This document shows positions 1 through 64,000 of a stretch of DNA of 64,000 bases, piece by piece. Each line of letters starts with the position of its first letter. The first letter of the stretch is position 1. This stretch comes from Blastobasis lacticolella (taxonomy: Eukaryota; Arthropoda; Insecta; Lepidoptera; Blastobasidae), in the NCBI GenBank assembly GCA_905147135.1, contig LR990046.1, positions 18,878,501 to 18,942,500 on the forward strand, given 5' to 3'. The notes below the pieces were generated by a model. The model ran no database searches, had not been told where the DNA came from, and saw only the letters and a program-made list of their open reading frames with translations. A program made the position numbers and the translations under genes.

Positions 1-261
1 CGTTTTCGTTGACAAAATTGAAGCCAGTTTGACAACTAAGAAAGATGCAACTTAGTAATTTATTTATTTATTGGAGTACCAACAGCCATATAAAACCAAA
101 ATGCAACTAAAGTACCAGAAAACGAATTATGGAAAAGTTCGAACTCATGAAAGTTGCAACTCAACATCTGTCATTTTAATAACAATCACACGTTTGACAT
201 GCGATGCAATTGTAATGTCACTGCAACTGAGACGATTTCCGTACCAGAATCGAAGCCCTGG
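1..261. other. unassigned AT-rich sequence
   Basis: I see no gene, repeat boundary or RNA gene here. A short open frame at 71-268 has no recognisable domain and runs into a SINE fragment. Confidence 0.5.
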
Positions 262-312
262 ACGTTAGTATCCCGGTTGCGCTCTCGAGCACGAGGGCTC
301 GGGGTCCGCCTT
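262..312 (-). repeat. SINE-A 3'-end fragment
   Basis: Reverse complement of the conserved 3' part of the window's commonest SINE (called SINE-A here): a CCCGG-type block, the CGAGGGCNCGGGGTCCGCCTT core and the terminal CGTTAA. Only about 50 bp remain. Confidence 0.7.
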
Positions 313-530
313 AGCTTGGGCACTTGAAGTTGATGACGACTTTCCATTTTTTTTTTTTTTTTTTTTTATGACATGCAGTAGGCAAATAGGCAAGCGGGCC
401 ACCTGCTGGAAAGTGGTCACCACTGCCTATAGACATTAGCAACACCAAGAGTGTCGCCAATTCGTTGCCTACCTCTATACCACGTTGCTCTGGCAGCAAA
501 AAGACAAATGCCCTTCCACTGCCATACATA

Positions 531-786
531 CATACCTAGGACAAATAGTCCAGCTAGGTAGGTCCAATTTCGAGAACGAAGTCAATCGGCGAATCCAACT
601 CGGTTGGGCAGCGTTCGCGTCCCAATTACCCCAGTGTCTCAAGACGAAGATCTTTGACCAATGTGTGTTGCCAGTGATGACCTATGGTACAGAAACGTGA
701 CCGCTCACAATGGGTCTTATAAGAAAGCTCACTGTTACCAAAAGGGCAATGGAAAGGGCAATGCTCGGAGTCTCATGCGCGTTCGA
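531..786 (+). pseudogene. RTE-type LINE reverse transcriptase C-terminal remnant
   Basis: Translation gives YLGQ..., then NEVNRRIQLGWAAF, PQCLKTKIFDQCVLPVMTYG and, past a stop, a KRAMERAMLGVS-like segment. These are hallmarks of the region after the RT palm in RTE-clade LINEs, where the element normally continues toward an AGHI..R..GRW block. The frame is closed at 698-700 where a Trp codon has become TGA. The flank at 360-470 resembles the RTE 3'-UTR motif (GGGCCACCTG.TGGAAAGTGGTCACC). A dead fragment; family by recognition, not database search. Confidence 0.8.
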
Positions 787-2200
787 AAAAATTTAATGAA
801 AAAATAATAAGATGATTTTTTAAATTTTTTGTTTGTATGTTTATTCAAATCCGTCCGGAAACACTGGACGGATTTGAATAAAACTTTTTTGTTGTGTAGC
901 TATTAGCTATTAAGCATGGGCAACATATAGGGTACAATTAATTTTGGAAACATGAACACCTGATGTAGAACCAGACTAAACTAAATAAACTATATGGATA
1001 AGAAATACGGAAATGGGGCTAAATGGATTTTGATAGGGTTTTTACAATTTGATAGTTTGGGGTCCAACTTAAAATCTAGGCCATATTTCATCCAAGTATT
1101 TCGGTAGGGTAGAACCTGAGATACACCTCTCAGAGGTAATTTAAAATGGTCGCTTGGGAAAAAGATGAACTGCCCTAAAAACTATTTCCACGCGGACGAA
1201 GTCGAGAGTAAAAGCTAGTCTTCAATAGAAATACTAAATACTAACTGTTTTACGTTATTGGCGTCTCATTTTTAGAATAGAATAGAAATCATGTATTTGG
1301 TACTCCATGCACACACATCAACTTATACCTAAACAAGAGATATAAATCACACACAGCTTTATTTACCAAAAATATAACAATATAATATTTTCTTACTAAA
1401 GCTTGTCCCAATACGTTTGTTTTACATCTCTATTTCGATATTAGATTTAGCAAAAGTGGCCTACGATAGATATTCAGTTTCATAGAGAGCATTGAAGACG
1501 TCTTAGACGAAAATTCGATATTGACGGGGACTCAGACGCTGAAGATGATCTTTTATCACGGAGATTGGCAGCGGGCCTCCATCGCGGGGACATGGATAAA
1601 GCTCCTCATCTTTCACCAGCTATACAAAGTTTTTTTTTTAAAAGTCCTTTTATTACCATAGAAATAAATCATTGTTTATTACAAACAATTTTTTGTTACT
1701 ATTATGGCACAAAGTAATAACTTTGCTCTCTTTGGTTGATAATTTACACTTTATATGATACAAAATAACCAAAAATATTGCATTATTTTATTTTATTTGG
1801 AATGTTTTTTCCTAACAGTTTCGTAACACACTTCCAACTGTTTCCCCTAAATGGTCTTCTTGTCATGTGCAACTATGCCCTACAGCCAAACCACAATAAA
1901 CAAACTATAGAATATCACTAATTCCAGTCCTTATACACCCCTAAACCTTTCACAATAATCCTGATAACAAAAATTTTAAATACTGCAAAAAAAAGTTCAG
2001 CCTTATAAAGGGTTAATTTTGAAACAATTTATATTAAATGTCGTTAGTTTTATCTAAATGTTATTACCAAGCCAGCTGTATAAAAAATTACAGTTAGCTT
2101 TTAATCGGCATATACCTACGTTTCTTACAATGTTCTAATTTGTAATCGTTATTATTGCTGTGATTTGTTCATAAATCAATCATCATCATCATATGTTTTT
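787..2200. other. gene-free AT-rich stretch
   Basis: No coding exon recognised. At 828-880 an inverted pair (TATTCAAATCCGTCCG / CGGACGGATTTGAATA) forms a short hairpin resembling degenerate LINE tails. The rest is AT-rich and unassigned. Confidence 0.5.
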
Positions 2201-2208
2201 ATTTTTTG

Positions 2209-2275
2209 AGTATGACTCTTGTCGGTGAAGCACTCGCCACTCTTCTCTACTATCTGCCAACCTCTTCATCTCTTC
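2209..2275 (+). repeat. dispersed repeat D fragment
   Basis: Shares a GCCACTC.TCT.CT.TCTGCCAAC.TCTT.ATCTC core with 20398-20570 and, inverted, with 51030-51230. Non-coding interspersed repeat of unknown class. Confidence 0.6.
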
Positions 2276-2504
2276 ATAAATCAATAAAATAAATAAGTAA
2301 AATAATATTGTTATTGGATTAGCCGTTTCTAATTATTCCTAGTTTGGGAAGCAGGGCAACAAAAATTGTTATGTACTTATCACACCCGTCATTTAACATG
2401 TACCTTACTGTAATTTATAGATAAAAAAGAGTATTATTATATAATAAATTGAAGATTTTGCTTGTATAAAAGTTACAGTATCTGTCATTTTCGCCACACA
2501 AAAA

Positions 2505-2720
2505 TTAGAAAAAGAGGTTCTCCTCACAACAATTGCTATATTCATGTATGTTATTGTGCTCAAACTCATAACTTATAGTTGGTAACTTACTGAATAGTCG
2601 TTTGACATGTGCCGTTAGCGCGTTTTAGCATGCAGCGCCATCTCTCGAGCAAATATGTCAACAGTATGCATCAAATATCTAAAATTAAGATGATGGATTT
2701 CATAATTGCTATGGAAATAA
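2505..2720 (+). repeat. dispersed repeat E, copy 1
   Basis: Reads AGGTTCTCCTCACAA at one end and contains CGCGTT...GCATGCAGCGCCATCTC and ATCTAAAATTAAGATGATGG. The same sequence recurs inverted at 56935-57185, and its core again at 59735-59800. Probably a non-autonomous transposon. Confidence 0.65.
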
Positions 2721-3180
2721 ATGTATAGATCTTTATGTTATGGTACCATGTGCCGAACTGGGAATGTGTCGGGTGTAATATTTATGTTAATTGGTATTAA
2801 TTTCAATTTACCGAAAGTTTATACTCAGTCTCATTGTTCTATGTTCTCATCAACTTCTTCATTACATCTGTATTATAGATGCATCAGTCCTCCCGTGACC
2901 ATGATGCATGCAAGTGTGTCGAAATATCAGGCTACTCGTCAACAAAGGTACGCGGTAGGAAACCCGGAACATACCCTTAAAATATTGTTGTCAATGTCAA
3001 AACTGAGATAAACCACACATAAACTAGGGCGGTCGCGGGTTTATCTTTAGTACCACAGTTTGTCCGGAACCAAGCGTTAAACCATGTTTTAGAAAACAAG
3101 TTGGGCCATGGTTTAAACCTGTACTATCTTTAGACTTTGTTTAAACCATGTCTTGTAATATGACGGTATATGTCTAGTTC

Positions 3181-3452
3181 GGTTGGCCGTGTGGTGTCCG
3201 GCAGAGTAGAATAGCACCAACCCCTTACGCTCATGGGTGTCGTACAAGGCGACTAATGTTTTCGAGGCAAACGATCAAGAGTCTCCGTAGTTTGGAAAAT
3301 GGGCAGCAGCATTTTCCATTATTATATTTAAACACTGCGATCTCCAACCCGCCTGCCAAGCGTGGAGATTATAGCAATAACCTCCCCTTTCGTGGGAGAG
3401 GCCCTTAGTCCTGCAGTGGACTGTTACGGGCTCTGATGATGATGTCTAGTTA
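3181..3452 (+). repeat. SINE-B copy
   Basis: Begins near GGCCGTGTGGTGTCCGGCAG, contains GGGTGTCGTACAAGGCGACT and TGGGCAGCAGC, and ends CCTGCAGTGGACTGTTACGG with a GATGATGATG tail. Other copies in this window: 19347-19462, 22183-22398, 24290-24515 and 38676-38756. No open frame. Confidence 0.8.
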
Positions 3453-3667
3453 CCTGAATAACTGCACACTTACTGTGTCGCATTGCATTACGGAATTGCA
3501 CATTATGTCGTGTAACATAACACATTTGGGCTTTAGTTACGTGTTGAATGATACTCGGCATGTCATCTAAATTATAAACGCCAGGCGTTTTGAAATTTTG
3601 AAGATAAACTAGATTGGTAATATTAGTAATTTATAATTGTAAATTTAAGTAATAACTAAATCCTACG

Positions 3668-3768
3668 ATTGTCTTTGGCAGTGTGTCTTGCCAGCGTTGC
3701 CAGTGATGACTGACGGATTAGAGATGTGGTATATCACGAAGGGCCTCATAAGAGTCTGCACATAGAAA
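3668..3768 (+). pseudogene. short RTE LINE fragment
   Basis: Degenerate equivalent of the RTE segment at 531-786: a QCVLP...LPVMT.G.E.W stretch followed by a GLIR-like part. About 100 bp, heavily decayed. Confidence 0.5.
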
Positions 3769-3888
3769 ATGTATTTGAAAATCTATTCTTGGGGACCTTT
3801 ATCAACACAGTAGAACACAGAACAATGATTGTCAGGATTTTTATGTTTGTCTGTGCGCGCTAATCTAGAAACGGCTTAACCGTGACGG

Positions 3889-3980
3889 TTTATTTATTTA
3901 TTTATTTATTTATTTATTTCACAGTCTTACAGCAATGTACATTTGTTTACAATCAGATACAGATAAAAGTGGTACGGTTA
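3889..3980 (-). repeat. (TTTA)n-headed retroposon tail
   Basis: A (TTTA)n run is followed by CACAGTCTTACAGCAATGTACATTTG. Related (TTTA)n-headed segments occur at 26821-26907, 32122-32190, 52447-52510 and 57546-57648. On the minus strand this is a short 3' end with a (TAAA)n tail, as for target-primed retroposition. Confidence 0.55.
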
Positions 3981-3984
3981 ACGG

Positions 3985-4065
3985 CTTTCGTTGCTGATGT
4001 GCATAGGCGGCGGTGACCACTTTCCATCAGGTGGCCCGCATGCCTGTTTGTCTGCCGTATTACGT
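3985..4065 (-). repeat. RTE LINE 3'-UTR fragment
   Basis: Minus-strand copy of the block GTGGTCACC.CCGCC.ATG.ACAT also seen at 360-470 and 58425-58535 on the plus strand. Confidence 0.6.
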
Positions 4066-4079
4066 AAAAAACCGACATG

Positions 4080-5195
4080 GTTGCGGTTTTCACTAATATT
4101 TGTGGTAAGCTTCATCAAAAATTAGTGTTTCAATAAGTGAATTATCATGTTTTATTTTGAAGTATTTTCATACGAATTTTACGCATATAAAATTGCGAGC
4201 AAAATCCAGTCACCTATTAAAGAAATTAAAACATTCGCTTTCAGAATAACAATTCGAACTGAGAAATCCCAATGTTATAATACAGAGAATCGCACACCAC
4301 ATGCTTCACACTCACATGCCTACATGTAAGGAAAGAGATGGAAATTTAAGCGCACTCGTTCGCTCTATGACAGATTTACCGATCTAGATAGCATTCAGCC
4401 CGTGATTTATTCAATTTGTACAGCGGTCGCAATTAATTTGCCTTCAATTCGGAACGTTCGTCGAAAGTTTACGACTTTATTTGTGCTTTTTTACTGTTTA
4501 CCCTTCCGAAAAACAAAGCTGTAGTTGACTGATAAATTCTGCAATGGGCTCCTTGAAATGATTTATTGATTGTCCTAGCGGCTATCTGGCTAGCGGGATA
4601 TCTGCCAACTAGGGTCTTCTTTTATCAGCAAAATTTACTTATAGCAGTTTCCTACCAGAATCCATAATATCTGAAAAATTATTTTACGTAGGGCAACTGC
4701 CATTACGTAGAGAACAAATATCTAGCCAGGCACGGAAGGAGCAACCGGCTCAAGAAGCTATGGATTCAGCGATAGCTGAGTCCGATTCTGTACCCAATGT
4801 GGATTCTGAAGACCGAGCGAAAAGGAAAAGTGAGAAAGTGGACCCTGAGTTAAGTCAAGATGGACGCTATAATGATAAAGATGAGAACAGTCTCGTTCAA
4901 GTGTACTTAGTTGTTTCTCGTGTAAATGTATTTCTTATGAGATTCTTTAAACACGAAAGTGCCAAATGTAACAAAAAATTGTAACCTTAGTTCATACAAA
5001 TTTCGTCAAATGAGTGAGTAATTATTTTCTATTTCAACCTGTTGCAAATTGTTAACAGTCATTCTGTTACTAATTTTTCTTATTAATTTTTTATGCATTT
5101 AACACAATAAAGATACTTTGCTTATTAAACCTATTTTGATTTATGTGACATGATCATGCATAATCATTTATTTGCTTGCCATTACGAAATTCTAT
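4080..5195. other. mostly unassigned; possible LINE-tail scrap
   Basis: No convincing gene. Residues DSEDRAKRKSEKVDPELSQD (4801-4862, plus) resemble the RTE terminal segment (EDAEDRAKWRR...KADP) seen better at 35080-35250, so the open frame 4760-4984 is more likely an old LINE tail than a host gene. Confidence 0.45.
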
Positions 5196-5199
5196 TTTT

Positions 5200-5395
5200 T
5201 TATGCTACGCAGTGACAAACGTACAGACAGCCCCCCTGATGGTAAGCGGTAGCTGTCCCTATAACATCTAAGATTCATGAATTTGCAGACCCTCAGATGC
5301 GTTATCACTGAGAACTAAGATAAAATGCATCATGTCTGTAAAAGCCCTGGCCACCTTGTCCTACAAACCAGACGGAACACAACAATAAAATAGTT
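5200..5395 (+). repeat. dispersed repeat F, copy 1
   Basis: Starts TATGCTACGCAGTGAC, contains CCTGATGGTAAGCGGTAGCTG and GCGTTATCACTGAGA, and ends near GACGGAACACAACAA. Matched by 25728-25945 and, inverted, by 34090-34290. Non-coding. Confidence 0.7.
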
Positions 5396-5985
5396 TTCTA
5401 ATATTTCTTTTCATTAGATTTAGCTCCCGACTGGTACTTGAAAATGGTTTAATCCACTAGAGCTAAAAATACCTTCTTACTTTTATGTAAAACTTCAACA
5501 ATGTAGTAGTGTCAGCAAATATAAATCACGACGGCATACTTGGCTGACACGGATCAAAATTTTGGACCGACTCCAAATTCAATAATGGGACTCGGATTCA
5601 AGATACACAGGCCACCTATATTACATGTGTAAGCGATAGCATACGCCGACTATGTCTATACTATACTATGACTTCAAGGACCCATTCAATACCTACGAAT
5701 ACCTACACGTGTTACCGATGTTATCTCACTGTGTCTTATGTCTTAATAATAATAATAACTAAATTCTTTATTTCATTAACAAAAAGTACCTTAAAATTAT
5801 GGTTGCTGGAGACCCCTTTTAAGCTTAGCCTGTGTCAGGAGGCACATTATCTACTTATATCTATGGAATTGGTGCGTATATAATCATTATTCTACAATTA
5901 GATATTATGAAAACAATTTATTTAATTAAATATAAAATATATAACTTAAAAAATTATATAAATTTTCTTAATAAAGGTGTCAAAA

Positions 5986-6059
5986 GTGTGTGTGTGTGCG
6001 CGTGTGCATGTGTGTGTGTGCGTGTGTGTGTGTGTGCACGTGTGCGTCTTCGTGTGTGC
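5986..6059 (+). repeat. (GT)n microsatellite
   Basis: Imperfect GT/GC dinucleotide run of about 70 bp. It produces a cysteine/valine-rich artefactual open frame. Confidence 0.95.
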
Positions 6060-6321
6060 TTTTTTAGTAGCATTTATGAGTTTTAGATCATTTGAGTAGA
6101 GATTCCGTATTTGCGCGGCTAGAATAATGGTAAGCTATAGCAATTCAGTTCTTTATTCAGCCTATTGTACAGTATCGGCCTTAGAACTTGATACTGTCTC
6201 CGCGCAAAAGCGGACCGGTGTGTGGTGGAGGTGCAAACCGGCAGACCCCGACCAGCTTATTATCTATAGAAATCTAAATAAGTCAATTTATTTAGGTTTT
6301 TTCATTATCATCAACTATATC

Positions 6322-6628
6322 AGCTTGTCGTTAATGTCCCGGATATGCTTACGCGCGCGAAGGTCGGAGTCCGCCTTGACCATGATCCAGGATTTGGCAG
6401 ATCAATTAATTACAGTGGAGTGCCTGTGATCTGACTTCCGTGACTCTGTTAACAGAGGAACCTGACCAGATTGGATCATTGTTACACATTCAAGTCGCCT
6501 GAATGCGCAGGTTTCATTACGACGTTTACCCTCCCCTCAAGGGAAGAACATCGGTCAGTGTTCAACTAATTCATTGGTAGATACATGGCGAAACTGGGGT
6601 TCAAACCCTCGGGGTCTAGTCGTAACCC
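6322..6628 (-). repeat. SINE-A, near full length
   Basis: Minus-strand SINE-A: the 3' end (CCGGGACATTAACGACAAG in reverse) is at 6322 and the tRNA-like head lies at the right with a degenerate B box (GGTTCAAACCC). Internal landmarks present: CTGATCTGCC, GATCCAAT.TGGTCAGG, CATTCAGGCGACT. Confidence 0.8.
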
Positions 6629-6961
6629 GTAAAGCATTTAAAAATACAAAATATAGTTCATACTTCGCTTTATAATTAACTTTAACATGTATATTTTAAA
6701 TCTTAATTCACCCATTACGACTAAACCCTATTACAACAAATAAAATCTCCAGGTCTAAAATAGCTCTACTTAAAAACGACAAACAGAACACAGTTAAACG
6801 TTGGTGATACTAAATAATACTGTTACAAGCATTAAACTGCTGGAACAACCATGAAGAGGCGACCTGTGGGCAATTTATAGCGTTGTACGACAATGCTACG
6901 GCTTTATTTCTCCATTCAGAAACTGGTTTCAGTTTATATCTCTACATCGGTGCTGATATAC

Positions 6962-9356
6962 TGTAACTTCTCAGTCACCCTAATACCTAACTGTCTGTAT
7001 AAATACACACATACGAGTGTCAACCTATAAAGAGTAGACATAACATAATAAATATCATTTCATATATTGTGATTTGGCCGTAAGCAAGTGATCGTCTAGT
7101 TATTGATTTAAATTTTCAGACCTACTACGTTGTATACACATTTTGAAAAACGTCCCAAGGAATATGTAAGTTTTATAGAAATTCTCTGTAATTCAACTGC
7201 ACGAATATTCGGAAGACTATCGCAAATGAATAAAGTTTAGTTCACCTAAATAAAAGTATCAAAATCCTTAAAAATTAAACGAATGGAACATAAATCCACG
7301 TAAATAAGATGATTTAAATGTAATTCACGCAAATCGAAATAGTCAAACAATTTATAAAATCCGTACAAAAATCAAACAAAGTATAAGTAAAGTAAACATG
7401 CGACTTAGCTTTGACAGCACTCGAAACGGCAACGGATTCTTCTTTCTTCTGTGGCCACTCTAACCCTATGATTGCGAAACCCTAACGTTATCCTCACTTA
7501 AATAATATAGAATAGAGGCCATTAGGTCTCGGAAAACCTACCTAATCGATAAGGAACTGAGACTCCCAACACACCTCATATCTCAGCCAACCAGCAAAGC
7601 CTTCGAAATCAAACGAACCAGTGACCTATTGTCTACTTCGCTCAAACCGTCACACATATTCCGATCATCTCGTCAGACATTATTAAGGTCCTACCTATCG
7701 ACTCACGAGTCAAAGGAGAGACTATTATTTAAATTTTATTTACTTCGCGTGTGTAAGATGTGTGCCTATGTGAGGGACGATAACGACTCGGGCCAGGTTT
7801 CGATCCAAACTCGAGATTCATGTCCGTAGGAAAATGTCATTAAAGCTTTAAAAGCACAAAGGGTATTAAACGGAACATGGGCCAAAATCGTACCAGAATT
7901 CGGCGGCAAACCTAGGCGTAGACTTAGTTAGAGCGCCTAGGCCATCGAAGACCAAGTCGGGTTTCATGCCGGACTCATTCTCTTAGAGTGTATTCGATGT
8001 CACATCCGAAACTGTGTCCCAGGTTAGTTTTATAGTTTTTTATTCAGTGAGGGTGTGTACTGATGATATTTAATTTGGTAATATTTTCCTAAAAAATTGT
8101 GTTTTAATCGCCTTTCACACTTATGTTGAAATCTCTAAGAGCCCTAATAAATACTCTTAACTACCATAAAAGTAATGAAAATGTAACTTACGTTTCGAAA
8201 CTTAGAAACAAAGACAAATGTAAACAAACCAAATCACTGACACTACGTAGATTAAGAAATAGATAGAGAACGAAAGAAACGACACAGAGCTGAAAGATAA
8301 CACAAAATAATGAAGCACTAATTAATTTAACAAACTACACGCGAGTTGTAATGAATTTTTTCGAGGAAATTCGGAAAAGCCTGGGGTTTCTTAGTTACGG
8401 AAATGGATACGATGATGTTCACGCGACGCGACCCAAGGGCTGACTGTCTCGTTTCTCCTACTCTGGCCACCTTGCTTTAAATCGTTATCGTCTAAATTCC
8501 CACAGTTCAATATTACAAACAAACAAAAAAATGAAATATTTCTAAGTTTATGAGGTCTAAAGCGACTGCTCTTATAACGTTCGCACATCCATAAATTTTA
8601 CAAAATGTTCCTCTTAAACCGAAAATAGTTAAATGTTACAACAGCTAGGGATGTAGGGATGTGTGCATAAGACGTTTTATTTATTTATCGAGTCGATTAA
8701 ATTTAAACAACACAAACAAAATTACGTAACCAAATGGATTCGATGTGTAATTTCTTTAGACTTAAATTTATAATGTAGGGAGTTATAAGTAAACAATATA
8801 AAGACATTTTAGGTACTATAAACTCGATGTAATGTTTCATCAGACTGAGTATAGAGATATTTAATTCCTATGAAGCAAATCAATTTGAGTCCTCAAACAA
8901 GTAGATTAAAATTAAATTCTAGACTCGTTTAATATTTAAGTGTGCTTTTATTCAATTATTTATTTCGATATTTCGTTGGAACGTATTTGTATGAATTTCA
9001 CATCACTATCACTTGTGAGTATTTTTCTTGAGTCGCATACTTGACGCCAACCATTTAAGATATTCACGATATTTTGCCTGTCGTCCAACCAATCAATAGC
9101 GTAAATTTATTACGGGCTTTTGAAGTAAAATATTTCTCTTATCGTCAAATAAATTGTTTAAGTTTATTACAAAACCAAGTTTTGGTTAAGTATTTGAGAG
9201 CATTTGTTAAAAGAAATCATGATAAGCAAACTATTTTTAACCACACACTGCTCTGTGTATGATATACGTATTCATTTCCAAGTCCATAAACTACAACCAT
9301 ATGATATATAAATAAATTGTACGGTGACGAGCTCATGGTACATAGTGATCGTTACA
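6962..9356 (-). repeat. 3' LTR (left copy)
   Basis: 2,395 bp bounded by TGTAAC/GTTACA. Differs from the right copy at 7217 (C/T), near 7972 (T/A), 8110 (G/A), a 1-bp deletion near 8193, and about 8892 (C/A). Short open frames inside (7629-7829, 8391-8588, 9074-9262) are duplicated with the LTR and show no domain. Confidence 0.92.
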
Positions 9357-9357
9357 G

Positions 9358-9370
9358 AGCGCCCCTTTGA
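9358..9370 (-). promoter_or_regulatory. polypurine tract-like site
   Basis: On the minus strand, CAAAGGGGCGCTC lies directly against the 3' LTR start TGTAAC. This is the expected position of the plus-strand primer for reverse transcription. Confidence 0.6.
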
Positions 9371-11220
9371 TTTGAACATGTTCTTAATTCCTGAAGGGAA
9401 GAGGAACGTGGAAAATCATCACTTTAAAAACATGAAAACGACAAAGATGTCTAATCTAAATCGTCATATTTTAATTATGCGTTCTTTCTGATTCGCGTAC
9501 AGAATAAAAGCAAGCCTCGTACATTTCAAATTCTTAGATTGATTTGAAAATAACACTCATTTTATCCGTGCTCCAGGTACTCCCCTTTTAATAACCAAAC
9601 TTATTGAAGCTTGCGTTTTATCATTCTTCGCCCCTTGCAGTCTTAAAAAGTATAAAACCCAAAATAGAAAACTTATATTTTATGTTTGTCACTATTTGAC
9701 GTCAACATCGCAAACCCAATGTCACTCGCAAACTTTTTATAAAGGTCACAGTCACACCATCTGTGCTGAAAGTGATCCCTTTTTTCATACGCATCTGTCT
9801 TGGGGTGAATGACCGTGTGTTCGTTTTTTTATAAGTATTAACATTTCCGGATTCCCCTTTTTTTTGTTTACCAATAAGGCGGCAAGCAAGCGCACGGTCC
9901 GCCAGATGGTAAGCTTTTAAATCGCGTTATACTATTTGGAAGAGCAAAAAATGAAAAATAAGATGCACATATTAATTTCCTACGCAATTACTAATAAGCA
10001 AAACGCCCCTTAACATCTGCGACAAATATGTAGAAAGTCGGTCCGATTGAAAATAGAACATGTTCCTCAGAATCTACGGTTCAAACTCTTCCCGCACTAC
10101 ATACATACATATGTCGTAGATTACAATTTATTAAACCAAATTGTAATATTATTTCCTGCCAATGACTACATTTGTAATCATCGTAGTTTTAAGTTTGATC
10201 CTCTCTTGCGCCATTTACCGTTATATACTAATCGGTGCACGCTGCCAGCTAATAGTAGCGCTTTTTTTATTTCAAACCAATGGCAATTGAATATGTCAAG
10301 TGCTTTTGCGGGGAATGCGCGTCGCTTGGGAATTGCTGCGGGGCGGCAGGACGCTCGCTAGGATTGAGGAGGCACGCCCGCGATAATACTGTGTATCTAA
10401 CCTAACATTTGTTTACAATATATAACGTTGAATCCCGGGCTCCTATTTTCATCTCCACAAGAACTTAGCCCGAGAACGCCCATGATTCGACACATATATA
10501 CACAAAGCCATACTGTAGTATAGTTACTACAGTATGGCAGAGGTAGTCCTCGCTCCATGTAATTAAACTGAAGAATCGCATATGCATTGTATTACGCCCC
10601 TTAATTCTCTAAATCTTAAGATTTAGTATTCACATTTACAAAAATATTGCTTTAACTATTATTTTCTATTAGGTATTGAAATTTGAACAAAAGTGACGAG
10701 CTAAATGTACTTGTTCTACGCCCCTTATTTCTATAAATGTTTTAATTTAAGGAACACCAAGCTTTCCTACGTCCTCAAATCATCTTATATGTATAGAATT
10801 CTTCACTTTAATCTTTAAAGTTTCCATTACTAAAATTTTGAATGCACATGATAAACTACAGTCACTCAACGCCCCTTAGATAAAAAAAAATAACGCTGTC
10901 GAATAATTTGTTGTAATTAGCAAAGACGTGGTTTATTGAACGAATACAGTAATTTTAAATTCGTCTATGTCCAAATCCAAAATGATACAAAAAAGGACCT
11001 CAGCTGTTCTAACTGATGAGTGACCCATATTTTTTTCATTAAGCAACAAAAAATGCATTCCTTGTGAAGAGCGAACGACCCAAGATATTCACAATCGGTT
11101 TATTTTTTTGTTTTCGCAGAAAAGCTAACGGTTATGACATGCTACGTTGTGTTTCATAGTAACCAGGTTCTTTTGTCGCGTAATTGAATCAATTTAATTC
11201 AATTTTTAATGACGCAATTA

Positions 11221-11237
11221 TCCTGGTCACGGCACCA
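11221..11237 (-). promoter_or_regulatory. primer binding site-like sequence
   Basis: Minus-strand TGGTGCCGTGACCAGGA begins 4 nt inside the 5' LTR edge. TGG is the complement of a tRNA CCA end. The tRNA species cannot be named from sequence alone. Confidence 0.65.
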
Positions 11238-11241
11238 AATC

Positions 11242-13637
11242 TGTAACTTCTCAGTCACCCTAATACCTAACTGTCTGTATAAATACACACATACGAGTGT
11301 CAACCTATAAAGAGTAGACATAACATAATAAATATCATTTCATATATTGTGATTTGGCCGTAAGCAAGTGATCGTCTAGTTATTGATTTAAATTTTCAGA
11401 CCTACTACGTTGTATACACATTTTGAAAAACGTCCCAAGGAATATGTAAGTTTTATAGAAATTCTCTGTAATTCAACTGCACGAATATTCGGAAGATTAT
11501 CGCAAATGAATAAAGTTTAGTTCACCTAAATAAAAGTATCAAAATCCTTAAAAATTAAACGAATGGAACATAAATCCACGTAAATAAGATGATTTAAATG
11601 TAATTCACGCAAATCGAAATAGTCAAACAATTTATAAAATCCGTACAAAAATCAAACAAAGTATAAGTAAAGTAAACATGCGACTTAGCTTTGACAGCAC
11701 TCGAAACGGCAACGGATTCTTCTTTCTTCTGTGGCCACTCTAACCCTATGATTGCGAAACCCTAACGTTATCCTCACTTAAATAATATAGAATAGAGGCC
11801 ATTAGGTCTCGGAAAACCTACCTAATCGATAAGGAACTGAGACTCCCAACACACCTCATATCTCAGCCAACCAGCAAAGCCTTCGAAATCAAACGAACCA
11901 GTGACCTATTGTCTACTTCGCTCAAACCGTCACACATATTCCGATCATCTCGTCAGACATTATTAAGGTCCTACCTATCGACTCACGAGTCAAAGGAGAG
12001 ACTATTATTTAAATTTTATTTACTTCGCGTGTGTAAGATGTGTGCCTATGTGAGGGACGATAACGACTCGGGCCAGGTTTCGATCCAAACTCGAGATTCA
12101 TGTCCGTAGGAAAATGTCATTAAAGCTTTAAAAGCACAAAGGGTATTAAACGGAACATGGGCCAAAATCGTACCAGAATTCGGCGGCAAACCTAGGCGTA
12201 GACTTAGTTAGAGCGCCTAGGCCATCGAAGACCAAGTCGGGATTCATGCCGGACTCATTCTCTTAGAGTGTATTCGATGTCACATCCGAAACTGTGTCCC
12301 AGGTTAGTTTTATAGTTTTTTATTCAGTGAGGGTGTGTACTGATGATATTTAATTTGGTAATATTTTCCTAAAAAATTGTGTTTTAATCACCTTTCACAC
12401 TTATGTTGAAATCTCTAAGAGCCCTAATAAATACTCTTAACTACCATAAAAGTAATGAAAATGTAACTTACGCTTTCGAAACTTAGAAACAAAGACAAAT
12501 GTAAACAAACCAAATCACTGACACTACGTAGATTAAGAAATAGATAGAGAACGAAAGAAACGACACAGAGCTGAAAGATAACACAAAATAATGAAGCACT
12601 AATTAATTTAACAAACTACACGCGAGTTGTAATGAATTTTTTCGAGGAAATTCGGAAAAGCCTGGGGTTTCTTAGTTACGGAAATGGATACGATGATGTT
12701 CACGCGACGCGACCCAAGGGCTGACTGTCTCGTTTCTCCTACTCTGGCCACCTTGCTTTAAATCGTTATCGTCTAAATTCCCACAGTTCAATATTACAAA
12801 CAAACAAAAAAATGAAATATTTCTAAGTTTATGAGGTCTAAAGCGACTGCTCTTATAACGTTCGCACATCCATAAATTTTACAAAATGTTCCTCTTAAAC
12901 CGAAAATAGTTAAATGTTACAACAGCTAGGGATGTAGGGATGTGTGCATAAGACGTTTTATTTATTTATCGAGTCGATTAAATTTAAACAACACAAACAA
13001 AATTACGTAACCAAATGGATTCGATGTGTAATTTCTTTAGACTTAAATTTATAATGTAGGGAGTTATAAGTAAACAATATAAAGACATTTTAGGTACTAT
13101 AAACTCGATGTAATGTTTCATCAGACTGAGTATAGAGATATTTAATTCCTATGAAGCAAATCAATTTGAGTCATCAAACAAGTAGATTAAAATTAAATTC
13201 TAGACTCGTTTAATATTTAAGTGTGCTTTTATTCAATTATTTATTTCGATATTTCGTTGGAACGTATTTGTATGAATTTCACATCACTATCACTTGTGAG
13301 TATTTTTCTTGAGTCGCATACTTGACGCCAACCATTTAAGATATTCACGATATTTTGCCTGTCGTCCAACCAATCAATAGCGTAAATTTATTACGGGCTT
13401 TTGAAGTAAAATATTTCTCTTATCGTCAAATAAATTGTTTAAGTTTATTACAAAACCAAGTTTTGGTTAAGTATTTGAGAGCATTTGTTAAAAGAAATCA
13501 TGATAAGCAAACTATTTTTAACCACACACTGCTCTGTGTATGATATACGTATTCATTTCCAAGTCCATAAACTACAACCATATGATATATAAATAAATTG
13601 TACGGTGACGAGCTCATGGTACATAGTGATCGTTACA
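11242..13637 (-). repeat. 5' LTR (right copy)
   Basis: 2,396 bp partner of 6962-9356. In sense orientation it would carry the element's promoter, but no TATA box was confidently placed. Duplicated short open frames at 11909-12109, 12672-12869 and 13355-13543 mirror those of the left LTR. Confidence 0.92.
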
Positions 13638-13662
13638 ATACCTTTATTTAAAATGGAGCATT

Positions 13663-13850
13663 GGTGTCGAGTAGTTACCATCCAATGATCCAATGTAGTC
13701 AAGTGCCCCTGTTAACAAAGTCACGGAGGTCAGATCGCAGGCACTCCACTGTAATTAATCGCCAAATCCTGGACCATGGTCAAGGCGGACCCCGGGCCCT
13801 CGTTCTTGAGAGAACAACCGGCACATCAACGCCAAGATGATGATGATGAT
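13663..13850 (+). repeat. SINE-A, internally deleted, first of a tandem pair
   Basis: A short head (GCATTGGTGTCGAGTAGTTA) joins directly to the 3' half (ATGATCCAATGTAGTC... AAGGCGGACCCCGGGCCCTC) and ends AACGCCAAGATGATGATG. Confidence 0.75.
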
Positions 13851-14190
13851 GTTGGTGTCGAGAGGTTACGGTGTCGGACTCGTAAGCGAGAGGTACCGGC
13901 TTCGAATTCCACTGCGGCAATGCACCATTGACTTTTTTCTGAGTTATGTTCATTAGTTGAATACTAGCCGACGCTTTAACGGTGACGGATAACATTATGA
14001 CGAAACCTGCATATTCAGGCGACTTAATGAGTAACCATTATTTAATCCTCTGGTAGCAGGGTCATGGAGGATAGATGGCAGTAGCTCCACTACAATACCT
14101 GATCTACTAAATCATGGATCATGGACAACGTGGACCCTGGGCTATCGTAAGTGAGAGCATATCCGGGACATTGATGCCAAGATGATTATT
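13850..14190 (+). repeat. SINE-A, full length, second of a tandem pair
   Basis: Complete head with GTGTCGAGAGGTTACGGTGT, a degenerate B box (GGCTTCGAATTCC), CTTTTTTCTGAGTTATG, CCTGCATATTCAGGCGACTT and a 3' end GGGACATTGATGCCAAGATG. It begins where the preceding SINE-A ends. Confidence 0.85.
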
Positions 14191-14227
14191 ATCTGTTATT
14201 TTAAACTAGCTGCGCCCGCGACTACAG

Positions 14228-14505
14228 GATGTTTGACGACCTGAGTGGTTCAGTGGTCAACATGCCAGTCAGCCACGCAAGAGGTCCCGGGTTCGATTCC
14301 CGGCCGGGCAGAAATTTAAATGATGAATTTTAATTTCTGTTACGGGTCTGGGTGTTCTATGTATAATAAGTATGTATTTAAAAAAAAGTATATATGTAGT
14401 ATACCAGTTAGCTAGGACCCATAGCACAAGCTTTGCTTAGTTTGGGGCTAGATGGCGCTGTGTGAATTTGTCCACGATTATTAATTTATTTATTTATTTT
14501 ATTTA
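14228..14505 (+). repeat. SINE-C, full length
   Basis: tRNA-like head GACCTGAGTGGTTCAGTGGT with a good B box (GGGTTCGATTCCC), body TTCTGTTACGGGTCTGGGTG, and 3' end GGCTAGATGGCGCTGTGTG...TCCACGATTATT. Other copies: 32715-32885, 36833-37072, 50090-50297; a 3' scrap lies at 45631-45656. Confidence 0.88.
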
Positions 14506-14613
14506 TTTTGTATGTCTCATACACAACAGTCTGCGGTGAAGCAGCCTCATAAAAAAGGAGCTTTGAAAACATCCAGGTTTTATTTATCAAAAGACAGTAA
14601 GTCAGGTAGAGAG

Positions 14614-14975
14614 CAGCGTTGCCAGATCGTACCTTTTGGTACGATTTACGTACTATTTGGCCGACTGTCGTACCTTTGGCGTACTTTGCTCCACATCGTA
14701 CTATTTAGTACGTTTTTACAAAATGCTAAATTTAGCTGAGGGGGGTGGTCACTTTGCCTTTCCTGTCCGCGAAATACCGTAAAATAATGGAAGGAAGGGT
14801 TGATTTTGGCCACCGGCACCATTTTATTGACTAAAAATCGTCTCCCCCCCCCCCCCAAGGCCGGTAAAATATAGGTAAAATACAGAAGATAAGGTGAATC
14901 GTAACTTTTTAGTCATTTTCGTACTATTTTAAGAGCCCGGACGTACTTTTTTGGAATATATTGCTAGTAACACTG
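14614..14975. mobile_element. hAT-type MITE with 8-bp target duplication
   Basis: Ends are CAGCGTTGCCAG (left) and, in reverse complement, CAGTGTTACTAG (right), a pattern typical of hAT termini. Direct repeats GTAGAGAG at 14606-14613 and 14976-14983 are an exact 8-bp target-site duplication. The 362-bp interior is GTAC-rich with a poly-C run at 14845-14858 and encodes no transposase. Confidence 0.85.
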
Positions 14976-15189
14976 GTAGAGAGTTCCTTTGCGGTTCGTA
15001 CAATAAATGTTGAAGCAAAGTGGTTTGTGGGAGTAGTCTTTGTAAAATCTACTGTAAAACAGTTTCATTTCGCCGAGGCTCCCCTCGTTTGGTGGTGGAA
15101 CGAAAATGAAGGTATTGAGCAGTTCCATTGCAGTCCCCGAAATGTATCAAAGACTAACAGACTGATTGCGGAGATGTTCCAGATTTAAT

Positions 15190-17450
15190 ATTTAAAGTTT
15201 TATCTTAGCAAGGAACGCTTTACCCATTTGGACGTCTTGCCCGTTGCCTCTCAGCTGATTCCATAGTCTCTAGCTGGTTTTATTGTAGTATAAATCTAAA
15301 AGTACCTACTCAAAAATGTTAATTGTATCAAAGTCAATAATATATGAACGTATCACCAGCGTCACCCTCGATAGAGCCATATAGAGCTGTCCGTAGCTGA
15401 AGGAGCTCAGTTGAGTTGTACGCCTGAGGTGTTTAACGGTTTGAACGGTTTTAAATTTAGATTTTCGGCATGATAAATTCGACATTTTGATGCATGATGC
15501 TGATTTTCCTTATTTTTGAAGTGTACTCTTTCGGTGTTGCCAATGTGATTTAAAAAGATTGAATTTTTCGTGCCGAAAATCAAAATTTTAAATCGCAACT
15601 CAAGGCACACGATTCAAAAACCCCTGGCCTTGCGCTTTGCTGATCATCATCACAAAGCACAGACTCATCGGGAACTGCTCACTGTTTAAAGCGGAATCAG
15701 AAATAATTGGGTATAAGTAGCTTTCGAGAAAGAAAACCTTGTTCCTCAGCACCACAACCAGTTAAAATTTCCGCTTCAATGACATTTTGTTGCAATTTAT
15801 CCTTAGCCGAGTTACGTTGCAAAATTTAGGCGGGCCTAAATTACGCAACAGGATAATTGGCACCCCAACTTTTAAATTGATGGTATTCCTCTTTATCCTC
15901 ATACTACATTTTACTCTCCAATGTGATTTTCAGCTGAGTTCAGCTCGGACCTCTGTAAACATTCAACTATCCCGCTTAGATAAAGAGTAAGCCAAGTCAC
16001 TAGGAAATATATAGCTCGGTAAAGCATTCAACCCCTATCATATTAAATATCCGGGATCAAAAGTAGCCAATGTCACTCGGGAAGTCAGGAATAATGTAAC
16101 TTCCTATTAGTGAAAGAATTTTCCAAGTCGTTTCAGTAGTCTCGGCAATTACTGAAACTTACAAACACATAGACACTTTTCCTCTATTCCCTGTAACAAA
16201 ATCGTTATCTTTACATTGTATAAAACAAAGTCGCTTCCCGCCGTCTGTATCTATGTACTTTTAGATCTTTTAAACAATGCAATGGATTACAATGCGGTTT
16301 GCAACAATAAATAGTAGAAAAAGAGAAAGGTTTATAAGCAAGAAAAAATTGGTATGTAGTCTTAAAATAGGTCTACGCGAACGAAGTCGCGCCGGATCCA
16401 CTACTATGTAATAAAAAACAATTTCACCCTTTCCCCATTCAATTTAGACCCCATCAACATTAATTACCTACAAGGTGACTCTGCCAAACAAAACAGACTT
16501 TGGAACGTTGTAAAATTTTACCGGCTGAAAAATTATCTCTTATTGAAACCAACGTTACAATCAATCATTTCAGAAATTACGACGCAACCGGTAGACGCAG
16601 CGGATTTTTATGTAGCCCAGAATTTTTTAATTCAAAACATGACGAAGGACTTTGCCGGGTTTAAATTTAGAAAGATGGGGCTTGGTTGTTAAATGGTATG
16701 TATGTGTTGGTGAAAGGTTTAATAGGTATCAAGTGTACCAGTACACTAGGTACATACGTAGATATTGGGTATAAAATAGTGATTTACTGACATAAATATA
16801 ATAAATAGTTAATGCTCCTTCTTTTGCTTGCCGCACTCATAAACTGTGAAAGTAACAAGCTTCGGCCTGCCTGCAAAGCAGTTACCGCAGCCTATGGACG
16901 TTTGCAATACCAAGGGAATCCACGCTTTGCCGACCCCGTAAAAACCTTCTTACCCCATCGTAAGTTATTTTTAATGTAAGATATCAAAATTGATACTTTT
17001 TGTAATATAAAACATGGTTCTGAAATTAGATAACCTTTTAAGTAAGTACGGTACGTTTCCCCATAGCCAGATCCTAGTGACCTGGATCCCCTATCCCAAT
17101 CCTTCAGCCAGGGGATCTAAGTGATCAGATATAATTATATTTGGGCCAACATCATATCCACTCGTAGTCTTACACGTAGTTTGACCGACTATTGCTGAAT
17201 ACTAACAATTACAAACATTTTGAGGTTTCGTTTACTTGATGTTATTGCTTTTATGTTTTAAAAATACTTCTCTGCGTTTCTGCTACCAGAAACATGGCTA
17301 AACATTATAGGAACAGGCAACATATTACTTATTCTTATATCGTCCTTTCTTCAAGATTTCTATGTCTTCAGTATTCACAATAGGTTATATAGTTAATTAT
17401 AAAAAAAGAATCATTAAATTTTTACCTTACTTTCTCCATAGAAAACTCAG
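15190..17450. other. gene-poor stretch
   Basis: No exon or complete repeat identified. 16850-16945 carries a weak RTE 3'-UTR-like segment (CAGTTACCGCAGCCTATGGA CGTTTGCAATACCAAGG in part). Remaining sequence is unassigned. Confidence 0.45.
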
Positions 17451-17454
17451 GGTC

Positions 17455-17612
17455 ACAGAGGTCAGATGGCAGTCGTTCTATTGTAATTACCTTATCTGCT
17501 AAATCAGGATCCAGGATTTGGAAAGATTTCCGGGTGTTACGGAATGGTCAACTACAATCGGACCCCGGGCACTCACGAAATCACAACCGGAATAACGACG
17601 CTGAGATAATTT
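17455..17612 (+). repeat. SINE-A 3'-half fragment
   Basis: GGTCAGATGGCAGTCGTTCT, TCTGCTAAATC.GGATCC and CGGACCCCGGGC...CACAACCGG match the SINE-A 3' half. Head absent. Confidence 0.7.
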
Positions 17613-18234
17613 TTTCTCTATAGAAAATGGCAAGTTTGTAGGTCAAAAGACCTAATATCCTATTTCCTCCTTGATCTAATCTACTCAATCTTGCGGATTT
17701 AAGTACGTACAACTGATATTTTCGTTTTCTCTCTCTTTTACGTATGTATCTATATAGTTATTTATTCTTGCCACTAATACACTTTTATTTCTAGCTTTAA
17801 TATAGGTATTTCTATAAATTTCTTAGTAGTTATCCATCTTTTTATCCGTACCTTTATCTACTCCTACTACTCCATTTTGTCTGGTAGCTTCTCTTGCATT
17901 GCTTACCTTTTTCTAAATTCACTATATCTTGGTAGACTAGCTTGTTTAGCTGTATTTCCGCCATTTTGTGCATGAAGTTTTAATAAATAATTAATAAAAC
18001 TAACAATAATTTCCTAATTCTAGCAAAGTGCATTTTGCAGTGAGGTTTAAACAAAGGGGATGAGAAACAGAGCTGGGAAATGCATTTGTTACGCTATCTA
18101 CGTGGTAGAAGCTTGTAACCGCAGACCTGTTTGGTGACAAAAAGCGAATCCAGCGCTTCATAGCAGCGAAATGCAAGTTAAAGTTTTTTTTTAAGTCTAA
18201 TGATATTAGTAGATCGATGATTAAGTAATCATTT

Positions 18235-18440
18235 CGGCGTCAATATCCCGGTAGATACACTCAGCCGCCTGATTGGGCTAGTTTCCTCACGACATTTTCC
18301 CTCTCTGTGAGAGCATCGGTTAATGGTCAACTAACGTCCATAACTCAGAAAAAGTAATTGATACATGGCGGCACCGGGGGTCGAACATAGTGACTCTCGC
18401 TTACGAGTCGAACCTGAGAGCCATCACGCCATCGACACTC
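18235..18440 (-). repeat. SINE-A 5'-half copy
   Basis: Minus strand: GCATCGGTTAATGGTCAACT, AACTCAGAAAAAG, and a head with degenerate B box (GGGTCGAACATAG) followed by CTCGCTTACGAGTCG. An internal deletion removes the middle. Confidence 0.75.
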
Positions 18441-18554
18441 TATATGATGGCAGTCAAGTACCTGTCAACTATTGCAAGAAATTGCCAGTAGATAAAAGAT
18501 AAGTAAAAGTTAGTGTTCCTTACTGATTGTCCGCTTTATTAGAAATATCATTGC

Positions 18555-18660
18555 AGGACTAAAGATTCAAGAGGCTCGCCGGCGCTGGTTTGGTCACGTG
18601 CTGAAGCTCTAGGGATACGTGGGAAACAACAGGTATTTAGACCTGCCGGTATCAGGAAAG
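18555..18660 (+). pseudogene. RTE-like LINE tail fragment
   Basis: Translation LKIQEARRRWFGHVLKL then a stop resembles the R..RWFGHV..R segment near the RTE C-terminus. Short and decayed. Confidence 0.5.
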
Positions 18661-19345
18661 ATAATGTCCCCATCCAGAAAACAATGTATTGACAACGCCG
18701 ATTCGGATGCAATGATAATTAATTATTGCACGACAAAACAAAACGGGTATGGCTGCGCTTAAGTGAAGCGCATTGAAGCTGCTTGAATGCTAACCAGATA
18801 CCACAAAATGTTGTTGTCTCTTTGTACTGTAAACTAGATGCTCCTAAATAGACGGATGCACAGTTCGGATGCTTTATAGCTGTAGTAATAGAAATTCAGT
18901 TTGAGAAAGTAACTGTAACTTTAATTTGAAATTATATTGGTATTGGTACTTGAATTTTATTATAAATAACAAAAACTAGACATTTTGGAAAATTTCGGGA
19001 GCGTCAGTGGAAATTACGAAAACGGTAGGGTATAGATTACAACATATGAGAAAGTACAGATCTAATTATAGACCTTTTCACATGCTATAATATTGTAAAT
19101 TTGAATGAAATAAACGAAAGGTCAGAAATTCTCGAGCTCAATCAATATTACGGATAACACAATAATAAAAGTCGAAACTATTCTCAAATATCGTAATTTA
19201 CATCCAAATGGCACTGGCCCAACAAAGCATTAGCCTTCGCGGAGCAGTGCCAATGTAAATATAGCCTGGATGTTGAGTAAAATGAACAGATGAAAGTACA
19301 GTTCTAAATGGGTTTTCTATAAAATTTAAATAGAGCGTACAATAT
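18660..19345. other. unassigned AT-rich sequence
   Basis: No gene or identifiable repeat; AT-rich with scattered short open frames under 60 codons. Confidence 0.4.
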
Positions 19346-19346
19346 T

Positions 19347-19462
19347 ATCATCACCGGCCATAACAGTCTACTGCAGGACTTAGGGCCTCTTCCACGAAAG
19401 AGAAGGGGAATTGCCATAATCTCTACGCTTGGTAGGCGGGTTAGAGATCACAGTGTTGTAAG
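19347..19462 (-). repeat. SINE-B 3' part
   Basis: Minus-strand copy of the SINE-B end: AGTCTACTGCAGGACTTAGG, then TAATCTCTACGCTTGG and GATCACAGTGTT. Confidence 0.75.
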
Positions 19463-20397
19463 TATAACAATGGAAAGCCCGTACAATATAATATCTGATA
19501 AACTGTAAGTTAGTGGATTACCAGTCGGTAAAAAATGCAATACATACCAATTTTCTCTAACACTTAGATCAAAATCCTAACGTCTGAGTGAGAGAAAAGA
19601 CATAGTAATGTGGTCCAGAAGAGAGAGCGCTATAAATGCAGTACATTTATTTAAAAAATGCTGTTGCTGATGTCCATAGGCGGCGCTTGCCTGTTTATCT
19701 GCCGTGTAACATGAAAAAAAAATTAATACGCGAATTTGCGTGTACGATAATTTTGTACAAAGTACAGCTTAATTTCAGATTTCTGTCATTGTACAATCCA
19801 GGACTGATAGATTAATTAAGAATTTATTAACTTTCGAATGGTTTTTATCTCAAGCTGTAATTACTCATAATCGGCGATGATAGTTCAATAGGGTGTAGAC
19901 ATAGAAAGCCAATCAGCGCTTATTACTACTGGTCCGCACAGGTAGTCGGCTCAAGCAGCGTTGTACACTACTACAAAAAAAATCACACAATCGAGACCAT
20001 TTGAAGCAATTGGATCTTTCCCTGGGAAGATTCTGGGTGTAATCTGATTTTAAACATCAAAGCATGGATGAAGGACAACAGACTGGTGTATGAAATCGAA
20101 ATTTCGACGTATACTCTCCCGGTGTGGGGTAAACTTTCTTTTGGATCAGTTATGTACCTTAGAAACTTTAGACCTCCTCCATTTGTGCTCTAGATATGTA
20201 TAATCAAATTGCACCCAGTAAGTTTTCTGGGGGAGATCCAAGGTCTCCAAATTGTCTCTGTCTGAAAATTGTCCATGTGTTTTTTTGCGATAGGGATTAT
20301 TTGTAAAACTTTCAAATTCGTCGGGGGACGAGTGGCGGGAGCACTGAATAGGGCCTTAGTTAAGATACAGGCGACGGCCTTCATATATTTAATAGTA

Positions 20398-20570
20398 TAA
20401 CTCTCATTGGTTGAGCAATTGCCACTCCTCTCTTCTGTCTGCCAACTTCTTTATCTCCTTATAATCCCCGGTGCTCACTTTTTTCTTCACATATTCAAAT
20501 CTCGGCCTTCATCTTCCTCTCTTTCCTTCAACTTTACCTTCTATTTTCGCTTTTAAAAAGTTGTCATGCT
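20398..20570 (+). repeat. dispersed repeat D, longer copy
   Basis: Shares TTGAGCAATTGCCACTC and CTCCTTATAATCCCCGG with 51030-51230 in the opposite orientation. Non-coding; it directly abuts the candidate last exon of the SLC6-like gene. Confidence 0.65.
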
Positions 20571-21027
20571 GAAATAAAAACTAGTTCTAGGATCATGTGT
20601 ACCGTGCCTATGCCTAAAATTGTACTCATTTTATACCAATTATTTGTCATTGATGTTCCACGAGGAAGGTATCTAGTTGCAACTAAAAGTGAAAATGCGA
20701 AAACATGTCTTATGTCAATATATTTTAGGACTGTTTTTTCTCGTCCAGGTAGCTTAGCTTGTCTGTAACTGTTAGACGGCAACTCGGCCGAGACTTCGTG
20801 TACATTACGTTCAACTTGTATGTTTTGGACACCATCTTGTTCATAAGGTGGCGACTGAGGTACCTCGACGCTTGAGATGACGTATACTAGAAAGCAAGCG
20901 AAAACAAAAATAATTAAAATAACTTCTGACCCAACCCCAACTCCGGTAAGAATGATTTGCCTCTTTAATAATCCAACTGCTAACCAGGCAGGCCCTAAGC
21001 TTATTTCCCACTTTAGTGATATAAAAC
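20564..21027 (-). CDS. SLC6-like gene, candidate alternative last exon (E13)
   Basis: A minus-strand frame stays open for 168 codons (21067-20564) and begins just after acceptor-like AGs. With the acceptor at 21028-21029 the phase fits the donor at 23002, adding Arg then 153 residues. Early residues LGPAWLAVGLLKR loosely recall the WGPA found in SLC6 C-terminal tails. A further hydrophobic segment (VILIIFVFACFLVYVI) follows, then a polar tail (SVEVPQSPPYEQDG). It could instead be the last exon of another gene. Acceptor polypyrimidine tract is weak. Confidence 0.45.
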
Positions 21028-24000
21028 CTACGAGTATAGGTACTGCTGAATAGTCGCAAGTCGCAATCTATGAGAAAAACATAGGTACACTACTGAGTTT
21101 TTATCTTCAAATATTACTGACTAAGTCGCAAACATAAGATGGTTTCCTTCCCCACATTTTCGTAATAATAAATAGTAAACCATCACGGGATGCTAATCAG
21201 CTCCCAAGACTGTTAAACCTCTGTGAAAATCTGGGGAAGTCCGACTCTTACGTTAACTAAATCGCGTAAAAACCAGCTAAATTAAGTAAGGAACAAATGT
21301 AAGTGTTCCCATGCCATGCAAGGGAAATGCGAGAGCCATGGCTTACGATGCGAGGATCCTCAAGACCGGGAGAAATGGAGAAAAACGAGTTGGAAAGCGG
21401 CCCTGGCAGAAGCAAGGACTGACCGCTCGGATGATGATGACGAGTATTTCCGTCATAGACCTTATAAAAGGAGTCGAACTGGAGTTCGTCCCGCCATCTT
21501 GTTTCCCGCACCTTCTTTTTAGTTAAAGTCAGATTCTAATAAAATCTAAGGTGACCAAGATCATGAACTTACACTTCTCGAGTCGAACTGCTTTCTTAGT
21601 TGTCTCACAACGTGATCTATTGGACCCCACGTAGGCAAAGGGGTGACTAAAGACAGCCAACCCTGAAATCATAAAAAATCATCATTGTCTGTATTCCTGT
21701 TGCGCGTGAGAGCCCGAGATTTGCCTTGACCTTAATAGAATGTGAGGGTCAAGTACAAAAAAAATCCACCTTGTAGCGACAGTAGACGTTAGGGAACCCA
21801 CAAAACATACGGCTGCCCGTGCTCAACCTAGCACAAATAATACACTTATTTTTGGTGACTGTAATGTGTATAAATAGCGAAACTGCCAAAAGGATGTAAG
21901 GCAGACCAGTTTGTTTACTAATAGAATCCACACAAGAGGACATATAACCGCTACGAAAAGTTTTAGTTTGGGTCACTAAAAAAAGTGCCAGTTTGTGCAC
22001 GAGCACGAGTTTTGTGGGTCTCCTAAACGTCTAATATATCTACAAAGTGGAATTTTGTAGCTATAGTAGACGTTGGCGTTCACAGTCTAAGAGGGTGGAC
22101 CCCGGGTCTGCTTTTAACATGATCCAGGATTTGGTAGATTGGGTAATTTACATGATTGGGTGATAAAGAAGAGCTACTGCGCGTGGTGTCCGGCAGAGTA
22201 GAATAGCACCAATCCCTTATAATCGTGAATATCGTACAAGGCAACTAATGTTTTCGATGTAAAAGATTAGCAGCAGCGTTTTCCATTGTTAAATTTATAA
22301 CACTGCGATCTTCAACCTGCCTGCTACCCGTGGAGATTACGGCAATGATCTCCCGTCTCATGGGAGAGGCACTAAGCCCTGCAGTGGACTGTGATGATTG
22401 TCATCTGACCTCTGTGACCCCCTTAACAGGGGAACCTGACCAGATGGGATGATGTTTACGCAGTCAGTCGACAAAAGTTTATACTAATATTATAAAGAGA
22501 AAAGATTGTATTTTTAAACTTTATGCCATGCTACATTGTCACGGAGCAATATAGACTACTTTTTATCCCGGGAAATAACAGATTCCCACGGGGAAGCTGA
22601 TCGTTTATAGAGATTCAAACTGCGCGCCAAAGCCACTGAGAACGGCTAGTCATATAAAATATATGTTTGTATATTTATATATGACTTCGTTTCACTCAAA
22701 AACTACTAAACGGAATTTTATGCGGTTTTCAACAAAAGATAGAGTGACTCAGAGTGATTCTGGCGCTAAAAAATAAAAGAAACGGAAATAACAAAATCTA
22801 ACACATAACACAAAAATCACCAAAGTCAGGTCCTTTGTTGACAAGGTGTGCCACAGCACAGCAATTCCGACACGATTTATTAATTTTGTAAAATATGTGT
22901 TTTGCTTTTTATTTGTGTTTGTTGTAATGTTAATCAATAAATGTCTTTTATTTCATTTTAAAGTGTTAAAAAAAATATTAGCGATCTTAACTTGTTTCTT
23001 ACGTAGCATCACCACAAAAGCGTACACAGCCCCTGCTATGTATGGTATCCAATACAAGTGAATTGTCCACGGTCGAAATTCCTCGTAGAACGAGGCAGAT
23101 GTCTGGCGGTGATACCTGCTAGAGTCATTGAACGCTTGCAGTATCCTGGTCACTTTCACCTGCAATTATGAGAACGGGTATAGGTTTCAAAACAATTGAG
23201 AGCTCCTACCACCATAATCTTACATATATTACATTCCTTTTAAAGTGAAATCGCTTTTAGTGTTCTGTCTGTTCATAAGTTTGTATATCCGCTAACTCCT
23301 TTTAAACCACGCAACGGGTTTTGATGCGGTTTTTACCTCGATTTTTCACAAGTTGCATGCGTCTTGGTCACGAGTAGATTGTAGTCTACTGACATGACGA
23401 GTGCAACTGCGTCGAAATATCGAGGTAAAATTAATACTAACCGTGGTAATAACCCGATAACATGTGCGATGCAAGATTAGAAGGGTACCATTTATGATAT
23501 ATAAATGGTTGCTCGGAAAAAAGGTAAACTGCCCCGAATTAAAAATTAAAATTAAGTACCTAACTAGATATTTTGTAACACTTGTAGAGCTTGTCTAGTC
23601 TAAAATGACGCGCCCCACTACTTAGTTAGTTGATTTCGATGTGTGAGTGCAAATATTGAAAACGACACTTCATCTGTGTGGGAGAAAATAAACGACGCGT
23701 GCTCCTACGTTTGAATTTCACCGGCAACTGAATGACCAATTACAACGGCATTTGTATATGTATTGCGTGCATATTTCTAACTTGCTTGTGTGCGTTAATG
23801 CGATAGTGGGGCGCGTCATTTTAGATTAGACGAGCTCTACATATGTCACACAGGCTATTCTTCAATCAAATAAGCCAAGCCAGTGACTCCTCTCTACCAA
23901 TTTGCGGTGCACAATCCGGGTCCATATTGATTCTTATTATTATCTTTATTATAACATCTAAATGTAACACATGGAATGCGAAATAAAGAAATTGAAAAAG

Positions 24001-27000
24001 AAAACGATTTCCGAGCGGACGAAGGTAGCGGGCAATAGATAGTACTAATTATAAACTTGGAATGTACCATATAATAGACTGGCGACATTACGATGCTCAG
24101 TATCCTGCCATATGTTATTGGAGAACCCATGTTAAACATGTAATCGTCCGATAGTCGTCCAAGCGGGTAGAACACTATGCAAGCTATCATTTCGAAGATA
24201 CCGGTCACGGCGTACGAATATACGCTCAAACTGTTTTTTTGCTGAAATTCGAATAAACACTAATTAGACGAAATAAACAGTACAACCATTGGCCGTGTAG
24301 TGTCCGGCAGAGTAGCATAGCACCATCCCCTTAAACTCGTGGGTGTCGTACAAGGCGACTAATGTTTTGGAGGCAAAAGATCTAGAGTCTCCGTAGGCAA
24401 GAAAATGGGCAGCAGCGTTTTCCATTGTTTAGTGGAGTTTATGGCAATGACTTCCCCATTCGTGGGAAAGGCCCTAAGTTCTGCAGTGGACTGTTGTGGG
24501 CTGTGACGATGAAACAGTAATAACTTGGCGTTAATGCATCAGGTATTAAAGTGGGACGATTACCATCTGGGAATCTCTGGGGGAGGCATCTGCCCAGCAG
24601 TGGGCGTCTTACGGCTGATATGATGATGACGATGATAATTGCCATCTGATCTCCGTGACCCTGCTACGGAACCTTACCAGATTGGATCATGGTTACACAT
24701 TCAGTCGCCTGAATGTGTAGGTTTCTTCACGATGTTTTCCCACAACGTAAGAGTATCGATTAGTATTTAACTAATGTACCTATATAACTCAGAAAAGAGC
24801 CATTGGGACATAGCGGCTGTGGGATTCGAACCCGGTAATCTCCGGACGGACGCTCCTGGTTGAAATTCGAATAATTTTGATGAATTTAAGTAAGATATGA
24901 ACATCGATACAACCAAGAATGGATTAAAATTTAGGAAGCCTAACGACCAAACCTAACCTAATCTAACGACCGTCATAGCGTTCAGCCACATTCAATACGC
25001 TACCAACAAAGTTCTTGAGCGGTATTCTTTCGCTAAGTTGGTAGTTTTAGCAGACTTTAATGGTAACCACACTGAGTGGCTAGGGTCAAGTCGACCTACT
25101 AAGCCTGCCGGGAGGTCCGGTCCGCCCACGAATTCACTCTGACCAATAATCACGCATCTGGTAACCACCTATATGCTAGATGTATAAAATATACATTACT
25201 CAGGAGTGACAGGATTTTTTACCAGGAAAAATAGTAGGGGGACCGTACATAACTCTATCTGAGTTTTAAATAATTAGTACTGGAAATCGAACTCGGTACC
25301 TCTCGCTTTCGATTCAAACCCGTTAGTCATTAGGTATCCGAGGCTCTTAATTTCATGATATATTTGTATATAAATTATATAGATAATTAAAGTATTTTAC
25401 CCAATTGTGGATTATGAATGGGTGCACACATCCTACTACACAGATTATACCTGAGACCATAAGTATCTTCAGTTTTGGCCATTCATGGACTATAAGATCA
25501 AGCATACATTGATACACGATTATCTGAAACATTAGAAGATAATTTTAGTATAGGTATTCAAGCTTACTGGGTTCTTCTCGGCGAATCGTGAACTGTCTAT
25601 TTCTAAAGGGCTCCCTAAAATCATTTAAGTAAATCTGAAGCCAAAGCTATGCACTTATTGCATGACTTTAAACCAAGTACCCGTTTTAAAACACGTGAAC
25701 TTCTAAGAGATAACTCCACTTAAGTTTTTTATGCTACGCAGTGACTAACCAGCTGGTAGCCCACCTGATGGTAAGCAGTAGCTGTCGTCCATTACGTTTA
25801 CTATTCGTGTATTTAGGTTGCAGGCAACCAAAATGCGGAACCGCAATCGCGTTGTCACTGAGACTAGGATGAAATGCCTCATACCTGTAATTGCGCTAGC
25901 TACCTTATTCATCATACTGGAACACAACAAAGCAAGCATTGTTTCTTGGCGCAAAAATAGATAAGGTGGTGGTTCTCACCCAGGGACTCCTCAGACTTCC
26001 GCGAGTTCTACAACCTGACTGTCACTGTGTGCTTCCTTCCTACTTTCCTACCCCTCTCCTTTTTGACGATTGAAAGAGATATTTAATGTTCTAATCAATC
26101 AATAAATTTTGAATTTTATGATTAAAAAGTTAAACTTCACTTTTTCTGATGACATGCGTTCTGCTTCGTCGAAATTATATAAATCAGATTTTTATAGACT
26201 ACTGTTAGTGTACATAACATAGATAAAATCATACTTACGAATATCACAAATTCCAATAACATATTTGTCACGAAGAATGTTATCATAAGTACGTCGCCGC
26301 TAGTTTTCAAAGTTCCGAAGAACAGCGGTACGATATACATATACGGGTATTCTCCTACAAATTATAATAAAGGAATACATATGGTGCAAGTGTAAACCAC
26401 TGATTTCACTTTCGTGGACCACTCATTTACACAATAATGTCGACTACCACTGCCTTGTCAACCTTGTCAGATGGTTACAATTGCCATTTAAATTTTGCTT
26501 CTGTAGGAGCGTCACTGGCCGAGTGGTTAATGTATCCGACTAGTAAGCGAGATGTTCCGGGTTCGAATCCCTCTGTGGCCATGTCCCAGTGACTCTTTTC
26601 TGAGTTATGTACATTAGTTGAATACGTGCTCTTGAGATGAGGCAAAACATCGTGATGCAACTTGCACATTCAGACGATTAAATGTGTAACCATAATCAAA
26701 CTTGGTCACGTTCCCCTGGTAGCAGGGTCGCTGCATTGTAATAACCTAATCTGCCAAATCCTGAATCACGGTCAAATACAGACCCCGGGCCCTCGTGCGC
26801 GAGAGCACAACCGGGACATTAATTAATCAATTTATTTATTTACTCTAATACATGGTGCTTAAAATGTACAGGTACAGGTGTTAAAATTAGTTACCATCGC
26901 AAATAGTAACGCCAAGATAATTTATAAGGGGATAAAATGAATTCTTAATCCTTAGCATGTCTATGACAAACATTTTCTCAGTGGCCCAAAACTTAACCAT

Positions 27001-30000
27001 ATTACAGCACTGTCGCTGGCTGTCATTTGTGTTTGGGTACGCAGGACACGATAAGAGGTATGCCATAGTTTGTACAACACCACAGAACAGTTGGCGTCGG
27101 AGCCACCCGAAAGTCACCTGGCCATGTTGTTCTTCTGGCCGGTCTGAGTCCGAAGCCCATATAAATACTACCAAACCGGCCATGGTAACTCATGGCCAGA
27201 AGGAAAGCCCTCGGAAGTTGAAACAAAGGGAGTCGGTAAGGATACACTCTCGCACCATACTTCGTTTCGGATACAAATGAATTATAACAATTACTGCCCT
27301 TTCGCTAATGCTTGGAATCTCGTTGCGCGAAACAATCAGAAAGAAGGATATACGCAAGCAAACCAAGGTCACCGACCGAATGTTTACCAGGCTAAAGTGC
27401 AAGCGTGCAGGGCACATAGCTCGAAGAACAGATATCCGATGACAGATGGCAGTGAAGTTCTCGAGTAGCGGCCACATATCGGAAGAAGCAGCGTGGGTAG
27501 GCCTCCCACAAGGTGGACTGACGACCTGGTAAAGATCGCAGGTACCAGCTGCATGCGGAAGACACAGGACTGGCCTTTGTGGAGATCTCTGGGGGAGGCC
27601 TATGTCAAACAGTGGGCGTCGTTCGGCAGATATGATGATGATGACTGTCCTTTTTAATTGGTATAACTTAAGTGTGTCGCACGATTACAGCTGTAGCACA
27701 CAGGCCAATGCACGTTTTTGCTTACTTTTCACTATCGCGTACGCGTATCACAATTGAGTTATTTATGAATAAACGAAAATTCTTTATTGAATAGGCCCGT
27801 GTAGGCGAATTGCCCAAAAGTTCTACGTACCAAGAACACCACTATTATATCCCATTCTTAACATATGTTCACTATAAGTTTTCATCTCCATAAGTACCCA
27901 TGATTTTAGTAAGTAGCAGAAAGCGTTTGATATTACAATTAGTGAACTATCAAAGGCTGGGTTAACCTGAAAATATATTATTTACACAAAAATTATATAA
28001 AAATATCAAAAAGCTTAGGAATACTTTCCAGGGTCCTGTAACTCTCAATCTATCGATTACTAATAACTGAAAAATAGCCGTGTCCGTACATTGAAGATAT
28101 TGCAGAAAAAAAAGCAGTCGGGACAGGGTACAGTGGTTTCAAAACATTATTTTGTCTATCTGCCTGTCTGTGCGCACATCACACTAAAACCGCTGAACGG
28201 ATTTTGATTGCAATTTTACAATTTGGTAGCTTGGGGTCCAACTTAAATCTGCGTCACGTTTCGTCTATTTCGGGTAGATAGAATTTGAGATACAACTTGA
28301 CCTCTCCGTAGTACTAGCCTTCATATTATAAGCAGGTCATCTAAAATGGTCCTCTAAACAAAGTCGCGGGCAATAGCTAATCTGTCATGAAAAGTTTTTC
28401 CATGCCATCGAACTCGCTGCTGCACCATACAAATCTGTCTGTCACGCTTCGAACAGGTTACGTAAGTCGGAACAAGATGATTAATACGACACCGATTATT
28501 TCATTTCTTTAATTGAGGAACGTACCCCCTTTGGCATATTCCTCACTGGAAACTGAAGTCATGGTCGTTGTCTTCTTATATTTTTTCGATAACGTTGCGA
28601 TGAAATCTTTAGCGTTGCGTCACCGTACCGTTTTGCAGTACGACGCCGTTGTTGCGATGCGACGCCGCATCAGTCCTAAGGTCGTGCGACCATGATCGTG
28701 CGACGGGCGGTTTTGAGGTCTCCTATTGGTCGGGCGACGTCCGTCGTACGATCAGGGTCGCACGATCGTTGCCAATTAGGACAGCGCCTTACGTCAGTAG
28801 GTTCATAAAGTTACTAGCAGTGATCATGATTTTGACGTGGCATGTTATATCATTGTTACCTCTTGGTTGCTCCTGGCAGTTAATATATGTATAGTAGGGG
28901 GGGATATCATCAATTGACCCAGGACAATTAGATCCATTTTCTGCAAAATGATATTGAATTAATTAGAAAAATATTAACAATAATAGCTGTGGACCCTACC
29001 ATTATCCCAAGACAAACTCGCATGCACGTGGTCTGTTTGCTGACAAACGAACGAGGGTCTGGAAAATCGGTTTTTCTTAAGCGGGTTATGATGGTCGGTT
29101 GGTACTACCAAGACTGTTGGTTAGTAGATACGTAGGAAATGTGTGCCTATAATCTGTCCAAACTGACTTGTCTTATTTGGTTAAGGAAATTATGTATTTA
29201 AATGGATAATGTGCAGCAGTGTTCGTTGAAATTCACATTCTATGTGTTTTTTGTATAATTCTCGACATCTATACACATTATACGTAGCGTGATTGATACG
29301 GCAAGTCGTGATTTTCGGCATTGGTTGTTCACCAAATAAGACAAGTCAGTATAAACAGATCATAAATCTACGGTTGTCAAGAAAAGTTAATCTCCAATAT
29401 CGAGAGCTGCTCGCATCCACCACAATACCAGATCCTTTCACTTAATTTCAACCAACGTCGGGCTATTTGAAAAACAAGGTTGTCTGGACCCATTAGGCCT
29501 CTGGAGAGAAATTGGCTCTCTATGTGTTCCCTGCCATCTGTACTACGAGTATTAAGGAAGTATAATATTCGTGACAGACAAATGTATAGCCAATATAAAA
29601 TATAGGCTTCTGATAAGAATCACCTATTCTTCAACCCTACAAATTTATTCAATCTGGAGAGTTCATCACATAATTCCTTTCTAAGTTGTGTATAGAACTA
29701 CACGTATTTACCTTGTTTAATTCAATTACTTGCTTTTCATATGCAGCTGGTATCATAATTAGCGGCTTGTAGGCAACTTCCAGTTTCACCCAAATGAAAA
29801 ACAGACCCAGAAAAATAAAAAACCCATTCATAATCCAATGCAAGATGTTGAATATCTGAAAGTGTTAAATAATGTTTTTTATAACATAGGTATTTTTTTT
29901 TATATCACCTAACATAATAATGAATGTGTACAATAAAAAAAGTAATAATTAGACAACGAAGGTGAAATTGTAAATAATTACAGTGACTAGCAAAAACCAC

Positions 30001-33000
30001 GAAATAACTAGGTCACTTACATAAACAACGCTATTTCATAAACAGGTAAAAATAGCCTCATGGCACTCATTCATGGGGATATAAATAATATTAAAAAAAG
30101 TTATATTATACACAATACAGAGTGTATTGTCTATTTTAATATAATAAAAAAAGTCCTTTGACTTTATAGCGCAATCATGAGTTGTTTAGAAAATATCATC
30201 GTTCATATACGTTAGCTGGTCCAAAAGTTTTTATTCAACGGCTGGTTATACATGCTATTGTTTTAATTTTTATATCGTTTAAAGGCAAATTATATTACAA
30301 ACTCCTTGGTCAAAAATCAATAGACGGCGACCATTACTTATTATTTTATCGAGTATTTAAAAAAACATGTCTGTCCATACAATTCCATACTACTTTGGTA
30401 ATATGGGAACGATTACGTGGCAGACGTACTATAATTATATTATTAGGGTTAATGTGATTATATTATAAGGAAATTATATTATAAGGGAAATGTCACAACA
30501 TTAACAAGCATGAGATTCAGGATGAAATGAGGATTAGATCCCAGGTAGTTTCCACCACGGTAGTTCCATGAACTTCATAAAGTTAGGAAGGTTGTATCTC
30601 GAATAATAGCCTCCTTTCTCAGAGAAGAGCTGAAAGTTACTTGTGCCAATTCATGAGACATAATTTCCATGGTCCTTAAAAAATGTAGAAACTACATGGG
30701 TTTGAAACTATAATTCATACTGAATCTCACAGCTAGTAATATTGTGACATTCTTTTATAAGAGACTATACCCTGATGACGTTTTCTGGAGTGACTGACTT
30801 TGGCGGCTGCCCTGGTCTAGGTTCATGTTTCAGGTCGCTCTGACCTCGTTTAAAGTCATAAAATCAACAAACGACAATAGCATAGGTAAGGGACATTTCA
30901 CCAAAAGGGCTGATAAAATTTTCATGTGATTCTATAAACGTTAACCAATATTTATAATCATAATAAATAATACAACAAAATGCTTCCCGCGTTACCAGCG
31001 TGTTACCAACATGTTATTTTTAATAATCGATAAAAAAAATAACCAAAAGTTGCCGGCTAATGATTTTTAGCCAAGGAGTGTGTAATAAAATTTGCCTCTA
31101 AACGATACCAAAATTAAAACAATAGGGTGTGTAACAAGCCGTCGACTAAAAACTTTTGGACCAGCCTAGTAAGTGACCTAGTTATTTTTGCTCAGTATAT
31201 TTTGATCAATCGAAAGACGGCAAGTAATAGACAGAAGTCTTTCCCATCTTATAAAACCTTTTTCGGCCTCTGTATGGGTTTGCTTCAAGCTAGTTGGGTT
31301 TATTTCAATAGGTTCCTATGATGTGTTGGTTTGCTGACCGGGGTTAGTAAGGTAAGTCTTATGAAATGCTATTAGTACTGTTCGGTCATTATTATCATCT
31401 AAAGTAAGGTTCAATAGAAAGAGTCCAAAGATCCTATATCACCATAACTGTAAGTACTATATACAAATACTTAAATAAAAGCATCGGTGGCTTAATGGAT
31501 AAGGAGAGTGGTTCGCACCCTGAGGTACCGGGTTCGAATACCAATGCCGCCATGTACCAACGACTCTTTTCTGAGCTATGAACATTAGTTGAACACTAAC
31601 TGATGCTCTTACGATGAGGAAGGTTCAGGTTTAAGTTAATGGGATCCTTTTTCAGCACTTGAACTCAAATTTAGTCCTTTGTACATAGTTAAGGCATGCT
31701 AATTTAGCCTCCCACCAGAAGACCAGCAGTCTCTTTGGACGTTCGAAAATCTCCCAAAGGGATCTCATTCCTAATGCGACTTTTGCCCTGTGGTCCCTTA
31801 GTCTTACGGCGAAGGAAAATATCATGATGGAACCTGCACATTGAGGTGACTCAGTGTGTAACCATGATCCAATCTGGTCAGGTTCCCCTGTTAACAAGGT
31901 CACGGACGTCAGATGGCTGTCGCTCCACTGTAATTATCTGATCTGCCAAACCCTGGATCATGGTCAAGAGGGACTCCGGGACTTCGCGCGCGCGAGCATA
32001 TCCGGGACATTAACGACAAGATGATATATTTGATGATAATGACAAAAACCTAAATAAATTGACTTATTTAGATTTCTAGATTATACTTACCGTTTTCGTG
32101 CTTTACTTTTGTCTTTTTTAAATTTATTTATTTATTTATTAGTTCCTTTCACAGTTTAACAGCAATTAAATACATATACACCTACCACTTTACCTACCCC
32201 TCCCAAATGTGACTCAATTAGCTGAACAATACACCCGTACTCACCACCCAAATGTATCGCTTGTACAATTGATTGTGACATGAAAACGCAACAACCCATA
32301 TGACGAAATTATAAATATTAATATTGTTTTGAAGAAATCGTGCGTAATACGAATCGTATCTACTTGATCTGTAAAAAAACGATAATTGTCAACCAACAGC
32401 TTTGAAAATATAATAGAAGGGCAGAAACTGGAACGCGGACGTAACATCATGTAATCGGGGTATGGGGTCTAACCAGGTCTAACCACCATCACATTGGCCC
32501 AAGCCCCCCCAGTGGTTCCCCTGCTGTCAAACGGACGAGTCTCCGGCGAACCGGTTTTTCCCTAACAGGTTGTGCATATCGAATGGTAGTCGCCGCACGT
32601 AAAAAGACAAGACGTCGCAGAAGTATGGAAGGTCAACAATTCTCTGATTTCAATGATTGAAATTGTTACTTTTACGGTGACGTATGATCGATTTTACAGT
32701 TTCAGCTTATTGCAATGTTTGACGACCTGAGTGTCTTACGGGTCTGGGTGTTCTATGTATAATAATTATGTATTTAAAAGTATTTAAGTAGTTTATCTGT
32801 TATCTAGCACCCATAAGACAAGCTTTGCTTACTTTGGGGCTAGATGGCGCTGTGTGTATTTGTCCACGATTATTTATTATTTTATTATTATTTAACTTTA
32901 TTAGCAAATGAATCCATGAAATCGATTATACGCAAAAGTAGCAATTTCAATCCTTAAAATCAGACAATTGATGGCAACAAAGTTACGTAATTAGGCAGCT

Positions 33001-36000
33001 GATTAGATTTTAAACCAGGTAAAGGGGTCGTCGCATAACGACGCACAGGGTCATCGTCCTATACCACAAAAAATAAAACTTAATAAACTACGCAAATGTA
33101 CCTGTACTCTGCTTAGGGGGCTAAAATCGTACCTGTACTCTGCTAAGGGGGGTAAAAACGTACCTGTACTCTGTTAAGGGGGGTAAAACGTACCTGTACT
33201 CTGCTAAGGGGGGTAAAACGTACCTGTACTCTGCTAAGGGGGTAAAAACGTACCTGTACTCTGCTAAGGGGTGTAAAAACGTACCTGTACTCTGCTAAGG
33301 GGGTAAAAACGTACCTGTACTCTGCTAAGGGGGTTAAAACGTACCTGTACTCTGCTAAGGGGGATAAAAACGTACCTGTGCTCTGCTAAGGGGGGTAAAA
33401 ATGTACATGTACTCTGCTAAGGGGGATAAAAACGTACCTGTACTCTGCTAAGGGGGGTAAAAGAACCTCAGTCCGATTGCTACGAAATGTGGGGTACAAT
33501 CCAAGTTTTAACTCATCGTTTAGATAAAGACGCAAAATTGTAGACGCCGTTGCACATATACCATATGTTGGAGGCTGGTTTTTGTACAAGTGCACCAGAA
33601 AGGGCTTCGTCGTATGACATCTGAAAATGATTTTAGCTTTATTAATTTGGTAAAATAGGAACAAGCACTGTCAGGTGGTAGGACTCTGTCGAGCCTGAAG
33701 AGTCCGCCTGGTTAAGGTGGTACGATTTTCATACAAATTTGATGTAACGTTTGATCGACATTCCTATAAGGGTTTGATGTTTTTAATGTAAATTTGTCCA
33801 ATTGTGCGCGAAATAGATTTCTACATGTCAATAATATAAACCAAAGCCATGAAAAAGGAAAATATTGTAATCACAAAACAACGCCATCTAGCGGTGGCAT
33901 GTGTTTTTTTCGATTTAACTGCTTTATTAAAATCATTCACCTATAGAAACTCATTGCGCACCATTGAATACATTTTCTAAGAGTATAAATCATAATACAA
34001 TCACTAAACACTCAAACGAATAAAAAAATGACGAGAGAAATTTAGTATGGGCGTCGAATCACCTTAACTACGACCGCCTTATCTATTTCTGCCGCCAAGC
34101 AACAATTTTTGCATTGTTGTGTTCCGATTCAAAGGACAGGGAAGTCATCTCAATTACAAGCATTTCATCTTAGACCTCACAGGGAGAACGCATCTGCGGT
34201 TCTGCATTTTTGTTGCCTGCAATCTAGAATGAATCGCAAATATTATGGGTGACAGTTACCGCTTACCATCAGGTGAGCTGTATGCTCGTTAAAAAAAATT
34301 AAAAATATTAGATTCCTATTTTGCTGACCATTTTGATTTGTTCCCGATGTAAGCTTACCGAGTTGCTTTTGCGATACACTCTCTAAAAATGACGTACTTG
34401 GTGCAGGCCTCGGCCACTTGGGTCGGACAAGCAAGGAGACAAGTGCAAGAAGGTTCTGACTATAGCCAGTCCCTCTCAGAAATTCTCCGACCCTCACTGC
34501 CCACCGTGAGCAATAAGTTATCCTTCTTTCAGAAAAGTTCCGAATACCTCATCAGCTACAAAAGTAGTCCGTACCAACTATAGGATTAACATGCCTGGGG
34601 AGCTAAAAAGGCCACATTAGCGTATTACGATTTATATTAATTTGTCACAACCTTATCTGGAGTGTCGCTGTTGTTGACATTGACATGACAATTCAATACG
34701 GCGTCACTTAGTTCTAGCAATGGCCACCAGATCAGATAAGTTTGTGGCACTCTAATATGAATCATAATATGAAACGCTAATGTGGCCTTTGCCATGTATC
34801 CAACTCTAAAATCGCAAAAGGCGAATGCCACACAGCATCGGACCATTGTCGTGGACGGCCAAGTAAGTAATAAACGGCGTACCTACTGTAGAACTCCACC
34901 AGCATATACTTCAATCCTTTCAAAGTCAACCATATCATGATAGAAGCCCTAAGCACCTAACCACTAATGAGAACTGTCCTCAAACTTGGATGTGCAGTAT
35001 ACATCTTTGCACACACGCATGAAGTACATCGAAAGGCGGTCGAATAACTATTAAAAGACAATATTTGATTGATTGATTGACGGGGAAAGAGGCCCCGTAG
35101 GCGACCCAAGAAGCGATGGATTGACATCGCTGACTCGTATGCGAGAGCTAACGGCTTACGACGCGAGGATGCCGAAGACCGGGCGAAGTGGAGAAGAACT
35201 TGTAGGAAAGCGGACCCTGGCAGAGGCCGGGATAAGCGCTAGGACGATGATGATAAGGAGTTGATTGATGATTGAAGTATTCGTTATTGCACCAAAACAA
35301 TATAACAAGGCGGACTTATCCCTCAGGGGTATTTCTCCCAATCAACCTTTGAAATATCGAAAGGGAAAGTTGTTATGCGGACGAAGTGCGTACAAAATTT
35401 AATAATAATAAATAGCTGTATCAAACTTACTTCGACCAAATGTTGCCATATTTAAAAAATTTCTCTAAGTAGTGGCAGTAGCTTGTTATTATACTGGAGA
35501 ATTGGGTTAGATTTATCACAGTGCATAAGAGGATCGCCGTATTATGACCTGCAAAAAGGGCTTACTTAGAGGTTGCTATATCATTCTACCCCGATAATTT
35601 TTATATACATGCACTCGGCGTCCACTGGGTTACAGGTATCAACTAACTATTTATGCACTGCTTAAGTTTTATTTACTTTCTTTTCGGAAAACTCACAGTT
35701 ACATATACAATATACATCTTATGTAGTTAATAGGAGCATCGGTGCCCGCGTGGTTACAGTTTCCGACTCGTAAACGAGAGGTACCGGGTTCGAATCACAT
35801 TGCAGCCATGTACCAATGATTCTTTTCTGAGTTATGTACATTTAAAATAGTTGAATACTAACCGATGCTCTTACCGGTGAGAGAAAACATCGTGACGAGA
35901 CCTGTACATTCAAATGACTGAATGTGTAACTTTGATTCAATTTGGTCAGGTTTCACTGAAGTCATATGGCAGTCGCTCCACTGTAATTACCCGATTTGCC

Positions 36001-38570
36001 AAAGCTTTGGTCATGGTCAAACCGGGCCCTCATGCGCTAGAGTCCACCTGGACATTAACACCAAGATGATTATTTTTTAGTTTATGTTATTAACAGGAAG
36101 CCAAGAGAGATATCTCACGATACGAACATAGACAACTTAATGAAAGATGTCGTAATATGGTTACGACTTTAGCAATACATAATAATTTCATCATGATCGT
36201 TTCCACCGTTGGACATCCACTGCTGGGCATAAGCCTTCCCCACGCCTTCCACACCGATGGCTTCTGCGCCTCGTGCATCCATTGGCTCTCAAAGGCTTTA
36301 TGATCTCATCGGTCCATCTCGTGGATGGCCGTTCTACGTTGCTGAGTAATCGTAAATTATAAAAGCGGCACTGGTTTAGTAACAGCGTGCTTGCGAGACC
36401 GATGAGCAAGTTTGAGCACCATTCGCAGAGTTCGGGAGCTTATTCGACTTTCATACTTCGAGTGTAGGTTCATTTTAGCACCGCAACGAGCTTGCAACTC
36501 CTCAGGTGTACCTCCTAATACCGGAGGGGAAGCGAGATTCACCAAGGTCTTCCGCTGGATTCTCGGGAGTCGATTGGTACCCTGTGACGATATACCTATT
36601 GTTAATATTAGATTATGTATAAAAAGTACTCACCCCGTAACAGAGGAACCATCTTCGAAACGAATAGGTGTTCATGAGGGGCGTAAGATGCATAAAATAA
36701 GTCAATAAATGTCATAGGAAGGATGTTCATCACTACAGTGATTATATAAGTGCATACAAACCTGTAAATTGTACATTAGATTTATAATAATTGTCTTAGT
36801 ATTTTATTAGAATTATAAATAAATATAAATATTCGTGGACAAATTCACACAGCGCCATCTTGCCCCAAACTAAGCAAAGCTTGTACTATGGGTGCTAGAT
36901 AACTGATATACTACTTAAATACTTTTTTAAATACATACTTATTATACATAGAACACCCAGACCCGTAACAGAAATTAAAATTCATCATTTAAATTTCTGC
37001 GCGGCCGGCAATCGAACCCGGGACCTCTTGCGTGGCAGACCATTGAACCACTCAGGTCGTCAATTATGCCATAATAGGATGTTTTATATTTTGGGACAAA
37101 TATAATTTCGTTCTTAAATTTTTACCGTTAAGATAATTTAATAATTGAAAGGTTAACGAGGACAATAATACGAGAATTTTTTGTATCTTGAGAGAGGGAG
37201 AGTTTTTGTCTTGGGGTTAAAGTCGTCACGGATAAGATTGAAGAGGATCGCTTGCGCTGGCTTGGTCACGTGTTCCGCAAGTCTCAGGGTAATTATTTAT
37301 TTATATGAACCTAAATCATACCAAGTCTGTAGTCTCAGGGTTACGAGGAAAATAAAGTACCTATTTATATAATACTTGTCAGTGTCAGGATAGAGGTCCC
37401 GAGGATAAGCCTAAGAAGAGTTGGAGTTTGTTGTTTGGATTGTCGTGGCCGAGTCGGAGACGAGAGCCAACGGTTTACGACGTGAGGATGCCGAAGGCAT
37501 GACGAAGTGAAGGAGAAAAAGTTTTCAGCGGGTCCCGGTAGAAACTGGGATGACTCGTAATAAGCGGATTTATTGTAATCATCATCATCATATCAGCCGA
37601 AAGACGCTCACACGAGAGATCTCCACAAAGGCCAGTCTTATGTTTTCCGCATCCAGCTGGTACCTGCGATATTCACTAGGTCGTCGGACCACCTTGTGGA
37701 TTACCCACGCTGCGTCTTCCGGTACGTGATCACACTCGAGAACTTTACTCCATCGGCCATCTGTATTTATTTATTGTAAAGTAAATTTATTACAATTACC
37801 AGGCCATATCCACGGATTGCATACACATAATATGGTTCATATGAGGCAAGCTTGCGTAGCATCGATAGAATGCAAGTCTTTCTTTGTAGGTAGTCGGAAT
37901 TGCTCGTCTGGAGGAATCAGTCTGAATCTGCAATTTTATTACGGTTTTTTTGAAATAATTGAGCTTACTTAAATTATTTAAGTCTAGCACTTATCCAGTA
38001 GAGGACGGCGTGGAGTTATTTTTGTTATAAGAATTAGTCAGCACCTATTTACACTTGTGAAAAATCACTTTGTGGTAAATGATAATGCGGTCGCAGATAG
38101 AGCATGCCTGAACAGCTTATTCATTCCAGCCTTGAAGGTGTCCAGATTATAATGATCAGAGAACACACTACGTTCCATTCCTTAGCCATAAGTAGAATAT
38201 AGGCTGAACCAAAGCGGTTTGTGCGGATAGCTGGAAGGTCCACGGCATACGTATGGAACAATCACCCGGATTGTTCCATCCCAATCGTACCCAATGACAG
38301 AAAGAGGCCGACGGAATGAGTTCATGCAACCGCTTCGCACACACGTTAATGTTTGGCATGAATAGAATGCGCTTCCTGGCGAAATGCCTTTCCTTAGGCT
38401 TCATAGACTCCTTCTAAATTTGTAGCTATTCAATACATTACCTTTTGCATAACTTGCAGCTCGTAGTTCTTGAGCTGTATATATGCCCATGATTCAACTT
38501 CAAACGACCTGGAATTAGAACTTGTGCCTAGGTTGGACACCTCTTGGAACTGTTCCACGTCACGGCGCAT
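20564..38570 (-). CDS. divergent SLC6-like membrane transporter, 13-14 exons (overall span)
   Basis: Exons listed separately join in phase from a candidate ATG (38570-38568) to a C-terminus either at 22953 or, by splicing, at 20564. The product has about 11 hydrophobic segments in SLC6 order. The E3-E4 segment aligns with TM2-TM3: PMTFID, then LFYASYAP in place of the family's GQY..G, then PLLRG. E4-E4b gives NIWSKC (EL2 N-x-W...C), E7 the TM6 slot, and E10-E11 TM9-TM11 with FEMIA, VFYPLGR and DDYMFNMG. Family members import amino acids or transmitters with Na+ across the plasma membrane. Here the GLGNxWRFP motif is replaced, so transport is doubtful. Length is about 576 or 714 residues depending on the 3' end. 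No ordinary ORF scan reveals it. The exon chain is solid; the family call is good but rests on pattern alignment by eye. Confidence 0.8.
21331..21452 (+). pseudogene. RTE LINE C-terminal remnant
   Basis: Reads LRCEDPQDREKWRKTSWKAA followed by EARTDRSDDDDE, the typical RTE end (EDA.DR..WRR...ADP.....DDDDE). The GATGATGATG run marks the element's 3' end. Non-functional; lies in the candidate last intron of the SLC6-like gene. Confidence 0.75.
21761..22056. mobile_element. MITE with about 45-bp imperfect inverted repeats
   Basis: Left AATCCACCTTGTAG...AGACGTTAGG.AACCCACAAAAC pairs with right GTTTTGTGGGTCTCCTAAAC GTCT...CTACAAAGTGGAATT. Inner CGTGCTC/GAGCACG also pairs. No coding capacity. A related GTAGACGTT segment continues to 22075. 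Confidence 0.7.
22085..22470 (-). repeat. SINE-A split by a SINE-B
   Basis: Minus-strand SINE-A pieces at 22090-22160 (GGACCCCGGGTCTGC, GATCCAGGATTTGGTAGAT) and 22400-22470 (TGACCTCTGTGACCC, GGGGAACCTGACCAGA) flank a SINE-B, giving a simple order of insertion. Confidence 0.7.
22183..22398 (+). repeat. SINE-B nested in a SINE-A
   Basis: GTGGTGTCCGGCAGAGTAGA to CCTGCAGTGGACTGTGATG. Compared with 3181-3452 a central piece is shorter. Confidence 0.78.
22947..22952 (-). terminator. candidate polyadenylation signal AATAAA
   Basis: On the minus strand AATAAA follows directly after the TGA at 22955-22953 that ends the read-through form of exon 12. It supports an unspliced 3' end for the SLC6-like gene; being AT-rich sequence, it could be chance. 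Confidence 0.45.
22953..23159 (-). CDS. SLC6-like gene, exon 12 (TM12)
   Basis: The acceptor TTCTCATAATTGCAG precedes GTGAAAGTGACC in phase 0. Residues RPWTIHLYWIPYIAG and VYAFVVML form the last transmembrane helix, comparable to the YPWW..IGW...P.Y of SLC6 TM12. Two ends are possible. The frame can continue as RKKQVKIANIFFNTLK to TGA at 22953 beside AATAAA, or it can splice at a near-perfect donor (CTAC|GTAAGAAA, exon edge 23003) to exon 13. Confidence 0.85.
   Translation of the reverse strand: MKVTRILQAFNDSSRYHRQTSASFYEEFRPWTIHLYWIPYIAGAVYAFVVMLRKKQVKIANIFFNTLK
24068..24241 (-). CDS. SLC6-like gene, exon 11 (TM10-TM11)
   Basis: The most diagnostic exon: 58 codons, phase 0 at both ends. 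It reads QKNSLSVYSY, then FEMIACIVFYPLGR, then LSDDYMFNMG and GRILSIVMSPVYYM. The spacing F-E-x-I-A-x3-F-Y-x3-R-x2-D-D-x5-G matches the SLC6 TM10-TM11 loop (FE.IA...FYG..R..DDI..M.G). Acceptor TTCGAATTTCAG at 24242; donor ATG|GTACATT is acceptable but not optimal. RTE-like debris follows in the intron. Confidence 0.88.
24290..24515 (+). repeat. SINE-B copy in intron
   Basis: GGCCGTGTAGTGTCCGGCAG to TTCTGCAGTGGACTGTTGTG, with the central cytosine-rich part deleted. Lies antisense in the intron between exons 10 and 11. Confidence 0.78.
24555..24635 (+). repeat. RTE LINE 3'-end fragment
   Basis: GAATCTCTGGGGGAGGCATC, CAGCAGTGGGCGTCTTACGG, CTGATATGATGATGACGATG: the same terminal block as at 27575-27645. 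Confidence 0.75.
24636..24870 (-). repeat. SINE-A copy in intron
   Basis: Minus strand with CCGCTATGTCCCAATGGCTC, B box GGGTTCGAATCCC, and TTACACATTCAGTCGCC. The 3' third is missing; it abuts the RTE tail. Confidence 0.8.
25285..25352 (-). repeat. SINE-A head fragment
   Basis: Minus-strand head: CGAAAGCGAGAGGTACCGAG with a degenerate B box GAGTTCGATTTCC. Body lost. Confidence 0.6.
25401..25523 (-). CDS. SLC6-like gene, exon 10 (TM9)
   Basis: 41 codons, phase 0 at both ends, acceptor TCTAATGTTTCAG, donor TTGG|GTAAAATA. Residues VYQCMLDLIVHEWPKLK correspond to the SLC6 segment E..i.ai.D..P.lr after TM8, and LMVSGIICVVGCVHPFII is the TM9 helix. It fills exactly the gap expected between exons 9 and 11. 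Confidence 0.85.
25728..25945 (+). repeat. dispersed repeat F, copy 2
   Basis: TATGCTACGCAGTGACTAAC, CCTGATGGTAAGCAGTAGCT, GCGTTGTCACTGAGACTAGG, GGAACACAACAAAGC; same family as 5200-5395. Confidence 0.75.
26012..26105 (+). repeat. CR1/Jockey-type LINE 3'-UTR end
   Basis: CACTGTGTGCTTCCTTCCTA, CTCCTTTTTGACGATTGAAA and AGATATTTAATG closely match 49978-50072, the 3' end after the second LINE. A severely 5'-truncated insertion. Confidence 0.75.
26239..26354 (-). CDS. SLC6-like gene, exon 9 (TM8 region)
   Basis: Acceptor ATTATAATTTGTAG, donor ATTC|GTAAGTATG (near-consensus). After 2 bases completing a Gly codon it encodes EYPYMYIVPLFFGTLKTSGD then VLMITFFVTNMLLEFVIF. The YP and FF..N.LL pattern sits where SLC6 proteins have YPEA...P...W..LFF.ML. 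Ends in phase 0. Confidence 0.86.
26508..26920 (+). repeat. SINE-A, full length with nested insertion
   Basis: Intact head GCGTCACTGGCCGAGTGGTT and B box GGGTTCGAATCCC. The 3' terminus GGGACATTA / AACGCCAAGATAA is separated by an 87-bp (TTTA)n-headed insert (26821-26907). Confidence 0.85.
27320..27645 (+). pseudogene. RTE LINE C-terminus and 3' end
   Basis: Across shifting frames it encodes ETIRKKDIRKQTKVTDRM-like text, KCKRAGHIARRTDI, DGS, RPHIGRRSVGRPPTRWTD and WPLWRSLGEAYVKQWASF, then GATGATGATGAC. This is the typical RTE tail (GHIARRTDGRW...RPP.RW.DD...LGEAYVQQW). Several indels, so dead. It lies in the intron downstream of exon 8. Confidence 0.82.
27831..27966 (-). CDS. SLC6-like gene, exon 8 (TM7)
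   Basis: Acceptor AATATATTTTCAG at 27967, donor CTTG|GTACGTAG. 45 codons plus 1 base: VNPAFDSSLIVISNAFCYLL, KSWVLMEM, then a polar stretch to NSGVL. The D..L.V.I.N pattern matches the start of SLC6 TM7 (D.L.VS..N..TS). Phase 0 in, phase 1 out, continuing into exon 9 as Gly. Confidence 0.86.
28590..28790. repeat. CpG-rich hairpin-forming block
   Basis: Unusually CG-dense for this window, with nested palindromes such as GTCGTGCGAC / GTCGCACGATC and CGTCGTACGATC. Probably the core of a MITE. An open frame through it has no domain. Confidence 0.5.
28860..28940 (-). CDS. SLC6-like gene, exon 7 (TM6 slot)
   Basis: 27 codons, phase 0 on both sides, acceptor TCATTTTGCAG, donor CAAGAG|GTAACAATG. KMDLIVLGQLMISPPTIHIL then TARSNQE fits the SLC6 TM6 slot (W.DA..Q.FFS...G... 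N): a Gln-x-x-x-Ser core remains but the flexible Gly motif does not. Shortest exon and a weaker helix, so slightly less certain. Confidence 0.75.
29712..29855 (-). CDS. SLC6-like gene, exon 6 (TM5)
   Basis: 48 codons, phase 0 to phase 0. Acceptor ATTTAACACTTTCAG, donor AACAAG|GTAAATACG. Begins IFNILHWIMN, with helix GFFIFLGLFFIWVKLEVAYK, then a polar loop AAYEKQVIELNK equivalent to extracellular loop 3 before TM6. Confidence 0.87.
30002..31186. mobile_element. 1.2-kb fold-back element with long inverted arms
   Basis: Left AAATAACTAGGTCACTTAC (30002-30020) and the arm from 30214 (AGCTGGTCCAAAAGTTTTTA onward) pair with the right arm ending at 31186 (AAAACTTTTGGACCAGCCT, AGTAAGTGACCTAGTTATTT). 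Similarity continues for roughly 200 bp into the element. The left arm is interrupted by about 190 bp (30021-30213) absent from the right. No transposase; lies in the intron between exons 5 and 6. Confidence 0.78.
31481..32020 (+). repeat. SINE-A carrying a 181-bp insertion
   Basis: Head GCATCGGTGGCTTAATGGAT and B box GGGTTCGAATACC; the body resumes at 31802 and the 3' end is CGGGACATTAACGACAAGAT. Insert 31621-31801 is flanked by similar TCTTACG.TGAGGA and TCTTACGGCGAAGGA, an imperfect duplication of the SINE sequence. Confidence 0.82.
32122..32190 (-). repeat. (TTTA)n-headed retroposon tail
   Basis: TTTATTTATTTATTTATTAG then CACAGTTTAACAGCAATTAA, as at 3889 and 52447. Confidence 0.55.
32245..32368 (-). 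CDS. SLC6-like gene, exon 5 (TM4)
   Basis: Acceptor TTATCGTTTTTTTACAG, donor GGGTG|GTGAGTACG. After one base completing a codon it encodes SSRYDSYYARFLQNNINIYN then FVIWVVAFSCHNQLYKRYIWV (41 residues), ending in phase 0. The hydrophobic part with its central Trp corresponds to SLC6 TM4 (L.L...W..V). The overlapping frame beginning with Met at 32450 is a shadow. Confidence 0.86.
32715..32885 (+). repeat. SINE-C with deleted head
   Basis: TTTGACGACCTGAGTG joins directly to TCTTACGGGTCTGGGTGTTC, losing the promoter boxes; the 3' end GGCTAGATGGCGCTGTGTG is intact. Confidence 0.8.
33098..33463 (+). repeat. 12-copy minisatellite, 30-31 bp unit
   Basis: Unit is close to GTACCTGTACTCTGCTAAGG followed by GGGGTAAAAAC. 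Twelve units by eye, varying mainly in G-run length (4-6) and A-run length. It stands 35 bp from the low end of exon 4b of the SLC6-like gene, in the intron. Confidence 0.95.
33498..33620 (-). CDS. SLC6-like gene, exon 4b (extracellular loop 2)
   Basis: Acceptor AAATCATTTTCAG and a weaker donor GGATT|GTACCCC. 123 bp, phase 2 to phase 2, so it can be included or skipped without shifting the frame. Residues CHTTKPFLVHLYKNQPPTYG follow exon 4's GNIWSK, recreating the N-x-W-x-x-x-C pattern of SLC6 EL2. The poor donor makes its low boundary uncertain, and it may be a cassette exon. Confidence 0.65.
34090..34290 (-). repeat. dispersed repeat F, copy 3
   Basis: Inverted relative to 5200 and 25728: TTGTTGTGTTCCGATTC in place of the family's GAATCGGAACACAACAA, ending GACAGTTACCGCTTACCATC. 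Confidence 0.7.
34607..34790. mobile_element. 184-bp MITE
   Basis: Perfect 16-bp terminal repeats AAAGGCCACATTAGCG / CGCTAATGTGGCCTTT. An inner AGATAAGTTTGTGGCACT segment is shared with 44684-44702 and, diverged, with 51530-51555. No obvious target duplication. Confidence 0.75.
35080..35255 (+). pseudogene. RTE LINE C-terminus and 3' end
   Basis: One frame reads RGPVGRPKKRWIDIADSYAR then ANGLRREDAEDRAKWRRT and ADPGRGRDKR-stop-DDDD, the usual end of this RTE subfamily, with GATGATGATAAGG at the 3' end. Confidence 0.82.
35431..35548 (-). CDS. SLC6-like gene, exon 4 (TM3)
   Basis: Acceptor CCTTTTTGCAG, donor CGAA|GTAAGTTTG (consensus). Completes a Gly codon, then HNTAILLCTVINLTQFSSII and TSYCHYLEKFFKYGNIWS; phase 2 out. 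This aligns with SLC6 TM3 (G.G.A..V....N.YY..II.W...YL) except that the YY pair is absent. It is followed by the loop containing GNIW. Confidence 0.87.
35732..36075 (+). repeat. SINE-A, full length, in intron
   Basis: GGAGCATCGGTGCCCGCGTG head, B box GGGTTCGAATCAC, body complete with small deletions, 3' end CTGGACATTAACACCAAGAT. Confidence 0.85.
36183..36350 (-). repeat. RTE LINE 3'-end fragment
   Basis: Minus-strand text with AAACGATCATGATGAAATTA end and GAGAGCCAATGGATGCACGA...GCCATCGGTGTGGAAGGC, resembling RTE 3' regions (W.RLMP....CPTVE). Confidence 0.55.
36634..36761 (-). CDS. SLC6-like gene, exon 3 (TM2)
   Basis: Acceptor TAATGTACAATTTACAG, donor ACGGG|GTGAGTACT. Completes a Trp codon, then FVCTYIITVVMNILPMTFID, LFYASYAP, HEHLFVSKMVPLLR; phase 1 out. 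It follows the SLC6 TM2 layout AFLIPY....GIP...LE..LGQY...G......P...G: the Pro and acidic residue are kept (IDL), whereas GQ is AS. Confidence 0.87.
36833..37072 (-). repeat. SINE-C, full length
   Basis: Minus strand: ACGACCTGAGTGGTTCAATG, B box GGGTTCGATTGCC, ACGGGTCTGGGTGTTC, GCGCTGTGTGAATTTGTCCACG. Confidence 0.87.
37215..37560 (+). pseudogene. RTE LINE remnant with internal insertion
   Basis: DKIEEDRLRWLGHVFRKSQG then a break, followed by RGPRISLRRVG and RRHDEVK-like degenerate text of the RTE C-terminal domain. A piece of the KSQG region is duplicated around 37280-37345. Confidence 0.65.
37577..37762 (-). pseudogene. RTE LINE C-terminus, minus strand
   Basis: Minus-strand reading DGRWSKVLEC, RPEDAAWVIH, a GTSWMRKT-like segment and WPLWRSL, as at 27440-27600, then CATCATCATGATT in reverse. 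It lies just beyond exon 2 of the SLC6-like gene, in its intron. Confidence 0.75.
37800..37927 (-). CDS. SLC6-like gene, exon 2 (N-terminus into TM1)
   Basis: Acceptor CCGTAATAAAATTGCAG, donor GCCTG|GTAATTG. 42 codons plus 2 bases: IQTDSSRRAIPTTYKERLAF, YRCYASLPHMNHIMCMQSVD, MA; continues as Trp into exon 3. It occupies the SLC6 TM1 position (EFLL...G..VGLGNVWRFPY), but none of the Gly, Asn or RFP residues that bind Na+ and substrate are retained. Confidence 0.83.
38442..38570 (-). CDS. SLC6-like gene, exon 1 or first exon seen (cytosolic N-terminus)
   Basis: 43 codons starting MRRDVEQFQE and ending NYELQVMQK, phase 0 at donor CAAAAG|GTAATGTA. I chose ATG at 38570-38568 because the frame closes about 50 bp upstream (TAATAA). 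However, an acceptor-like TTTATTTCAAG lies directly before ACATAATG, so this may be an internal exon (38575 edge) with further exons beyond. Polar, as expected for an SLC6 N-terminal tail. Confidence 0.72.
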
Positions 38571-38675
38571 TATGTCTTGAAATAAAACGATATATTATTA
38601 TATCAAAAAGTTATGTCGCTTTCAACAATATAACTTATTACGTTTTGATGTATAAAGAATGTGTTTTTTGAATAC

Positions 38676-38756
38676 TTCACTACGACTTGTACGACACCCA
38701 CGAGTGTAAGGGGTTGGTTCTTTTCTACTCTGCCGGTCACCACATGGCCATCTACC
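38676..38756 (-). repeat. SINE-B 5' fragment
   Basis: Minus strand: GGCCATGTGGTGACCGGCAG, AACCAACCCCTTACACTCGT, GGGTGTCGTACAAG. Confidence 0.75.
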
Positions 38757-39667
38757 TTGAAGAAGGTTAATGTGTGGATTTAACCAAACATTTCAAATAA
38801 ATATTTAAAGTGAGATATATAAATAAATAAGAGGTGGCTGCACTGGTCAAGCGGCAACGTGCTTGCGAGACGGTGAGACGGAGTTCGGTGGATGGGTGAC
38901 CAATTGACAATATCGTACTTTGAGGCTTGTCTAACTTTAGTACCAAAGCGAACTCGCCACTCACTAGGTGTATCTCCTATTACCGTTGGCGAACCGAGGC
39001 TGACCAATTTCTTCCGCTGGGGACCCAAAGATTGGTTGAACAGTTTAGGGCCCGTGACGGTATTTATTTTATTTTTATTTTACAATAGTAAACAAAAATC
39101 TTAATCTTACCAACGTACTATATTGTAATGCACCTCTATCGCGTCAGTAGTATAAAATAGTTAAAAGAATTACTGTAATAAATATATTACTTGGCATAAA
39201 ATATCTCAAAACGTATATAACTACTTCAGCTTAGAAATCAGTGTTAAATAATTAAATAAAAGTGAAATTTAAAGATATTTAGAAAATATTTAAAATAATT
39301 ATAAAATAAAAGCTTTATCCAAACAAATAATATATTGCGCAAAACTGCGACATTATTGCGACATTTGACACTTTATAGAGTTCCGTGGTCACAGTAAATA
39401 CGCTAAATATGTCTGTCCGTCTGTTTGTTCGCTGGCTAATGAGACTTGATACTCGAACACGAGAGACCGGGGTCCGCCTTGACCATGATCCAAGATTTGG
39501 TGATCAGGTAATTACAGTGAAGCGATTACCATTTGACCTCCGCGACCCTGCTACTAGGGAAACCTGACCAGATTGGATCACGGTTACAAATTTAGTTGCC
39601 TGAATTTGCAGGTTTCATCACGATGTTTTCCCTCACCGTAAGAGCATCGGTTAGACATCAATTATTG

Positions 39668-40183
39668 ATTTGTATCAACCGCTTTAATTGTTTTGTTCCG
39701 TATCCTCGTATGCTGCATTTTGTTATAGACACACACTTCATGTTAGCTTTGCTCTTCACGAGTACCACTTGTCATTATCAATATAATATTTATTTGTTCA
39801 AATTTCTATTGTGTTCCTTTCACTATGGATTATTATTGGGTCGCATAGATCGCCGTGTTTATTGGGACGCACTTTGCACCTTCGACACTGATCGCAGATG
39901 TCACTCGGTGGCTAACTTGTTTACTACTGGGTATTTTATGGTTTTTATAATAAATAATTCTGGCCGGCCGGGCGGACCGTCGCGCGGTGACTGGGGACTC
40001 GACCGGGTGGAAGGGCATGGTGTTTATGCGTTCTCGGGGATGCCTACGTTTAGCATATCTACCTACTACGGTCGCACGGCGGTTATTTGTTATCTATGTT
40101 TGTTTCTTGGTCGTTATGAAGTTGCTACCGTTTTAAGGGTGGGTATTTTGTATGATATGTATTCTTTTAGTATCATAATTTAG
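39668..40183 (+). other. LINE 5' leader with open frame abutting ORF2
   Basis: A frame open from 39596 (inside the SINE) ends at 40183, two bases before the ORF2 ATG. The encoded text (RPGGPSRGDWGLDRVEGHG and similar) shows no known ORF1 domain. The TAG-TT-ATG junction is compact and could allow reinitiation, but the frame may simply be chance. Confidence 0.4.
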
Positions 40184-40185
40184 TT

Positions 40186-43050
40186 ATGGGTAATAAAGAA
40201 AAACGTAAACATTTCAATTTGGGTTTATTAAATGTTCGTTCGCTTAATACAGGTTGGGAAGAACTTGTAGATGCGATCTGCAAGTTTAAACTAGACGTAT
40301 TATGCTTGACGGAGACTTGGCTTACGAATAATTCTAACAACCATAACTACTTGATTCCTGGGTACAGTTTAATCCACAATGCGAGACGCGGACGAGGCGG
40401 GGGAGTTGGGGCCTATGTACGCTCAGATTTGCGGACGAAACGGGTCGAGCACCCACAGGGAGCACTTGAGCAGATTTGGTTGGAGGTGAAACTTACGTGT
40501 CATCCTGTATTAGTTGGTATCGCATATCGTCCGGAATCGGTTAGTCGCAGCGTCGCCACACACTGCATTGATGAATCTTTGTCGTCCCTTGCGCCGAAAT
40601 ATGAGTATGTGTTTTTATCGGGTGATTTGAACATAAACTGTCTCAATGAGGATAATTGTTTGTATATACCGCACTGCTTTATGTCCATCACGGATAGTCA
40701 TGGATTGTATCAGGTAGTTGACCAGCCGACACGAGTTACTTCCACTAGCAAATCTCTAATTGACGTAGTGCTCACTAGGTCTGATATTAAGCCATTGTCA
40801 GTGAGGGTTATCCATAACGATGATCTTAGTGACCACGGTCTGGTTTTATGTAATTTCAAACTGAATGTTCCCAGGAAGGGACCACGTTCAATAACGTTTA
40901 GACCGATTGCGAGTAACATGGAAGTTATTAAGAATGCGGCTCAGTACACCCCTTGGGATATGGTTATGTTGTATAGTGACGTTAATGACATGGTCGCCAT
41001 GTTCAATTTGCTTGCGCTTGACCTGTTTGACACATTTTCTCCGACTCAGACCCGAGTGGTGCGGCGTCCGCCGGCTCCATGGATGACGGACACTATCCGC
41101 GTAATGCGCGACGCTCGCGATCGTGCCTGCCAAAAAGCCAAAAAACGAAATACTGAAGGGGCATGGCAGCATTATCGGGACCTTCGTAATGCATATAATG
41201 CGGCTCTCCAAAGGGAGAAAACCGCATATTTCTCTCACAACGTGCTGTCTAATGCAGGGAATCCATCCTTATTATGGAAAGGCATCAACAAGGTTATCAA
41301 ACCGGTGACACAAAAAACACTGCCTGATAGTTTGACCGACCCCAATATGCTAAATAAACATTTTGTTGAGGGGGTACCATGTACTTCAGAGGATGCCAGT
41401 TTAATTTTTCGGTTACAGTCTTCCACTTTTACCAGCTCGGTTTTTGAGTTCGTACCTGTTGAAGAGGCCACGATTGAGCGTATTATTGGGGGTAAGGTTT
41501 CACATTCGGCAGGTATGGATGATATATCTATGGCTATGTTACAGCTAACCTTGCCACACTCATTGCCTGCATTAGCAGCTATTGTCAATTCGTCCATCTT
41601 AGGGGGAGTATTTCCGGATCTGTGGAAGACTGCAGTGGTCACACCTATTCCTAAAAAGTCCAATGTCATGGGGGTAGGTGATCTTCGTCCTATTAATATT
41701 TTGCCCGCTTTATCTAAGGTAGTGGAGAAAGCTGTCCTATTGCAAATAAGGCCCTACTTGGAGACAGAGAAGGTCATTCCAGTGATGCAGTCTGGATTCC
41801 GTAGGGGTCATAGTACCACCACGGCGCTCCTAAATATCACTGATGATATCATGTATGCTACTAATGAGGGTAAGGGTACTATTATGGTGCTATTGGACTT
41901 TACGAGAGCTTTCGACTGCATTCACCATCAGTTACTAATGGCTCAATTACAACATTATGGGTTCAGTTCTAAGGCATGTGATTGGTTCAAGTCTTACTTT
42001 AGCAATCGCAAGCAGATTGTACGGTGTGGCGTGGGCGACGATGGGGTCTCTTCTGGACCACTGGTTGTTCGTCGCGGGGTAATTCAGGGTTCCATTCTTG
42101 GGCCTACGTTATTTTCAATGTATACTGCTAATATTGGGTCAGTGATAAGGGAGTCAATGCATCATCTTTATGCCGACGACACTCAGGTATACACTCACAC
42201 CTTATGCACGCCGGAAGCTGTTTCTGGCGCAGTGTCCCGTTTGAACTCGGACCTGGAGAGTATAGTTGAGTGGTCATCTAGGCATGGCTTACTTTTAAAC
42301 CCTGTGAAGAGTACATATATTGTCTGCGGCACGGCACACCAGGTCAATAAAATTAAGGGACTGAAACCCGTTTTGAAAATTGGCGACACCCAAATACCCT
42401 ATCAGGAGTCTGTGCGTGATTTGGGCTTGGTTTTGGACGAGACGCTCCACTTTGACAAGCATGTCCAGGGAAAGGTTGGTTTGTGTTTTGGGTCGCTAAG
42501 TGCCTTGTACAGGATCCGTCCTTTCGTTCATCCGAGCGTGAGGATGGCCCTCTGCAATGCACTTGTGTTGTCTCATTTGGGGTATTGCGACACCGTTTAC
42601 GGCCCATATCTCCTGGCTAAGACTTCGAAGACTGTGCAGAGGGTGCAAAATGCTTGTATGCGTTTTTGTTTTGGGATCCAGCGGAGGGAGCACATAACTC
42701 CTTACTTATGCAAGAAGGGTTACTTAAGTATGGAGAATAGGCGTAGGTTGAAATTTGCGTCTCTTGTGCATTCTCTTGCTGGGGGTGAAGGACCGGATTA
42801 TCTGAAAAGCAAACTGACACATAAAATGCCGAACCGATTGAGGGACAGAGGCCCTCAACTGGTACCGCCTAGCTTGCATTTGACCCGCGCCAGGGCCTGT
42901 TTCCGGTTCGCAGCAGCAAAGATCTGGAATGATCTACCACCTCCACTACGTAATCTCCTCGGGAGATCTACGGATACTTTTAAAAAACATTGCATGCGGT
43001 GGCTGCTCGAGAAACAGGTTCTGGAAGCGGAGATTATTTTTGGCGGATAG
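40186..43050 (+). CDS. LINE ORF2: AP endonuclease and reverse transcriptase, 954 aa
   Basis: N-terminal apurinic-like endonuclease (residues about 10-230): LGLLNVRSL, catalytic Glu in LTETWL (about 44), SGDLNINC (about 145), and SDHGL (about 216). Linker, then RT (about 470-740): DLRPINILPALSK, GFRRGHSTTTAL, LLDFTRAFDCIHH (first catalytic Asp), RRGVIQGSILGPTLF, and YADDTQ (about 660) with the Asp pair. The C-terminal part has LSHLGYCDTVYG and RVQNACMRFCFG, usual in CR1/Jockey LINEs. Nicks target DNA and copies its own RNA. Full-length with no stop or frameshift, so plausibly active. Exact clade is inferred. Confidence 0.93.
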   Translation: MGNKEKRKHFNLGLLNVRSLNTGWEELVDAICKFKLDVLCLTETWLTNNSNNHNYLIPGYSLIHNARRGRGGGVGAYVRSDLRTKRVEHPQGALEQIWLEVKLTCHPVLVGIAYRPESVSRSVATHCIDESLSSLAPKYEYVFLSGDLNINCLNEDNCLYIPHCFMSITDSHGLYQVVDQPTRVTSTSKSLIDVVLTRSDIKPLSVRVIHNDDLSDHGLVLCNFKLNVPRKGPRSITFRPIASNMEVIKNAAQYTPWDMVMLYSDVNDMVAMFNLLALDLFDTFSPTQTRVVRRPPAPWMTDTIRVMRDARDRACQKAKKRNTEGAWQHYRDLRNAYNAALQREKTAYFSHNVLSNAGNPSLLWKGINKVIKPVTQKTLPDSLTDPNMLNKHFVEGVPCTSEDASLIFRLQSSTFTSSVFEFVPVEEATIERIIGGKVSHSAGMDDISMAMLQLTLPHSLPALAAIVNSSILGGVFPDLWKTAVVTPIPKKSNVMGVGDLRPINILPALSKVVEKAVLLQIRPYLETEKVIPVMQSGFRRGHSTTTALLNITDDIMYATNEGKGTIMVLLDFTRAFDCIHHQLLMAQLQHYGFSSKACDWFKSYFSNRKQIVRCGVGDDGVSSGPLVVRRGVIQGSILGPTLFSMYTANIGSVIRESMHHLYADDTQVYTHTLCTPEAVSGAVSRLNSDLESIVEWSSRHGLLLNPVKSTYIVCGTAHQVNKIKGLKPVLKIGDTQIPYQESVRDLGLVLDETLHFDKHVQGKVGLCFGSLSALYRIRPFVHPSVRMALCNALVLSHLGYCDTVYGPYLLAKTSKTVQRVQNACMRFCFGIQRREHITPYLCKKGYLSMENRRRLKFASLVHSLAGGEGPDYLKSKLTHKMPNRLRDRGPQLVPPSLHLTRARACFRFAAAKIWNDLPPPLRNLLGRSTDTFKKHCMRWLLEKQVLEAEIIFGG

Positions 43051-43539
43051 TCTGGTCCCCATCCTTCCCACTTCCAATTAATAAAGTTAAAAGTAAAGAT
43101 TTTTAGATACTTGGTCATGATCCATAGTGAAATCTATTAAATTTATTTATTTATAGTGTCTGTGTCTATAACAAATTTTATTCTGTGTAATTTTGTAGGC
43201 CAAGGCAGAATAGCAGGCCCGTAGGCACCCTCGCGTCTCTGCGGAACTGAGCTTTGGCCTCTTTAGCGTTTAGTGTTTATATAATTTTTTATTGATTTTT
43301 TCTTATTCTTTTTTTTTTTTCTCTGGTTTAATTTATTTTAATTTGATGTAATTTTTTTTTTATATGTCAGCTAAATGCTAAATAAATACCTTTTTATTTT
43401 TATTTTTTTATTTAATTGCTGTACATAACTCAGAAAAGAGTTATTGGTACATGGCCGCAGCAGGATTCGAACCCGGTACCTCTCGCTTACGAGTCGGATA
43501 CGCAACCGCCAGGCCACCGACGCTCGAATGAGACTTGGT

Positions 43540-44440
43540 GCTATAAAGCTAAAATGTTGTCAATCATTTTGGTCCAATAATAGTAGGCCAGAAAAATAAT
43601 AATTTAGAGATAGAATTTTTAGCATTTAAGCAATACAAGTTTAGACTTTAAGTGTAGACTGGTTCTTAATGAGAGTTAAAGAAAAACAAGTTTTTTCTCG
43701 TTGTAAATAGATGGCGCTGTACTGAACTCTTATGTCAAATTTGTCCTTAAATTCAGCCAGGAGGAGATATTGCTCAAGTCACGTCGTAAATTGAGTATGG
43801 CTAACCCATGTTGCTAAATGATCATCACCCCCTTAAACATTGTCCAATTAAAATTCTCCAAACAGTCAATCGTTCAATATTATTAGTCTTTGTGTGTATG
43901 TTTGACATATTAACCATAGAGAAAAAATTTATATAAAATGTTATATACAGGAGATATTAACACTGAATTGCGCCATCTATTGACGATAAGAAAAACTATT
44001 TTTTTAATGTCATCTTGAAAACCTGGTGTGAAGCCTTTTGGTGTGATCAGATCAATTAAATGTATCGTCCGCCTTCACCCCTACCAACTAAATGTTTTTA
44101 AATATTATACTGGGAGGAAGTTGGAAATAGATGTAGGTACTACAACTTCGTAATGTGTATGTAGTCTCAGTATGCCTTCTTTAAAGTAGGTACCTAGTTA
44201 GTTGTGAGTTAGGCGGCGATGACCTCTCAAAACTCTCAAAACACTCCTATGGTTCGCTCGCATAACATAAAAAAAAAACATTATGACTGGTAAATACGGA
44301 ACCCTACACTGCGCGTGACCCGGCACATCTTTATGTTCTTATATTTCCATAACATATCTAAAGTAATAAAAGAGAAAAGTAAATGCGTAAAGAAACTCCT
44401 TACTTATAAGAGGAGACGGTCTAATAATGTGTGTAAAAAT
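43540..44440. other. gene-free stretch
   Basis: No exon. 43690-44000 has scattered ATGGCGCTGT/GCGCCATCTA motifs in inverted orientation that suggest an old MITE, but arms could not be aligned. Confidence 0.4.
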
Positions 44441-44441
44441 T

Positions 44442-44692
44442 ACTTATCTGACCCGGTGGCCTAAACTGGAACTAAGTATCGCCATTTTGAAATGTCATGT
44501 CGTTGTCTACAACAGGGGCCTTACCATGAACTCTTATAGCAGGACCTAAACAGAACGGCCCTGCTTAGAACGAGACAGCGCTATACGTATCACATAAGCT
44601 TGTCTCGTTCAAACCGAAAGCAATTATGTTAAGGTCCTGCTATAAGAGTTCATGGTAAGCCCTCAGCAATAACGTCACCGGGTCAGATAAGT
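44442..44692. mobile_element. nested palindromic MITEs
   Basis: Outer arms ACTTATCTGACCCGGTG (44442-44458) and CACCGGGTCAGATAAGT (44676-44692) are perfect. Inside, CCTTACCATGAACTCTTATA with GCAGGACCT (44519-44547) pairs with 44631-44660, and AACGAGACA pairs with TGTCTCGTT. Two elements, one in the other, or a single long hairpin. No coding. Confidence 0.8.
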
Positions 44693-45034
44693 TTGTGGCA
44701 CTGGCGAATCCGGAATCGTCACGCTTGATACCACCGTAGAAAATGAACCATTATGGCTTTTTCTTTTTTCTGTGTAAAGAGTTTCTTAATTTCGTTCCTC
44801 ATTCAGAAAATTTATTTACCCTGTCTGCTCTCAACCATCTCCTTCCGAATAATGGAAAAGGAAGTCATAGTATTTCAACGTATTTCGGTCAACGGCCGTA
44901 AATGGGGCGCCTTATCAGTCATTGACCACAAATATCAGCAGAGATTACTGCTAATAGGGTACAAATTGTGATGACTGTGTGTGGGCAGGGAGTATCTACT
45001 GCTCAATCTCGCAAGAGTGCACCATTGCTGGATC

Positions 45035-45150
45035 AATGCAATCGCTCCACTGTAGTTACCTGATCTGCGAAATCCTGGTTCATGGTCAAGACAGACACCG
45101 GGCCTTCGCGTACGAGAGGACAGCCGGGACGGCAACGCCACGATGACCAT
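45035..45150 (+). repeat. SINE-A 3'-end fragment
   Basis: CAATCGCTCCACTGTAGTTA, CTGATCTGCGAAATCCTGG, CACCGGGCCTTCGCGTACGA. Confidence 0.75.
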
Positions 45151-45656
45151 TTAGATACAGGTAAATATTATTGCTGGCACACGAACGTTAACTTTGTTAT
45201 TAACAATATGGCGCCCTCTGCAGCTTTCTTACCCAAAGCCTATCTAGAATCTCAACGTCTGCAACCAAGCTAAACAAAGCGTCGAAGTGAGCAATGAGCA
45301 TTGTATACCAACTCAGCCAAGTGGCTCTAAGCATGCTCTAGAGAAACTGAAATGGAAACTGGGTCATTGGACGACTTGGTTTGCTATCGGATGATCTTGA
45401 CTTTAAAGGTGTGGCTCCAGTCACATTGTATGGTGTTGGCTTCGCCTGTGACTGCGGACGTAATATTCATAGTTATCTGAGTATTAGGTAATAGTGCTGG
45501 ACCGAATTAACAATCATGGCCAATGTGATACCGTTTCTTAAAAGCCCAAATTTTTTCAATCACTTTCACTTCGGTGCTAACGGACAAGCCACTCTGTCCA
45601 CCTGGTTAAAAAAATAAATAAAAATGCTTGGACAACTTGCACAGCGCCATCTAGCA

Positions 45657-46199
45657 TCTAGAATAGGCAAAAATATGGGCGTGTTACTAAACGACTGTAC
45701 GAATTCCAAAGTAACCAATTATTGCATGCCTGATTTGTCGTACGGCGGTATTATACAAAAAATCTTAAAAAATTCAAAACATATTGATCAAAATGTAAAT
45801 ATAGTAATTTTAATAAGTAATAGCCTTAAAGTACGAAAATATGACATAATAAAGGGTGTTGAAGCGTTGCAAGGATTGTCAGCAGGAAAAATTGTATTAT
45901 GCGCATTTCCCTTCGTAAAAAATTGTTATAATACTGAAAATGACCGTATTCACAAGTTGAATACTTTGATGTATAATTTGACTTGCAGTCAGAAAGACGC
46001 ATTTACCTTTTTTGACTGTAATAAATTTACAGATAAAGTAGTTTTAACAGAAGATACTATGTATCTTCGACGTAGGTACAAAGTCAAACTGGCTACAATG
46101 TTAGCGTACCATATTAATTTATTGATTTCTCCTACCGTAGGTAGATATGACCAGAGTGCCGATTTGTTAATAAACAAAAAGGGTCACTGTTTAAACTAG
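45657..46199 (+). pseudogene. LINE ORF1 remnant, SGNH/GDSL esterase-like domain
   Basis: About 180 codons. NVNIVILISNSL, GKIVLCAFPF and a C-terminal RRRYKVKLATMLAYHI resemble the ILSGTND, V..S.P and D..HL...G...LA segments of esterase-type ORF1 proteins in CR1 LINEs. The N-terminal GDS nucleophile block is missing because of the truncation, so the domain is incomplete. In the family this protein associates with element RNA or membrane; its role is not settled. Confidence 0.6.
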
Positions 46200-49100
46200 T
46201 ATGTAAGACAAAGGAGCCGTCCTGTATCATATCAGCAGCATATAACAGTCCACTGTTAGACTTGAACAATAAATCTTTTGATATTGTTCAGAATATACAG
46301 GACTGCTCTGGCATAAAGTCATTAGTAAATAGTGGTAATAAGCCTTTGGATGTACGTAAAGTAAAATGTTATAATAATAAACAAAATTGTATAGTTAACT
46401 TAGTACATCAAAATATCCAAGGCATGACGAATAAAGAATTGGAAGTTGAGCTATTCATGAACGGTGAGAATGTTGATATTTTTTGCATTACTGAACATTG
46501 GTTAAAAGATCACCAGCTCATATTTGGCTTTAACAACCATAAACTTGCAAGTTCGTTTACAAGAGGGCAGGCAATACATGGAGGTTCCCTAATACTTGTT
46601 CGTAATTGCTTAAAATGCAAGGAACGCACTGATATTGTCAAGCTGTCTGTTGAACGATCTGCTGAAATTGCCTGTATAGAACTTGAACGAATTATTGTAA
46701 TGAGCGTATACAGACCTCCGGCTTCATCATTTGATTGTTTCGAGAAAATTATGGATGAAGCCCTTATTAAAGTTAGCAATTGTAATAAAAATATTGTTGT
46801 TTGTGGTGATTTTAATATAGATTTATTGGACGTATCTTGTAAATATACTGGTAGGCTAATATCATTATTTAAGTGTCATAATTTAATCAACTTATTTTTA
46901 GAGCCTACTAGAATAACAAGTACTACATCAACTTGTCTAGACAACATTTTTTGTGACATCCAGGCATGTAGCCAGTCTGTAATAAACAAATTGCAATCCG
47001 ATCATTGTGGTCAATTAGCCGTGTTTAATGTTAATATGAGGAAAGAAACAAAAAATACTATTAAATTTGTACCAATTAACAACAACCGTCTAAACAGTTT
47101 TAGAAATAACATTATAGAGAAATCATCTAATTTAAAGTATTTGGATGATACAAATGAATATTATAATTCAGTTTTACACATGACAAAAACTGAAAGTAAT
47201 AGTATATTCAAACCAAAGGTGAAGGCAGTAAACAGCAAACTTATGTTTAGCGAGTGGGCGACAACAGGAATACATAAGAGTAGAAATAAATTATATGAGC
47301 TCTATGCAGAACGGGCGTATAATAATAGCGTAGAATTTGCTGAGTATGTTAAACATTATTCGAAGTTATTTAAACGCGTTTGTGCTACAGCTAAATCGAA
47401 TTTCGTTAAACACAAACTAAAAAATTGCACAGATGTAGTAAAATCCACATGGCAGATAATAAATAGTGAAACTGGAAAAGTAACAAATCGCGATACTAAG
47501 TACAGTTTAAAGATAAATGATAATGTTGTTACCAAAAACTCGGAAGTTGCGGAGGCATTCAGTAAATTTTTTACAGACATTCCAGTGTCAACTACAAAAT
47601 CCTTAAATTCGTCTCCTGCTCTCGCTGAATCCTTGTTAAAACAAAATGTACCCGAGAGTGTCATCGATTTTAAGTTCGAGCATGCAACACCTCAAGATAT
47701 AGTTAAGGCTTTTAAAACCATAAAAATGAAAGCAACTGCCGACATTGATGGTATGTCGGTAAAAATTATTAGCTCTGTAATTGATGTTATTGCTGTCCAC
47801 TTAGCGAATATATTTAATAATTGTGTTGATAATGGTGAATTTCCTGACCTGATGAAGCACAGTAAAGTTATTCCATTGTTGAAAACTGGTAATACAACGG
47901 ATCCTACAAATTTTAGACCAGTTTCAATTTTACCGACTCTAAGTAAAATATTTGAGAAAATCATATTAAATCAACTAAAAGCTCATTTTTATGGAGGTAA
48001 CTTATTGCATCATAAACAATTCAGTTTTACTCGCGGTCGTTCAACAACTGATGCAGGTGTTGAACTTATTAAACATATCTTTGGGGCGTGGGAGGAATCA
48101 CGTGATGCCTTAGGGGTTTTCTGTGATTTATCCAAAGCCTTTGATTGCGTTAATCATGACATTTTGGTCAGGAAATTACAACATTATGGAATAAAGGACT
48201 TGGCCCTGAACTTGCTAAATTCATACTTGAGTCATAGAATTCAAAAAGTTGATGTGAACGGAGAGAGATCTATGGGGTCTGTTGTCTCTATGGGTGTCCC
48301 CCAGGGATCTATTTTGGGCCCGTTTTTGTTTCTTGTTTATGTAAATGACTTACCGTACTTTGTAAAAGATGCCCATGAAATTGTCTTGTTCGCGGACGAT
48401 ACATCTTTAGTGTTTAAAGTAAAAAGACAACAATTAACATATGAAGACGTGAACAAGGCTATTGCAGAAGTGGTAAACTGGTTTACGGTTAATAATTTAT
48501 TACTGAATGGCAAGAAGACAAAATGTTTAAAATTCTCTTTGCCAAATGTTAGATCAGTGCCCACTAATGTACAAATAAAAGGCGAAAATTTGAATTTTGT
48601 TGATTCTACAGTATTTTTAGGCTTTACCCTGGATAATAAATTGCAATGGGGTCCTCACATTGATAAATTGGCGAAAAGGCTAAGTTCTGCAGCATAATAA
48701 TATGCTGTAAAGAAAATACGGAGTATTTCTGACGAGGCTACAGCAAGATTAGTTTACTTTAGTTATTTCCACAGTATTATGGCCTATGGCATACTGCTGT
48801 GGGGAAACGCTGCCGACTGGCACAATGTATTTGTATTGCAGAAAAGGGCTATTCGCGCGATTTATCAATTGAGACCTAGAACTTCACTAAGAGATAAATT
48901 CAGGAACATTGATATAATGACAATGCCGTCACAATATATATATGAGAATTAAATGTATGTTCATAAAAATTTACACTTATTTAAGAAGAATAGTGATGTT
49001 CATAATATTAATACGAGAAATAAAGATAAGCTTGTTGCTGGTGCTTGTCGTCTAGCCAAAGTCCACAAATCATTTATGGGTCAATGTGTACGCTTTTATA

Positions 49101-49228
49101 ATAAGGTTCCAACAGATATTCAGAATTTACCATTCAATAAATTTCAAGTCGCTATAAAAAACAAATTATGTCAAAAAAGTTATTATAGTATATCTGAATA
49201 TGTAAATGACAAAAGTCCATGGGACTGA
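46200..49228 (+). pseudogene. LINE ORF2: endonuclease-RT broken by three in-frame stops
   Basis: One continuous frame from upstream of 46262 to 49228, closed only by TAATAA at 48695-48700 and TAA at 48950-48952, with no frameshift. Endonuclease: NLVHQNIQGM, ITEHWL, VVCGDFNIDLL, SDHCGQL. RT: NFRPVSILPTLSKIFEKI, FSFTRGRSTTDA, FCDLSKAFDCVNHDIL, MGVPQGSILGPFLF, LFADDTSLVF. After the stops: ARLVYFSYFHSIMAYGILLW and LQKRAIRAIY, then INTRNK and FYNKVP at the C-terminus. No ATG is needed at 46262 (TTG); the frame overlaps ORF1, so the real start is uncertain. Confidence 0.9.
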
Positions 49229-49431
49229 ACTGCTGTTCTAAACAGGTATTTACCTTTAAGATAGTATATAGGACAAATAATGTATTAGTACATAAGACAC
49301 GTTTAAAAAAAAAAAGAATTAACGTAGGCTCTGTGGGTTTCTTGCCGTTTCTTTCCCCCACAGAGAACCACCTTGGAAGCGGCGTTAATTTTCCTTCCTC
49401 TCCCACACATGGTGTCTCCTGTCTGCGCTAG

Positions 49432-49650
49432 GGTAGGGGTAGGGTAGTAGTTAGAGTAGGGGTAGGGTAGGGTAGGAGTAAGATAGCGGTAAGGTAGTAT
49501 AGGGTGGGGTAGGGGTAAGATAGTGGTAGGGTCGGGGTAAGATAGTGGTAGGGTAGGGGTAAGGTAGTGGTAGGGTAGGGTTAAGGCAATGGTAGGATAG
49601 GGTAGGGGTAAGGTAGCGATAGGGTAGGGATAGGATAGAGTAGGGTGGGA
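49432..49650 (+). repeat. GGTAGGG-type low-complexity tract
   Basis: About 220 bp of irregular GGTAGGGTA / GGGGTAAG units. The reverse strand yields Pro/Tyr/Leu-rich artefactual open frames (49303-49743, 49451-49654), which are not genes. Confidence 0.92.
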
Positions 49651-49977
49651 GCAACTACCTATCACATGCAGCATGTGTGATGCACGCTCACTTAAAAGTC
49701 TGTCTGGCGGTGGCGTGGGGGCCGGGTCGCTCTTTTCCCTCAAATATGGTTGAATTGGACGATGGCTGGGCCCTGCGTTATACTCGTGAACGGGTGCTGC
49801 CTTGGTGGACTGGCTTACTCTTGCTGTAGTTTTAGGTGGTTTTTCTTAATTATACTAGACATACCTACGAGTATAAAATATAATATAGCGTTCCGGCTCT
49901 GTCTGGCATTGTCGAGCCCGGTTCGGTTGTGGTTGGCGAGGGATACGTTTATCTACAGCCATAGGGCGGTCAGCGTG

Positions 49978-50088
49978 TCACTGTGTGTTTCCTTCCTACT
50001 TTCCTACCCCCCTCCTTTTTGACGATTGAAAGAGATATTTAATGTCCTAATCAATAAAGAAATTTTGATTTGATTTGATTTGATTAGC
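49978..50088 (+). repeat. LINE 3' terminus with (TTTGA)n tail
   Basis: CACTGTGTGTTTCCTTCCTA, CTTTTTGACGATTGAAAGAG, then AATAAAGAAATTTTGATTTG and repeats. Same terminus as 26012-26105. Confidence 0.75.
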
Positions 50089-50089
50089 C

Positions 50090-50297
50090 TCATAGTAAGC
50101 AAAACTTGTTTTATGGTGGTAGGCAACTAGTACACTATATATATACTTTTAAATACATAGTTATTTTACATAATTATAACACAAAGACCCGTAACAGAAA
50201 TTAAAATTCATCATTGCAATGTTGGTTCGGCCGGGAATCGAACTCATGACCACTTGCGTGGCATACCGGCATGTTAACCACTGAACCACTCAGGTTG
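50090..50297 (-). repeat. SINE-C copy
   Basis: Minus strand: CTGAGTGGTTCAGTGGTTAA, degenerate B box GAGTTCGATTCCC, GTTACGGGTCTTTGTG. Confidence 0.83.
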
Positions 50298-50299
50298 AA

Positions 50300-51025
50300 T
50301 TCACGGAACATGTTTTTTCTGTTGCGCAATTCCACCGAATTCTTGAACGCTGGGCCTTATTATAACAAAAAACCTCCCTTTTTAGCATACCACCAAATCC
50401 TTCATTACGAGCACACGTCTCGATCGATGAAAACACCTAAAAACCTAACGAGCGATCGCAGATACACGGAATGTGTGTCGTTTGGGCCGAACGGGTGACA
50501 TATTGTGGCAACTCCACCGGAATAAATCACACACTGTACCTGAATGGGTGGAAAGCAAGGAACTATGGAGGCTGGAGGTGTCACAAATCGGGAGCACTTA
50601 CCTGATTTGGTAGTATATGGAGATTGTGGTTTATAGACCGATGGTTGACTCTAGTAAAGTAAATAGTGTATTAATTACTACGACCCAGAAAAATATTCAC
50701 TGATCAGATCAGTAATGTTCTTAAAAAGCTGGGGTCCGAAGTGGTAAGAATAAAAGAAGATGTATGAAAAGAGTTGTGGATATATGCGAGGCTAGGGAAT
50801 TGTGTCAGGATAGAGCAAAGTGGCGGTCCATAGTCTCTCCCACCTGTAGGACACAGGCGTGAGCTTTATCTATGTATGTATGATGTATGTAATTACTATA
50901 TAATATAAGTAAACAGAAACGTACATACCTATGCACAGATATCAAAATGAAATAAATAAACAGAAGTTCTGTGCGCGCGTTACCTTGTCGCCGTGCGGAT
51001 GATTCTATCACCATATTTTTTCTAA
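50300..51025. other. unassigned stretch
   Basis: No exon or repeat boundary recognised. 50730-50860 has weak RTE-tail similarity (RMYEKSCGYMRG-type text) that I could not confirm. Confidence 0.35.
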
Positions 51026-51029
51026 TTTT

Positions 51030-51230
51030 CTTTTACGTCTTTCCAATATTGAAATCTTGGCCTTCCTCTTCCTCTTTTTCCTTCAACTTTGCTTTCTATT
51101 ATTTTTCTTTAAGAGTTGTCATGGCTTCTTAAAAGTGGGCGCCGGGGATTATAAGGAGCTGAAGAGGTTGGCGGACAAGAGAGTGGAATGGCAATTGCTC
51201 CACCGACAAAAGTTATACTCTGACACTATC
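51030..51230 (-). repeat. dispersed repeat D, inverted copy
   Basis: GGGCGCCGGGGATTATAAGG and GGAATGGCAATTGCTCCACC are the reverse complement of the block at 20398-20570. Confidence 0.7.
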
Positions 51231-51599
51231 TGACACCTAAGTGTTATTGTGAAGTAGTAAAGTTATGCGCAGTAGCGGCCAAGGTAGTGACAAGCGTTCT
51301 TGGTAGTTTAGCCGATCAACCCCACATGGGATTTCGACAGTGCTACAAGGATCATTTGGTTGAAATCAGAACTAACTAATTATCTTGTTTTGTTATGTGA
51401 CCCGCTATTTTCAATCCATGAACGTGGTGGCCAAAACTGGCACTAGAAAAATGGCGGCACTTTATTTTAAAATATATTTGAACTGACATGTCAAAAAACA
51501 GCGCCGCCCGCGAAGCCCGTCACCAATATCTGATAATTTTGTGGCACTGTGGTAAATGTCAAGGTGCTCCTCTTGCCAGATGTACTGACTATTTGCGAA

Positions 51600-51715
51600 A
51601 GGCTGCTGGTGGATGCTGGATTCAGCAAACCGAGGACAGAGTGTATTGGTGCTCATTAGGGAGGTCTATGTCCAGCAGCAGACTAGTATGAGCTGATTAT
51701 GATCATGAAAATACA
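51600..51715 (+). repeat. RTE LINE 3'-end fragment
   Basis: Translates as GCWIQQTEDRVYWCSLGRSM then SSSRLV-stop, a decayed form of TTWMR..QDR..W..LGEAYVQQW. An AATGGCGGCACT/GTGGCACTGTGG region just upstream resembles the MITEs at 34607 and 44442. Confidence 0.65.
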
Positions 51716-51749
51716 AAATTACAAAAAAAATTAACATATTATCACGCAC

Positions 51750-52440
51750 ACTAGGTACCTGACACCCACGGAGGTAAAACCAATCCAGTCGGTTCTACAT
51801 CTGCGCTCACTAATAGAACACGACGCGTGTATAATATGTAGGTGTGTACGGTGTATGGAGAACGGGGTGATCCATTTTTCCCCTGAATTATGGCACGCCA
51901 GGGGAAATATGAAAAAATACCGGCGCTAGAGTTTTGATACTCGCGCCTGTCAGTCTTGCGGGCAACGAAAATTTTATAGCACAGTAATTTTAGGAGAGGT
52001 GGCGATATCCCTGGGGCCTAAACCAGCTCTCAAAGTAAGTGCATGTCAAGGTGGCGATGATATCCCGAAGAAAAATGAGCAAAAAATTTAACCCTAAACG
52101 TATACTTTTGTCATATTTTGTGAAAATCTTTTGCGGCACTTTTCTGTTTAGGTTTCAGCGTGTAGTGACAAGTCCGATGACATGCGGTAACTGTTTTATA
52201 ACTTCAACAAATTATCATAATACAGGTCTTGGCTAAATAAATACCCAGATTCGCCAGAAATTTTATATATGCCGTTATTATATTCATAATATGAACATCA
52301 AACATATATAATATTTTACTGCAAAATCTAACTAGATATTTTGTTTGTATCTTTATTTGGCCCAATAACACATTCAAAAATCTTAAAACTATCAGAAAGA
52401 GTACAGAAACTATAAGAAAGCAGGGCGATGCTTCCTCGCG
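51750..52440. other. unassigned AT-rich stretch
   Basis: No exon recognised; open frame 52039-52236 has no domain. Confidence 0.4.
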
Positions 52441-52446
52441 GGCTTA

Positions 52447-52510
52447 ATATTTATTTATTTATTTTTATTTAGTTTAACAGCAATGTAATTATAATTCAAA
52501 TAGATACATT
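52447..52510 (-). repeat. (TTTA)n-headed retroposon tail
   Basis: TATTTATTTATTTATTTTTA then GTTTAACAGCAATGTAAT; same short family as 3889 and 32122. Confidence 0.55.
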
Positions 52511-52607
52511 ATCAAGTTGTAGTGCCAATTACTAAACTGCAATTTATAATTTAGGAAAAAAATACAATATATTCCCTGTATGAACGCGGGCTACATCCTT
52601 GTCGAGT

Positions 52608-52730
52608 GGGTCAGATGGCAGTCGTTCCACTGTAGTTACCTGATCTACCAAATCCTGGGGTATGGTCAAGGCGGACTCCGGGCCCTCGTGCGCGAGAGCA
52701 CAACCGGTACATTAACGCATATATGATTAT
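52608..52730 (+). repeat. SINE-A 3'-end fragment
   Basis: GGTCAGATGGCAGTCGTTCC, CTACCAAATCCTGG, GGCGGACTCCGGGCCCTCGT, CAACCGGTACATTAACGC. Confidence 0.78.
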
Positions 52731-53076
52731 TTTTTTTATATTGGATTTCGCTAGGTTGATATGCTGTCTACTGTGCATATGAACAGTGGCGCTGTTGTCT
52801 CTAGCCTACATATGTATTTAGGTAATGTTTCAGTTTCAATTTATTTTCATAAATAAAAATTTACACGTCAAATATAGGTATAATAATTATTATTATTGTT
52901 TATAATTAATAGAAAGTTTTTATTCATAATTGTTACCACATTAAATGTTCTATTTACGAAAATAAAATACTGTACTGTTGTATATTTAACTTTCTTGACA
53001 GGAATTCATGAGTACAGCGCACCTGCAGTTAGTTTTCCTTTCAGTTGGGACATAAATTACGCATCCCTCGCTCCGT

Positions 53077-53390
53077 TCAAATTTCAGATTCTATCATGTT
53101 GTACATCCTGGGACTGATTGTGAGCAAGCATTTATTGAATTTCACTAATCGTGTTGGCCGAGGGCACAGTTCCTTTTGGCGCCTCGTTTCGCGGTTGTGC
53201 GATTTAGCGCGAGTCATGAACGATTTGAGGTTGTGTCGCACATATTTAGCAATATTTTGTATTTTAGTTCTTTGAAAAAGTTCCTTTGCCGGGTAGTCCC
53301 ACTTTACTCTCGCAATTATTCGAACGGCACGTTTTTGCAATCGGAATACTCTCTCACGTTCGCTACAGTTCACTCCAGCTGAGAATGGAC
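53077..53390 (-). pseudogene. LINE C-terminal remnant (CR1/Jockey type)
   Basis: Minus-strand text FRLQKRAVRIIARVKWDYPA, then KELFQRTKIQNIAKYV and a C-terminal KFNKCLLTISPRMYNMI. LQKRAVRII is the usual motif after the RT in these LINEs. About 100 codons without a stop, but isolated from an RT domain. Confidence 0.72.
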
Positions 53391-53399
53391 TGAAAGTAT

Positions 53400-54330
53400 C
53401 CGTAATAAGCTTTTTTGAGATTAGGCTCATTTAGGCTGGGACATAGTCTTTTCAGCGCAAAGATTGTAGATGATGAGATAGTATTTAAGATGTTTGTAGT
53501 TCCCCTGATAACCACGGGATATTAAAGATGAATCGCTGTCTTCTTCATCAAGTCAGTTTTTGAAAACAAGTCATATCTATTTCGCCCAGTACTTGGCTAC
53601 GGCAACTGCGTTATCAGTTGCCAAGAGCAGTTGCTCCCTAGTGTAAGTGGCAGGGCAAAGCCACAAAATAGAGAACTAATAGAAGGTCCACTTCCGTCGT
53701 CCTCGAAAATTATGACGCAAACTTGCCGACTCACTAGAATTGCTACTATATTTATTCTGAATTTTAAAAAAAATATTTAAAAGGTCAAATAGAATTTTAA
53801 AGAACCAATATCTAATCCTTGCCATAATGTGATCATAGCTGTTGCTTCCCAAGCTGTTGTTATCAGATTTTCCAAATCAGCTTTTGATATATAGAGCATT
53901 AGACGAAAATGCAATATTATGGTCTTAGTCAGTTGATCTGATGATGGAGAAAGAAGGTGACCATAGATTTTATTATATTAGACTAGACAGGCATTTCCGA
54001 CTAGAAACCATTAAGGTGGCCATTAGGGTTTTTTGTTCTATTAAAACCGTCACGTGGTTTGGCTCTCGAGACTGTTCAACCAGTCCTAGGGTCTCCAGCG
54101 GAAGACCTTGGTCAACCTCGTTTCGCCATCCATATTTGAACGCGTTCAACTAGATCTTTAATGATCACCCATCAGTTCTTGGACTCTGCGTGCGTTGCTT
54201 GTATGTTATTAAGTAATATTAGTTACATACAAGTTATTTTATTTTATCATTAATAATATAGTTACATTAAATGATATTAAATTTTCGCCGACAATACAAC
54301 GAATCTCGCGTTAACAATCGCGACCGAGCA
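53400..54330. other. unassigned stretch
   Basis: No exon or complete element recognised. Open frame 53941-54153 has no domain. Confidence 0.4.
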
Positions 54331-54735
54331 ATGCTTGATATTGCTTGAGAATGCCTGTAAACGTAACGTCAATGTAATATCTTCAATCCAATACAAAATC
54401 ACTATCCAAAATCCAATACAATATAATATCTTCGCGACCCCTACAGCTCGGACTGTGTCTCGCGCCAACGCACCTCTCATTCGAGCGTTGTCTATGCTGA
54501 ATTCGCTCCTGACATCGGCGCCTGATTGTGATATTTTTTCGAGTCGATGGGCGGATGTGTGTAGGGTGTGTTTGAGGTTCTGTGAGACGATGAAAGGGTG
54601 AGTAATTTTAAATTATATTATATTTAGTTCAACTATAATGTTTTATTATCTTAAGATGTACCTAATATTAATTTTACAGTGTATTAGTTCTTAAACTGTA
54701 AGACTGTAAAGTTTGTGGAATAAATAAATAAATGT

Positions 54736-56016
54736 GTGTGTACGGAAATGGCGCTTTGTTTGCAGTGGACCTTCTGTTTGGGGAGGGCCTTTTTTATTTT
54801 ATGGCAAAGCTCAGTAAGCGGCTCAAGGCGGCGACGGATGACCCATGTATGTGCCCGCAGCTTTCTCGCGCAGCGGATAAGTATCGCCACCCAAAGCGGG
54901 AACGCCGCCGCCATGATGGGCACCGCTATGGGCAGTCCGGTTGCCCCAGTCATAGCGAACATTTGGATGGAGTATTTTGAACAAAAAGCCCTAAGCGTGA
55001 ATTCCTCAATGATAACTTTTTGGAAAAGGTATGTGGATGACATCTTCTGCATTTTTAAAGGTAGTGAGCCGGAAGTAAGACGATATTTAGAACATCTAAA
55101 TTCAATCCACCCAAAAACAAAATTCACGCTGGAGGTGGAAAATGACCGACGATTGCCGTCCCTAGATGTCCTGGTAAAGGTACGAAATGATGGATCTCTG
55201 GCGCACTCGGTATACAGAAAGACAACACACACGGAAAGATACCTGTATGCTTCATCACACCATCATCCCCGACATTTACTCTCCGTCATAACCTCGCTCA
55301 CAAGTAGAGCTAGAGATCTTTGTGACTCGGACCACGTAGAGAGCGAGTTGTCACATGTCCAGCTGGTACTACGGAAGAACGGGTACAAGGTGATAAAGAA
55401 GCCGGCGAGACGGAAAAAGAGGGATAAGCTCACAGAAGTAAGTCGGCAATCAGCATTCCTACCGTATGTGAAAGGGGTGACAGATAAGATCGGATCAGTA
55501 CTGAGTAGTTACTCGATTCCAACAATTTATGTCCCGCACCTCAAGGTAGCGAACCTGCTGCGTACGCCAAAGGATGTGATCCCGTATCAGACGCCAAGTG
55601 TCTATAAGATTGACTGTAGCTGTGGAAGCTCATACATTGGCCAAACTAAACGTTCGATTGCCGAAAGGGTCAAAGAGCATATAGCTGCAGTTAAAAACCA
55701 CCAGACGAATAAATCTGCCATAGCAAGCCACCTGCTCAACTCAGGCCCAAACCACTGGATAGAACTGCATGCGCCTAATGTCCTCTCCACTGACCGGCAA
55801 TATTATCCACGTATGGTTCGGGAAGCGATTGAAATTAAAAAGTACAACACTTTCAATTGGGAGGATGGATATAAGCTTTCGGCGTCGTGGAATCCAGTGG
55901 TGTGCAAAATAAACAACCGTAAGACACAAGAGTTATCGTCGGACGCATCCGTGGATATCGTGAGTGTTGTGTGTTGTGCAGTTCCGAATCAACAACAAAT
56001 TGACAATTTTATGTGA
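54736..56016 (+). pseudogene. Penelope-like element: RT core fused to GIY-YIG nuclease, 5'-truncated
   Basis: An open frame of 426 codons. Recognisable homology starts near residue 61 with [20 protein letters not shown] (RT motif), then [10 protein letters not shown] (catalytic Asp pair, about 100), HPKTKFTLE and LPSLDVLV. A linker leads to the GIY-YIG domain (about 285-380): [19 protein letters not shown], catalytic Arg in AERVKEH, H...NH.I, and Glu in VREAIEI. This order is diagnostic of Penelope-like retroelements, whose nuclease cuts the target for priming. The first RT motifs are absent and residues 1-60 match nothing I know, so the copy is truncated and its Met probably fortuitous. The remaining domains are intact. 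Confidence 0.9.
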
Positions 56017-56180
56017 GGGTAGGAGTCTACCAGCACATCACCGCAGCTGTCACCTCCCACGGCAGTCGTCTCGTGACCACGGTGGGTGTAACCCTACCGA
56101 AACGTCGGGAAAACAAATCATAAAGGTACGTCGCGTCCAAGTCCCGTCTAATATAATAATATATTTAAATTTAGTTTAGA
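56017..56180 (+). repeat. Penelope-like element 3' region with hairpin
   Basis: GGTGGGTGTAACCCTACC (56080-56097) can fold back on itself and is followed directly by GAAACGTCGGG. The stem-then-GAAAC order recalls the 3' half of hammerhead motifs described in Penelope-like elements, but no CTGATGA core lies upstream. Confidence 0.4.
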
Positions 56181-56199
56181 TAAACAACAACATATTTTT

Positions 56200-56930
56200 A
56201 AAATTTTAGTTAAGTCTATTTTATATTTATTAGTGTATTTTTTTATTATAACTGTACCTTAATATTTGATGTGTACTTTAATCAATCCAGTTAGCAAAGA
56301 ACTCATTCAAAATGTCACATTTTATGCTGTAAATATAATAATGTCAATGTCAGTGAAATTTTCAAAAGACAAAGAGGACAAGATCGCCGATGCGACATAG
56401 ACTTGAATGGATATCCACAGTCGCATCGCTGCTGCGCCTGGTCGATGAAACCCCATTTAGCCAAGGCTTCTTTGCAGCGGCCAACCTGCGTTCGTAAATG
56501 GTTTAGTGACTTCCAGATTAGCCACTGCAGCTATTAATATTTACAGCAGCAGTTTATGAAGTTATTATTATTATTTGGGTTATCTTCAAACACGTGCGTG
56601 CAGGTCTAATTATATTTTAATAACGTAGCAGTAGAAACACTACGTTTTTGAAATCAATTATAATATAAATTAAACAAGAGCAAATATACAAATAAATACC
56701 GTCACGGGTCCTAAGCTGTACAACAAATTTCTGGGTCCCAGCGGAAGATCTACTTGATTGTAATTTATTATTGTAAACTTGTGTTGCTAACCTAATGCGT
56801 TTCTACTATACTAAATTCGTGAAGAGGGTAAAATATATGTGTATGGCAACTCTCAAATCACACACACATATAAATGGGCGGCCATTTATACTATTTATAC
56901 TAATACATTTACTTACACACCTATATTTAT
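56200..56930. other. unassigned AT-rich stretch
   Basis: No exon or element boundary recognised after the Penelope-like 3' region. Confidence 0.4.
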
Positions 56931-56934
56931 TTGC

Positions 56935-57185
56935 TTTCCATAATAATTATGAAATCCATCATCAAATTTAATTTTAGATATTTAATGCATATACTTGCTC
57001 GTGAGATGGCGCTGCATGCATAATAGAACGCGCTAACGATACGTTTCATACGGATTTACTTATCTACTGAATGAACTGATACTCAGTGAGTTGACGTAAT
57101 GTTAGTGTTGCCAAATAGGAGACGTGTTGCTTTATCAACACTTCAAAATTTTGTAAGGAGAACCTCTTATTAGGTTCTCTCTGAA
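56935..57185 (-). repeat. dispersed repeat E, copy 2
   Basis: Inverted relative to 2505-2720: AATTATGAAATCCATCATC, CGAGATGGCGC-like GTGAGATGGCGCTGCATGCA, and AAGGAGAACCTC. Confidence 0.65.
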
Positions 57186-57297
57186 ATCCTGTTTTCTGTT
57201 TAAATAAATAAGATATTTTTACATGAAGTAACCATTTCCGGTTTTTGTTAGTTTATACAAATGTGTCGTAATGTTGTTATGTAATTAGATTGGGTCG

Positions 57298-57735
57298 TCG
57301 GTCGGTAGCCGAGTGATAAAGGTATCTGGTATCCGATTCGTAAGCGATTTATTGACTCCGACTGCGGCCATGACCGCGGTTATGTACATTAATTGAATGC
57401 TAAACGATGCTTTTACGGTGAGGGAAAACATCATGATGAAACCTGCACATTCAGGCAACTGAATGTGTAACCATGATCCAGTCTGGTCAAGTTTTCCTGG
57501 TAGCAGGGTCACGGAAGTCAGATGGTAGTCGCTCCACTGCAATTATTTATTTATTTATTTGCATGCTACATGGTAATACAGTGATAGTAATACTTAAGAC
57601 GAACAAGCATGTAGCACCCCGTAAGGTCACCGCAAAATTTTGAGGGATTACTTGATCTTACAAAATCTGGATCACGTTTAAGGGGGACCATGGGCCCTCG
57701 TAACGAGAGCACAACCGGGGCATTAATGCCAATAT
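57298..57735 (+). repeat. SINE-A, full length with nested insert
   Basis: Head GTCGGTCGGTAGCCGAGTGA lacks a good B box. The 3' half is split by a (TTTA)n-headed insert at 57546-57648, then resumes CTGGATCACG...CCTCGTAACGAGAGCACAACC. Confidence 0.8.
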
Positions 57736-57906
57736 GGTTATTCATTATAATAATAAACATAACCGACTTCACACGAACAGCTGATTTTTTTCCTTGTGGT
57801 TTCATTATTTTTTATGTTTGCATCATAATAAATATTACTTTGACTTATTTTTTTGGCTGTGACTGATAGTATAGTCAAGTATTAAACAAGAAGTGTTATA
57901 TTTAAT

Positions 57907-58308
57907 GAGTAGTTTTCCAGTAGGTATTGATATTTGGTTTCAAAAAGCATCAATAGATGGCGCTCCTACAATTTTGGTAATCTTTTTGCAATCTGTATGA
58001 TGGTGGCAGTGATTTCATGCAGCCTTAAACTTAAAAATAAAATGTTAATTAATATTAACATTATTGTTAGAGGTTGAACGAAGTGTAAAAGAAATATTTA
58101 TAGAAGTTGGCACTATGTTCCATTATTATTACAACCTCTAAAATGGTTGAAAGCTATTGACAAATACAATATTATACAATACAACGTACCCAGTGTTTAT
58201 ATCCTGTTTGCTAAGAACCTATTTCAGCGATTATCAATTACCAAAATTGTCGGGGCGCCATCTAGTGAGCGGTTAGGAATGCTTTAGATACCTATTGGAA
58301 AACTGCTC
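57907..58308. mobile_element. 402-bp MITE
   Basis: Terminal inverted repeats of about 70 bp, imperfect: GAGTAGTTTTCCAGTAGGTA ... GATGGCGCTCCTACAATTTT pairs with AAAATTGTCGGGGCGCCATC ... TACCTATTGGAAAACTGCTC. No coding; target duplication not evident. Confidence 0.75.
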
Positions 58309-58424
58309 CTTGCCAACGAATCTACTAGCTTTCTTTCAAACGCATTTCTATGTCTATGTCTCGACCATTATAGATTACGACTTAGCAGCTAAAGTGCTAA
58401 TTTTAGCTGCTGGTGCTAGTCTTT

Positions 58425-58535
58425 TTTTAATGCCAAGGGAGGCAGATGGCCTGACGGTCTGACCACCTGATGGAAAGTGGCCACCGTCGACCAGGACATC
58501 TGCAACCTAAGGGGATGCGGTGCCAGCCTTTGAGG
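58425..58535 (+). repeat. RTE LINE 3'-UTR fragment
   Basis: GCCTGACGGTCTGACCACCT GATGGAAAGTGGCCACCGTC in part, with GACATCTGCAACC; related to 360-470. Confidence 0.65.
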
Positions 58536-58539
58536 TAAA

Positions 58540-59830
58540 CAATCCACTCTGCGTGTCTCTAATATAAGCATTCAGAAACATTACTATGAGATCTCACAGT
58601 GCGCGCAAACATTTCAACTCGTAACTGATAATAGTTACTAATAATGTACAGATAATAGTAAGTACTTGAGTGGCGAATAGCCCTACGCGTCCGTCAAAAT
58701 GAACAAAATTGCCTAATCACAATTGATTATTACATTAGTTGCATAAAACTTAAGACTCTTGTAGACAAAATGGTCTAAGGCTCAGCGAATGGATGATGGT
58801 GAAACCCACACCCGCTGGTATTCCGCCATGGCTAGACTTAGACTCAACATTCATCATACAATATTTAGCCTAAACTACTTCATTTCTTTCTTTCGCACAC
58901 AAATAAATATTTTAAATATCTATTAAGTATGTACCTTCAATACAAATTACATGCATAGCCATATTGAACGCAGTGCATTGTAATAGAAGGAGCACAAGCA
59001 CTGTGAGAAGGGAGTAAGTAATACACGGGTGCGAATGCCGAAAGCACGAATAACGATAGCGCGAAGACGATTGCCCGAAAGCTTGAATGTGCGATAGAAC
59101 GTATAGTAACGCGATTAAGAAAAGTATTTTTTGTGAATACGGATGAAGTTATCATTACATATTAACAATAAAGACATAGACAATTATTTATTTTGACATC
59201 ACATTACTCCTAATACCTACATTGAAGTTACAATTCTAAATCTATAAGCTTGAAGTTTAGACGAAGTTTGTTACGGATGTTTAGTTTTATAATTTGACAT
59301 TGTGAATTGAATAATTTTTGTTACTAATATTACGACAAATGAAATCTATACTTATTCTACTTATTGTTCATTTAAAACCTATATTTATGTTTGCGGTTCA
59401 TTCAGTCATAAACTGTCATTTAATGATTAAAATTTTAAACGATTTAACTAGCCATAAAGTTTAGGAGAGTTCTCCTAAACTAAAAGTAAACTACATTTGA
59501 TTATGTACTTTACCGTTTCCGTTAAAATAAGTTAACTATTTGCTTATGGCTTACGACCTCAGGATGCTGAAGGCCGGGTGAAGTAAAGCATGAGCTGACA
59601 TGAGTGAGCGATGACTTACCCTTACCGTTTAGCAAATCGGTAAACAATGCCTGCGATTCCATTTACATTCTGACATATTTCCGAATTATTAACAGTACCC
59701 TCAAATTATTTGGGTATTAGATGCACTGTTGCGTTACTTACTCGAGAGATGGCGTTGCATGTCTAATAGAACGCGCTAACGGTAAGTTTCATACATTTAG
59801 TTAGCGTTTAAGCGAGCACTTAGTAAGCTT
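58540..59830. other. mostly unassigned stretch
   Basis: No exon. 59543-59600 has a tiny RTE-tail scrap (TTACGACCTCAGGATGCTGA) and 59735-59800 a piece of repeat E (GAGAGATGGCGTTGCATG, AATAGAACGCGCTAACGG). Confidence 0.45.
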
Positions 59831-59837
59831 AAGCTTG

Positions 59838-60035
59838 AGCGCACCCCATCCCTACGGGGTGTCGCATCCGATGAAACCTGAAAAGCCCTTCCGGCTACAG
59901 GTGCTCCCAGGAGCTTTTTTGGCGAGTCGTGCAGACCAGTCCGGCCGGCCGGCTGGTACTCATGAGAGTTCACCTCCTCCCTCCCAACCGCTATACCGGA
60001 GGGTGCCCATTTTCTTTGCGTTGGGCGCAAAAAAA
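59838..60035. repeat. GC-rich segment, possible LINE 5' fragment
   Basis: CACCCCATCCCTACGGGGTG forms a hairpin, followed by CCTGAAAAGCCCTTCCGGCT and an A10 run. GC content is far above the surroundings. It resembles a transposon leader, but the class is not recognised. Confidence 0.4.
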
Positions 60036-60184
60036 AAATAGTAATCTTGCAGGGTCGCCATGTTAAGTATATTGGTGTCACCAATATAATCCAATTTTTG
60101 TGAGAACTTTCTTTCTTTAAGTTCCCTGTTTTCGTAAGTAATCTTTCTTCTGCTTTCCGCGTCTGTCTGACTAATAAAAAAATA

Positions 60185-60510
60185 ATCATCTTGGCGTTAA
60201 TGACCCGGTTGTGCTCTCGCGCACGAGGGCCCGGGGTCCGCCTTGACCCATGATCCAGAATTTGGCTGATCAGGTACAGTGGAGCGACTGCCATCTGACC
60301 TCCGTTACCCCGTCAGGGGAACCTGACCACATTGGATCATGGTTACACATTCAGTCCCCTGAAGTGGAGTGGATCCCTAAGAGCATCGGTTAGCATTTAA
60401 CTAACGTACATAACTCAGAAAAGAGCCATTGCTACATGTCCGCAGTGGGTTTCGAACCCGTTTCCTCTCGCTTTCGCGTCGGATACCTTAACCGCTCGAA
60501 CATCAACGCA
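60185..60510 (-). repeat. SINE-A, near full length
   Basis: Minus strand with GGGCCCTCGTGCGCGAGAGC, GACATGTAGCAATGGCTCTT, degenerate B box GGGTTCGAAACCC. A short central deletion near 60360. Confidence 0.83.
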
Positions 60511-60514
60511 CCGC

Positions 60515-61035
60515 GTCTGTTGATATCTGCTAATTCCTATATATCTATCTGGATATTGATTCGGTTTTCTTTTCACCATCTGCCATAGTACCTTAATTTT
60601 TTATTGAGTACTTACCATTCGTACCCAATTTTTCACGGAAGGTTTAGGTATATTATAATTATACTACTTAAGACAAAATAAGAGCCTCGTGTAAATTTAA
60701 TTTGATTACCAGAGCGACTTATTAATTTTAAATCAGTCTATAATGGATGATTATATTGTGCCGAGTTAGCCTGAGTGTTAACAAACATTTTTTGAACCTT
60801 AGGTTTTAACAGTTAAGTTTAACAGACGCACAGTGTTTTAGTTAGACCATATAGACATTGTTTTTTTTCGAACATCCGATTTGATTTAAAATTAATTATA
60901 ATGAAGATCGTTCCCGAATATTCTAACATTTGCTCAGTTAGAGCCTAAATAAACATTGTTGAAGAGCTGCGACGAGGTTTCGAAAACATGTGAAGAGAGC
61001 CATTCGCAGCTGACGTACCAAATGCATGGGACATC
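60515..61035. other. unassigned AT-rich stretch
   Basis: No exon or repeat boundary recognised. Confidence 0.4.
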
Positions 61036-61059
61036 AGCTGTCATAACAGATGTTTGAAA

Positions 61060-61330
61060 ATTCGCAATTTAGCAACACACCTATCTTACGTGAGGGCGCT
61101 GATGCGACGAAATCCCACGGCGTGTGTTTTAAAGCGCGTGTGTGGCGTGTTATGTCGCGGTCTGACGCGTCACACATCATTAGACCCGCAGACATATTAT
61201 ACACAGACAGGTCTGTGTACACGCGTAAGTCGTGTCACTCGCGTCACATGGCATCACGTGGCTTAAGTCCAGTGTGGCTCTAATGTAACGTCGTGTAACA
61301 TCATATAACATCACAACACTCTAATATGGC
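61060..61330. repeat. CG-rich block with many TCACG/CGTGT motifs
   Basis: Dense in CGTGTG/CACGCG and GTCACACG-type motifs with several short palindromes (ACACAGACAGGTCTGTGT). Two overlapping open frames here have no domain; likely a MITE core. Confidence 0.45.
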
Positions 61331-61412
61331 GGCACTCTTTACACCAGCATAATACCTACCAGTTTATATACTAGAATTTTAATATTTAGTCCCTTAGTAT
61401 CCAAAAGGATTA

Positions 61413-61640
61413 GTGGTTAAACGGAATATTGCAGACATTATTTTCGTTAAGAATATTGCACAAAGTAGAATAGACTGCCCTCAACTTTTAAGCCATCTAT
61501 TTTTTATATCACCGAATAGAGCGATACGTCGACAAGTAAATGTTTTATCATTTCCATCTTTTTCTACAAACGATCGTAAAAATTCATATTTTTGTCGTGC
61601 AATCTCGGAATTCAACGAGTCTGCAAACAAACAGAATAAC
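61413..61640 (+). pseudogene. LINE ORF2 C-terminal remnant (CR1/Jockey type)
   Basis: IDCPQLLSHLFFISPNRAIR then VNVLSFPSFSTNDRKNS and CRAISEFNE match the C-terminal pattern IDCP.LL..I.F..P....R......P...T....N.P. About 75 codons, isolated from an RT domain. Confidence 0.7.
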
Positions 61641-61759
61641 GACTTTTTTTTTTTTATTCGTGTGGTTTACAGCTGTAATACATAATGCATTAAAAAATTG
61701 CTTACCTATGAGCCATTTACAAACCGCCACATATAAATTTAACAAGATACTTTTTAAGT

Positions 61760-62990
61760 AATCAATATTTTTCTTATGAGCTATAACATACTACTTAACG
61801 AATACAATCACACATGTACTAAACCTGTCACATCAACAACGTAAGTTCAAATATCAGTTTACAAGTAGTACTAAAACGAAATATATGTATACAATACAAT
61901 TAACTCAGGTTGCGAACATATCTTTAGTTAGTGCCGCCTTTACTCCAACTATATTACTCACAAATAAGTCGAAACGGTCTTCGCGTGACAAACTAAGTTG
62001 ACATTTTGCGACTTGGACATTTTTTTACCAGTGGACATTTTGCAACTGGGACATTTTGAGACTAAACGCTATTAAATGCTCTAGGAGCGCGAATCATAAA
62101 AGAGTTTTTGTAATAATTGGTGCGAGCGAACGGGGGACAAAGTACATCTCTACACCTACCGTGACGGAAAGGAATATTTAATTCTAATCCCAACTGGGTG
62201 AAGAGGCATTTAATAATAAATTGGTTTGACTCTGTTGTCTAGTGTATTGGTGTGGTGTTCTCTTTATTTATTACTTGTTAGTAGTTAAGTACCTACTGAA
62301 ATGTTAATCTTCTAAAGTACTATTATGTTAGGTTAGCTTCACAAGGCAAGTCGCATCCCACCTTAGTTGTTAAATGTGAAAACATACCATTGGCGTATTA
62401 GTTATTGACTTAGTTATTTATTTATTTATTATCATACATGCTGTTTGTTTTCCAAATAAAAATAAAAGAATAAAAACATAAGGTCATCTTTCATTTCTAT
62501 CATTTGTATTTTGCTAAACAATTGGGTTTGCTTTTGTTCTATACGCTGATGCGAAGAGCTTGGTGTGCACATGTGATATTTCGAATAAGTGAGGGTAAAA
62601 CCCTGCTACGTCCTAATGTCCGATAGTAGTTAGTAGTAGATAGTACACCATCTAGATGCCTGGCATCTAACTAATAGAGGGGTAGGCTTCTCAATGAATT
62701 ACAGCTCAAATTAGTGTTAAAATCCATATTTGTATTTTCACAAACAAAAACATTCTTACAAGATTGTATCCAAATAACAACAACAACCAACCCAAAAACA
62801 CTCTTCACCACGGACCATCTTACAATCGATCTGGCCCACAGATTATCTAATTCTTTCATAACTAACGTACGGGCATTGCGAGCCTTGTCACCGCGTAGTT
62901 GCAAGATGTGAATTGAGGTCCCGAAGACTTTTTTTTCTTTATAACATGGGGTTCTTCAAAACGCATGTTGTCTACAGGTACTTCAAAGGC
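61760..62990. other. unassigned AT-rich stretch
   Basis: No exon or repeat boundary recognised. Open frames 62671-62904 and 62714-62911 overlap on opposite strands and show no domain. Confidence 0.4.
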
Positions 62991-62994
62991 CGGC

Positions 62995-63075
62995 ACCGCA
63001 TTCGCTCCCCTTAGGTTGCCCATGTCCTGGACGATGGAGGCCACTTTCCATCAGGTGGACCATTCGTGTGTGTCC
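62995..63075 (-). repeat. RTE LINE 3'-UTR fragment
   Basis: Minus strand: CCACCTGATGGAAAGTGGCC, GGACATGGGCAACCTAAGGG, like 58425-58535. Confidence 0.65.
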
Positions 63076-63365
63076 CTAGGCAATTAAAAGGGAATGGCGA
63101 AAATAAACTCGTGCAGCTCCGTGTCCAGTCGTGAAGACCGATAATGACAAAGAAGAATAGTAGATTAATTATTATTCTACTTGTAGATTATTTCGGTTCG
63201 TCGAATATTGAAATCACACTAAATGGAAATGAGTCAGCATCGTTTATTATTATTGTAGCGTCGTCTCCATTAATCAAATGATTATTATCGTGATTTAGTT
63301 CCTTCCAAGATTTGGATTTACTTAGTTCCATTAGGATTTTGTGAAATATTATGTGCGAGAAATTA

Positions 63366-63680
63366 AGAGCGTCGGTAACTGAGTTGGTAAGGTATTCGAC
63401 TCGTACGCGAGAGGTACCGGGTTCGAATCCCGCTGCGGGCATGTACCAATGACTCTTTTCTAAATTATGTATACATATAAGTTGAATGCTAACCAATGCT
63501 CTTACAGTGCGGGCAAATATCGTGATAAAACCTACACATTCAGGCGACTGAATGTGTTATCATAATCCAATCAGGTCAGGTTCCCCTGGAAGCAGGGTCA
63601 CGGAGGTCCACTTTAATTATATGATCTGCAAAATCCTGGATTGACTTTGACCAACTGGGACATTAACATTAACATTAAGG
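63366..63680 (+). repeat. SINE-A, full length
   Basis: GAGCGTCGGTAACTGAGTTG, B box GGGTTCGAATCCC, CAATGACTCTTTTCTAAATT, CATTCAGGCGACTGAATGTG; 3' end partly deleted to GACCAACTGGGACATTAACA. Confidence 0.87.
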
Positions 63681-63689
63681 TACTTTTGC

Positions 63690-64000
63690 TTTCAACGAAT
63701 GGCTACACCTTAAAATTAGGCAAGGTTTCTCGTATTCAAAAATAAATTTGGTTTATAATTACAAATTCCTATTCATATATATGAGAACATACCAAGAATC
63801 GGATCTCTTGTTCTTTTTGTTGCTATCGAAACTACAATTTGACCTAGTAGTAGAAGTATTGGATATTGCCATTACCCAGAAAATTTATATTGTAGCCTTA
63901 TGTAGGTCGATAATATATAAGTTGTTTATTAGAAGTAAATACCACGTTTCTCAGAAAAACACTTGAGCTCTCTGCCCCGTTAAGACCCGAAACAACACCG
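63690..64000. other. unassigned terminal stretch
   Basis: Open frame 63748-63966 has no recognised domain; nothing else seen. Confidence 0.4.

What the first reader, a model, noticed from the sequence alone, without database searches (positions are those of the whole stretch)
22953..38570. A hidden multi-exon SLC6-like gene invisible to ORF scanning
Thirteen minus-strand exons, nearly all with good acceptor/donor sites, join in correct phase at every junction. Phases observed (0/0, 0/2, 1/1, 2/2, 2/2, 1/0, then 0/0 twice, 0/1, 2/0, 0/0, 0/0, 0) would rarely agree by chance. The joined protein follows SLC6 topology, with FE-x-IA...FY...R..DD...G in TM10-11 and N-x-W...C in EL2.
Basis: partly seen in the sequence, partly recalled or inferred. 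Interest (0 to 1): 0.93.

Follow-up and report, generated by a model that had tools for sequence, protein, structure and literature searches.

The report
Divergent SLC6-like insect membrane gene
A 13-exon insect gene appears to encode a membrane protein descended from the neurotransmitter and amino-acid transporters (SLC6), but so changed that the standard family test misses the whole protein and its sodium-binding part is not recognisable.

Summary
On the minus strand 13 exons (38570 to 22953) join in phase at all 12 junctions into 596 codons without a stop; 20 of 24 splice sites rank in the top 5% of the strand's AG and GT sites. Being invisible to ORF scanning is ordinary for a gene with 81-207 nt exons. 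The SLC6 reading is partly supported. Exons 3-5 (TM2, TM3, start of the second outer loop) carry the signal: Pfam SNF ranks first for that piece, below its cut-off (E 0.0039, 16.4 bits against 27), and 17 of 17 PDB matches are SLC6 transporters. A scan with no preselected exons also lands on exons 3 and 4. The later exons match SLC6 only weakly, and the full protein has no SNF match. The TM1 motif and most sodium-site residues are not recognisable, but exon 2 (TM1) is the least certain exon. Best reading: a divergent orphan-type SLC6 relative, probably not an ordinary sodium symporter. No search of insect proteins, RNA-seq or structure prediction was possible.

The parts
38442..38570 (-). exon 1 (ATG, N-terminal tail; phase 0/0)
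   Evidence: donor AAG|gtaatg in top 2.2% of GT sites; start codon not tested
37800..37927 (-). exon 2 (region where TM1 should lie; phase 0/2); least certain exon
   Evidence: acceptor top 10.4%, donor top 2.6%; 5th of 37 phase-compatible candidates when splice and profile scores are added; its profile score (8.6) is below that of no exon 2 at all (14.0)
36634..36761 (-). exon 3 (TM1 end, TM2, ...KMVPLLRG; phase 1/1)
   Evidence: SLC6 profile columns 76-118; SNF 39-124 with exons 4-5
35431..35548 (-). exon 4 (TM3 to ..NIWS; phase 2/2)
   Evidence: picked with exon 3 by the exon-free spliced search
33438..33620 (-). exon 5 (second outer loop; completes W-S-K-C, holds the sequon N-R-T; phase 1/2); exons 4 and 6 also join in phase without it
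   Evidence: acceptor top 2.9%, donor top 0.8%; of 11 repeated donors only this first one leaves the frame open
32245..32368 (-). exon 6 (second outer loop; phase 1/0)
   Evidence: acceptor top 0.1%, donor top 0.3%
29712..29855 (-). exon 7 (TM4-TM5; phase 0/0)
   Evidence: splice sites top 1.3% and 0.5%; also picked by the composition-only gene finder
28860..28940 (-). exon 8 (TM6 region; phase 0/0)
   Evidence: splice sites top 1.3% and 2.7%
27831..27966 (-). exon 9 (TM7 region; phase 0/1)
   Evidence: splice sites top 1.3% and 2.8%; picked
26239..26354 (-). exon 10 (TM7/TM8; phase 2/0)
   Evidence: splice sites top 0.7% and 4.7%; picked
25401..25523 (-). exon 11 (TM8-TM9, HEWPKLK; phase 0/0)
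   Evidence: splice sites top 1.0% and 6.1%
24068..24241 (-). exon 12 (TM10-TM11, FEMIACIVFYPLGRLSDD; phase 0/0)
   Evidence: best SLC6 profile position is columns 450-501, the expected place, but 121 of 600 class-shuffles score as high; start picked; weakest donor, top 13.8%
22953..23159 (-). exon 13 (TM11/TM12, C-terminus, TGA stop)
   Evidence: acceptor top 2.5%; stop followed directly by AATAAA
33094..33462 (-). 31-bp minisatellite, about 12 copies, that begins inside the last 25 nt of exon 5 and repeats its splice donor

Best explanation
It is a spliced protein-coding gene of an insect (probably a moth or butterfly; inferred) for a membrane protein with about 11-12 helices that descends from the SLC6 sodium symporters. 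It has moved far from them, like the 'orphan' insect SLC6 proteins with altered TM1 and TM6. The residues that hold Na+ in TM1 and TM8 are not recognisable, so I think it most likely no longer works as an ordinary Na+/Cl--coupled symporter. It is probably either a sodium-independent carrier or a non-transporting partner protein. Shown here: an in-phase open exon structure, good splice sites, SLC6 similarity of exons 3-5. Inferred: expression, SLC6 descent of the rest, loss of Na+ coupling, function.
For: In-phase 13-exon frame; 20 of 24 splice sites in the top 5%. Exons 2-5 piece: SNF first of 24,736 Pfam families (E 0.0039; piece trimmed after a 138-residue version gave 0.01); 17 of 17 PDB matches are SLC6 (GlyT2 best, E 0.027); 16.9 bits against my six-sequence profile, 0 of 10,000 class-preserving shuffles as high (9,362 gave any score). 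Spliced search without preselected exons: 33.1 bits, 0 of 100 shuffled DNAs, 0 of 100 block-permuted profiles, 0 of 200 column-shuffled profiles (best 33.0), five other strand-region combinations 19.7-26.3. Co-linear pair of profile matches (TM2-EL2 and TM10-12): 0, 0, 1 and 0 of 3000 in four nulls. Twelve hydrophobic peaks. Of nine Na1/Na2 positions of LeuT only N286 is kept, seven differ and one faces a gap. Precedent for divergent TM1/TM6 in silkworm orphan SLC6 (PMC5085708).
Against: SNF came up in 3 of 24 Pfam queries from this locus; without exon 5, exons 3-4 gave PPP1R21_helical and no SNF. Exons 7-11: no PDB match; exon 12: one unrelated match. Exon by exon, best profile positions of that model were no more ordered than shuffles (66 of 200 as high) and the score sum was average (95 of 200). 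Earlier model, co-linear pair: 7, 2, 14 and 0 of 2000 nulls as high. In one search the whole-sequence score was reached by 12, 1, 37 and 3 of 3000 nulls and the best single domain by 7, 0, 10 and 0. Exon 2 is uncertain, so the lost TM1 motif may be a mis-chosen exon. No transcript and no relative seen.
Confidence: 0.72

Rival explanations
1. It is an ordinary Na+-coupled SLC6 symporter whose TM1 and TM6 exons were mis-chosen; the true transcript restores the family motifs.
For: Exon 2 has no profile support and 37 phase-compatible candidates exist; one of them, 38230-38172, is hydrophobic and gives N-G-T-F at the place of N-G-G-G-A-F, though with a poor donor (top 45%).
Against: tblastn of five SLC6 proteins against the whole window shows, among the 40 best rows listed, no open TM1 match on the minus strand upstream of exon 3 and no TM6 match between exons 7 and 9. 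Exon 8 and 9 splice sites rank in the top 3%.
Confidence: 0.12
2. It is a real polytopic membrane-protein gene of another or an unnamed insect family; the SLC6 match of exons 3-5 is convergence of hydrophobic sequence.
For: No family reaches a curated cut-off for any piece; PPP1R21_helical is close behind SNF (E 0.015 against 0.0039) and has the higher bit score (15.2 against 15.0); exons 7-11 match nothing in the PDB.
Against: 17 of 17 PDB matches are SLC6, all over residues 30-31 to 113-115, the best one ungapped over 84 residues (these chains are related, so not 17 independent hits); 0 of 10,000 class-preserving shuffles, which keep hydrophobicity, score as high; W-S-K-C falls on the SLC6 P-W-x-x-C.
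Confidence: 0.13
3. It is a recently dead SLC6 pseudogene that has not yet gained a stop.
For: Conserved residues are widely lost: 11 of 53 columns invariant in six SLC6 proteins are kept, one of them the start Met; the minisatellite in intron 5 repeats the donor.
Against: 596 codons without a stop and 24 usable splice sites; codon-position composition is skewed as in coding DNA in the earlier 12-exon model (GC 0.40/0.31/0.45).
Confidence: 0.08
4. The exons are chance matches picked by eye from a repeat-rich region.
For: The composition-only gene finder gives 20.1 against a null maximum of 20.4 in 40 shuffles; exons were first chosen by readers who had SLC6 in mind.
Against: Median splice-site ranks of top 1.3% and 2.4% for 24 sites; the exon-free search lands on exons 3 and 4.
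Confidence: 0.04

Closest known systems
Insect orphan SLC6 subfamily (silkworm BmCT1-L, BmSLC6-14, -15, -16; PMC5085708, outline, sections 6 and 12 and passages seen)
   Same: SLC6-type proteins whose TM1 and TM6 are reported as more divergent, function unknown; BmCT1-L is listed with 13 exons and 538 residues.
   Different: Those carry a recognised SNF domain, as the paper states; this one misses the SNF cut-off.
Glycine transporter GlyT2 and proline transporter (SLC6A5, SLC6A7)
   Same: Best PDB matches of the exons 2-5 piece, 84 and 83 residues.
   Different: E only 0.027 and 0.31; other pieces of the protein do not match them, and the TM1 motif is missing.
Drosophila Ntl, male-germline SLC6 (PMC3029318, passages seen)
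   Same: Shows that insects use SLC6 members outside the nervous system, here in spermatids.
   Different: Ntl keeps all residues considered critical for transport, according to the paper; this protein does not.
LeuT (Aquifex), structural prototype
   Same: The protein can be laid along LeuT from TM1 to TM12 in a multiple alignment, which by itself is weak evidence.
   Different: Sodium-site residues kept at 1 of 9 positions in the aligner's output.

Membership tests
SLC6 / SNF (PF00209) | Full-length match to Pfam SNF above the gathering score (27 bits) | tested here: not met
   No SNF at E <= 10 for 596 aa; trimmed 120-aa piece 16.4 bits, E 0.0039, first family
SLC6 / SNF (PF00209) | TM2-TM3-EL2 sequence in register, with W-x-x-C at the start of EL2 | tested here: met
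   17 of 17 PDB matches SLC6, residues 30-31 to 113-115 of the piece; W-S-K-C on P-W-T-S-C
SLC6 / SNF (PF00209) | TM1 motif G-x-G-N-V-W-R-F-P-Y..N-G-G-G-A-F | tested here: not met
   Absent from exon 2 and, among the 40 best tblastn rows, from the minus strand upstream of exon 3; exon 2 itself uncertain
SLC6 / SNF (PF00209) | Na1 and Na2 residues | tested here: not met
   1 of 9 LeuT positions kept, 7 differ, 1 faces a gap; alignment uncertain in TM1 and TM6, and A351 also differs in fly DAT
SLC6 / SNF (PF00209) | TM10-TM12 sequence at the right distance from TM2 | tested here: inconclusive
   Profile match 3.7 bits at columns 452-536 and co-linear; no SNF or SLC6 PDB match alone
SLC6 / SNF (PF00209) | 12 transmembrane helices, LeuT fold | tested here: inconclusive
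   12 hydrophobic peaks, but one lies in the EL2 exon and none in the TM1 exon; fold not predicted
SLC6 / SNF (PF00209) | Na+-coupled transport | not testable with these tools
   needs an uptake assay
Insect orphan SLC6 subfamily | Groups with the silkworm orphans in a tree | not testable with these tools

The most novel reading that the evidence does not exclude
A fast-evolving insect branch of SLC6 that has given up the Na+-binding TM1 core while keeping the outer frame, and acts as a sodium-independent carrier or a non-transporting partner, possibly in the male germline. Family searches with current profiles miss the whole protein, so the insect SLC6 set would be undercounted.
Probability: 0.25. 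Interest if true: 0.55.

Novelty: new variant of a known kind. Interest (0 to 1): 0.36.

Why it matters
If right, profile searches undercount SLC6-derived genes in insects, and a natural protein that keeps TM2-TM3 and the start of the second outer loop but not the recognisable Na+ site would let one test which parts of the LeuT fold are needed for something other than sodium coupling. If it is only a divergent orphan transporter, it is an ordinary, slightly extreme member of a described group.

Tried and rejected
Exon 2 as 38413-38172: the intron before it would be 28 nt and its donor ranks at top 45%. Exon 2 as 38230-38172 gives N-G-T-F but has poor splice sites and was replaced by 37927-37800. 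My first join skipped exon 5; exons 4 and 6 also join in phase without it, so exon 5 could be optional. Changing exon 2 and adding exon 5 raised the TM2-EL2 match from 4.3 to 11.6 bits.

Searches that gave nothing: paralogue in the window; viral contigs (2 pattern matches, neither confirmed); Rfam at gathering scores; NCBIfam; a paper search for strings of a repeat that I recall as lepidopteran. A semi-global score was badly set up (free ends) and is not used. Per-exon tests were mostly negative: of 11 exon sets only exon 3, exons 2'+3+4 and the whole earlier model stood out (14 of 600, 0 of 600 and 1 of 200 shuffles as high). A script failed and was corrected. A bacterial-heavy SLC6 profile lost the signal; I read this as the gene being nearer to animal SLC6, but it counts against. 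At a low intron cost the spliced search ran through many tiny spurious exons; the costs used were picked.

Not done: structure prediction of the spliced protein. Comparison with the solved SLC6 folds is therefore missing.

Full report
WHAT IS THERE. The window reads as insect DNA rich in retroelements and short repeats; a moth or butterfly is my inference from repeat types I recall, and no call proves it. On the minus strand 13 exons between 38570 and 22953 join into 596 codons without a stop, with all 12 junctions in phase.

IS IT MORE THAN CHANCE. Median rank is top 1.3% for 12 acceptors and top 2.4% for 12 donors; 20 of 24 are in the top 5%; the worst are the acceptor of exon 2 (10.4%) and the donor of exon 12 (13.8%). 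These sites were chosen, so the ranks are not independent p-values. A gene finder that uses splice sites and the overall amino-acid composition of six SLC6 proteins, but no SLC6 sequence order, chose exons 7, 9 and 10 and the start of exon 12 in phase at an intron cost of -12 (with a wrong first exon at 32299-32186); at the cost of -13 used for the control it scored 20.1 against 13.5 +/- 1.9, maximum 20.4, in 40 block-shuffles, while 45-64 kb, which holds retroelements, scores 23-28. Alone this is moderate.

IS IT SLC6. First, a test that needs no chosen exons: a spliced alignment of an SLC6 profile (six proteins) to 19 kb of the minus strand. Its best path is exon 3 plus exon 4, joined through the split codon, at profile columns 76-158, plus one spurious short tail; score 33.1. 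Of 100 shuffled DNAs none reached it (max 27.4), of 100 block-permuted profiles none (max 30.9), of 200 column-shuffled profiles none (max 33.0). Five other strand-region combinations gave 19.7 to 26.3. I first saw this path, where settings were varied: at intron costs of -10, -12 and -14 it stayed ahead of the reversed profile (38.0, 33.1, 29.1 against 29.8, 23.4, 21.9), while at -7 the path ran on through spurious tiny exons.

Second, the piece from exons 2-5. Joined as 138 residues it gives SNF first of 24,736 Pfam families by E-value (0.01, 15.0 bits), with PPP1R21_helical at 0.019 and 15.2 bits. Trimmed afterwards to 120 residues it gives SNF E 0.0039, 16.4 bits, below the 27-bit cut-off, with PPP1R21_helical at 0.015; exons 3-6 give SNF 0.011. 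Earlier joins without exon 5 gave PPP1R21_helical and no SNF. In the PDB all 17 matches of the 120-residue piece with E up to 10, from 177,635 sequences, are SLC6 transporters (glycine 2, proline, noradrenaline, dopamine), over residues 30-31 to 113-115; the best is E 0.027 and ungapped over 84 residues. These chains are related, so they are not 17 independent hits. Against my profile the piece scores 16.9 bits; 0 of 10,000 shuffles that keep each residue's class reach that, 9,362 of them giving any score.

Third, the whole protein: two co-linear profile matches, columns 76-164 (11.6 bits) and 452-536 (3.7 bits). A pair as good occurs in 0 of 3000 class-shuffles, 0 of 3000 hydrophobic/polar shuffles, 1 of 3000 exon-order permutations and 0 of 3000 class-shuffles of the reverse. 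The whole-sequence score was reached by 12, 1, 37 and 3 of 3000, the best single domain by 7, 0, 10 and 0. A forced full-length alignment without exon 1 scored 27.0 and was reached by 0 of 300, 0 of 300 and 2 of 500. For the earlier 12-exon model the co-linear pair was weaker: 7, 2, 14 and 0 of 2000.

RESULTS AGAINST. Pieces of exons 7-10, 10-12 and 12-13 have no SNF match, exons 7-11 no PDB match, exon 12 one unrelated match. In all, SNF came up in 3 of 24 Pfam queries from this locus. Exon by exon, order and score of that model were no better than shuffles (66 of 200 and 95 of 200 as high), and of 11 exon sets tested singly or joined only three stood out.

ANATOMY AND MECHANISM. Exon 11 has HEWPKL where fly DAT has DEFPKI. 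Exon 12 has FEMIACIVFYPLGRLSDD where fly DAT has FEAIAVSWIYGTNRFSED. TM1 is not recognisable: no hydrophobic peak there, no GLGNVWRFPY, no NGGGAF. Of nine Na+-site positions of LeuT only N286 is kept, seven differ and one faces a gap, with the caution that the alignment has gaps in TM1 and TM6. Exon 2 is not fixed by the profile: 37 exons fit the phase, 37927-37800 was taken for its splice sites, and leaving exon 2 out scores better (14.0 against 8.6). So 'lost sodium site' is likely but rests partly on an uncertain exon. tblastn of five SLC6 proteins, 40 best rows, shows no open canonical TM1 or TM6 stretch on the minus strand where it would be needed. I therefore think it is most likely not an ordinary Na+ symporter, and either a sodium-independent carrier or a non-transporting partner. 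That step is inference.

WHAT IS KNOWN. In silkworm, 16 SLC6 genes are described; four orphans (BmCT1-L, BmSLC6-14, -15, -16) have more divergent TM1 and TM6 and unknown function, and BmCT1-L is listed with 538 residues and 13 exons and as testis-specific (PMC5085708; outline, passages and sections 6 and 12 seen). Fly Ntl is a male-germline SLC6 needed for spermiogenesis but keeps the critical residues (PMC3029318, passages seen). An arthropod survey of solute carriers (PMC7487162, passages seen) notes a fly SLC7 member so divergent that its pipeline missed it. The present gene looks like a more extreme case of the orphan kind. I did not find it in print, but my five paper searches could not search by protein sequence, and no insect protein set was searchable, so novelty of the gene itself is untested.

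VERDICT. Hidden from ORF scanning means only that its exons are short. The rival explanations overlap (a pseudogene would also be of SLC6 descent), so their odds need not sum to one.

Noticed in passing
window 33094-33462 (-): A 31-bp minisatellite of about 12 copies begins inside the last 25 nt of exon 5 and repeats its splice donor 11 times (CAG|GTAC); only the first donor leaves exon 5 open and in phase, so use of any of the other 10 would bring a stop.
   Followed up: partly
window 6961-9356 and 11241-13637: A 2.4-kb direct repeat, 99.8% identical, 4.28 kb apart: a recent duplication or an assembly artefact.
   Followed up: no
window 49429-49646: An imperfect TAGGG-rich array about 218 bp long.
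   Followed up: no
window 40171-43050 (+) and 46151-48697 (+): Two long open frames with endonuclease and reverse transcriptase domains, non-LTR retrotransposon type; the first is open over 959 codons.
   Followed up: partly
window 54724-56016 (+): Open frame with a partial, below-cut-off reverse transcriptase match and a tail that looks like a GIY-YIG nuclease (motif recalled, not hit by Pfam at 0.01), as in Penelope-like elements.
   Followed up: no
window 30867-31013 (-): Weak match to the HTH domain of Mos1 transposase (E 0.0054, below cut-off), possibly a mariner remnant, inside intron 6.
   Followed up: no
window 20564-21067 (-): A 167-residue open frame with hydrophobic stretches downstream of the gene, no Pfam match at 0.01; may be chance.
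   Followed up: no
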